Shown here: one piece after another, positions 1-41,930 of the stretch
How the letters are laid out: the number at the start of each line of letters is the position of its first letter
How positions within the stretch are numbered: the stretch's first letter is position 1
Assembly (NCBI GenBank): GCA_945860955.1
Contig: CAMATH010000073.1
Location: 1 to 41,930, forward strand
Direction: 5' to 3'
Source of the DNA: Planctomicrobium piriforme
Lineage (GTDB): Bacteria; Planctomycetota; Planctomycetia; Planctomycetales; Planctomycetaceae
Length of the DNA stretch: 41,930 bases
Notes under the pieces: model-generated
Told to the model about the DNA's origin: nothing
Databases searched by the model: none
The model's input: the letters and a program-made list of their open reading frames with translations, nothing else
Program-made: the position numbers and the translations under genes

Positions 1-20
1 CTAACCCGAGTTCCCCAACT
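1..20 (+). repeat. Left terminal inverted repeat of the IS
   Basis: Bases 1-20 pair with the reverse complement of 2072-2090. Both arms start CTAACCC, share TTCCCC after three bases, and end ACT, with two substitutions and a one-base gap. Confidence 0.8.
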
Positions 21-85
21 GTCGACGTAAGTCCTTAATTTCCAACGGGAGCCCCCCCGTTTTTTCCACTACATTCAAAATTGGA

Positions 86-1906
86 TTATTTTTTCACACC
101 CCCTTCCCAGACCCTGGCCGGCAGTCGCAGACCCAGGTGGTCCAACAGAATTGCTAGGTGTGCAGATGCTCCACTGACACACCGTTCAGTCAGCTCGTGT
201 CCCGCCCGGGTCGGCAGGATCACGTCGATGAGTTGCACCTCGGAGAATTCCGCCAGCACGCGTCGGGGTTCATTTCCCAGGCCGGCCTTCTGACAGATCT
301 GCCCCAGGGTCTTCCACAGGACGTAACTCAGAAAGCAGACCAGGATGTGCGCCAGCACGCGGTCTTCCTTCTGGTGCCAAATGGGCCGGATGCTCAGATC
401 CGATTTGTGAATCCGGAAAGCGGCTTCCGCCTCCGTCAGTTGCATGTACGTCTTCCACAGTTCCTCGTCCGACCAGTTGAGGACGTTCGTTCGCAGCAGG
501 TAGCAGCCCGCACTCAATTGAGCCCAGTCGCGGACTACCGCGATCTTTTGCCAAGTCAGTCGCGCGAACCCATCTTCGCGACGTTCGACTTTGACTTCGA
601 ACAAACGTGCCGCGCGAGTGTTTTGTCCCAGGAGTCGGCCGACGTCGCGTTCCACTTTCTGGGGATCGCGTCGCTGTTTCTCACAACGCGTGGCCATCGC
701 CTTCAAGCTCTCTTCGATGCGATCCTCGAAGCGTTTCCACATTGCCTCTTCCTTCTTCACGCGATCGCGACTGCGACACATGATGAAGATCTCTTTGTGC
801 GGGACCGTCGCTGCGGTCGTTGAGGCGGCGTTGTCGGTCCGTGTTTCGGGTTCGTCTTTCTCGGGCGGCGGGACGGGAATCAGTTTTACTTCGATTCCGT
901 CACGGATCGTGCGCCAGTCTTCCGCGAGCAGTTCCCGCTCGTATTTCTTGAGCAACGCCTTCGGCGTGCCGACCAGATATTTTCGCCCTCCCTCACGAAA
1001 AAACTCGAGGTTCTTCTCGCTGACCATGCCGCGATCCATCACCCACACGCGATCCGTCTTTCCATAGCGTGCCTCCATTTCCGTGACGATTCCCTGCACG
1101 GTCGAGACATCGGCCGTGTTGCCGGGAAACACTTCGTAACCCAGGGGCATTCCACAGCGCGAGACAACCAGTCCGATGCAGACTTGCTTGCAGTCGCCGC
1201 GCTGATCGCGCGAGTAGCCACGCTGAGCCATAGGAAAATGGGCGGCCCCTTCGAAGAACGTGCTGGTGACGTCGTACAGCAACAGGTCGTAGTCGAGCGC
1301 GAACAGCTCGCCCATCCGCTGCTTCAGATGCCGCTCCAGTTCCCGCTTGTGCGGCAGCAATTCGTCGAGCGCACGATACAGTCGATTGTCATCCACATTC
1401 GCTGCGGGGACACCCAACAATTCAGGCAGCGCCGTCTTGGGATACCACTGCTCCGCGGTGAAGAGTTCACTGGAGGGTTCGAGCAGGCGTGCGATCACCA
1501 GAATCAGACTGGTCAGAGACCACGGAATCCGTTCCTTGCCGCGCGGCATGACGCGTTCGAGAAACTCATCCAGTCCCAGCCGTCGAACCAGTTCGAGCGC
1601 CAACCAGGGACCGCCAAACTGGCGCGGGTTCTCGGCTCGCACCCCGGCCGCATTGACCTCCACCCACCGCGGCTCGGGAATGGGAAACTCATCACCGAAC
1701 AAAGATCGCTGTCGGTCCCCCGAGGGATTTTTACCGCGATCCATCTGAGCCGCCTGCTCAATCCCGAGTCGGCCCTGTTCGTCGAGGCGTCCCAGCCAGG
1801 CGACGATGCGCTGCCGGGGGCCACGCGCAGTCCGGGTTGACTCCACCAGTGCCCAGTAGGCTTGGCGGGTTCCATTGAGCTTTCGCATGTATTGGCGGAT
1901 GTACAT
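86..1906 (-). CDS. IS1634-family transposase (DDE)
   Basis: The product is a 606-aa DDE transposase that should cut and rejoin the IS ends. Candidate catalytic acids are D212 (in LLLYDVTSTFFEG), D291 (in WVMDRGM) and E494. Around E494 the IS4-superfamily Y-x2-R-x3-E-x6-K spacing is kept as Y487, L490, E494, K501, so only the Arg is changed. The N-terminal stretch up to about residue 80 (MYIRQYMRKLNG, then VAWLGRLDE) is typical of the family. The length is normal to long and there are no internal stops, so the gene looks intact. An alternative start is the ATG at 1887-1889, which would remove six residues. It is the only gene of the element. Confidence 0.9.
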   Translation of the reverse strand: MYIRQYMRKLNGTRQAYWALVESTRTARGPRQRIVAWLGRLDEQGRLGIEQAAQMDRGKNPSGDRQRSLFGDEFPIPEPRWVEVNAAGVRAENPRQFGGPWLALELVRRLGLDEFLERVMPRGKERIPWSLTSLILVIARLLEPSSELFTAEQWYPKTALPELLGVPAANVDDNRLYRALDELLPHKRELERHLKQRMGELFALDYDLLLYDVTSTFFEGAAHFPMAQRGYSRDQRGDCKQVCIGLVVSRCGMPLGYEVFPGNTADVSTVQGIVTEMEARYGKTDRVWVMDRGMVSEKNLEFFREGGRKYLVGTPKALLKKYERELLAEDWRTIRDGIEVKLIPVPPPEKDEPETRTDNAASTTAATVPHKEIFIMCRSRDRVKKEEAMWKRFEDRIEESLKAMATRCEKQRRDPQKVERDVGRLLGQNTRAARLFEVKVERREDGFARLTWQKIAVVRDWAQLSAGCYLLRTNVLNWSDEELWKTYMQLTEAEAAFRIHKSDLSIRPIWHQKEDRVLAHILVCFLSYVLWKTLGQICQKAGLGNEPRRVLAEFSEVQLIDVILPTRAGHELTERCVSGASAHLAILLDHLGLRLPARVWEGGVKK

Positions 1907-2071
1907 GCGACGATGTTACCCGGCAGATTTCAACCGCCAAGCCGAGGTTTTTCCACTACAACGCGTTTTCGGAATTTCGAACCCGAAATCGGGGGGCCGG
2001 CGACCGAGCCGAAACGACTTACGGCGAAAATCGGCCTCGAAATATTTTCAGAAAAACAGTTTTGTTTTTTT

Positions 2072-2090
2072 AGTGGGGAAGTTGGGTTAG
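2072..2090 (-). repeat. Right terminal inverted repeat of the IS
   Basis: This is the partner of bases 1-20. It marks the junction with chromosomal DNA at 2090/2091, about 120 bp before the FHA-domain gene. Confidence 0.8.
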
Positions 2091-2208
2091 GGGGTCAGCT
2101 CGAAAATGTCGACAAATCACTCCTCAAATCCCCAATTTCAGCAAACTGGCTTCGGATTTGCTCAATTAGACATCCCGTCGATTCCATGCTTCAATCCTGC
2201 ACTGCTGA

Positions 2209-2691
2209 ATGTCCTCACTCGCCATATCACTTGAGCTCTTGGAAACACACCAGGGTCACCCGGTCCAATCCTGGGAATTCTCATCTGACGAGACCGTGGT
2301 GATCGGTCGGGCCCGCGAATCGAATGTTGTAATCGGGAACCCGTATGTTTCCCGAACACACGCGTGCCTTCGTGTGAATGAAGGGCGCTGGGAACTCTCC
2401 TCGACCAGCACTCATGGTGTGATTGTCGACGGACGTCGCCAAGATTTTGTCGTCATCTCCGATGGAACGGAGTTTCGTCTGGGGGGACAAGGGCCGTGGA
2501 TTCGCATCCGCTGGAAGACTTCCGAGTTGGACGAGGAGTCACAGACGATCACGTTCGACCCGGTGAAGACCCCGCTCCTGGTTCTCGATACCGAACGACT
2601 CGCCGATGAGGTGGAAGAAATCACCGAGGGGGGGTTTTTCGAACGATTGACCGAACTGGCCACTCGACTCAAGAAGTCTCCCGATCGTTAG
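2209..2691 (+). CDS. FHA-domain protein
   Basis: This 160-aa protein has an N-terminal forkhead-associated domain, a phosphothreonine-peptide reader, at about residues 28-92. Visible landmarks are GR (33-34), SRTH with S48 and H51, and a final G-x-x-V-D-G strand. The usual Asn before Gly, which contacts the peptide backbone, is replaced by His69. The tail (100-160) is charged, probably helical and without a recognised domain. No signal peptide or membrane segment is seen, so it should be cytosolic. The next gene is a MinD-like ATPase 125 bp downstream, followed by glsA on the same strand. It may recruit phosphorylated partners of Ser/Thr kinases, which are abundant in planctomycetes; that role is inferred. 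Confidence 0.85.
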   Translation: MSSLAISLELLETHQGHPVQSWEFSSDETVVIGRARESNVVIGNPYVSRTHACLRVNEGRWELSSTSTHGVIVDGRRQDFVVISDGTEFRLGGQGPWIRIRWKTSELDEESQTITFDPVKTPLLVLDTERLADEVEEITEGGFFERLTELATRLKKSPDR

Positions 2692-2816
2692 GAATCACCA
2701 GATCCATGGCCGGGGCCGGGTTCATGAGTTACAACCTGCCCGTCAGCCAGTTCGCCTGACAGCATCCTCCGCACGCTCGCGGAATCACCTGAACCACACA
2801 TTCGGAGACGCAGCGC

Positions 2817-3608
2817 TTGGCTCAGACCATCTCCATTCATTCCTATCGGGGCGGTACCGGCAAATCGAACACTTCAGCGAACCTCGCCGTGCTGTTGGCG
2901 CGGGCAGGCAGTCGCGTGGGCGTTGTCGATACCGACATTCATTCCCCGGGGATTCATGTCGTGTTCGGACGCGCCCCGTCGAGTTTCCAAAGGTCGCTGA
3001 ATGACTTTCTCTGGGGGCGTTGTCCGGTCGAAGAGGCGGCGTACGACGTCACGACGACGGCCATTGGTCAGGCAGCGGCTGAAGATGACCATGGTCCCCG
3101 TATCTTTCTCATTCCTTCGAGCATCAAGACGGGGGAAATCGCGAGGATTCTGCGTGAGGGCTACGATGTCGCGCGACTCAACGATGGATTCCTCGAGTTG
3201 ATCCGTGTTTTGCGTCTCGACTTTCTGCTGATCGACACGCACCCCGGAGTCAATGAAGAGACACTGCTCTCCATCGCAATTTCTGACGCGTTCGTCCTCA
3301 TCCTGCGACCGGACCAGCAGGATTTCCAGGGGACTGCCGTCACGCTGGAACTCGCCCGAAAACTCGATGTTCGCAAGATTCTTATCGTGATCAACAAGAT
3401 TCCCCCCGCGATGGATCGGGAGCTGTTGCGTCAGCAGGTCGAAGACGCGTATCGGGCACCGGTCGTGGGAATGCTCCCGTTGAGCCACGAGATGGCGGAA
3501 CTTGCCAGCGGGGGGCTGTTCGTCAATCGATTCCCGCTCCATCCATTGACCCGCGAACTCTCGAACGTGGTGGCGGCCATCCAGGACGGGTCCGTCGGCT
3601 CAACGTGA
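2817..3608 (+). CDS. MinD/ParA-like P-loop ATPase
   Basis: This 263-aa cytosolic ATPase belongs to the deviant Walker A group (MinD, ParA and relatives). The P-loop at residues 11-18 reads RGGTGKSN, so the signature Lys that normally starts the motif is Arg11. The catalytic Lys16 is kept. DTD at 38-40 is Walker A', and the LLIDTHPG stretch at about 136-144 is Walker B. The start is TTG at 2817 with a GGAG stretch upstream; no ATG precedes the P-loop in frame. It sits between an FHA protein and glutaminase on the same strand (gaps 125 and 52 bp), probably in one transcription unit. It is not accompanied by MinC, MinE or ParB, so a classic division or partition role is not supported. Confidence 0.85.
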   Translation: MAQTISIHSYRGGTGKSNTSANLAVLLARAGSRVGVVDTDIHSPGIHVVFGRAPSSFQRSLNDFLWGRCPVEEAAYDVTTTAIGQAAAEDDHGPRIFLIPSSIKTGEIARILREGYDVARLNDGFLELIRVLRLDFLLIDTHPGVNEETLLSIAISDAFVLILRPDQQDFQGTAVTLELARKLDVRKILIVINKIPPAMDRELLRQQVEDAYRAPVVGMLPLSHEMAELASGGLFVNRFPLHPLTRELSNVVAAIQDGSVGST

Positions 3609-3624
3609 AGGTCCCAGATCGCAC

Positions 3625-3641
3625 CGCCGCGCCTCGCGGCG
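3625..3641 (+). other. Small GC-rich hairpin between the MinD-like gene and glsA
   Basis: CGCCGCG and CGCGGCG form a 7-bp stem with a 3-nt loop, ending 19 bp before the glsA start. No U-run follows. It could attenuate transcription or be incidental. Confidence 0.35.
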
Positions 3642-3660
3642 TAATTCCCGGAATCTCGTC

Positions 3661-4689
3661 ATGAATATCGAACAATCCGACGAAATCGACTTGTTGCTCG
3701 GTCGCATGAAGGCGGCCACGGCTCCTCTACGAACGACGCTCCGTGAAATCCACGACCGGGGTCGGGGGGATCACCGTGGTGAAGTGGCGACCTACATTCC
3801 GGAACTGGCGAAAGCGAATCCCGACTGGTTCGGAATCTGTATCGTCACCGCCAAGGGTGACATCTTTGAAGTCGGAGACGTTCAGCAAACGTTCAGCATT
3901 CAGTCGGTTTCCAAACCCTTCCTGTTCGGGTTGGCTCTCGAAGACCATGGGCTGGACGCGGTGTTGCGCAAAGTCGGCGTCGAACCCACCGGTGAGGCAT
4001 TCAACGCGATTGTTCTGGACGAAGTCTCGAATCGCCCGTTTAACCCGATGGTGAACGCGGGGGCGATCGCCACCGCTGACCTGATCGCCGGCACTGACTA
4101 CCCCGACCGCTTGAGCCGGATGCTGGCGATGTTCGGCCGCTATGTCGGGCGGGAAGTGCATGTTGACAACAAAGTGTTTCTGTCCGAACGAATCACCGGC
4201 CATCGAAATCGCGCGATCGGTCATCTGATGCGTAACTTCGGCATGGTGGGTGACCGGTTCGAGGAATCGCTCGAACTGTATTTCCAGCAGTGTTCGCTTC
4301 TGGTGACGTGCCGGGATCTGGCGATGATGGGGGCCACCCTCGCTAACGGCGGCGTCAACCCCCAGACGCGCGAGCGAGCTCTCGACGCGCGATATGTGAA
4401 ATACCTGCAAAGTGTGATGCTGTCGTGCGGGATGTACGATTCCGCGGGCGAATGGGCGTTTCGCGTGGGATTGCCGGCGAAAAGTGGTGTTTCCGGTGGG
4501 ATCGTCGCAGTGGTTCCTGGCAAACTCGGGATCGGGGTCTTTTCCCCCCGATTGGATTCCCGGGGGAACAGCGTCCGCGGTGTGGCGGTCTGTACGGAAC
4601 TTTCCGAGCGATTTGGGTTGCACGCATTTGAGTCGGGTGTCCCCTTGGAGTCACTGGAGCAACAATTGGATCACCGCGGGCGACGTTGA
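3661..4689 (+). CDS. glsA: Glutaminase A
   Basis: This enzyme hydrolyses L-glutamine to glutamate and ammonium in the cytosol. The 342-aa protein carries the serine-hydrolase style motif S82-x-x-K85 (in IQSVSKPF) and the conserved FNPMVNAGAI stretch near residue 130, both diagnostic of the glutaminase A family. Later family motifs SCGMYDSAGEWAF and PAKSGVSGGI are also present. It is about 30 residues longer than typical bacterial enzymes, with no extra domain (no STAS or cyclic-nucleotide domain). It follows the MinD-like gene by 52 bp. About 4 kb further on is the amtB-glnK-glnD cluster, so the neighbourhood is rich in nitrogen metabolism genes. Confidence 0.95.
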   Translation: MNIEQSDEIDLLLGRMKAATAPLRTTLREIHDRGRGDHRGEVATYIPELAKANPDWFGICIVTAKGDIFEVGDVQQTFSIQSVSKPFLFGLALEDHGLDAVLRKVGVEPTGEAFNAIVLDEVSNRPFNPMVNAGAIATADLIAGTDYPDRLSRMLAMFGRYVGREVHVDNKVFLSERITGHRNRAIGHLMRNFGMVGDRFEESLELYFQQCSLLVTCRDLAMMGATLANGGVNPQTRERALDARYVKYLQSVMLSCGMYDSAGEWAFRVGLPAKSGVSGGIVAVVPGKLGIGVFSPRLDSRGNSVRGVAVCTELSERFGLHAFESGVPLESLEQQLDHRGRR

Positions 4690-4889
4690 CCCACTGGGAT
4701 GTTGTCGGGGGCCGAGGGAATCGCAAACCAACAGGGAACGAATTACACTTTCCCGGTCGCGCCGGCGCCTGGGATGGAAGGCCAGTCGCGTTGGTAGTTC
4801 GCGTGCGACGCTTGTTCTTCGATTTCCGGACTGGTGCGCGATTCCGGTTCGATCGCCTCGGTCGCAGGATCGACCGGTAGGACTTTCCC

Positions 4890-5966
4890 ATGCCAATTCG
4901 CCGATCATTGCCAGTCTGTGGGCTGCTCGTTGTTTTATTCGCAGTGGCGGGTGTGGCTCGGTCGCAAGACGCCGCCCCGGTGCGGGTGGGGATTCTGGGT
5001 TTAGACAATTATCAGGCCGTTGCCTACACCCAGCTCTTCAATGATGCGAACGCGACTGGGGATCTGAAGGGACTGCGCGTCGTAACCGCGTATCCCGGAG
5101 TCGCCAGTGCCGACATTCAGGAAAGTGTCGACAGCCTGCCGAAATGGTCGAAGGCGGTCACTGAGTTTCAAGTGAAACTGGTCGACAGTGTCGACGAAGT
5201 TCTCATATCGTGCGACGCCGTCATGATCATGCCGCTCGATGGTCGCAAGCACCGTGAACTGGCGACCGCCGCGCTCAAAGCCGGGAAACGGACCTACATC
5301 GGGCGTCCTCTGGCCGCGTCATTCGAGGATGCGGTGGCGATTCTCAAACTGGCGGACGAAACGCGGACTCCCTGCTGGACCAGTTCCCAGCATCGGTTCA
5401 GTCCGGGTTTTATCGGAATGCGGAATCATCCCGAGGTGGGGAAGGTTTTGGGTTGCGATGTCTACGGAGGCTGCCCGACCGTGCCGCATCATTCCGATTT
5501 TTACTGGCACGCCCTGCACAGCATTGAAACCCTCTTCACGATCATGGGACCAGGTTGTGAATCGGTGCGGTGTGTTTCGACCTCGACAGCCGAGTCGATC
5601 ACGGGAGTCTGGTCCGACGGGCGGGTGGCGACCTATCGGGGCATCAAGAGCGGGGCTCTCAAGTACAGTGCTACGGTGTTTGGTGACAAAGGCGTCTCGA
5701 CCGCAGGGATCTACGGTCATGGTGTCCCGGTGAAAGGCGTGGTACCGACCGACGACAAATACATGGGATATGAGGGAATCGCGATTGAGATGGCGAAGTT
5801 CTTCAAAGGGGGGGAATTGCCTGTCTCGCATGCCGAGACGCTGGAGATCTTCGCCTTCATGGAGGCGGCTCGCGAGAGTAAACGGCGAAACGGGGTGCCG
5901 ATACTGGTCAGCGACGTCTTGAAGCGGGCGAAGGAGGAACAGGTCAAAAAGACGTCGGGTGACTGA
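4890..5966 (+). CDS. Exported Gfo/Idh/MocA-family protein without the EKP motif
   Basis: The 358-aa product starts with a Sec-type signal peptide (about residues 1-25, RR then a hydrophobic core, cleavage near ARSQ-DA). A Rossmann-like domain and an alpha/beta domain of the Gfo/Idh/MocA dehydrogenase family follow. The family normally has an EKP motif whose Lys is catalytic; here the equivalent segment reads YIGRPLA, so Glu-Lys is replaced by Gly138-Arg139. The nucleotide-binding glycine motif is also degenerate (GILGLDN at 34-40). The histidine pair in YWHALHS (H207, H210) is kept. Export plus loss of motif residues suggests a binding or structural role, or an altered enzyme, rather than a standard NAD(P)-dependent dehydrogenase. 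A 200-bp spacer separates it from glsA, so it probably has its own promoter. Confidence 0.8.
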   Translation: MPIRRSLPVCGLLVVLFAVAGVARSQDAAPVRVGILGLDNYQAVAYTQLFNDANATGDLKGLRVVTAYPGVASADIQESVDSLPKWSKAVTEFQVKLVDSVDEVLISCDAVMIMPLDGRKHRELATAALKAGKRTYIGRPLAASFEDAVAILKLADETRTPCWTSSQHRFSPGFIGMRNHPEVGKVLGCDVYGGCPTVPHHSDFYWHALHSIETLFTIMGPGCESVRCVSTSTAESITGVWSDGRVATYRGIKSGALKYSATVFGDKGVSTAGIYGHGVPVKGVVPTDDKYMGYEGIAIEMAKFFKGGELPVSHAETLEIFAFMEAARESKRRNGVPILVSDVLKRAKEEQVKKTSGD

Positions 5967-6362
5967 CGGACCACAAAAAGGAAGACAGGATGATGAGGGG
6001 TCACGAGAGTCCCGGCGAAGAGGCGAAGCCCCGACGGGGGCCAATTCATTTCGCGACGGACGGCACGCTTGTGAGGTTGCGCCAGCCCCGAGTGCGTCGA
6101 GTGACCAAGATCGCACAGCGGGCCGCGCACTCGGAGAGTGCGGGCTACAAGGCGGCGACTACACCCCACACGCCATTTGACCTGCGGTGTCACAAATCCA
6201 ATCGCCTTGATATCATGAACTAAAGTTCCGGTCATCGGAATACGTCGTCCGGAGTCCCTCGGCATCTTTGAGGTTCGGCGGCAATATCCGATGTGGTCGA
6301 GCGTCCTCCATTCGTGAGGCGCGGCCCAACGCGGCGTATTTCATTTTCTGGGAGCTGTCGGT
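5967..6362. other. Intergenic region holding repeat A1
   Basis: This 396-bp gap contains repeat A1 (6005-6148). The remaining 200 bp before the small cysteine protein show no convincing ORF or tRNA. A good ribosome-binding site (GGAG) lies about 10 bp before 6363. Confidence 0.6.
6005..6148 (+). repeat. Dispersed intergenic repeat A, copy 1
   Basis: This segment of about 144 bp recurs at 19058-19201. Shared blocks include GTCCCGGCGAAGAGGCGAA, GAGGTTGCGCCAGCCCCGAG and the terminal core GCACAGCGGGCC followed by a hairpin and GCGGGCTAC. The hairpin is GCACTC-GGA-GAGTGC. The element starts 38 bp after the stop codon of the upstream gene. Confidence 0.85.
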
Positions 6363-6578
6363 ATGTCGTCGCATCGTATGAAGTGTCGTAACATGAAGTG
6401 TACATTTGATGGGTTGATGGAAGCGAAGTCGACCCAGCCGATGATGAAAAAAGCGTTTCTGGACCAGAAGAACCTGAAGAACAAATCGAAGGGAATCACC
6501 CCCGAGGTCCAGATCATGCAGGTGCGGTGTCCCAAGTGCAGCTCCCGCTGGCGGATGCGGGCCGACCAACTGCACTAA
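6363..6578 (+). CDS. Small four-cysteine protein, putative zinc ribbon
   Basis: This 71-residue basic protein has two cysteine pairs, C8-x4-C13 and C56-x2-C59 (in RCPKCSSRWRM), separated by a charged, lysine-rich helix-like stretch. The arrangement could bind one zinc ion, but the first pair is not a standard knuckle. The ATG is preceded by GGAG at suitable spacing. The frame is open only from this start and the codon choice fits its neighbours. No family is recognised. It lies alone between the Gfo/Idh/MocA gene and the symporter gene, all on the + strand, and could act in nucleic-acid or protein binding. Confidence 0.65.
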   Translation: MSSHRMKCRNMKCTFDGLMEAKSTQPMMKKAFLDQKNLKNKSKGITPEVQIMQVRCPKCSSRWRMRADQLH

Positions 6579-6706
6579 CTGTGACGTTTCACCACGCTGG
6601 ACTGTCGTTCCGCAGTCCGTGATTTCGCTTCAGCTTCCCAGTCATCATTGGTACTATCTCGCCCGAAACCCTGAGTCCAGGGATCGAGGTTCGATAGGAG
6701 TCTGGG

Positions 6707-8191
6707 ATGCTGATCGCCTGCGTGATTTTGTACATGGTCGCCACCGTGGCGGTGGGGATCTACGCGTCGAGTCGCGTGAAGGACTCAAAAGACTTCATGG
6801 TCGCGGGAAGGTCGCTTCCGCTGTACATGAATTTTGCCTGTGTTTTCGCCACATGGTTCGGTGCGGAAACCGTGCTTTCGGTCTCCGCGAAGTTCGCCCA
6901 CAAGGGTTTGGGATTCGTCTCGGGCGATCCGTTCGGCGCTTCGATGTGCCTCGTGCTGGTGGCGTTTTTCTTCGCCCGCACGTTTTATCGCCTCGAGTTG
7001 TTGACCATCGGCGACTATTACCACCTGCGGTACGGGAAGTTCGTCGAGGTCATCACCTCGCTGGGAATCGCCAGCTCCTATCTGGGATGGACCAGTGCCC
7101 AACTCTCGGCACTGGGACTGGTGATCAATGTGCTGTTCCCGGGAATATCGCTCAATCAGGCGATTCTGATCGGTTCGGCAATCGTCACGGTCTACACACT
7201 ATTCGGCGGGATGTGGTCGGTGGCGCTAACTGATGTGATTCAGACGGTGGCGATTGTCGTCGGGTTGATTATCGTCGCCATGCTGCTGGGGAACGAGGCG
7301 GGCGGATTTGACGTCGTGGTCGCCGCCGCACAAAAGGAAGGCAAGCTGACACTGTTTCCCCACATCACAACCGCCGCCTGGATGGCGTTTGTCGGCGAGT
7401 TCATCACGATGTCGCTGGGGTCGATTCCACAACAGGACGTATTCCAGCGGGTGACGAGCGCGAAAAATGAGCGGACGGCATTCATCGGCACCCTGGGGGG
7501 AGGCCTGTTCTACTTCGCCTTCGCCTTCGTGCCGATGTTCATCGCGTACGCCGCCACGGTCATCGACCCGACCTATCAAGAACATTTTCGCTCGGAGGAT
7601 GCGCGCGAGGTCCAGAAAATCTTGCCGGCACTCGTGCTGCACGACACGCCGATCTGGTGTCAGGTTCTGTTCTTCGGTGCCGTGCTGTCAGCCATCCTGT
7701 CGACCGCCAGCGGGACGCTGCTGGCACCGGCCAGTGTCTTGACGGAAAACGTGCTGCAGCCGTTCACCAAACACTTTAGCGACAAGACGATGTTGCTGAT
7801 TCTGCGGACAGTGCTGATTCTCGTCGGAGTGGTCGCGACGCTGATCTCGGTGAATTCACAGAGTACGATGTACGAGATGGTGGAGAGCGGCTACAAAGTC
7901 ACGCTGGTGGTGGCGTTTGTGCCTCTGGTCTGCGGCATCTACTGGAAGCGTGCCACCACACAGGGGGCGGTCTTTTCGATTCTGTTTTCAGTCCCCGTCT
8001 GGCTGTTTGCCGAAACTCAATACGCGGAAGAGAGCGAAGAACTCTGGCGGTGTGTCCCTCCGCAGCTTTACGGTTTGGCGGCGTCGTTTGTCGGAATGTT
8101 CGTGGGATCTCTGTTGAAGCCATGGATCAAACACACCCAGCCCGACCCCGCGGAGTTGGCGAAAAAGCGAAGTGTCTCGACCGGACACTGA
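6707..8191 (+). CDS. Sodium:solute symporter family transporter
   Basis: This 494-aa inner-membrane protein has about 12-13 hydrophobic segments, in the LeuT-fold SSS family (PutP, PanF and relatives), which couples Na+ entry to uptake of small organic solutes. Family features include the first helix with KDFMVAGRSLP after it, the FATWFGAETVLSVS segment, SYLGWTSAQLSALG, and VYTLFGGMWSVALTDVIQ. The start is supported by an AGGAG ribosome-binding site 8-12 bp upstream of the ATG. The substrate cannot be told from sequence alone. The gene converges on glnD, with 43 bp between the stop codons and no clear terminator. Confidence 0.9.
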   Translation: MLIACVILYMVATVAVGIYASSRVKDSKDFMVAGRSLPLYMNFACVFATWFGAETVLSVSAKFAHKGLGFVSGDPFGASMCLVLVAFFFARTFYRLELLTIGDYYHLRYGKFVEVITSLGIASSYLGWTSAQLSALGLVINVLFPGISLNQAILIGSAIVTVYTLFGGMWSVALTDVIQTVAIVVGLIIVAMLLGNEAGGFDVVVAAAQKEGKLTLFPHITTAAWMAFVGEFITMSLGSIPQQDVFQRVTSAKNERTAFIGTLGGGLFYFAFAFVPMFIAYAATVIDPTYQEHFRSEDAREVQKILPALVLHDTPIWCQVLFFGAVLSAILSTASGTLLAPASVLTENVLQPFTKHFSDKTMLLILRTVLILVGVVATLISVNSQSTMYEMVESGYKVTLVVAFVPLVCGIYWKRATTQGAVFSILFSVPVWLFAETQYAEESEELWRCVPPQLYGLAASFVGMFVGSLLKPWIKHTQPDPAELAKKRSVSTGH

Positions 8192-8234
8192 GACCGTCGC
8201 CGTTCGTTTGTCCCCCCGACCGTCCCGGGACGTT

Positions 8235-10943
8235 TCAGAACGACTTCCCGGTCCGAATCTGGTTGTCGAATTCAACAACCCGACGCAGCAACTGCGCTTC
8301 GATCGCGGGGAGTTCCGCGTCGGGAAGCTTCCTGCCATCCATCGTCGTCACGTAAAACACGTCGAGCACCTGATCGACATGGGTGGTGATTTTCGCCAAT
8401 GTGACCGACAGCCCGCATTCGTACAATCCGCTGGCGATCGTGTAGAGCAGTCCCCGAGCGTTGTGGGCGAAGACGTCGACCACCGTCGCAGAGACCGAAG
8501 CGTGGTTGTCGATGGAAACCGCCGGTGGTACCCGCAACTCGTTTTCGCTGACGATGAAGGATCCCATCCTGCGGTTCCTTTGGAATAACTCTTCGACACT
8601 GAGTTTCTCTTCCAGAATCTCCCGCAGACTCGCCTCCACTTCGCGCAGCCGATAGTGCGGAACGTCTCCCGCGAAATCGCGGTCAATCACCCGGAACCGG
8701 TCGATCGCCACCTGCTGGCTCGTGGTGCAGATGTTGGCGGTCAGAATCGACATTCCTTTGGCCGTCAGCGTGCCGCAGATTCTGCTGAACAACCCTGACC
8801 CGGGACGATCACGGGTGATGATGCGGTATTCGACACTGTGGGTCGCGGCATCGTAGGTTCCCGTGATCGTCAACGGCTGAGTGTCGAGAGATTGCACCAT
8901 TCGCAGATCCTGAACCGCGAACTCGACCGGCGTGCCGGCGATATAGTGCGGGGGAAGACTGTCAATCAGTGATTTCAATGCTTTGGAAGCCTCCGCAGTT
9001 TCCCGTTCAGTGATTTTCCCGATTGCCTTGTTGTCCGATTCGCGCAGGCCGGTGCGAATCAATTCGCGCAGGACATCCAGCTCCGCGCCGGGCGCTGTTC
9101 CCGACAGACACTCCAAAGCTCCCTGAAACAACTGCCCCAGCAGATCTTCCTTCCACGTTGTAAACGTTGTCGGCCCCACCGCCAACATGTCCGCCGCGGT
9201 GTGAACGTACAACAACCGCAACACCTCGGCGTTCCCGACCAGCCGGCTGAAGTCGATTTGCTGCGAAACGTCATGCAGATCCCGACGAAAAGCGACCATG
9301 GTCATCGACAGATGGTGCCGAACCAGGAAGGCCAGCGTGTCCGACTGCGTCGGATCCAACCCCAGTCGTTCGGCCGCCTGCCGCGCGAGTCGCTCTCCCA
9401 AAATCGAATGATCTTCGACATGCCCTTTGCCCGAGTCATGCAGCAGCAGCGCCAGATGCAACAAGGCCTTCTGTTTGACTTCCCGGGCCGCCTCTCCCAA
9501 AGTGGAGTCCGCGGCGCGCAATCCCTCGGCCGCTTCGATGGCGCGAAACGTATGTTCGTCGACGGTATACGCGTGGTACTGATTGAATTGCAGGAGGCAG
9601 CGGATTCCCGTCAATTCCGGCAGCATGTATTCCAGCATGCCGTTCGAATACATGTCTCGGAGTATCCGTCCCAGATTTTTTTCGGCCTTTAGAATCGACA
9701 CGAATTGCGCCGAGACTTTGCTGCTGGGGGGCTGCGTGAAACTCCCGCAGGCCTCGCGGATGGCCGCGAAGTACTTGGTCGGCACCCGCGCCTCGTACGA
9801 CGCCGCCAGGTCGAACATCTGAAACAGCAGTTCCGGATTCCTGAAAACTTCAGTCAGTCGGTTGGGAGCGGGAAACACCTCCAGAGCGTTGGCCCGAAAA
9901 TAACCACTGGTGCGATGCGACGTCAAAAACCGCACAACATCGTCAACCCAGCGGCGCGGACGCTGTTGTTCGACGAACCGATCGACAACCTCAACCACCG
10001 CGGTGGTGTGCCGAAAGTACTGTTGCATGAACTGTTCGACCGGCCGCTGTGCTTCAGACCCCTTGAAGCCCAAAATCTCGGCCATTCGCAATTGCTCGTC
10101 GCGGGAGAGAATCTCCTGGGCCTTGCCGGCTGCGAAGTGGAGTTCCGTCCGGATCCGCATCAAAAAATCCTGCGACTTCGCCAATGCGTCGGCGTCTTCG
10201 ATACTGATATAGCCACCACGCCTCAACAAGTCGATGTCGGGCGTTCCAAACCGCGCGTACCCAATCCATCGCACCAGTTGAATGTCCCGCAGCCCTCCGG
10301 GAGATCGTTTCACGTCAGGTTCCAACTGACGATCGGTCTCCCCAAATTTGGCCCGCTCTTCGAATCTCGCTGCGCAACACTCCTGGTAAAACGTATTGTA
10401 CCGCCCGCGGGATACCCGCCGTTCGAAGCGACTGCGGAATGACTCAAACAGTCGATCGCTCCCCCACAACAGGCGCATCTCGACCAGCGCGGTGGCAAAG
10501 ATCGGATCGGTCCGCGCAAAGGCGAGCGCGTCGCCAGGCGTGGCGACACGGTGCCCCAGTTGAATGCCCATGTCCCAGCATTCGCGGACGATTCGCGGAA
10601 CGAACGCGACGAACGCGGCGCTCCGCGATTTCTCGTGCAAAAACAGCAAATCGACGTCGGAATAGGGCGCGAGTTCTCCCCGACCGGTCCCCCCCACCGC
10701 CAACACGGCGCTGCGGGACTTGACCTCTTCGATTTCTGCAGGGGTCAGCCCTTTCAGGCACTCGTCCAGCAGCTCGATGACCAGCTCGTCCATCGACGAA
10801 CAGATGAGCGCCGCCGTCTGGAGTGGGGCGGCTCCCCCCGTGTAGCTGCGACGGGCCGTGTCTCGCAGCGACTGCAGGCGCGCCTTTTGCGCGTGCAGTC
10901 GCCGGAGTGCGTCATCATCGGCCGGGTTCGGAACGAGCGACAT
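8235..10943 (-). CDS. glnD: [Protein-PII] uridylyltransferase/uridylyl-removing enzyme
   Basis: GlnD is the glutamine sensor that uridylylates PII when nitrogen is scarce and removes UMP when glutamine is high. The 902-aa protein has the full layout. An N-terminal nucleotidyltransferase carries GGTGRGELAPYSDVDLL (G84-R88, acidic D96 and D98). An HD phosphohydrolase domain near residues 480-530 carries LLLHDSGKGHVEDHSILG. Two ACT domains lie at about 700-780 and 820-895 and bind glutamine. Length is normal. It lies 61 bp downstream of glnK, its substrate, on the same strand, which supports a glnK-glnD transcription unit. Since both NTase and HD motifs are intact, it should be bifunctional. Confidence 0.96.
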   Translation of the reverse strand: MSLVPNPADDDALRRLHAQKARLQSLRDTARRSYTGGAAPLQTAALICSSMDELVIELLDECLKGLTPAEIEEVKSRSAVLAVGGTGRGELAPYSDVDLLFLHEKSRSAAFVAFVPRIVRECWDMGIQLGHRVATPGDALAFARTDPIFATALVEMRLLWGSDRLFESFRSRFERRVSRGRYNTFYQECCAARFEERAKFGETDRQLEPDVKRSPGGLRDIQLVRWIGYARFGTPDIDLLRRGGYISIEDADALAKSQDFLMRIRTELHFAAGKAQEILSRDEQLRMAEILGFKGSEAQRPVEQFMQQYFRHTTAVVEVVDRFVEQQRPRRWVDDVVRFLTSHRTSGYFRANALEVFPAPNRLTEVFRNPELLFQMFDLAASYEARVPTKYFAAIREACGSFTQPPSSKVSAQFVSILKAEKNLGRILRDMYSNGMLEYMLPELTGIRCLLQFNQYHAYTVDEHTFRAIEAAEGLRAADSTLGEAAREVKQKALLHLALLLHDSGKGHVEDHSILGERLARQAAERLGLDPTQSDTLAFLVRHHLSMTMVAFRRDLHDVSQQIDFSRLVGNAEVLRLLYVHTAADMLAVGPTTFTTWKEDLLGQLFQGALECLSGTAPGAELDVLRELIRTGLRESDNKAIGKITERETAEASKALKSLIDSLPPHYIAGTPVEFAVQDLRMVQSLDTQPLTITGTYDAATHSVEYRIITRDRPGSGLFSRICGTLTAKGMSILTANICTTSQQVAIDRFRVIDRDFAGDVPHYRLREVEASLREILEEKLSVEELFQRNRRMGSFIVSENELRVPPAVSIDNHASVSATVVDVFAHNARGLLYTIASGLYECGLSVTLAKITTHVDQVLDVFYVTTMDGRKLPDAELPAIEAQLLRRVVEFDNQIRTGKSF

Positions 10944-11004
10944 CCGGGAGATCCCTGGGTCCGGGGTGAAGCGCCGCCCCGGACGTCGGCGATTCCCAAC
11001 GCCG

Positions 11005-11454
<450 letters not shown>

Positions 11455-11458
<4 letters not shown>

Positions 11459-12885
11459 ATAAAGATGTACCCTTCCTCGCCGTGCTGACTGACGTCGAGG
11501 CCGATCAGTTCGTCCTGCTGGCTGACCCGCAATCCCATGGCGGCATCGAGCGCCTTGAGCAGAATCACCGTGCCGACAACCGCCAGAGCCATCGCCGCCA
11601 CGATTCCGACCCCTTGATTCACCACCTGCCCCGCATTCCCTTCGAGCAGACCCTGGGGAGTTGTCGCACCGGGAATGACAGCGCGGGTGGCGAAGACCCC
11701 GGTCAACAACGCTCCCAGTGTCCCGCCCACACCGTGTACACCAAACGCGTCCAGCGCGTCGTCGTATTTGAATTTGGACTTGAGGTTACACGCGTAGAAG
11801 CAGACCAGGCCGCCCGCGAATCCCATGACAATGCCCCACATTGGAGAGACCATGCCGGCCGCCGGTGTGATACACACCAGTCCCGCGACGGCTCCCGAAC
11901 AGGCACCCAGGATGCTCGGTTTTCCCCGCTGGACCCATTCAGCCCCCGCCCAGGCACACGTTCCGGCAGCCGCCGCCAAGTGCGTCGCCACAAAAGCATT
12001 GACCGCCAGGGCATTCGCTGCCAAGGCGCTACCGGCGTTGAAGCCGAACCAGCCCACCCACAACAGAGCGGCCCCAATGCAGGTATAGGTCAGGTTGTGC
12101 GGAGGCATCGGTTCCTGGCCATAGCCCAGCCGCTTGCCAATCAGCAGGGCGCAGACCAGAGCCGAGATTCCTGAACTGACATGCACAACAGTCCCTCCCG
12201 CGAAATCAAATGCGGGGAACGCGGCAGTCGGGTTCGCGGGATTTAGCCAGCCGGTATCCGACCAGACCCAGTGGGCGATCGGGCAATACACAAACGTTCC
12301 CCACAGCACACAGAAAATCACCATGACGCTGAACTTCATTCGTTCTGCGAACGCGCCGCAGATGAGTCCGGGGGTGATGATGAAGAACATCATCTGGTAA
12401 ATCATGTGGACCGACCGGGGAATCCCGTAATCCGCGACCGGCTCTAACATCGGGACAACTGCGGAATTCGTTTCCGAATTCCAGCTCGGAAGAACCCCCT
12501 TCAACATCAGGAAATCGCCACCGCCGATGAAGCCGCCGGCGATATCCGAACCGAATGCCAGGCTATAACCCCACACCGCCCAGACAAGTGACATGATCCC
12601 CATGAGGAACACGCACTGCATCATCACGCCGAGAACATTTTTCTTGCGAACCAGCCCGCAATAGAACATTGCCAATCCGGGTGCTGTCATCATCAGCACG
12701 AGTGCTGAAGAAGTGAGCATCCACGCGGTGTTCGCTGCGTTGAATTGATCGGGGGTCTTACGGGGATCCGCTGCCGCTGGGGTTGCTGCGGCAGGTCCGT
12801 TCGCAACCTCGTCGGCAGACACCGAAACGGTGCAAAACAGCACCAAAAGCAGGGTGAACGGGGCGAGTTTGGACAACAGTCTCAT
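11455..12885 (-). CDS. amtB: Ammonium transporter
   Basis: This inner-membrane Amt/Rh-family channel conducts ammonium. The 476-aa protein begins with a signal peptide (residues 1-24, ending SVSA-DE) and a short Ala/Pro-rich linker, then the 11-helix Amt core. The two pore histidines are visible in AGGTVVHVSSG and DAFGVHGVGGTLGAL, and the N-terminal core has MFYCGLVRKKNVL. I chose the ATG at 12883-12885 because it gives a proper signal peptide and has GGAG about 8 nt upstream; an ORF extension of 23 residues lacks these features. glnK and glnD follow on the same strand. Its promoter must lie in 12886-13201, a gap largely filled by repeat B1. Confidence 0.95.
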
Positions 12886-13201
12886 GAAAGTCTCCGCGGG
12901 CGCTGATCGAGTCAATGGAATACGCTTCGAGCGATTGCTGCGAGTCAAAAGCAAACAGCGTACCAGTCGATCCGGACAACGGTCTCGACCGCCGCACGCA
13001 CAGCGGGCCGCGCATTGAGAAAATGCGGGCTACGTTGCGGGAATCGTCCGTCGTGCAGCGACCGAAACAACGTAGGCGGCACTCTCTGAGTGCCTGCCCC
13101 GATGTGCGCCCGATGCGAAAGAACGCGCCCCTGGGCCATGCAAACGACCCGGGGCGCTGCCGCTTCGGCAACACGTTTATACCTCGTCGAGTCCCCCAGC
13201 C
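12886..13201. other. Gap upstream of amtB, mostly repeat B1
   Basis: This 316-bp gap lies between the 5' end of amtB and the 3' end of the macro-domain gene. About 205 bp are repeat B1. The 98 bp next to amtB should hold its promoter, but I see no convincing -35/-10 pair. Confidence 0.6.
12984..13190 (-). repeat. Dispersed intergenic repeat B, copy 1
   Basis: This is about 205 bp, roughly 94% identical to 23717-23921 in the opposite orientation. It contains the 36-nt core shared with repeat A (12998-13033) with hairpin GCATT-GAGAA-AATGC. A second hairpin is GGCACTC-TCT-GAGTGCC. The two hairpin units face each other through CTACGTTG and CAACGTAG. It begins 12 bp after the stop codon of the macro-domain gene, read in that gene's direction. 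Confidence 0.9.
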
Positions 13202-13687
13202 CTACACCGGCTCTTTCGCCTTTACGCCTGCATGGAATTCCGAATAGACCAGCACGGGAATCTTGAGATCACCCAGATGCTGTACGATCAGCGGCTTCAC
13301 GCCTTCCCACTTCAGCGCACCGATTCCGGTCGCCAGTTTCGGGAGCGAGATGCTGGTCAGCTCCAGCTTTTCAATCGCGTGTCGCAACCGTTTCAGGCAG
13401 TGATTGACGTTGGAAAGCGACGCGTGGCCGGGGCGCGAGCCGTGGTCAAAGCCCCCCTCTTGAGTCAACAGGTTAATGATCCGGGCACCGAATCCACCCC
13501 ATTCCCAGATCTCGCCCGGCTTCGGGTGCGACTGGTGCGCGTAGTGCCTGTAGTCTTTGTGCATCATCGGCCACTTCTCCCGCAGAGCCAGCGCCAAACC
13601 GTGGTCAAATGGATCGTTGGGGGAAATGCCGTGGGCGATCGCCTGGGCCTTGGTCAGCAGAATGTCGCCAGAGACTTCGTGAATCAT
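13202..13687 (-). CDS. Macro-domain protein
   Basis: The 161-aa protein is essentially one macro domain, a module that binds or hydrolyses ADP-ribose and its derivatives. Evidence is the N-terminal VSGDILLTKAQAIAHGI strand-loop, the central GxGxxW-like segment LATGIGALKWEGVKPLI, and the alpha/beta length. The Asn-rich loop of classic hydrolytic macro domains is not evident, so binding versus hydrolysis is open. A longer frame starting at 13828 would run through a perfect 21-bp hairpin and encode low-complexity residues, so I use the ATG at 13685-13687. No ADP-ribosyltransferase partner is seen next to it. It is divergent from the PSD1 gene and is followed by repeat B1. Confidence 0.8.
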   Translation of the reverse strand: MIHEVSGDILLTKAQAIAHGISPNDPFDHGLALALREKWPMMHKDYRHYAHQSHPKPGEIWEWGGFGARIINLLTQEGGFDHGSRPGHASLSNVNHCLKRLRHAIEKLELTSISLPKLATGIGALKWEGVKPLIVQHLGDLKIPVLVYSEFHAGVKAKEPV

Positions 13688-13964
13688 GTGAGTGCTTTCG
13701 GAACCGGGGACCAACGCGGTACTGTCGCGTGAAAACAAAGAAAGCCCCCCGCCGCGAACAACGCGGCGGGGGGCTTTCTTTGCCGGTGGTTGATCCGTCC
13801 CATCATGAGGCGGTCCACCTGATCTCAAGATATGGTGGAGCGTGCCAGCGTGTCAACGTAAACGATTGGCGTCGCTTTCACGAGCCGCGTCTTGCCCACC
13901 CATCAGATTTCGCTTATTCTCAAGGCACGTTCCGCGTTGCTTCCTCACGTTGGTTCCCGAATCG
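13688..13964. other. Divergent promoter region with a large hairpin
   Basis: This 277-bp spacer separates the divergently read macro-domain gene and PSD1 gene. Besides the hairpin at 13736-13782 it holds no convincing ORF. Both promoters should be here, but no strong -35/-10 pairs stand out. Confidence 0.5.
13736..13782. terminator. Perfect 21-bp stem hairpin, terminator-like
   Basis: Left arm 13736-13756 and right arm 13762-13782 are exact reverse complements with loop AACAA. The GC core (CCCCCCGCCGCG) is flanked by A-rich and T-rich ends, so read either way it looks like an intrinsic terminator with CUUUCUUUG. Its place between two divergent start codons is unusual, because no annotated gene ends here. 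Confidence 0.7.
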
Positions 13965-16900
13965 ATGTCGACTCTGTCCGTCTGTTCCCAACGCCTTCTC
14001 TGGGGGGTTCTCGCCGCTGTCGGGTGGCTTGTTCCCGGCCCCCTGGCTGCCGAAGAGCCGGTCAACTATCTGACCGAGATCAAACCTTTGCTCACGCGGT
14101 GTGTCGCCTGTCACGGAGCGCTCCGTCAAAAGAACGATCTGCGTCTCGACACCGCAGAACTGTTGAAAAAAGGGGGAGTGGGGGGGCCGGCGATTGAACC
14201 GGGTGACAGCCGGAACAGCCTGCTGATCGATGCGATTTCGGGCCGCGAGGGAGTCCCCCAGATGCCGCCCGCCGGCGAAGGGGAACCATTCAAGCCCGAA
14301 CAGATCGCTAAGCTGAAGGCCTGGATCGATCAGGGGGCCAAAGCACCCGCCGAGGAAACCCCTCCCGATCCCCGCAGTCACTGGTCGTACACTCCTCCCA
14401 AACGGGTCGCGACTCCCACCGTCGTCCATTCCGATTGGGTGAAGAATCCGATCGACGCATTTATCGCGGCGGAACATGCACGCCGGGGCTTGAAACCCGC
14501 TCCCCCTGCGGACCGTGCGACGCAGTTGCGGCGGGTGACGATCGACCTGACCGGCCTGCCTCCGACACGCGAGGAATTGCAGGCGTTTTTGCACGATGCC
14601 GCGCCCGACGCCTACGAACAGGTCGTCGACCGGTTGCTCAACAGTCCCCGCTACGCCGAGCGCTGGGGTCGCCACTGGATGGACATCTGGAGATACAGCG
14701 ACTGGTACGGCAGCCGGGGGGGGAACGAACTCCGCAACAGCCGACGGCATATCTGGCGGTGGCGCGACTGGATTGTCGAATCGCTCGAACGCGACAAAGG
14801 CTACGACCAGATGCTGACGGAAATGCTGGCTCCCGATGAACTGGAACCGGGCAATCTCGATCTGCAACGGGCGGGGGGATTCCTGGGGCGGAACTACTAT
14901 ATCTTCAACCGCCATGTCTGGCTGCAAGACACCGTCGAATTCACCGGGATGGCGTTGCTGGGGGTCACTTTCAAGTGCGCCCGCTGCCACGACCACAAGT
15001 ACGACCCGATCTCGCAAGAAGACTACTACCGCTTCCGGGCATTCTTCGAACCGTACGATGTACGGACCGATCCCATCCCCGGAAAGCCCGAGAAGTTGGC
15101 GGGCAACCAGGCCGCGATGGCACCTCCTGGAGCGACGCTCGCGCAAGGCAACGACATCGTCTACGACGCGCAGCCAGCCATTCCGACCTATCTCCTGGCG
15201 CGAGGGAACGAGAAGGACCCGGTGACTGAAAAGCCGTTGTCCCCCGCAGTCCCTGCGGTCTTGGCGACCGGAGAGATCGCGATCACCCCGATTCCGCTTC
15301 CGCTGGGGGCCTATTACCCGGAATTGCGTCCCGAGTTTCGGGAGGAATTGATCGCCGGCGGACGGAGAATGGTTGCCACTGCCGAGGAAGAGATTCATCG
15401 CGCAGCGGATGGAGTGGTCGCGCTGGAAAAGAGGTTGGCTCAACTGGCGGACGGCGCGGTTCTCCCCGTGGTCGCATCTGCGGGCGATCCGTTTCTGGTG
15501 GAGACATTCGAGAAGCCGCGCCCCGATCTTTGGCAGGTTCTGTCAGGTCAGTGGGAGAATGAAAACGGCCACCTGGTCGGAAAGCAGATCGGTTCGTTTC
15601 TGACGATGGTGACTCGGGCAAATCATCCCGCAGACTTTCAGGCGCGAGTTCGCTACAAGACGCTGGAGCCCGGGAGCGTGCATTCGGTGGGGGTCAGTTT
15701 TGATGTGGCCGAAAACGCCCGCGACTGGCAGGCGGTCTACACCGCCACCAACAACACCACCTCCACCGTCCAGGCGTTTCATCGTGTGGCGGGGGCCGAG
15801 GCGTATCCGCAGGCGGGAATTGTGCCGTTCCCATTCAAACTGAACGATGTGCTGACGGTTGACCTCGCGGTTCGCGGTTCACTGCTCAATGTCTGGGTCA
15901 ACGGCGAACTGAAGATCGCGTACAAGCTCCCCACCCCGCGGCAGGCGGGACGCTTCGCGCTTTGGCTGCACAGCGCGACGGCCGAGTTTCACGAACTCCG
16001 GATCGAACCGATCTCGGCGGAGCTGCGATTGGTGGAAAGTACGGCGACTCCCACACTCTCGCCGTTCGGTGTGCAGACGCGGGCTGATCTCGAAACTCAA
16101 ATCGCCCTGACCCGGGGAAAAGAGCTGGCGCTCAACGGAGCGTTGACGCTGGCGCGCGCGGAGGCGGTTGCGATCGAAGCCCGCGTCGCGGCGGAAATCG
16201 CGAAGTACACCGAGCCCGCGCCGGCGAATCGAACCGAACTGGCGATAGCCGCCGGGAAAGCGGAACGCCAGGTCGCCGTTCTGAAAGCGGAAAGTGCGGT
16301 TTCCGTCTCGGAATCGACCACTACGACGGCCCGCGCTGCCGTCCAGCCCGGGAACGAAGCGGCTATCAAAGCGGCAGCCGACGCCGAGGCGAAACTCGTC
16401 GCCGCCCGCAAGTCGCTCGACGACGCCCGCGCCGCTCTGGCGAAAGACGATCCGACGTATACCCCGTTGGGAACGGCGTACGGCAATTCCACCACCGGCC
16501 GCCGACTGGCCTTGGCCCGCTGGATCACCAACCGGTCAAATCCGCTGACGGCGCGGGTCGCGGTCAATCACATGTGGCTTCGGCATTTCGGCACGGCACT
16601 GGTTCCCAGCGTGTTCAACTTTGGCCTGAACGGGAAGCGTCCCAGCCATCCAGAACTACTCGACTGGCTCGCGCTCGAATTTATGGAGCGCGGCTGGAGT
16701 ACCCGGGCCATTCATCGCCTCATGGTGACCAGCAATACGTATCGGATGCAGTCCCAGGAGTCGGGCGTTGACGATCCCAATCTGACCGCCGACCGGGAGA
16801 ACCGCTGGTACTGGAGGGCGAATCCCAAACGGTTGGAGGCCGAAGTGGTGCGTGACGGGTTGCTGCACCTGGCGGGGGTTCTCGACCCGACCCGTGGTGG

Positions 16901-17405
16901 GGTCGATCTCGAACCGAACCAGGCCGACTTGGTTCTCCGCCGCAGCTTCTATTTCCGGCACACTCCCGACGATCGGGCCTTGATGCTGGAGTTGTTTGAC
17001 GCGGCGAACGCGTCGGAATGCTATCAGCGCGATGAGAGCATCGTTCCGCAACAGGCGCTGGCGTTGGTGAACGGCGTCTTCGCCTACGATCAGTCCCGGC
17101 GGATCGCGCGCAAACTGACCACGGGTGATGCGACTGGTGATCGTTCGGTTCCGGTGGATGATCCCGAGTTCGTGACACGGGTATTTGAACACGTCCTGAC
17201 TCGCTCGCCGCGAGAAGACGAACGTCGACTGTGCGAGAAATACCTGGTCGAACAGACCGCGCGTTACGCCGACGGTCCGGGACTGACCCCGGTCACCACC
17301 GGCCCGGCGGCCACAATCAAGCCGGCGAAAGATCCGCACGACCGCGCCCGCGAGAGCCTGGTGCATGTGCTGGTGAATTACAACGAGTTTCTGGTGGTGC
17401 GCTAG
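13965..17405 (+). CDS. PSD1-type protein: planctomycete cytochrome C, DUF1549, DUF1553
   Basis: This large exported planctomycete protein of 1146 aa has a signal peptide (1-29, cleavage near PLAAEE). A planctomycete cytochrome C domain follows with heme motif C46-V-A-C49-H50. Next comes DUF1549 (about 170-380) containing a second CxxCH, C338-A-R-C341-H342. A concanavalin-like DUF1080-type domain sits at about 505-690. An Ala/Glu-rich coiled coil spans about 700-830, and DUF1553 covers about 840-1140. The family is thought to act in extracellular polymer breakdown; its biochemistry is largely uncharacterised. The ATG at 13965 was chosen because an upstream extension of 41 residues lacks a signal peptide. 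It pairs with the DUF1501 gene downstream, a common planctomycete arrangement. Confidence 0.93.
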   Translation: MSTLSVCSQRLLWGVLAAVGWLVPGPLAAEEPVNYLTEIKPLLTRCVACHGALRQKNDLRLDTAELLKKGGVGGPAIEPGDSRNSLLIDAISGREGVPQMPPAGEGEPFKPEQIAKLKAWIDQGAKAPAEETPPDPRSHWSYTPPKRVATPTVVHSDWVKNPIDAFIAAEHARRGLKPAPPADRATQLRRVTIDLTGLPPTREELQAFLHDAAPDAYEQVVDRLLNSPRYAERWGRHWMDIWRYSDWYGSRGGNELRNSRRHIWRWRDWIVESLERDKGYDQMLTEMLAPDELEPGNLDLQRAGGFLGRNYYIFNRHVWLQDTVEFTGMALLGVTFKCARCHDHKYDPISQEDYYRFRAFFEPYDVRTDPIPGKPEKLAGNQAAMAPPGATLAQGNDIVYDAQPAIPTYLLARGNEKDPVTEKPLSPAVPAVLATGEIAITPIPLPLGAYYPELRPEFREELIAGGRRMVATAEEEIHRAADGVVALEKRLAQLADGAVLPVVASAGDPFLVETFEKPRPDLWQVLSGQWENENGHLVGKQIGSFLTMVTRANHPADFQARVRYKTLEPGSVHSVGVSFDVAENARDWQAVYTATNNTTSTVQAFHRVAGAEAYPQAGIVPFPFKLNDVLTVDLAVRGSLLNVWVNGELKIAYKLPTPRQAGRFALWLHSATAEFHELRIEPISAELRLVESTATPTLSPFGVQTRADLETQIALTRGKELALNGALTLARAEAVAIEARVAAEIAKYTEPAPANRTELAIAAGKAERQVAVLKAESAVSVSESTTTTARAAVQPGNEAAIKAAADAEAKLVAARKSLDDARAALAKDDPTYTPLGTAYGNSTTGRRLALARWITNRSNPLTARVAVNHMWLRHFGTALVPSVFNFGLNGKRPSHPELLDWLALEFMERGWSTRAIHRLMVTSNTYRMQSQESGVDDPNLTADRENRWYWRANPKRLEAEVVRDGLLHLAGVLDPTRGGVDLEPNQADLVLRRSFYFRHTPDDRALMLELFDAANASECYQRDESIVPQQALALVNGVFAYDQSRRIARKLTTGDATGDRSVPVDDPEFVTRVFEHVLTRSPREDERRLCEKYLVEQTARYADGPGLTPVTTGPAATIKPAKDPHDRARESLVHVLVNYNEFLVVR

Positions 17406-17518
17406 GCTGGCTGGGCGAAGAGTCGAAGACACCAATTTCGATTTCTAAGTCCCAGTCGCAGTTTTGGCGAGTGTTGTCAGTTGTCAGTTGTCCTTCGATT
17501 CACGTGTCTTCCTTTGCC

Positions 17519-19015
17519 ATGTCCCACGCGCATTCCTTTGTTGTTCCTCACGCGATGTGTGGTCGTTCGCGGCGGGGGTTTCTCGCGGACTGCGGCCTCG
17601 GTTTCGCCGGCCTGGCGATGGGGGCGATGTTGCAGCGTGACGGGATCGCGCAGGGGAATGAGGCCGACGAGTGGGCTCCCCCCACAGGTCAGCCTCACTT
17701 CGCTCCCAAGGCCAAGAGCGTGATCTGGTTCTTCATGCTTGGCGGTGTCAGTCATATGGAGAGCTTCGATCCGAAGCCCGAACTGACGAAATACGCCGGC
17801 AAGACGATCAGTGAATCCCCCTATGCCGACACGGTGGTCAAGTCCCCCTACTACCGTCGCAACGTGCGTGATTTCGCGGGCACGCCGCGGGAACTGCTGT
17901 CGACCATTTACCCCTTGCAGATTGGCTTTTCGAAAAAGGGGCAAAGCGGGGTGGAGGTCGCCGACTGGTGGCCTCACATCGGCAACCATGTCGACGATCT
18001 GGCGATTGTCCGGTCGGTCTGGTGTACCGACAACGACCACGCCGCCCAGTACGAATTCAACACCGGACACCACATTTTTGACGGCTACCATCCCTCGATC
18101 GGTTCCTGGGTGCATTGGGGGCTGGGATCGCTCAACGACAACCTGCCATCGTTTGTCGTGTTGGGCGACGGCCCCGATGTCTGTTGTGGCGGAAAAGGAG
18201 CGCACTCGGCGAGCTACCTGGGCCCCGCGCACGCCGGTGTGCAACTGCGGGTCGACCCTGCGAATCCGCTCTCGTTCGCTTCACCCGGAACCGACGTTTT
18301 TCAAGAAGAACAGATCGCCGAGTTTGAGCTGCTCCGCCGCCTGAACCAGACCGCCGAGCAGGCGAATCCGTCGGACGCGGCGCTGCGAGCCCGAATTCAG
18401 TCGTATGAACTGGCATTTCGGATGCAGGCGTCGGTGCCGTCGGTGATGAAACTGGAATCGGAAACCGAAGCGATGCAGAAGCAATACGGACTCGACAACC
18501 CAGTGACACAGCCGTTCGGTCGACTCTGCCTCTCTGCGCGGCGCCTGGTCGAACGGGGGGTGCGGTTCGTGCAGGTTTACCATGGCAACGGCGGTGGCGG
18601 CGGCTGGGATGCGCATACCGATCTCAAAGGGAACCACGGCAAACTCGCCCCGCAAGTCGACCAGCCGATTGGCGCGCTGCTTCAAGACTTGAAACAAAGC
18701 GGCCTGATGGACGAGACCATTGTCGTGTTTGCCAGCGAATTCGGACGCACCCCCGGTTCCGAGCGGTCCACCGGACGCGACCATCATCCTTACGGCTTTT
18801 CGGTCTGGATGGCGGGAGGCGGACTGAAGCGCGGAGTCGTTCACGGAGCGACCGACGAACTCGGTTTCCACGCGGTCGAGAGTCGCCACTACGTCACCGA
18901 CATTCACGCCACCGTGCTGCGCCAGTTGGGACTCGACCACAGCAGGATGGAAGTCCCCGGCCGGAAGCGGCTCGACATCAAAATCGGCAAGCCGATCGAG
19001 GAAATTGTCGCGTAG
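17519..19015 (+). CDS. DUF1501 protein, Tat-exported
   Basis: This 498-aa protein belongs to the alkaline-phosphatase-like/sulfatase-like DUF1501 family. The N-terminus has a twin-arginine signal, SRRGFLADCG at residues 17-26, followed by a hydrophobic stretch, so it is folded in the cytoplasm and exported by Tat. Conserved segments include WFFMLGGVSHMESFDPKP, NDHAAQYEFNTGH and the C-terminal EFGRTPGSERSTGRDHHP, which carry likely metal-binding His and Asp residues. I chose the ATG at 17519 since it places the Tat motif correctly; the open frame extends upstream into the end of the PSD1 gene without a signal. The PSD1 gene ends 113 bp before it, so they are likely co-expressed. Confidence 0.92.
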   Translation: MSHAHSFVVPHAMCGRSRRGFLADCGLGFAGLAMGAMLQRDGIAQGNEADEWAPPTGQPHFAPKAKSVIWFFMLGGVSHMESFDPKPELTKYAGKTISESPYADTVVKSPYYRRNVRDFAGTPRELLSTIYPLQIGFSKKGQSGVEVADWWPHIGNHVDDLAIVRSVWCTDNDHAAQYEFNTGHHIFDGYHPSIGSWVHWGLGSLNDNLPSFVVLGDGPDVCCGGKGAHSASYLGPAHAGVQLRVDPANPLSFASPGTDVFQEEQIAEFELLRRLNQTAEQANPSDAALRARIQSYELAFRMQASVPSVMKLESETEAMQKQYGLDNPVTQPFGRLCLSARRLVERGVRFVQVYHGNGGGGGWDAHTDLKGNHGKLAPQVDQPIGALLQDLKQSGLMDETIVVFASEFGRTPGSERSTGRDHHPYGFSVWMAGGGLKRGVVHGATDELGFHAVESRHYVTDIHATVLRQLGLDHSRMEVPGRKRLDIKIGKPIEEIVA

Positions 19016-19057
19016 CAGTCGTCCTGTGAAAAACGCATTTTCTCGAACCACGGTAGC

Positions 19058-19201
19058 GTGAGTCCCGGCGAAGAGGCGAAGCCCCGACTCTGGCAAACTC
19101 ATTTCGTGACGGACGGATCGCTTGGGAGGTTGCGCCAGCCCCGAGTACGTCGAGCGACAGTGTTCGCACAGCGGGCCCCGCACTCAGAGAGTGCGGGCTA
19201 C
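19058..19201 (+). repeat. Dispersed intergenic repeat A, copy 2
   Basis: This is the same element as 6005-6148, at about 80% identity by eye. The core is at 19166-19201 with hairpin GCACTC-AGA-GAGTGC. It begins 42 bp after the DUF1501 stop codon and lies between convergent genes. Confidence 0.85.
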
Positions 19202-19217
19202 TTTGCTACGACAGCCG

Positions 19218-20489
19218 TCACTCGTCATCCGCTCCCTGGCCGGGAGTCGGCAGTTCGTAATAGCCGTTGTCAGGAACCGAGTTCGACGCGTTCTTTTGTT
19301 TCGCTCCCGGTTCCTCCGGAACGTAGACGTCATCCCGACGAAGATCAAGCGTGCGGATTCGCATCTTCGGCAATTCCTTCGGCTGCGTTTCCGATCGGTC
19401 GGCCACCTGGCGCGAGTCGGTCTTCCGCCAGCTCGTCACCGTCTCCCCCTTCGGATTGATGACATCCAGCAGCGCGGGGCCGTAATTCCGCCACGCGGTT
19501 GGATCGTCTTTTTCCAGTGGCAGCAGCAACGTCAGCGCGGGGCACTGAGCCTTACTCGCGACAAAGTTCTCAATCGATCCGCTGGTTTTGGCTCCGCCGT
19601 TCCGCAGCGTTTCGAATTTGAACGACTTGGCGAACGTCTCGGCCAATTCCTCACACGCTCCTTCGGCGTTCACCCTCCCCTTGTCCCGGCTGTCCTTTAA
19701 GTGGATCACCAGGTTCGGGCGGAATTCACTGGTCAGACGGACCATGACTTGCGTCTCGAGTTCGCTTCCGGCTTTCGTTCCCGAAAGCTTGTCGGTAGTG
19801 CGGGCCCAGTTCTGGCCGGGGAAGTTGCGGTTGAGGTCGATGTTGTGCGAGTTGGTCGACGTTCGGCCGGCGAGACCGTCGGGATTGGGGGATTTCACCA
19901 ACAGCATTTTCAAATCCACGAGTTCGTCAGGATTCGATCTCAGGTGGAGCGCCAGCTCCTCGACCAGGCCGACACTCTGCGGCTCATCGCCGTGCATGCT
20001 GCCGATGACCATGATCCGCCGATTGCCGGTGCCGAAGACCAGCGTTTCAATCGGCCGACGCTGGGTACTCTGGTACCGTCGGTTCCAGACCAGGGGGACG
20101 CCAATGGTGTTGCGGACGGCGCTTCCCCCGTCGGGAATCTCCGCTCCGAGGGGAGGTGTGCCAATGCTCGCTGTGGTTTGCGACTTACTCTTTGCGGTCG
20201 GCAAGCCCAACGTCGGCCCTTTGGGGGCCTGCTTGGGAGCGGTCGAAACGGGGGGGCTTGAGGAACGGGCGGGCGAACTGGGGGCGGGTGTGATCGGTCG
20301 GCTGCTGCGCTGACTGAAGTCTCCTTCAGCCGGCCCAAGCGTCGAGCCGCCATACGTCCCCCCGGTCGCCGGCGTGGGGGCGAACGTCGAATTGCCGCCA
20401 CTGTAACCCCCCCCCGAAAACGTGCGAGGATTGGCACAGCCGGCCAGCACCAACAGAAACACGACGTGGCAGAAATTCGCGACCTTCAT
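19218..20489 (-). CDS. M14-like zinc carboxypeptidase lipoprotein
   Basis: The 423-aa product is predicted to be a lipoprotein: lipobox LAGC with Cys18 after a hydrophobic helix. A Gly/Ser/Pro-rich linker to about residue 120 follows. The catalytic-type domain (130-350) resembles M14 peptidases of the MpaA/DUF2817 group. It has H166-G-D-E169 as zinc ligands, NIDLNRNFPG (216-225) for carboxylate binding, and a third His at 263 (LVIHLKD). The usual Glu general base near the domain end (as in TVE-P) appears as LTLLLPL, so activity is uncertain. A substrate such as a cell-wall peptide is inferred from family relatives. It lies 76 bp downstream of the 239-aa gene on the same strand. Confidence 0.78.
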   Translation of the reverse strand: MKVANFCHVVFLLVLAGCANPRTFSGGGYSGGNSTFAPTPATGGTYGGSTLGPAEGDFSQRSSRPITPAPSSPARSSSPPVSTAPKQAPKGPTLGLPTAKSKSQTTASIGTPPLGAEIPDGGSAVRNTIGVPLVWNRRYQSTQRRPIETLVFGTGNRRIMVIGSMHGDEPQSVGLVEELALHLRSNPDELVDLKMLLVKSPNPDGLAGRTSTNSHNIDLNRNFPGQNWARTTDKLSGTKAGSELETQVMVRLTSEFRPNLVIHLKDSRDKGRVNAEGACEELAETFAKSFKFETLRNGGAKTSGSIENFVASKAQCPALTLLLPLEKDDPTAWRNYGPALLDVINPKGETVTSWRKTDSRQVADRSETQPKELPKMRIRTLDLRRDDVYVPEEPGAKQKNASNSVPDNGYYELPTPGQGADDE

Positions 20490-20565
20490 GGCCGCTCCTC
20501 AATTAACAGGAGACCGCCGCGTTCTTGCGAACGCGAGAAACTGAATCGTTATGGTCGCTTCCCGA

Positions 20566-21285
20566 TTACGCGTCGTTCCACGAATAGCGGTCGCGGTCGG
20601 CGTCTTCTTCAATCGCCAGCCGGTACCGCAACTGACTGAACTCGTGCCGCAGTTCTTCGCTCGACGAGTGGATATGCTCGGCTTCGGTAAGGAACCGCAG
20701 GTTCTCGTCGTGCTCGATTCCCGAGTCCTCAAGGATGCGGGCGAATTCCTCGAGATCCTGTCCGTAGACGATCAGCAGCTTGTGTTCGTCGAACTGAACC
20801 TCCAGGGGAATTCCCGGGTTCAGAACGGCGATTCCCGTGCAGCCGTCGTTCAGCAGCAGATCTTCGAACTCACACAGCGTGCTTTTCAGCACCGGGAGAT
20901 CGATATGCTCGCGGTAGAGATCGTCATGTCCCCGCTTCTTGCGGTCGTGGCTCGTTTCGAGAACCACGTCGACTTCGTCTCCCAACGGATCGAGCAGCTC
21001 GAGGAAGAGGTCAAACAGTGTTTCTTTGGACGCCGACGCCATGATCACGGGAATCTCGACCCCGGTCTCTTTGTCTTTGTAGGCGTCACGTCGGAAGCCG
21101 CTGCGGGGGGTGATTTGCAGGTCGACCGAAGGGCGAATCGCGTCGCTCAACACGAAACTGCCGTAGCGGGCGATTCGCATATGTTCTTCGATCTGCTGCT
21201 CCGACAGGTTGTCGAAGCTGCTGGGGGCCACCCGCGATTGTCCATCGCGGAAGACGTTTTTAATCAGACGCTTGAAGAGACCCAT
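20566..21285 (-). CDS. Hypothetical protein, 239 aa
   Basis: The ATG at 21283-21285 opens a protein starting MGLFKRLIKNVF, basic and possibly amphipathic, followed by a mixed alpha/beta, acidic sequence with no recognised domain. There is no signal peptide, cysteine motif or membrane segment. The middle (about 90-205) alternates strands and helices, including LLIVYGQDLEEFARIL. The acidic tail is Glu/Asp rich. The frame extends another 96 residues upstream in low-quality sequence that looks non-coding, so I use the later start. The M14-like lipoprotein gene follows after 76 bp, so the two are likely co-transcribed. I cannot assign a function. Confidence 0.75.
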   Translation of the reverse strand: MGLFKRLIKNVFRDGQSRVAPSSFDNLSEQQIEEHMRIARYGSFVLSDAIRPSVDLQITPRSGFRRDAYKDKETGVEIPVIMASASKETLFDLFLELLDPLGDEVDVVLETSHDRKKRGHDDLYREHIDLPVLKSTLCEFEDLLLNDGCTGIAVLNPGIPLEVQFDEHKLLIVYGQDLEEFARILEDSGIEHDENLRFLTEAEHIHSSSEELRHEFSQLRYRLAIEEDADRDRYSWNDA

Positions 21286-22024
21286 GTTTTGGTGTCCCGG
21301 GAATGACGAGGCGAGTTTGCGGTAGACAAACCTAGCATGCGTTTTTTGACAGACGCGGACTTTCTGCACGAAATCACTCCGGAAAACCCGGATTTCCCTG
21401 CGCAGGCGGTCCGAACGTAGCGACTGGTGAAACCGTGAGGCGCGATCGACGAGATTCCGCCTGTGGCGAAACCGGCGTCGTGACTGGTGCCATCGCGGGC
21501 TTCGCCATAATCGTTGCGAAGCGCAGTCGCGTGCGAGCTGTCCCTGAGGCCCGGTCGTTTGAGCTGAGTCCATTCAGCCGGCTGGCTCCAGAATCCGCGC
21601 GGCGCTCGTTGCGCGACCGGCGTGCCACTGTCTGGTCCAGAACCCGCGACGAATCTGGGTCGAAAACGCCGCGGTGTTATTGAAGACAGACAATGGCACG
21701 CCCGGCCGCGCCGGGAAACCTCCACTGTTCCCGGGAAATCGCCGACGTGGTTCGCCAGAACCGTTCCTGACCGTCAAGGCTCATTCCCTGACGATCAGTA
21801 CAGATCCCGGTATTCGCAAGCGGCGTGCCAGTCGAGAAATGAGGGTTACGATTCTGTTGAATCCTCGGCGGAACTCCTTGCCGACACGACAGATAGAGAG
21901 AACTCCCCAAACGAAAACCGTACTGATCTCCGCACTCGGTCGGACTTGTAGGAATTACAGCGTCTCCCCACAATCACACAACACGCCTTCAATTCGTGGT
22001 CCCCGTTGCACCCGGAACTTCCCC
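21286..22024. other. 739-bp gap between divergent genes
   Basis: No convincing gene is seen. It contains an inverted repeat: GGCGTGCCACTGTCTG at 21619-21634 and its near-exact complement at 21687-21702 (one mismatch). A further half copy, GGCGTGCCAGT, lies near 21822. Direct repeats CCAGAA-C-CGCG occur near 21588 and 21638. The promoters of the two flanking genes must lie here, and a small RNA is possible but unproven. Confidence 0.5.
21619..21702. repeat. 16-bp inverted repeat in the gap upstream of the transglutaminase gene
   Basis: The arms 21619-21634 and 21687-21702 match at 15 of 16 positions, separated by 52 bp. The motif centres on GTGCCA. It could be a remnant of a small mobile or palindromic repeat. 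Confidence 0.5.
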
Positions 22025-23554
22025 ATGCCCACTTTGTCACCGCGGCGAACCGCTTGCGTCCTGGCCCTGCTCGTCTTCGGCCTCACCGGACCCGCCAACC
22101 GGCTGATTTCCACCACACAAGCCCAGGAAGCCCCCCCTGCCGCCACCGAGGAATGGCAATCACTCTCTATCGGCAGAGCACGCGTCGGTTACATCCGGTC
22201 GACCACGTCCACCGATGTCGTCGAGGGGAAAAATCGGCTGAAATCCCGCACCGAAACCGCGATGACGATCGCCCGCTTCGGACAAAAGGTGAAACTCAAA
22301 ATCACCATGGAGACCGAAGAGACCCCCGAGGGGGAATGGCTGGGGTTCAACTCCGTTATGGAAAACCCGCCGAGCGCGGCGACGCGTACCGAAGGGATAA
22401 TCCAGGGGGATCAACTCTTGCTGACCACCACAGTCAACGGCAAGGCGACACAGAAGAAGATGAAGTGGGACACCGCGCTGAAATCGCCGGCGTGGCAGGA
22501 TCGGATGATGCGGGAACAGCCCATGAAGCCCGGTGACGTTCGAAAACTCGAATCCTTCGAACCGCAATTCTCGCGCCCCATGACCGTGACGATCAAAGCT
22601 CTCGACCCCGAGGAGATCACACTTCAGGACGGCACCCGGAAGACTTTTGCGAAAGTCGCTGTCTCGCAGAGTCTTGATCCGAAGACCATTCAGTATTCGT
22701 ACACCGACGACGCTCTCAAGACCGTCATGACCCGCACCTCAATGCTGGGAACCGAAATGGTCACCTGGGCGGTTTCCAAGGAGGAAGCGCTCAAGGAACT
22801 TTCTGGGGAAGATGTCGATTTGGCGATCGCCACCCTGGTACGCACCGGCAAAATCGAGCGCTCACTGGAAACCCGAAAGGTTGTTTACAAGGTCTCGCTC
22901 GCCGACGATGACCCCGCGAAATATCTCGCCGAGGGGCCGACACAGTCGATCCGTCGCATCTCGCCGAATACCGTGGAACTCACGGTGACCTCGATTGTTC
23001 CGCCGGAGACAAGTGCCGAGAAGGCCGAGGCTGCGGACGCCCGGTACCTCGGTTCCAATCGATTCCTGCAGTCGGACGATGAACTCGTGGTAAAATTCGC
23101 CAACGAGGCGGTTCCGGCCGACGCACAGCCCTGGGGGGCGGCACAGTCCATGGAAAAGTGGGTTCATCAAAAGGTCAAGGACAAGAATTTCTCAACTCTG
23201 ATGGCGTCCGCCGCCGAGGTCGCCAAGACGCTGTCGGGAGACTGCACGGAACACGCCTGCCTGCTGGCGGCGATGTGCAGGGCGAAGAAGATCCCGGCAC
23301 GCATTGTGGTGGGGCTGATGTACGTCCCGCGAGATTCGGCGTTTGGCGGCCACATGTGGACTGAGGTCTACATCAACGGCGTCTGGGTTCCGGTGGATGG
23401 AACGCTGGGGCGCGGCCGGGTCGGGGCCGACCACATCAAGTTTCTGGACGCCAGTTTCGACGACGCCGACGCGATGGACGGACTGGCGGCGTTTGTGCCG
23501 GTCGTGAGCGCGCTGGGGCAGATGAGGATTGAAGTGGGAGCGGTGGAACACTAG
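22025..23554 (+). CDS. Exported transglutaminase-like protein
   Basis: This 509-aa protein has a Sec-type signal peptide (residues 1-33, ending ISTTQAQ-EA). A long N-terminal domain of beta-rich sequence precedes a C-terminal transglutaminase-like core (about 370-490). The catalytic triad is recognisable: Cys in SGDCTEHACLLAAMCRA, His in GGHMWTEVYI and Asp in WVPVDGT. Proteins of this fold can be peptidases or cross-linking enzymes; substrate is unknown. I chose the ATG at 22025 because the frame upstream encodes 117 residues without a signal or homology. It is followed by two terminator-like hairpins (23588-23613 and 23639-23688), so it seems monocistronic. Confidence 0.88.
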   Translation: MPTLSPRRTACVLALLVFGLTGPANRLISTTQAQEAPPAATEEWQSLSIGRARVGYIRSTTSTDVVEGKNRLKSRTETAMTIARFGQKVKLKITMETEETPEGEWLGFNSVMENPPSAATRTEGIIQGDQLLLTTTVNGKATQKKMKWDTALKSPAWQDRMMREQPMKPGDVRKLESFEPQFSRPMTVTIKALDPEEITLQDGTRKTFAKVAVSQSLDPKTIQYSYTDDALKTVMTRTSMLGTEMVTWAVSKEEALKELSGEDVDLAIATLVRTGKIERSLETRKVVYKVSLADDDPAKYLAEGPTQSIRRISPNTVELTVTSIVPPETSAEKAEAADARYLGSNRFLQSDDELVVKFANEAVPADAQPWGAAQSMEKWVHQKVKDKNFSTLMASAAEVAKTLSGDCTEHACLLAAMCRAKKIPARIVVGLMYVPRDSAFGGHMWTEVYINGVWVPVDGTLGRGRVGADHIKFLDASFDDADAMDGLAAFVPVVSALGQMRIEVGAVEH

Positions 23555-23587
23555 GGGGGAAGGATGAAGGATGAAATGACAACGTAC

Positions 23588-23613
23588 CCGCGTGGAGGTT
23601 ATCCTCCGCGCGG
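23588..23613 (+). terminator. Terminator-like hairpin after the transglutaminase gene
   Basis: An 11-bp stem with one G-U pair closes a TTAT loop (CGCGTGGAGG and CCTCCGCGCG). It begins 33 bp after the stop codon, with no pure U-run. Confidence 0.5.
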
Positions 23614-23638
23614 TCCGCGTTGAGACATTTTGATAGAA

Positions 23639-23688
23639 CCGCGCCCGCCAGGAATCGGGAGTTTTATACCGCTTCCTGACGGGCGCGG
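23639..23688 (+). terminator. Second hairpin after the transglutaminase gene
   Basis: Arms 23639-23654 and 23673-23688 pair over 16 bp with one mismatch and enclose an 18-nt loop. It could be a terminator or part of a palindromic repeat next to element B2. Confidence 0.5.
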
Positions 23689-23716
23689 CTCCCCGGAATT
23701 GTTTCGTTTCCGGCCG

Positions 23717-23921
23717 TACGAGGTATCAACGTGTTGCCGAAGCGGCAGCGCCCGGGGTCGTTCGCATGGCCCAGGGGCGCGCCTTTTCGCATCGGGCGCA
23801 CATCGGGGCAGGCACTCAGAGAGTGCCGCTTACGTTGTTTCGGTCGCTGCACGACCGAAGATTCCCGCAACGTAGCCCGCATTTTCCAAATGCGCGGTCC
23901 GCTGTGCGTGCGGCGGTCGAG
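23717..23921 (+). repeat. Dispersed intergenic repeat B, copy 2
   Basis: This is the opposite-orientation partner of 12984-13190. The shared core lies at 23872-23907 (reverse strand) with hairpin GCATTT-GGA-AAATGC. It starts about 160 bp after the transglutaminase stop codon and has the same orientation to its upstream gene as B1. Confidence 0.9.
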
Positions 23922-24310
23922 AAACATACTGGGGGCGGCCCACGACGTTGACCGAACTCTTCGGTGTTTACCCCGATTTTCCACACCAAGCCCTTGTCCC
24001 GTGACCGGACACCTCCTTCGGCGACTTGGAATAACCGCTGATCATCCGATTTGTCCCGGTGCTTTCACAAACTCTAATGAACGGGCGATTTTTCCGCGCT
24101 CGCAGAATATCGTGCGTCGTGGTAGGAATTCGGGTGATCTTGGACCTCCGGTGGGCCATTGTTCATTCTCGCGTCCATATGCGCGTGGCATTGAGATCTG
24201 CGAGAATTCCCTGAGTTGGAGATTTCCAGCAAAAGGTCGAATTGGGAAGCGACCGTGAGCCGTCCGTTCCCACCACCGGGAAATCATCGGGAGCGACAAC
24301 TCCGTTTCCC
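23922..24310. other. Unassigned spacer before the nuo promoter
   Basis: About 390 bp have no supported gene, tRNA or repeat. ORFs through it have no recognisable features and overlap repeat B2 or the nuoI leader. Confidence 0.5.
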
Positions 24311-24338
24311 TTGCGAGCTTGAGACGCATCCCTATAAT
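24311..24338 (+). promoter_or_regulatory. Putative sigma70 promoter of the nuo locus
   Basis: TTGCGA (24311-24316), a 16-bp spacer and a perfect TATAAT (24333-24338) stand 45 bp ahead of the nuoI start. This is the clearest promoter in the window. Confidence 0.65.
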
Positions 24339-24383
24339 TCCGACAGGTTTTCATGTCGAAAATCGGTCCAACCCGAGGAAACC

Positions 24384-24938
24384 ATGTTCACGTGGTTCCG
24401 GAACGTCTTCGTCGCAATCAGCACCCTGCTCCAAGGCATGTGGGTGACGATGCTGACCATGTTGAAGACGTACCAACGCAAAACGTTCACGCACGTCTAC
24501 GAGTACCCTGAGGTTCCTGTGCCGGTGAAGGCGCGGTATCGCGGGTTTCATCGTTACGACCTCACGACCTGCATTGGCTGCGACAAGTGTGCTGCCGCCT
24601 GTCCGGTCGACTGCATCTACATCGACAAGGAAAAAGCCCCGGTTGGCAAGGGGTTTCGGTTGAACGGATTCACGATCGACTACACCAAGTGCATGTTCTG
24701 CGCTCTGTGTGTCGAACCGTGTCCGGTCGACTGTATTTTCATGGGGTCGAACTTCGATCTCAGTTGCTACAGCCGCGATGGGTGCATCGTGGACTATGCG
24801 AAGCTCCCGCTGGAGGTTGCGTGGGGGCAGACGACATTGAATCCCACAGCGGTGTCGGAATCGAAAGTGCTCTTCGAGCCGGTGTGGATCAAAGGTGAGC
24901 CGAGTCCTTTTCAGACGTCCGGTGCCGACGAGGCATAG
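24384..24938 (+). CDS. nuoI: NADH-quinone oxidoreductase subunit I
   Basis: NuoI is the complex I hydrophilic-arm subunit that carries clusters N6a and N6b near the quinone site. The 184-aa protein has two 4Fe-4S motifs, [16 protein letters not shown] and [16 protein letters not shown], each CxxCxxCxxxCP. An N-terminal amphipathic helix ([21 protein letters not shown]) should lie on the membrane. GAGG sits about 8 nt before the ATG at 24384, and a promoter is 45 bp upstream. It is the first gene of the nuo group here, whereas nuoI usually lies late in nuo operons. A DUF2203 gene follows after 20 bp. Confidence 0.95.
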
Positions 24939-24958
24939 GGGTCTGCGGAAAGCAAGAC

Positions 24959-25438
24959 ATGGCGAAGCGAAATCAGCGTCGGTACTACACAGTCGAGAGC
25001 GCGAATCAGGCGTTGCCGCTGGTTCGGGTGATCGTGAAAGACATTGTCTTAAAGTACCGCGAGGTGGTGGAGCGAAAAGAACGGCTCGACCGCATTCGGA
25101 AGCCGTCGCGTGGGCGGCCGCAGGGGGAGGATCTCTATTCGGAGGAAGTCTCGCAAGTCGAGGCGGACATTGAACGGGATCTCGAGACTCTGCAAGGGTT
25201 CGTCAGCGAGTTGACGGCGTTGGGGATCGAGATGAAGGATCCAGCGCGGGGCTTGGTCGACTTCTATTCGATCATTGATGACCGCGAGGTCTATCTGTGC
25301 TGGCTGCTGGGCGAGGATGAAGTGGGGCACTGGCACGATCTGGATGCCGGTTTCGCCGGCCGACAGTCGTTGCTGGCCGCAACCCCCGGCACGGGTGGGG
25401 AACCAGGCGGGCTGGATGGACTGGGGCGGGACGAATGA
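24959..25438 (+). CDS. DUF2203 family protein
   Basis: The 159-aa protein matches the DUF2203 pattern: N-terminal YYTVESANQALPLVRVIVKDIV, a coiled-coil like middle, and the conserved GIEMKDPARGLVDFYSIIDDREVYLCWLLGEDEVGHWHDLDAGFAGRQ region in its C-terminal half (truncated here for clarity to named segments). It is cytosolic, with no membrane segment. Family function is unknown. It sits between nuoI and nuoA, 20 bp after nuoI and 102 bp before nuoA, which suggests co-expression with complex I genes. The last 20 residues are Gly-rich and variable. Confidence 0.88.
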   Translation: MAKRNQRRYYTVESANQALPLVRVIVKDIVLKYREVVERKERLDRIRKPSRGRPQGEDLYSEEVSQVEADIERDLETLQGFVSELTALGIEMKDPARGLVDFYSIIDDREVYLCWLLGEDEVGHWHDLDAGFAGRQSLLAATPGTGGEPGGLDGLGRDE

Positions 25439-25540
25439 AGCCTCAGGCGTCTCGAGCTTCCTCACTAACCGCCTGCGTGCGGTTGACCGCCTGGTGTTGA
25501 CGGATCAACCATTTTTCTTTTTTCTTCCGACGAGCGCGTC

Positions 25541-26110
25541 ATGACTGAACTGGTTGGGCACCTCCTGTTGTTCACGGTGCTGGGTGTCGTCTTTCTGATG
25601 GCCCCGTTGATCGCTGGCTGGTTTGTTCGTCCGAAGAACCCGAACGCCGAAAAGCTGTCGGTCTATGAATGCGGCGAACCGACCATCGGTTCGTCCTACA
25701 TTCAGTTCGACCTGCGGTTTTACGTGGTGGCGCTGCTGTTCATCATTTTCGACGTGGAAATCGCGTTCTTCTTTCCTTGGGCCGCTGTCTATGGCGGGGC
25801 GACCGCGCTGCTCGATCCGCGTGTCAGCGACGCAGCCCGTATGCAACTCTCCGAGCGGATGCTCAACGTCCCTCAGGGAACTCTGGCGCTGGAGAATGTG
25901 ATTACCCCAGCGACCGCCGAGACGCTGGTCTGGACCGGGTTGGGTGATATTCTGGTGTTCTTCAGCGTTCTGCTGGTGGCGTTCGCCTATGTCTGGAAAC
26001 GCGGGGATCTCGATTGGGTGCGAGCCGTCACCAGTGCCAGGCGTTCGGTTCCCGCTCGTTCGTCCGAGGCGGCTGCCATCGACGCCCGTCCGCTGGAAAC
26101 GGTCGCCTGA
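25541..26110 (+). CDS. nuoA: NADH-quinone oxidoreductase subunit A
   Basis: This small membrane subunit of complex I lies near the quinone channel. Three helices are visible: about residues 5-28, 60-80 and 134-152. The conserved loop SVYECGEP (40-47) and FDLRFYVVALLFIIFDVEIAFFFPW are diagnostic. At 189 aa it is longer than usual (about 120-150). A segment of about 47 residues (84-130, containing VSDAARMQLSERML) is inserted between helices 2 and 3, and there is a basic tail after residue 158. It is followed by nuoC after 66 bp. Confidence 0.93.
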   Translation: MTELVGHLLLFTVLGVVFLMAPLIAGWFVRPKNPNAEKLSVYECGEPTIGSSYIQFDLRFYVVALLFIIFDVEIAFFFPWAAVYGGATALLDPRVSDAARMQLSERMLNVPQGTLALENVITPATAETLVWTGLGDILVFFSVLLVAFAYVWKRGDLDWVRAVTSARRSVPARSSEAAAIDARPLETVA

Positions 26111-26176
26111 TCGAGCGATGCGAAATCGCTCTGCGGATATCCCGTTCTCTCCACTGACTCTACTGCGTGTGCTTGC

Positions 26177-26704
26177 ATGACTTCTCAGGAAATCCACGCG
26201 ATTCTCGTCGCCAAGTTCGGCGGCCAGATTACCGGATCGAACTTCGAGAATATCGATCCGTGGATTGAAGTCGCCCCGGAAGCGATCTCGACGGTCGGGC
26301 ACTTTCTAAAGTCCGATCCCTCCCTGAAATTCGACGCACTCAACAATCTGAGTGCTTCCGACTGGTTCGACGCCGACCCGAAAAAGCAGGCAAAGCTGGG
26401 GGATCCCCGCATTGAGGTGATCTACCATCTCTACAGCTACACACACCGCCACTACGTGATTCTGAAGGTGAAGGCCCCCCGCTGGAAGGATGGACAGCAG
26501 GGTCAGTTGCCCGAGATTCCGACTGTCTCGAAGGTCTGGGCGATCGCCGACTGGCATGAACGCGAGGCGTTTGACCTGGTCGGAATCCACTTCGTGGGGC
26601 ACACCGACTTGCGGCGGATTCTCTGCTCGGAAGACTGGGAAGGACACCCGCTGCGTCGGGATTACGAATTCCCTCTCGAATATCACGGCATCCGCGCCCG
26701 CTAA
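26177..26704 (+). CDS. nuoC: NADH-quinone oxidoreductase subunit C
   Basis: NuoC is a 30-kDa-type subunit of the complex I hydrophilic arm. The 175-aa protein carries the family signature HEREAFDLVGIHFVGHTDL with RRILCSEDWEGHPLRRDYEFP after it. It is not fused to NuoD as in some bacteria. nuoD starts 27 bp downstream, suggesting translation in one mRNA. nuoB, which normally lies between nuoA and nuoC, is absent: the nuoA-nuoC gap is only 66 bp. Confidence 0.94.
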   Translation: MTSQEIHAILVAKFGGQITGSNFENIDPWIEVAPEAISTVGHFLKSDPSLKFDALNNLSASDWFDADPKKQAKLGDPRIEVIYHLYSYTHRHYVILKVKAPRWKDGQQGQLPEIPTVSKVWAIADWHEREAFDLVGIHFVGHTDLRRILCSEDWEGHPLRRDYEFPLEYHGIRAR

Positions 26705-26731
26705 GCCCTCCACTCCGCACCGGTAAGATTC

Positions 26732-27970
26732 ATGGCACTGCAACTGGAAGATCCCCGAGTCGTCGAGTTTGACGTTCGCACCGACGAAATGTTGGTGAAT
26801 ATGGGACCGCAACACCCCAGCACGCACGGCGTGTTGCGTTTGCTGCTGCGAACCGACGGTGAAGTGGTCAGCCAGGTGATTCCGCACCTGGGCTATCTGC
26901 ACCGCTGTGCCGAGAAGATTGGCGAAAATCTCTCCCTCCCCCAGTGGATTCCGTATACCGACCGGATGGACTATCTGGCCGGCATGAACATGAATCTCGG
27001 CCTCTCCCTGGCGGCGGAGAAACTGGTGGGGATGGAAGTCCCCGAGAAGGCGATGGTGTTGCGGGTGCTGATCGCTGAGTTCGGGCGAGTCGCCAGCCAC
27101 CTCGTCGGGATGGGGGCGTACGGACTCGACCTCGGCTCGTTCAGTCCGTTCCTGTACGCGTTCCGCGAGCGAGAGATCATCCTCGATCTGTTCGAAGAGG
27201 CATGTGGAGCCCGCCTCACCTACAGCTACATCACCCCGGGAGGCCTGACTCACGACCTTCCCGCCGAGATCACGATTCCCCCCGGCCTCGCCGCCCTGAC
27301 GGGGAAGTCCGCGAATCTCAAGCTCTCGTGGCTCGAAGCCTGTACGATGTTCCTCGACTGGCTTGAGAAACGGATTCCCGAGTATCACACTTTGCTGACG
27401 CAGAATCAGATTTTCATCAAGCGGACTGCGGGGCTGGGTGTCATGAGCCGCGAGATGGCGATTGACTACGGTTGCACCGGCCCGGTTTTGCGCGGCAGTG
27501 GTGTCGATCACGATCTGCGTCGCGATGGCGAGCCGATCTACACGCGGATGTACAAGGGTTACAAATTCGACGTGCCGGTCGCCCCGTTCTCCGCAGCTCC
27601 CCCGGAAGCCGTGCTGGGAGACAACTGGTGCCGGTTCTACGTCCGCATGATGGAAGTGGTTCAGGCGATCCGTCTGGTCCGTCAGGCAATCGAGAAATAC
27701 CCGACCGCCGAGGGGACGCACCGCGTTCCATTTAAGCAGGCGACCAAGCTTCCCAAGAAGGAAGTCTATCTCGAAACGGAATGTCCCCGCGGGCAGATGG
27801 GTTTCTATCTCGTCGGCAACGACAGCAACCTTCCCTGGCGGGCGCGGGCGAAGAGTTCCTCGTTCTGCAACCTCTCGGTCACCGAGCCGCTGTGCGCGGG
27901 CTGCCTCATCGCCGACATCCCGGCGATCGTGGGATCGCTCGATATCGTCATGGGTGAGATCGACCGCTAG
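26732..27970 (+). CDS. nuoD: NADH-quinone oxidoreductase subunit D
   Basis: NuoD is the 49-kDa subunit that forms the quinone site with NuoB. The 412-aa protein has normal length. It starts with the conserved MLVNMGPQHPSTHGVLR region (quinone-site His), continues with HLGYLHRCAEKIGE, and ends in GSLDIVMGEIDR, the usual C-terminus. It is the last nuo gene here; the next gene on the strand is a type IIG restriction-modification enzyme 87 bp on. Confidence 0.97.
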   Translation: MALQLEDPRVVEFDVRTDEMLVNMGPQHPSTHGVLRLLLRTDGEVVSQVIPHLGYLHRCAEKIGENLSLPQWIPYTDRMDYLAGMNMNLGLSLAAEKLVGMEVPEKAMVLRVLIAEFGRVASHLVGMGAYGLDLGSFSPFLYAFREREIILDLFEEACGARLTYSYITPGGLTHDLPAEITIPPGLAALTGKSANLKLSWLEACTMFLDWLEKRIPEYHTLLTQNQIFIKRTAGLGVMSREMAIDYGCTGPVLRGSGVDHDLRRDGEPIYTRMYKGYKFDVPVAPFSAAPPEAVLGDNWCRFYVRMMEVVQAIRLVRQAIEKYPTAEGTHRVPFKQATKLPKKEVYLETECPRGQMGFYLVGNDSNLPWRARAKSSSFCNLSVTEPLCAGCLIADIPAIVGSLDIVMGEIDR

Positions 27971-28057
27971 AACCAGAGCCCGTTAGACTGGAGTCGACGA
28001 GCCGGTTTCCTTCGTGCCGGCTTTGTACGACGACTTTTTCGGGAGTTCTTCGATCGC

Positions 28058-31000
28058 ATGCCGGCTGATCCCAAACCGCTGTTTCGACCGGATGTGCTGC
28101 GCGGCAGGTTGAAGCCGTTTACGCTTCCGCCGCACGTTGCCGACTGTCGTTCGATGCTGCGACGGTGGGATGAAGTTCTTTCGACCCGAACCGCCGGCCG
28201 ACTGAACGAACAGCAACTCCTGCCCGATTTTCTCACCGAGGTGTTCGGGCTGCTGTTGGGCTATTCGGGACCGGTCGCGGGGGGAGATCGCTATACCCTG
28301 TCGCGCGAACAACAGGTTGTGGTCGATGGCAAATTCGCCGACGCCGTGCTGGGGGAGTTCACGCCGGATGGAAAATCGTTCGCGGTTGTGATCGAAGGAA
28401 AAGGGCCGCGCGATCCGCTCGAACGTCCCTTCGGTGGCCGCAAAATGTCGGCGGTTGACCAGGCGTATCGCTACGCCATCAACCTTCCCTGCGACTGGAT
28501 AGTCGTCACGTCGATGCGCGAGACCCGGCTCTATTTCAAGGGGGCCGATCAGCAGACCTACGAACGGTTTGAGACGGCGAAGCTGGCATCGGACGAAGCC
28601 ACGTTGAAGCGGTTCGTCTTTCTGCTGGGGGCGGAACGAATCGTTCCGGCCGGGGGCCGATGCCACCTGTACGAACTCCGTGACGCGTCGGAGAAGGTGG
28701 GGCGTGAGATCACCAAAGAGTTCTACCAGCACTACGCCAACACCCGGCAGGATTTGTTTGAGTTGCTGTGCGCTTCGAACCCAGCGGTTCCTCGACGAGC
28801 GGTCCTTTCGTGCGCCCAGAAGCTGCTCGATCGGGTGCTGTTTGTGGCGTTTTGTGAGGACCGCGGACTGCTGCCGGAGGATTCAATCGCCAAAGCGTAT
28901 GCCTTTCGCAATCCCTATCAACCATTGCCGGTCTGGGAGAATTTCCGCGGACTGTTTCGGGCGATCAACGAGGGGCATGCTTCGCTCGACATTCCGGCTT
29001 ACAATGGGGGCCTGTTCGCGCCCGACCCGATTCTCGAATCCCTGGTCGTCGGGGATAATGCGTGCGACCATTTTCGCAATCTGGCGACGTACGACTACCG
29101 CAGCGCGGCGGACGCGGCCGACGAGGATGCGGGCGCGGGGCGGGGGACGCTGATCGATGTCGACGTGTTGGGGCATATTTTCGAGCAATCGATCTCCGAT
29201 CTGGAAGTACTCCAGAACGAACTCGACGGCTTGATCGAGACCGTCAGCGTTGAGAAACACAAAACGCGCCGAAAAAAGGAAGGGGCGTTCTACACCCCCG
29301 CGTTCATCACCCGCTACATCGTCGAACAGACGCTGGGGGGGGCGTTGCGGGACCGGTTTGAACACTTACGTCTGGAACACTCCGCGCGGTTGAAGGGAGC
29401 GGCTCGGGCGGCGCTCGACGATCCGCAGACGTATGACCTCGCGACGCTGAAAAAGTCGCAACGCGACGCGCTGGTGAAATTCTGGGAGGGATGGCAAGAC
29501 GAACTGACCACCGTGCGGCTGCTGGATCCCGCGTGTGGCAGCGGCGCGTTCCTGATCGAGGCGTTCGACCAGCTTCACATGAACTACCAGCAGTCGAACG
29601 ATCGTCTGGAGGAACTGCGGGGATCCCGCACACTGTTTGACCTCGACCGACAGATCCTGCAAAACAATCTGTATGGCGTCGACTTGAATGATGAAGCGGT
29701 TGAGATTTGTCGGTTGAGCCTGTGGATCAAGACCGCGGCGCGGGGCAAGGTACTGACCAGCCTCGACCATAACATTCAAACCGGAAACAGTGTTGTCGAC
29801 GACCCGGCGGTACATCCCCGCGCCCTCGATTGGAACCAGGCATTCCCCGAAGTCTTTTCGGCCGGCGGATTCGACGTTGTGGTGGGAAACCCGCCGTACA
29901 TTCGACAGGAGTGGTTGTCACCGTACAAGGCGCATTGGCAGAAGCAGTTCCAGAGCTACCACGGTGTCGCCGACATCTTCACGTATTTTTTTGAAGCCGG
30001 CATCAAACTTCTTCGCGACGGTGGTCGCTTGGGGTTCATTACCTCAGGAAGCTGGGTTCGAGGAAATTTTGGTGCCCCGCTTCGCCGGTTTTTGAGTTCG
30101 ACTGTGGCGATTGAGTCGATGATTGATTTTGGCGAATACCAGCCGTTCGAAGATGCGGAGATGATCCGTCCGACGATTCCAATCATCCAAAAGCGGCTTC
30201 CCGGCGGGCCAATGCGAATCTTCAAGTGGCTCACAAGCGGTCCGGTACCGCGACAATTGTCGGAACTTATCTCCGCCGCGCCGACCATGCGAACCGATGG
30301 CATGGGCGCGGGTGCGTGGGAACTCGACCCCGACAACGTCATTCAGTTGCGACAAAAACTGGCCGGCATTGGCATTCCGCTGCGGGACTACGCGACGGGA
30401 GGAATCTGTTATGGAGTCAAGACAGGATTGAATGAGGTGTTTGTCATCGGACCACAGAAACGCGACGAATTGATCGCCGCGGATTTGAAAAGTGCGCAGA
30501 TCATACATCCGTTCGTGCAAGGGACGCATTTGCGGCCGTGGTATGCCGAGAGGTCGGAGGAGTATTTGATCTTCACCCGCCGCGGTATCAACATCGACGA
30601 ATATCCGGCCATTCAAGACTATCTTGGGCAATTCCGTGCCCGTCTCGAACCCAAACCACCCGACTGGCCGAAAAATAAGAAGTGGCCCGGCCGAAAGCCC
30701 GGGACGTACGAATGGTTTGAACTCCAGGATTCCGTTGACTATTGGCGCGCGTTTGAAGAGCCAAAAATTGTCTGGCCCGACATCAGCAAGCTGCCGCGTT
30801 TCAGCATGGATCTCGAAGGCCGATACCTGGGAAACACCGGCTACGCAATTCCCGGGCTCGACTACTATTTGTTGGGAGTGTTGTCGTCCTGGACGACCTG
30901 GTTCTACATCAGCAAAACCGCGCAACCGCTCCGCCTACGAGCCGACCGCTGGCAGTATCGCTTGATTGCCCAATTCATGGAGCATTTACCGATTCCGGAT

Positions 31001-31417
31001 GCCAGCGAGCCGGACCGGGCTGCGATTGGAAACCTCGCGGAAGCCTGTTCAGCCGTCGGCCGACAGCGGTACGAGGTTCAGTCGCAGGTTTCTAGAAGGT
31101 TGTGGCAGTGTTTTGGTCAACGCGACAGCGGAGCATCGCTCGGCGAGTTGAACCGGAATGCCCAGGCTTGGTGGCGATGGTCACTGCCCCAACTCGGCGA
31201 CGCCCTCAAAACCAGTTTTTCCCTGCCAGACAATCCGTTCAAAAAGCCCCGGATTGTCGACGATTGGGACGGCTACCTCGCGGAGAAGCGGGCGGTCGTC
31301 GACACCCTCACGCGGAGGCTCGCCGACTGTGAGGCCGAGCTGAATGACCGCGTGTTCCACCTGTTTCAACTGACTCCCGCAGAAATCGAATTACTCCAGC
31401 GCGAAGTGGAGCATTGA
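28058..31417 (+). CDS. Type IIG restriction-modification enzyme (Eco57I-like)
   Basis: This 1119-aa single-chain enzyme is expected to cut DNA and to methylate adenine. The N-terminal region (about 85-140) has a PD-(D/E)xK-like nuclease pattern: D95, E113-G-K115, and Gln135 in VDQAYRYA. A helical linker follows. The N6-adenine methyltransferase core has motif I DPACGSGAFLIEAF at about 490-503 and motif IV NPPY at 611-614, with RRKKEGAFYTP before it. The C-terminal 450 residues probably hold the target recognition domain. No separate specificity or methylase gene is nearby. It is read in the same direction as the nuo genes. Specificity cannot be inferred. It is not a BREX PglX by context: no brx genes are present. 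Confidence 0.88.
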   Translation: MPADPKPLFRPDVLRGRLKPFTLPPHVADCRSMLRRWDEVLSTRTAGRLNEQQLLPDFLTEVFGLLLGYSGPVAGGDRYTLSREQQVVVDGKFADAVLGEFTPDGKSFAVVIEGKGPRDPLERPFGGRKMSAVDQAYRYAINLPCDWIVVTSMRETRLYFKGADQQTYERFETAKLASDEATLKRFVFLLGAERIVPAGGRCHLYELRDASEKVGREITKEFYQHYANTRQDLFELLCASNPAVPRRAVLSCAQKLLDRVLFVAFCEDRGLLPEDSIAKAYAFRNPYQPLPVWENFRGLFRAINEGHASLDIPAYNGGLFAPDPILESLVVGDNACDHFRNLATYDYRSAADAADEDAGAGRGTLIDVDVLGHIFEQSISDLEVLQNELDGLIETVSVEKHKTRRKKEGAFYTPAFITRYIVEQTLGGALRDRFEHLRLEHSARLKGAARAALDDPQTYDLATLKKSQRDALVKFWEGWQDELTTVRLLDPACGSGAFLIEAFDQLHMNYQQSNDRLEELRGSRTLFDLDRQILQNNLYGVDLNDEAVEICRLSLWIKTAARGKVLTSLDHNIQTGNSVVDDPAVHPRALDWNQAFPEVFSAGGFDVVVGNPPYIRQEWLSPYKAHWQKQFQSYHGVADIFTYFFEAGIKLLRDGGRLGFITSGSWVRGNFGAPLRRFLSSTVAIESMIDFGEYQPFEDAEMIRPTIPIIQKRLPGGPMRIFKWLTSGPVPRQLSELISAAPTMRTDGMGAGAWELDPDNVIQLRQKLAGIGIPLRDYATGGICYGVKTGLNEVFVIGPQKRDELIAADLKSAQIIHPFVQGTHLRPWYAERSEEYLIFTRRGINIDEYPAIQDYLGQFRARLEPKPPDWPKNKKWPGRKPGTYEWFELQDSVDYWRAFEEPKIVWPDISKLPRFSMDLEGRYLGNTGYAIPGLDYYLLGVLSSWTTWFYISKTAQPLRLRADRWQYRLIAQFMEHLPIPDASEPDRAAIGNLAEACSAVGRQRYEVQSQVSRRLWQCFGQRDSGASLGELNRNAQAWWRWSLPQLGDALKTSFSLPDNPFKKPRIVDDWDGYLAEKRAVVDTLTRRLADCEAELNDRVFHLFQLTPAEIELLQREVEH

Positions 31418-31601
31418 CATCTGTCAGCGCCTTTCGAACCCATCGTGGTTGATGCGGTTTCTCGCCAAGTCAATCCAGGAAGCGAAAAGGGGTCAAGTCT
31501 CTTTTCTGGGACTGTCTTAATTCACCTTTTTTCTTCCGCTCAGTTTGGCAGAAATCAGACAATTTCTGACAGAATTGAAGTCCGGTTGCCACACTCGCGG
31601 A
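31418..31601. other. Gap between convergent genes, with palindromic fragments
   Basis: This 184-bp gap separates the R-M enzyme and the giant gene, which converge. A sequence at 31484-31515 reads GAAAAGGGGTCAAGTCTC then TTTTCTGGGACTG, with GAAAAG/CTTTTC as inverted arms; it looks like a repeat-derived fragment. A 7-bp hairpin (CAGAAAT/ATTTCTG) is at 31549-31568. Confidence 0.5.
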
Positions 31602-34600
31602 TTACGGCTCTACCTCTCCGTTGATCCGCCTCTCGGCTTCGCGGTACAGGATCCGGGCGATCAGGAGGTCGTGGCCGCGTTTGCTTGGGTCGGCCTCCAG
31701 TTTTCGAATGGCCTCTTGCGCCAGTTTCAGCGTCTGCCGGGCTTCGTCGAGACGTTCCAGGCGAATCTGGGCCAGGGCGAGGATGGTCAGGTTCATGGCG
31801 TGGGCCACTTCCGCCGGCTTCAATTCTTCGGATTTCGCCACGAACTTCACGGCCGACTGGGCATCGCCGCTGCGGTAGGCCCACAGGGCACGGCTCCCCC
31901 AGGCCCACGGCAGAAGCCCGTCGGGTCCGATCCCGTCGTCCAGGATTTTGCCGAGTCTAATGCCGGGGAGTTTCGCGACATTGATGGAATCGGGGCGCAA
32001 CAGCGCGGCCTTGATGATTCGGTCGGGAACTTCCGGAAGGTCCGAATCCGCGAAATGGCGAGCCATACGGTCACAGTAATTCGCATAGGCTTCCTGGTCG
32101 TCAGCCAAGGCCAGAACCGGCGCGACGCGGAGCCACACCAGGGTATCTTCCAAGAGGTCGTTTCGCTTGAACTGCACAAGATGCAGGCCGAACTCGGCCG
32201 CTTCGTTCCAGCGCTCGGCTTTTTGGAATACATCAAAGGCGGCCTGTGTCTGGTCGGGCTGCTGCGCGACGATGCGCCACCAATCGACTTGCGCCAGGTT
32301 CCAGTTGCCAGCGCCGACGTGGGCGGCGGCACGTTTGGACAGCAGGGCCACTTCGGTCGTCGCGTCGGTGATCACTCTGCCATAGAGGGCGATCGCCCGC
32401 TCCCAATTCTTTTCCGCGGCGTACTGGTCGCCGACTCCCGCCGCGGCTGCCGGATGACGCTCGAAGAGTTTGTCGAGCGCCGACTGGTCTCCAACGAGCC
32501 GGTACGCCGCAGCGAGTTTCACCCAGGGGTCGACGATTTTCATTGCGGCGGAACGATTCTGCTCGCGATCAAAGGCGTCCGGGTCGGCATTCACCGCCAG
32601 ACGGAACCGGCCCAAATTGATTCCTTCGCCAAAGTCCTTGTGGCGCAGTTCGATGACGAGGGAACGGCCGCGGCTGGCCGCAGCGGCGGTCTTTGCGACT
32701 CCAAAGACCGCCTGATGGGCTTCGCCAAAGCGGCCCCAGACATGCCAGACCTTCTGCACTGTTTCGTCGACGATTCCGGCGATATCGGCGTCGTTTGCCT
32801 TGTAATCGAAGCTCGCCCAGGCGGAAGCCAGTGGGAGAGGGGTCAGGCCACTTCCGCCGTCGTTCTCGGCGTCATAAACGCGAAACGCGGTGAGCTGAAA
32901 ATTGCCCGAAGAATGCCGTCCCGGACCCTGGTTGGGAAGGCTTGAATCGGGCATCGCTTCGAGACGAACCGCGGCGATCCGGTCGACGTCGGCGACTGCG
33001 CGCAGTGTGTAGACGTCGCCGGCGGTGTTGGTTCCGGACGCCAGGATCGAGCCGTCAGCCTGCAGCGTCAATGTCGCTCCTTTTTCGGACTTCATCTCCG
33101 TCGGCTGCAGGACCGTCCAGCGGGTGGCGTCGCTGTCTGTCGCCGGAGACAAGAGCAGTCGGGCGAGTTCGGACGCGAGCTCAGCGTCGTCGGGGGCCGC
33201 TGCCAGTCGCTGTTCAAACAGCGCGCGGGCTATTGTTTGGGCGGCGGCTGCCGAAGAGGCATCACCCTGTTCGGCAAAATGGCGCGCCAGCTCGGCCTGG
33301 AACTGCCCGTTACCCGCGCCCCGCTTCGCCAGTATCTCGAGCATTCCGGGCAGCGGCGCGGCGGCGGCGATGACCCGGACCTGGCCGGCGCGGTCGGTCG
33401 CAAGCTCAATCGCCTGCGTGAACGAGGCCAGGGCTTCTTTCTTCTGGCCTTGCTGGGCCTGGGCGCTGGCCAACGCGACGCTCGCGTCGGCAATTTCGTT
33501 GGGATTCAGGCTTGTAAAGATTGCCGTTCGCGTGAATGCGTCGGTTTCACCCGTCACCAGCAACCGGAACCGACCCAGGCCGTGTTGCCCCCATTCCGTG
33601 ATCCCTGAGTCGAGCGTGATGCTCAATGAGCCGCCGTCGACTTGTACGGGGGTTGTCATACCGAAGACGGCCCAGTGGGGACCCCTGTTGGGATACGTAT
33701 CCCAGCGTGTCTGCGGGTTCCCGTCGAGCATATTCTGGGCGCTCCCGAATTGCTCGTTGTCGGCGATCACCGAAGAGATGACGATCGGCGTCGATGATTC
33801 CTGCGCATCGCCGGAGACGATGGCGGAGGTCAATTCCGAGACATGGAAGTTGCCATTCTCGCGATAACGGCCGGCACCGCCTTGAGGCAGCCGCGGATCG
33901 GGGATCGTCTCGAGGCGAATCGCCGTAACGGTGTGTAATTCCGTCTTCAATTTCAGCGTGTACACCGCCCGGTCAGGGTTGGGGCCACTGACGAAAATGC
34001 TGCCGTCGTTCTCGGCGGTGAATGTCTCGCCGCCGACAGAACTGAATTCCGTCGGTGTCAGCACCGTCCACTGCGTCGGGGCCGAAACGCGAGCATAAGC
34101 CTGCTGGGCTTGCTGCAACAAAGAGATTGCCTGGTCAATTTGGCCGGCCGTCAGCGCCTGCTGACCGCGAGCGGTCAGGCTGCGGGCGAGGGCGAACTGC
34201 CATTGGGGCGCATCGGGGAATTGTTCGACGAGAGAGAACAGCAAGTCGTCGTTCCGCGAGACGGCTTCGAAGATCGCTGTTCGAGTCGCCCCATCGGACG
34301 CCTGATTCCAGGCTTCCGACGGTTCGACCTGCCGCAGCACGATCGAGTCGATTTCCAACGGGTGTTCTTTCGCCGTATTGGGATCCAGACGCAAAGCGTT
34401 CAATGTCCCCTGGCACCAGAACGGGAGCGTGATCTCGCGCCATGCACCGGGCGAAGCGGGGATCGGGTAGTCGCGATGCCGTGAATCGGCCAAGCCCCCC
34501 GTCGAATCCCCCCAGAAGACCTGAATCGTAAATGGCTCGTCGGTGCGATACCGCAGGACAACCGCCTTACCCCCCACCGGGCCGTTCACAGCCGTCATGA

Positions 34601-37600
34601 AATTCGGATCATCGCCGAGCGTGCGCGCGGTGAGCACACCATCTTTGACCGTCAGCTCGCAGTGATTGACCGGAGTCCATGGTTCGGGGACTGCGTCAAA
34701 ATTCCAGACGGCGATGGCACCGGCCCGGAACTGCTCGACCCGCTCTTTCCACAATTCGTTTTCGGGCTGCAATTTTACGAGCCGCTCGTGCAGGTCGCGC
34801 GCCAGTTCAAGCTTCCCTCGTTCACCGGCAGAGAGCGCCAGCCTGGGCAAGAGACCGGCGTAGGAGTCGGGGTGCCGGGCTTGCAGCGAATCGACGACTT
34901 CGTGCGTCAGACAACCGCTGTCCAGCAAGGCAGCGATGTCAATTTTCTCCACCGACCGCGCCAGCAGATCGGCGGCGCGTTGGGTGTCGCCGGCCAACAC
35001 GTACGCCGCGGCCAGTTTCGCCCAGGGATCGGTGATCTTCGGTACTGCGAAGCGACTGCGTTCCTGATCAAGGGCTCGGGGATCGTCCGTAGCCGATAGA
35101 CGGAAGCGACCGATCAAGAGTCCTAATTTGTGGGCGTCGTTGAAATGGTTCTGCCGGAGAGCGATCCTCAGAACCGTAGAACTCCCTGTGATCGGATGCT
35201 CGGGTTTCACAACCAGCCGATGCGGAATTCGGTTCTGTGGAGTACCCCAGCCTTTTTCATCGTTCTGCCCGTCGATCACGTATCGGGCCATCTCATAACC
35301 CGCAGTTCCTTCGTAATCCGCCAGGGCTTCCTTCATGACAACAGGCTGCGGCCGGCCTGACTCATCCAGGAGGGAGACATGAAATTCCGACAAAATGCAT
35401 CCGCCCCACTGACCGCGTCCTACATTGCCGCCATGGATTTCGTGCGGCAAGATGTCGAGGGCGATTGCGGTGATGTTCTTGAGATCGACCGGAACCTCGA
35501 TTGTGTAGTCGTCACGATTCGGGTGCATACCACTGCTGAGGATCGACCCATCCGGCAGCAGCTTTAGCGTCGCACTGGCTTCTGATTTCAAATCGGTCGG
35601 TTTCAGAACTGTCCAGCGAGTGGCGTCACGGCGTTCTTGCTGCTCCAGCAGCCCTCGCGCGAGTTGCGTGGCCGCCGCCCGATTGCCAGGGTCTTGTTCC
35701 AGCAATCGTTCGTCCTCTTGTTGTGTGAGCAGTGCCGCCTTGTCGGTCACGGCGGCGACATCGGTCCACAGCGCCCGCCAGGCATTCCGCTCGGCGGCGG
35801 GCAGACCGGCCAAGGCCTGGGCGTCACGGAGACCGGCCAGGTCGACGTCTTGTGTCCACCCTGTCAGAGCGCGAACCGCACGGGTTGGAATCGGGGACGA
35901 ACCCGCTTCAAGGGCTTGGGTCCAGGTGGCCAGTTCCGCTTGCAGCCAGGCGAGAGCCTGCCGGCGGAGCTTGGCTGTCGCAGCGTCATCCTCCGGCAGT
36001 TCTCCCTGACCCTGCCCGGCAGCGGCCAACACCGCGGCCCGCGCGGCCTGGTAGCGAATCTGCGCCAAGCGATCATCGCCGGCCTGCAGGTCGCTTTCGA
36101 GTGTCTCGGCCCAGAGCCGGGCGGCGAAGGCGTATTGCTTCGCGTCATACGCGATGCGGGCGAAGTCGAGGCGTTCGGCATTATTGGCGGGCTGGTCCTC
36201 GCCGCGCAGCACCGCTGGAAGTCGCTGGGCGAGGGGACGATCGACTTCCTTCCAGAAATCGGCGGCGGGTTGGGTGTTGATTTTCGCGAGGGTCTTGATC
36301 GCCCGCAGGACTCGGGCGTCACGCGCCGGCTGAAAATCACATTGCACCTCCGTCAGCGGTAGATCCACGAGCGGCGACAGATCGGTGACGGGCGCGCCCT
36401 GCACCTGGAGATTCGTGACTTGCATCCCGCGGAGCGGAGACAGGTCCGACACCTTGCTGTTTAACATGACCAGCGTCCCCAGCGGCATCCCGCGGATTGG
36501 CGACAGGTCCGAGACTTTGGTGTTGTGGATCGCCAGGGTCGTCAGGGGGACGTCCTTAAGCGGCGACAGATCGGTGACCTGGCTGGAGTCGCAATTGAGA
36601 TAGGTCAGCTTCATCTCCTTGAGCGGCGTCAGGTCAATCACTGGGGCACCGTAGATTGTGAGACTTTCCAGGGGCGTTCCTCGCAGTGGGGAGAGGTCAC
36701 GAAGCTTGTTCGCAGTGATAATGTGCAAATGGCGCAGCTTCATTCCCTCCAACGGCGACAGATCGAAAACGCTGGTCGAATGGAGCTCGAGGGTGGTCAA
36801 GTTCATTCCACGGAGCGGCGAGAGATCGGTCACCTCCGCACCGCTCAAATGCAGACGCGGAAGTTCGGGAATTGCCCGAATCGGGCTGAGATCACGATAG
36901 CCGGGCGGATTTATGGTCAATTGGACAACGACACCGTTTTCGATCACAGATTCGACGGGAGCTTCTTTCCCCGAATTGCGTTTCTTCAACTCGGCGCGAA
37001 CCGCCTCGACCTGTTCGGCCGCGGGAAGAGCGCGAAAGCTGGTCTTCTCGGCCTTGCTCAACAACGCAGCCGCGTCGGCCCATAAGCGAGTGAACGCCTG
37101 CTGTTCCGCCTCCGGGAGATCGGCTCGGGTGGCTGCCGGATCGCGGAGGCTGGCGAGGTCGCTGCTCTCGTTCCAGAGAGTCAGAGCCTGGATGATTGAC
37201 AGTCGTTCCTGAGGCGTGGCTGATTCAAGCAACTTGCTCCAGGCCGCCAGTTCGGTCGTCATCCATTCGAGGGCCTGCCGGCGTAACATCGCTCTCCCCG
37301 AATCGTCGAGCGCCGACTGTTCCGAACCGGGGGTTGCCAGTGCTGCGGCCGTGGCGATCATCCGGGCTCTGTCGGTGCGGTCCGGGGACAGATGCAGCGA
37401 TTCTGTGAACGACGCGATGGCATCGCTTGTTTGGCCGTACTGGGCCTGCGCCTGTGCCAACGCAGCGTACAGTTTGGCGATTTCGTTGTCTTTGAGATCT
37501 CGGCGCATCGCCGTTCTTACAAAGGCTGTGGGATCATCGGTCACCGAGATGCGAAAACAGCCCAGAGTGCCGTGGGATCCCGGCCCACTGCCGGTTGAAA

Positions 37601-40600
37601 GTTCAACGACCAGGCTCGTCGCAGCCGGATCCTCGGTCTGTTGGCGCAGTTCAAAAACGGCGTTTTGTGGCCGCTTGACTTCGGGCCACATGTCCCAACC
37701 CGAGATGAATCGGCCGTCAACTCCCCGCTGAAACGCAGGCTTGTTGTCGCGATTATGGCTGACCACGGCGTCGCTGATTTGCAGCGGCAGGCGAGCCGCG
37801 ACCAGCGTTCCACCAGCCCGAATCCTGGCAACAGTCAAATTGCTCACGCCGCCGTATCCGTTGTTGTCGCGACCCGATCCCCCATTGGGAAGCGACGGAT
37901 GCGGCAGCGCTTCCAGACGGACGGAGGTGACGCGGGCCAGCCCCAGCGGCGCGACGATCGTATACGTCTCCTGATCGGGGCTGGCGCCGCTGGCCAGAAT
38001 GGAGCCGTCGGATTGAAGGGTGAGCGTGGTCCCGGCTTTGGATTTCAATTCACTCGGCGACAGCACGGTCCAATTCGTCTCACCACTGCGGAGGCTTGCG
38101 AACAGCTTGCGGAATTGCTGCAGGTCGGCCACGGCACTTTCGACCTGCTTGTCTGCGAGATGTTGCCGGCCGCGTGTTTCCAGCTTCCGGAAAAGTTCCA
38201 CCAGAACCGCCGTATTACCTGGCGCACGCGCAGCGAGTTGTTCGAGGACGCCAGGCAGCGGCACCGCGGCGGCGATGATTTGGGCTTGATCGGCCCGAGC
38301 ACCGGTTTGGTTGAGCAACCTGGCGAATGTGTCCGCAGCTGCGCTGGTGTTCCCTTGCCGGCCCTGCGCCTTTGCCAATGCCAAGTCGAGCGACACGATC
38401 TCGCTCTCTTGAATCTGCAGAGGAATTCGCCGTCGTTCCGCCTCGAGCGCTTCGGGATCGTTCGTCACCGAGACCCGGAATCGCCCGAGATTATGCCGGC
38501 TGGCCAGTCCGCGCGCGAAATGCAGCTCGATCTTGAGGTCGTCATCTGCAGCCCGCGTCATTCGAGTCGCCAGATAGGCGGTATGCTTCTCGCCGGGCTT
38601 TTGATACTTGCCCCAACTCGCGATTTTATCGACCCGACCGTCAATGATTTTTCGAAATTCCTGCGCTTCGTCGTCGGCAACGATGACGTCCAGCAGCGGG
38701 AACGGCTTCCCCCGGGAAAACAGCCGCAGCTCGTTCAGCCAGAAATTGCCACAGGTACACCTGCCCGGGCCGTTCTGGGGAAGTGACGGGTCAGGGATGG
38801 CCTCCAGCCGGATACCGGCGATCTGCTCCAGGCCGGGCCGGGCGACGAGAGTGTAAACTTCGGGATATTGGATTTCACCACTGGCCAGAATCGAGCCGTC
38901 TTCCAGCGGTGTCAGGGTCGCGCCCCCCTGGGATTTGATCTCGATCGGTTTCAGAACAGTCCACTGAGGCTCGGGGTAGGTTTCCAGAAGCTCGGTGAAT
39001 TCTTGGCGGGCCAGAGTCAGTTCCGGAAGCGATCGGTCTTTCTGCTTCTGGCCGACCTCTTCGCTGCCTTGGCGAGTCAGGCTGCGTGTGTGCGCAAGTT
39101 GCAGCGCAGGATCAGCGTGCCGCGTTTTTCGCAGTTCCGCCAGCAGATCAGGAAATTCACCGAGAGCTTCGAGGAGCGACATTCTGCCTTCAATCCTCGT
39201 GGCGTCATCGAGCGCCTTAACGGCCCAAATGGCCGCATCTGCGGTCTGGCCCTGGCGGGCATAGGCGAAGGCCAGCAGGATCCGAGGATCTGCGATTTTC
39301 GTTGGCGGCCGTACTCGGCCGGGCGCCGCAGGGACCGGCGTGCTCTCCGTTTCGGTCACCGAGATCCGGAAACGCCCGCGGGGATTGAATCCTGAGTCTT
39401 CGCTCAAGCGGAGCAACCATTGCGGCATGTCAGCTTTCGCATCGGGAGTCTTTGCGACGAGCAGGCTCCGGCAGTCGATCGCCCGCGACGGCTTCGGCGC
39501 CGCGTCGATGACCTGTTCCAGCACGACGTTGCGGTCTGCATCGAGCACGCGGATGCGGAAGTGGTTCATGCGATTGTGGTAGTCGGCATCGGTATCAGTG
39601 AGAGTCCAGACCACCATGCGGTCGATTGTCTGTTCGCCGCCCAGATCCAATTCCCACCAGGGATCAGCATCGTTCAGGGCCGTGTGAGCAAAGAGCTTGC
39701 TAGGGTAAATTCCAGCCGAGTCGCCGTCGACGGCGAGTGCGGCCTTGAAGTTCAAATAGTCGCTCGACTGTCGAGCCATTTTTCCCAGTGCGACATTCTC
39801 CTCGCCGCTAAGAACCTGCAATTCTGCCAGGTTGATGCACTTGACAGCGCCTTCCACTTTCATTCGTGGAAACTGCGAGTTGTCCCCCGGCAGATCGAGC
39901 CGCACGTAGCGGCCCAGCAAGCCGCCGGATTCTGAGCGTGGAGCATTGATTGCCTCAACGCGGTAATCCTTGAAGGCAGACGATCCGGTCTCATTCGCGG
40001 CAGAGCCGCTGGCGGTTTCGACGCGGATCGCTTTGACCTCAGCGGCCAGCACCGGCAGGGACAGAGAATCTTCGGACGCTCCAACAATCCAGGAACCGTC
40101 TTCCTGGGCAGTCAGTGGAGTCTCGGCAGGCAGTACTACATTCGATGGTTGGGACACAGTCCAATTCCCGTTCGGCGTGCCGATTGCATCCGCTGGAACA
40201 GTCGTTTCGTCGGTCACGGAAACGCGAAGTCGCCGCCACGGATTCTGCTCGCGATGGCTGTCGAAGCTGACCTGCCAATGAGCGACCCCATCTGCTGCGT
40301 CAGTTTCGACCCTCGCCAACTGAACCGGACGTGCGATCTCCGTGGACGGCGATGGAGCCTTATCGATGACCCGCTCAAAGACCAGCTCTCGATTGGCATC
40401 CAGAACCTGGACACGAAAATGGTTCATTCGTGGATAGTATTGAACACCCGTTCGATTCCAGACGACCATCCGATCAAAGGCCTGCTCGCTGCCAAGATCA
40501 ACTTCCCACCAGGGATTGCTGGTGTCCCAGGTGTGGGCGTAGGAATGAGTTTCATCGTTGCCCGCCGTATTTCCATCCACGGCACGCTCGGGTGCATAGT

Positions 40601-41930
40601 GGCCATCACCGCTGCTGGCGCGCGCCTTGTTGTTCAGCGCAAGATTCTGATCACCCTGGAAGATCTGGAACTCGGACAGGTTGACGTATTTCCGGTTGTT
40701 GTCGGCCGAATGCCGCGGAAACTGACTGTTGTCCCCCGGCAGATCGATCCGCACGTAGCGTCCGCGGAAGCCCTCGGCCGGCAGGTTTGTCGACAGAATC
40801 TGGTATTCTGTAAAGGACGACTTGTCCTTGCTTGCCGGTGCGGGGTCGGGTGCGGTTTCGATGCGGATGGCCTGAAGCGAGTTGCCGGGCTCGGTCAGCT
40901 TGAGGGTGTACGGTATCTGTTCGAGGACCAGCGATTCGTCTTCCTGCACGGACAGAGTTTGTCCGAAGGGAGCCTTCAGCTCGGCGGGTTGCAGTGTCGT
41001 CCATTCAGTTACCGCGCTCATGTCGAGCAGCAGCAGCGCGGCCAAGGCGTCGATGGCGGGGGCGTCTCCAGGATCGGCCTGCAGCGCCTGTTCCAGAATC
41101 GTTCTGGCGCGTTCGCGCTGAGCGGCGGCGAGGGCGTGCTGTCCGGCATTTTGCAACCGTCCGGCGAAGTCCGTCAGCAACTTTGCGCCCGCCGGATTCT
41201 CTTTGGCGGCCCGCGACCAGTCGGCGGCAGCGGCCTCCCAGTTTTTGAGCGCTTCGTATGCGCGGGCCCGTTTCGAGAGCAGGTCGACATCGGTCGTCTG
41301 GGCGGTGATGCCCCGGCTGTAGATCGCAATCGCCCGTGACCAGTCTTTTTCCTGGTTCTGAACAAACAGGTCACCGACTTTGCCCGCCAGTTTCGGGCGC
41401 CGCTCGACCAGTTGGTCAATGGCTTCAGGCTGGCCCAGGAGATCGAAGACCGCAGCCAGTTTTTGCCAGGGGTCGGTGAGCTTCATTTCGGCGAAGCGTT
41501 TCTGGGCATTCACGTCCGCACCCGGATCAGCACTGACGGACAGACGGAATCGTCCCAAATTGTGCTGGGGAAATGATGCACGGGAGGTGACAAGTTCCAA
41601 TTTCAATGTGTCGTCGGCCGCAAGTTCAATGTCGGTTGCAAACACCGCGGTATGCCGCTGCCCCGTCTGTGGCCAGATGGACCAGAAATTGGCGTCAACG
41701 GTCCCATCGATGATTTGTCGATATTGCTCTGTTGCAGTTGGGTCTGAGAACGAGACGACGATCCCCTCTGACTGGTGCGGAGTCCCATTGATCAACACGC
41801 GAAACTCGTTGAGGTGGAAATTCCCATGCTCCGGCCACCTTCCAGGGCCATTGTGGGGAAGGGAAGCATCCGGAATCGCTTCCAGGCGAATTGCCTTGAT
41901 GGGCTGCGGCGCCACGTGAACGGTGATCTC
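31602..41930 (-). CDS. Giant multidomain repeat protein, 5' end outside the window
   Basis: At least 3442 residues are encoded and the frame is open through base 41930, so the N-terminus is missing. The GTG at 41913-41915 lies inside a repeat and is not a credible start. The visible part alternates TPR-like helical stretches with about eight beta-rich modules marked by WTVLxPxE-x-S, then DGSILASG, then IRLEAIPDPSLP, then LGRFRLSVT. Two modules contain discoidin-like (F5/8 type C) inserts, and a nine-unit leucine-rich repeat lies in the middle. A sandwich-like domain is encoded near 34320-34720. The C-terminal TPR tail resembles those of planctomycete Ser/Thr kinase proteins, so a kinase domain beyond the window is possible. 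A related LGRFRLSVT module occurs in PSD1-type proteins. No membrane segment is visible. Confidence 0.85.
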   Translation of the reverse strand, partial: EITVHVAPQPIKAIRLEAIPDASLPHNGPGRWPEHGNFHLNEFRVLINGTPHQSEGIVVSFSDPTATEQYRQIIDGTVDANFWSIWPQTGQRHTAVFATDIELAADDTLKLELVTSRASFPQHNLGRFRLSVSADPGADVNAQKRFAEMKLTDPWQKLAAVFDLLGQPEAIDQLVERRPKLAGKVGDLFVQNQEKDWSRAIAIYSRGITAQTTDVDLLSKRARAYEALKNWEAAAADWSRAAKENPAGAKLLTDFAGRLQNAGQHALAAAQRERARTILEQALQADPGDAPAIDALAALLLLDMSAVTEWTTLQPAELKAPFGQTLSVQEDESLVLEQIPYTLKLTEPGNSLQAIRIETAPDPAPASKDKSSFTEYQILSTNLPAEGFRGRYVRIDLPGDNSQFPRHSADNNRKYVNLSEFQIFQGDQNLALNNKARASSGDGHYAPERAVDGNTAGNDETHSYAHTWDTSNPWWEVDLGSEQAFDRMVVWNRTGVQYYPRMNHFRVQVLDANRELVFERVIDKAPSPSTEIARPVQLARVETDAADGVAHWQVSFDSHREQNPWRRLRVSVTDETTVPADAIGTPNGNWTVSQPSNVVLPAETPLTAQEDGSWIVGASEDSLSLPVLAAEVKAIRVETASGSAANETGSSAFKDYRVEAINAPRSESGGLLGRYVRLDLPGDNSQFPRMKVEGAVKCINLAELQVLSGEENVALGKMARQSSDYLNFKAALAVDGDSAGIYPSKLFAHTALNDADPWWELDLGGEQTIDRMVVWTLTDTDADYHNRMNHFRIRVLDADRNVVLEQVIDAAPKPSRAIDCRSLLVAKTPDAKADMPQWLLRLSEDSGFNPRGRFRISVTETESTPVPAAPGRVRPPTKIADPRILLAFAYARQGQTADAAIWAVKALDDATRIEGRMSLLEALGEFPDLLAELRKTRHADPALQLAHTRSLTRQGSEEVGQKQKDRSLPELTLARQEFTELLETYPEPQWTVLKPIEIKSQGGATLTPLEDGSILASGEIQYPEVYTLVARPGLEQIAGIRLEAIPDPSLPQNGPGRCTCGNFWLNELRLFSRGKPFPLLDVIVADDEAQEFRKIIDGRVDKIASWGKYQKPGEKHTAYLATRMTRAADDDLKIELHFARGLASRHNLGRFRVSVTNDPEALEAERRRIPLQIQESEIVSLDLALAKAQGRQGNTSAAADTFARLLNQTGARADQAQIIAAAVPLPGVLEQLAARAPGNTAVLVELFRKLETRGRQHLADKQVESAVADLQQFRKLFASLRSGETNWTVLSPSELKSKAGTTLTLQSDGSILASGASPDQETYTIVAPLGLARVTSVRLEALPHPSLPNGGSGRDNNGYGGVSNLTVARIRAGGTLVAARLPLQISDAVVSHNRDNKPAFQRGVDGRFISGWDMWPEVKRPQNAVFELRQQTEDPAATSLVVELSTGSGPGSHGTLGCFRISVTDDPTAFVRTAMRRDLKDNEIAKLYAALAQAQAQYGQTSDAIASFTESLHLSPDRTDRARMIATAAALATPGSEQSALDDSGRAMLRRQALEWMTTELAAWSKLLESATPQERLSIIQALTLWNESSDLASLRDPAATRADLPEAEQQAFTRLWADAAALLSKAEKTSFRALPAAEQVEAVRAELKKRNSGKEAPVESVIENGVVVQLTINPPGYRDLSPIRAIPELPRLHLSGAEVTDLSPLRGMNLTTLELHSTSVFDLSPLEGMKLRHLHIITANKLRDLSPLRGTPLESLTIYGAPVIDLTPLKEMKLTYLNCDSSQVTDLSPLKDVPLTTLAIHNTKVSDLSPIRGMPLGTLVMLNSKVSDLSPLRGMQVTNLQVQGAPVTDLSPLVDLPLTEVQCDFQPARDARVLRAIKTLAKINTQPAADFWKEVDRPLAQRLPAVLRGEDQPANNAERLDFARIAYDAKQYAFAARLWAETLESDLQAGDDRLAQIRYQAARAAVLAAAGQGQGELPEDDAATAKLRRQALAWLQAELATWTQALEAGSSPIPTRAVRALTGWTQDVDLAGLRDAQALAGLPAAERNAWRALWTDVAAVTDKAALLTQQEDERLLEQDPGNRAAATQLARGLLEQQERRDATRWTVLKPTDLKSEASATLKLLPDGSILSSGMHPNRDDYTIEVPVDLKNITAIALDILPHEIHGGNVGRGQWGGCILSEFHVSLLDESGRPQPVVMKEALADYEGTAGYEMARYVIDGQNDEKGWGTPQNRIPHRLVVKPEHPITGSSTVLRIALRQNHFNDAHKLGLLIGRFRLSATDDPRALDQERSRFAVPKITDPWAKLAAAYVLAGDTQRAADLLARSVEKIDIAALLDSGCLTHEVVDSLQARHPDSYAGLLPRLALSAGERGKLELARDLHERLVKLQPENELWKERVEQFRAGAIAVWNFDAVPEPWTPVNHCELTVKDGVLTARTLGDDPNFMTAVNGPVGGKAVVLRYRTDEPFTIQVFWGDSTGGLADSRHRDYPIPASPGAWREITLPFWCQGTLNALRLDPNTAKEHPLEIDSIVLRQVEPSEAWNQASDGATRTAIFEAVSRNDDLLFSLVEQFPDAPQWQFALARSLTARGQQALTAGQIDQAISLLQQAQQAYARVSAPTQWTVLTPTEFSSVGGETFTAENDGSIFVSGPNPDRAVYTLKLKTELHTVTAIRLETIPDPRLPQGGAGRYRENGNFHVSELTSAIVSGDAQESSTPIVISSVIADNEQFGSAQNMLDGNPQTRWDTYPNRGPHWAVFGMTTPVQVDGGSLSITLDSGITEWGQHGLGRFRLLVTGETDAFTRTAIFTSLNPNEIADASVALASAQAQQGQKKEALASFTQAIELATDRAGQVRVIAAAAPLPGMLEILAKRGAGNGQFQAELARHFAEQGDASSAAAAQTIARALFEQRLAAAPDDAELASELARLLLSPATDSDATRWTVLQPTEMKSEKGATLTLQADGSILASGTNTAGDVYTLRAVADVDRIAAVRLEAMPDSSLPNQGPGRHSSGNFQLTAFRVYDAENDGGSGLTPLPLASAWASFDYKANDADIAGIVDETVQKVWHVWGRFGEAHQAVFGVAKTAAAASRGRSLVIELRHKDFGEGINLGRFRLAVNADPDAFDREQNRSAAMKIVDPWVKLAAAYRLVGDQSALDKLFERHPAAAAGVGDQYAAEKNWERAIALYGRVITDATTEVALLSKRAAAHVGAGNWNLAQVDWWRIVAQQPDQTQAAFDVFQKAERWNEAAEFGLHLVQFKRNDLLEDTLVWLRVAPVLALADDQEAYANYCDRMARHFADSDLPEVPDRIIKAALLRPDSINVAKLPGIRLGKILDDGIGPDGLLPWAWGSRALWAYRSGDAQSAVKFVAKSEELKPAEVAHAMNLTILALAQIRLERLDEARQTLKLAQEAIRKLEADPSKRGHDLLIARILYREAERRINGEVEP
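36359..36900 (-). repeat. Nine-unit leucine-rich repeat in the giant protein
   Basis: Nine units of about 23 residues carry DLSPLRGM-like starts (DLSPIRAI, DLSPLEGM, DLTPLKEM and others). Between starts the pattern is LxxLxLxxxxVxDLSPL. This should form a short curved solenoid for protein binding. It is flanked by TPR-like segments rather than by membrane or signal sequence. Confidence 0.8.
39495..40665 (-). repeat. Two discoidin-like (F5/8 type C) domains in the giant protein
   Basis: Two homologous domains at about 40665-40365 and 39815-39495 (coding order) share N(L/V)ALxxxARxSS, AVDG, an (S/N)xxWWE(V/L)DLG core and RMVVW with NHFR(V/I)(Q/R)VLDA. Such domains bind sugars or other ligands at cell surfaces. 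They are inserted in the second and third beta modules. Confidence 0.8.

What the first reader, a model, noticed from the sequence alone, without database searches (positions are those of the whole stretch)
31602..41930. Giant protein mixing TPR, leucine-rich, discoidin-like and PSD1-like beta modules
At least 3442 residues hold about eight beta modules with a WTVL...DGSILASG...RLEAIPDPSLP...GRFRLSVT pattern, two of them with discoidin-like inserts, plus nine leucine-rich units. The module pattern is known to me from PSD1-type proteins, which bind or act on polymers. Such a scaffold could link many ligands, and if a kinase domain lies upstream it would be a very large receptor-like protein.
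Basis: partly seen in the sequence, partly recalled or inferred. Interest (0 to 1): 0.7.

Follow-up and report, generated by a model that had tools for sequence, protein, structure and literature searches.

The report
Giant STAND protein with module array
This is the back two thirds of a roughly 5,000-residue bacterial membrane protein that joins an immune-type NTPase switch to a long arm of repeated, sugar-binding-like modules, with a protein-kinase gene next to it; it looks like an outward-facing relative of the sensors that run bacterial defence.

Summary
31602-41930(-) is one intact 3,442-residue frame, open only because the contig ends there. It holds six full and two hybrid copies of a ~175-residue beta module, nine leucine-rich units and TPR linkers.

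The missing N-terminus lies on another contig of the same genome (16-base overlap unique in 8.4 Mb; same frame; one module completed across the join). The whole protein is 5,033 residues: nSTAND1 NTPase, one membrane helix, WD40 propellers, TPRs, module array. No kinase was found in it. The gene just upstream encodes a Ser/Thr kinase with TIR_2-like, DUF4062 and further TIR-like parts. The pair recurs in relatives (partner found in 8 of 101 family genomes, own included), with 0 to 8 modules.

The module is not PSD1. It is an unnamed domain found beside PSCyt2 and PSD1 in 29 of 30 other ORFs scanned. Its model (pLDDT 93) is a galactose-binding-like beta-sandwich.

DUF4062 was recently reported as a TIR-like NADase, but this family has Gln where 23 of 23 other DUF4062 domains have Glu (7 of 7 members), so the likely output is the kinase.

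Best reading: a membrane STAND receptor with an outside glycan-sensing arm. Function is inferred. New variant of a known kind.

The parts
31602..41930 (-). 3' two thirds of the giant gene (3,442 codons + stop); the 5' 1,591 codons lie on contig C56 of the same genome (L045:17-4789, minus strand)
41526..41930 (-). module M0 (3' part; its first ~37 residues are on contig C56)
   Evidence: complete across the join, 159.8 bits with the external profile
40197..41009 (-). hybrid module M1 with F5/8 type C (discoidin-like) domain
39336..40163 (-). hybrid module M2 with F5/8 type C (discoidin-like) domain
   Evidence: weak module signal, i-E 0.3; model low confidence
38457..38963 (-). module M3 (the one modelled; pLDDT 93.2, pTM 0.90)
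37533..38072 (-). module M4
36339..36920 (-). nine leucine-rich units of about 21 residues (outer boundaries set by eye)
   Evidence: internalin-type LRR profile matches far below their cut-offs
35082..35615 (-). module M5
33546..34070 (-). module M6
   Evidence: sister of G011 module 1 (100/98)
32583..33119 (-). module M7
   Evidence: groups with the G071 module and the second G081 module (row L090; 99/96)
31605..32582 (-). C-terminal TPR-like helical region
   Evidence: sub-cut-off TPR hits

Best explanation
The window gene is the C-terminal part of a 5,033-residue single-pass membrane STAND receptor. Shown by sequence: an N-terminal nSTAND1 NTPase with Walker A and B, one predicted membrane helix at about residues 526-553, WD40 propellers, TPRs, and an array of galactose-binding-like modules joined by TPR-type linkers. 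Also shown: a neighbouring gene for a Ser/Thr kinase with TIR_2-like, DUF4062 and TIR-like parts, paired with the nSTAND1 gene in relatives. Inferred: the NTPase and kinase are in the cytoplasm, and the ~4,480-residue C-terminal arm is in the periplasm or outside. The modules, F5/8 domains and leucine-rich units bind surface or environmental glycans or proteins, for example envelope or attacker surface material. Binding is relayed through the helix to the NTPase, which oligomerises with ATP, gathers the partner through its TIR-like domains and switches on the kinase. The TIR-like parts act as scaffold rather than NADase, because DUF4062 has Gln for the catalytic Glu. The sensor arm changes fast while the NTPase stays fixed, as expected for a conflict or defence receptor.
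For: Join: 16-base exact overlap found only at the two contig ends in the genome; frame kept and a complete module restored. Domains: nSTAND1 298 bits over a 27.1 cut-off, WD40; Walker A G[TA]SGSGKS and Walker B-like VDQFEE in 6 of 6 proteins examined. One hydrophobic helix in 6 of 6, with Arg/Lys on its N side. Same-strand neighbour pair in G000, G011, G071 and G075 with the kinase read (only its 3' part in G011, whose contig starts inside it), and in G081, where the partner is broken into frames and only its TIR/DUF4062 part was aligned; G017 has a TIR protein without the kinase beside nSTAND1-WD40. NTPase 93.3% identical to G011 but WD40 43.2%. Module count 8 (window), 3 (G011), 1 (G071), 2 (G081, one partial), 0 (G075). 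Module elsewhere in PSCyt2/PSD1 proteins with CxxCH in 29 of 30, which places it outside the cytoplasm. CBM-type fold neighbours. DUF4062 Gln in 7 of 7 against Glu in 23 of 23. Kinase motifs GxGxxG, AAIK, HRDIKPAN, DFG intact. Periplasmic WD40/TPR arms on membrane kinases are predicted in Planctomycetota (PMC11032199, passages).
Against: No ligand, topology or activity is measured. WD40 and TPR domains are as often cytoplasmic, and Arg also follows the helix. The window's kinase and giant genes are separated by about 370 bases that include a dispersed repeat, so cotranscription is not shown there. The system is rare and not in a proven defence island; the only defence-like gene seen beside the giant gene in the window is a convergent Eco57I-type gene (10 ORFs scanned). 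Best Foldseek E for the module is 5.5e-3; below the top hit (Z 11.4) the listed VIA Z values are 6.8-8.7, a level the tool says may mean only a common arrangement, so the fold class is good but the ligand is not known. No EAD adaptor was identified (not searched for separately). The 25 shown of 36 PADLOC hits of the partner lie in its kinase part. One of the seven Gln rows, G017, is only 24% identical and has no Pfam DUF4062 hit. The giant frames in G002, G011 and G081 are split into overlapping or adjacent frames.
Confidence: 0.5

Rival explanations
1. Ordinary environmental sensing: the arm binds polysaccharide food or attachment surfaces, and the NTPase and kinase regulate metabolism or surface life, not immunity.
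For: The module's common home is PSCyt/PSD1 proteins, linked to carbohydrate metabolism because some carry CBMs (PMC5615132, passages). The fold neighbours are CBMs and glycan enzymes. Membrane kinases with WD40/TPR arms are known signalling proteins in the phylum (PMC11032199, passages).
Against: Patchy presence (8 of 101 family genomes), a fixed NTPase with a fast-changing sensor and TIR/DUF4062 partners are more typical of conflict systems (PMC7159879, PMC10907252; passages).
Confidence: 0.27
2. Canonical abortive-infection NADase: the STAND protein triggers TIR or DUF4062 NAD+ depletion in the partner.
For: DUF4062 is a TIR-like NADase in the Swarozyc antiphage system and TEP1 (PMC13174449; abstract, first part of the results section and passages). 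DUF4062, NTPase and WD40 here parallel TEP1, split over two genes.
Against: Gln stands in the column where 23 of 23 other DUF4062 domains have Glu, in 7 of 7 members. The first TIR has Glu at the expected place in only 2 of 6 readable members, not in the window's own (motif position recalled from TIR NADases). The last TIR-like part has Lys or Gln there in 7 of 7 (position recalled).
Confidence: 0.13
3. Purely cytoplasmic scaffold: the hydrophobic helix does not set topology, and the arm binds intracellular partners.
For: WD40, TPR and LRR are common cytoplasmic protein-binding repeats (general knowledge); 17 Cys in the 4,463 residues after position 570.
Against: Strong helix in 6 of 6 homologues examined; CBM-like modules otherwise found in exported cytochrome-type proteins.
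Confidence: 0.07
4. A non-functional, drifting giant gene or an assembly chimera.
For: The gene broke at a contig end inside a repeated module; homologues in G002, G011 and G081 show split frames.
Against: 5,033 codons without a stop, dN/dS about 0.05 for the NTPase and about 0.3 for WD40 (from the dN and dS); unique 16-base overlap and homology continuity.
Confidence: 0.03

Closest known systems
STAND NTPase-centred conflict systems (Kaur et al. 2020, PMC7159879; DGR-diversified nSTAND1 sensors, PMC10907252)
   Same: STAND NTPase (nSTAND1 in some), superstructure-forming repeats or lectin-like variable sensor region, neighbouring effector-type gene
   Different: Single predicted membrane helix with a ~4,480-residue arm of up to eight CBM-like modules; kinase partner with a Gln-substituted DUF4062; no EAD adaptor identified; DGRs not searched for
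DUF4062 TIR-like NADases: Swarozyc and TEP1 (PMC13174449)
   Same: Partner gene carries DUF4062; DUF4062 + NTPase + WD40 logic as in TEP1
   Different: Parts split over two genes; Gln in place of the conserved Glu; kinase added; nSTAND1 in place of NACHT
Planctomycetota membrane Ser/Thr kinases with WD40 or TPR arms (PMC11032199)
   Same: Cytoplasmic signalling domain, one helix, long WD40/TPR arm; such a kinase-WD40 protein is encoded two genes upstream (P0006)
   Different: NTPase in place of the kinase in the arm-bearing chain; module array
PSCyt1-PSCyt2-PSD1 proteins
   Same: Share the module
   Different: Usually one module copy; the giant protein has no PSCyt or PSD domain above cut-off

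Membership tests
nSTAND1 NTPases (PF20703) | nSTAND1 domain above curated cut-off, with Walker A and B | tested here: met
   298.4 bits against 27.1; GTSGSGKS and VDQFEE
STAND conflict or defence systems | STAND NTPase with repeat superstructure next to an effector-type gene | tested here: met
   WD40/TPR arm; kinase-TIR-DUF4062 gene adjacent in G000, G011, G071 and G075, a broken one in G081
STAND conflict or defence systems | Demonstrated protection or cell-death output | not testable with these tools
   needs experiment
STAND conflict or defence systems | Effector-associated (EAD) adaptor domains | not tested
   none seen among Pfam hits shown, but only the best 25 of 48 hits are displayed for P0002
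DUF4062 NADases (Swarozyc/TEP1 type) | DUF4062 domain present (partner gene) | tested here: met
   30.2 bits against 24.7
DUF4062 NADases (Swarozyc/TEP1 type) | Conserved catalytic Glu | tested here: not met
   Gln in 7 of 7 members, Glu in 23 of 23 others; that this column is the published catalytic Glu is inferred
PSD1/PSCyt proteins | PSCyt1, PSCyt2 and PSD1 domains | tested here: not met
   absent from the 11 hits of P0001, where only a weak PSD5 hit below cut-off appears
Galactose-binding-like / CBM fold (module) | Beta-sandwich matching known CBM folds | tested here: met
   pLDDT 93.2; Z 11.4, 133 residues at 2.9 A to the C-terminal part of galactanase BT0290, then CBM6/22/29/32/35/86 members at Z about 7-8, a level that alone would not decide
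Galactose-binding-like / CBM fold (module) | Carbohydrate binding | not testable with these tools
   no assay
Receptor Ser/Thr kinases | Kinase domain in the same polypeptide as the receptor arm | tested here: not met
   kinase is in a separate gene; none found in the giant protein (25 of 48 P0002 hits shown)

The most novel reading that the evidence does not exclude
A bacterial outward-looking NLR-like immune receptor: a membrane STAND protein that reads extracellular glycan patterns with a rapidly recombining array of carbohydrate-binding-like modules, and answers through a kinase recruited by catalytically silenced TIR/DUF4062 domains. This would merge the roles of a surface pattern-recognition receptor and a cytosolic NLR in one 5,000-residue protein.
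Probability: 0.25. Interest if true: 0.8.

Novelty: new variant of a known kind. Interest (0 to 1): 0.52.

Why it matters
STAND immune proteins characterised in bacteria mostly look inward, at phage proteins inside the cell (recalled). A membrane-anchored version with an exported recognition arm would show that bacteria also couple this switch to outside signals. The module array, whose copy number differs between relatives while the NTPase stays fixed, gives a concrete system for studying how such sensors evolve. The Glu to Gln change shared by this branch of a recently described NADase family makes a clear prediction (signalling by kinase, not NAD+ depletion). The module itself is an unnamed, widespread domain of the planctomycete PSD1 proteins (module found in 91 of 294 phylum genomes) for which I give a confident fold.

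Tried and rejected
PSD1 membership: rejected, because the module sits beside PSD1 and is not PSD1. Kinase in the same chain: not found; the N-terminus is nSTAND1. Self-comparison of the protein by BLAST returned only the whole-length self match; as the modules are 32-47% identical to the first one, this says something about the BLAST step and not about repeats, and I do not use it. Solved structures by sequence: nothing for the module (best E 0.38) and nothing meaningful for DUF4062. One recent tandem duplication giving all modules: not supported, since M6 pairs with G011 module 1 (100/98) and M7 with the G071 module and the second G081 module (99/96; that row is labelled psd_L090 in the script, but lies on the G081 contig); M0 and M3 pair with 93/97 support; 11 of 26 inner branches of that tree are open, and its other psd_ rows were not scanned for PSD1. 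Linkers after M0 and M7 are 43% identical over 144 residues, so module and linker seem to have been copied together. Model of hybrid M2: pLDDT 47.9 with two sequences, not used; whether F5/8 is inserted in the module or replaces its middle stays open. Distribution: partner protein in 8 of 101 family genomes and 1 of 392, the own one, in a phylum draw (stricter E, at most 3 candidates per genome scored, so a lower bound). Literature: searches did not list a paper describing this two-gene system or naming the module; the library holds open-licence papers only. PMC8195603 was seen only in listings.

Full report
What is in the window. The minus-strand frame 31602-41930 is 3,442 residues long with no stop and runs off the contig. 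The window is contig C73 of an 8.40-Mb, 282-contig genome, so the end is an assembly end. It holds six full modules (M0, M3-M7) and two hybrids (M1, M2) carrying F5/8 type C domains, nine leucine-rich units, and TPR-type linkers. A profile built only from 66 modules of other organisms recovers the six full ones at i-E 1.3e-31 to 6.5e-50 and part of M1 at 1.7e-7; M2 is weak at 0.3 but is 42% identical to M1. Twenty shuffles gave nothing at E up to 10.

The missing N-terminus. A module search of the own genome found the first 42 module positions at bases 2-127 of contig C56, in a frame running off that contig end, while the window begins at module position 38. The two ends share 16 bases, and this 16-mer occurs nowhere else in the genome. 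By my arithmetic a chance overlap of this length among 564 contig ends is expected about 4e-5 times. The joined frame has 5,033 codons from its ATG and one stop, at the end, and M0 becomes a full module. A relative, G011, has nSTAND1, helix, WD40, TPRs and modules in the same order on one contig.

Architecture. nSTAND1 occupies P0002 residues 20-456 at 298 bits, with GTSGSGKS and VDQFEE. One hydrophobic helix follows at residues 526-553, seen in 6 of 6 homologues examined. WD40 repeats come next, then TPRs and the array. No kinase hit was seen, though only 25 of 48 Pfam hits are displayed for P0002.

The partner. Directly upstream on C56, same strand, lies an 820-residue protein with a protein kinase domain (166 bits), TIR_2 (22.6 bits, below the cut-off of 28), DUF4062 (30.2 bits over 24.7) and a further TIR-like C-terminal region, which I recognise by eye. 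The kinase motifs are intact. The same pair, on one strand, is present in G011 (contig starts inside the kinase), G071 and G075; in G081 the partner is broken into frames, with a kinase motif and the TIR/DUF4062 part both present; in G017 a protein with TIR_2 above cut-off, but lacking the kinase, stands before nSTAND1-WD40. In G011 the two genes overlap by four bases; in the window's genome about 370 bases separate them. The partner was found in 8 of 101 family genomes at E up to 1e-10, the own genome and fragments in G079 included. Further upstream is a kinase-helix-WD40 protein.

Catalytic residue. A 2026 preprint (PMC13174449; abstract, first part of the results section and passages read) reports that DUF4062 is a TIR-like NADase needing a conserved Glu, in the antiphage system Swarozyc and in TEP1. 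I aligned 23 other DUF4062 domains from the same phylum: all 23 have Glu at the Sx[TV]xxE motif, whereas this family has Gln in 7 of 7. One of the seven, G017, is only 24% identical and has no Pfam DUF4062 hit; without it the count is 6 of 6. The equivalence of this column to the published Glu is my inference. The first TIR has Glu at the usual place in 2 of 6 readable members and not in the window's genome; the last TIR-like part has Lys or Gln in 7 of 7 (these positions rest on recalled TIR motifs). Hence I expect signalling by the kinase.

The module. Of 30 other module-bearing ORFs scanned, 29 carry PSD1 and PSCyt2 and 25 PSCyt1. In the one shown in detail the module begins near residue 492, between PSCyt2 (227-434) and PSD1 (785-1042). 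29 of 30 have CxxCH, and c-type haem attachment happens outside the cytoplasm (established knowledge). The exception, in G037, is a WD40-TPR-module protein. Pfam gave no hit at all on the modelled module, and among 74 modules mostly weak F5/8 (15 members, best E 0.00047) and CBM_AftD (12 members, best E 0.003) hits appear. The AlphaFold2 model has pLDDT 93.2 and pTM 0.90. Foldseek gave no hit at E below 0.001; VIA-align puts galactanase BT0290's C-terminal part at Z 11.4 (133 residues, 2.9 A), with many CBMs at Z about 7-8, which the tool warns may be common arrangement only. The module occurs in 91 of 294 phylum genomes at E up to 1e-10 (at most 11 candidates per genome scored); in the listed rows, a capped list, no ORF apart from the window's exceeds 2,000 residues.

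Evolution. Against G011 the NTPase is 93.3% identical (dN 0.04, dS 0.74), while WD40 is 43.2% (dN 0.57, dS 1.75, near saturation) and the TPR region 43.0%. Module numbers found are 8 (window), 3 (G011), 1 (G071), 2 (G081, one partial), 4 (a G002 locus whose N-terminus is not on the contig), and 0 in G075 and G017. Some modules pair across genomes (M6 with G011-1) and linkers are copied with modules. This fixed-switch, changing-sensor pattern is in line with the diversifying conflict systems and diversified sensors of PMC7159879 and PMC10907252 (passages read).

Mechanism and alternatives. I favour a membrane receptor with the arm outside. The topology is inferred from one helix, basic residues on its N side, the exported home of the module, and predicted periplasmic WD40/TPR arms of planctomycete kinases (PMC11032199, passages including part of the abstract). 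Glycan binding is inferred from fold only. Regulation of polysaccharide use is the main rival: PSCyt proteins carrying CBMs were linked to carbohydrate metabolism (PMC5615132, passages). The NADase rival is weakened by the Gln. Decay or chimera is unlikely.

Organism. So this is very probably a planctomycete. Proteins above 5,000 residues are enriched in Planctomycetota (PMC11573180, passages), so size alone is not surprising.

Noticed in passing
window 28058-31417 (+): Eco57I/MmeI-type restriction-modification methyltransferase gene, convergent with the giant gene and ending about 185 bases from its stop; a possible sign of a defence neighbourhood.
   Followed up: no
window 13842-17405 (+): A PSCyt1-PSCyt2-PSD1 protein in the same window whose middle holds a 3-keto-disaccharide hydrolase domain; the module search of the own genome gave no hit there.
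   Followed up: no
window 34329-34718 (-): By eye, a further beta-rich stretch after M5 (begins AIAVWNFDAVPEPW, residues 2405-2534) with no Pfam match; may be another binding module.
   Followed up: no
L045:519-538 and 4798-4817 (contig C56): A dispersed repeat (GATGAAGGNGGAAGGATGAA, 8 copies in the genome) lies once inside the giant gene, read as MKDEGGRMKDE, and once just before its start.
   Followed up: partly
L045:7674-11930 (-): A kinase-helix-WD40 protein gene ends 53 bases before the kinase-TIR-DUF4062 gene; it may belong to the same operon.
   Followed up: partly
L046, L047, L072: The related giant genes in G011, G002 and G081 are split into overlapping or adjacent frames (3,038 + 679 and 1,344 + 609 residues in the first two); assembly error, decay or programmed frameshift not told apart.
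   Followed up: no
L045 partner gene and homologues (alignment A4): DUF4062 with Gln in place of Glu in 7 of 7 members: an apparently inactive branch of a recently described NADase family.
   Followed up: yes
G000, other contigs (e.g. C55:34546-36249): The own genome has 11 nSTAND1 matches over the cut-off, the second best on C55 in a 1,781-residue frame; no module hit on that contig.
   Followed up: no
window 8235-12954 (-) and 3661-4689 (+): Nitrogen genes near each other: GlnD, ammonium transporter, glutaminase.
   Followed up: no
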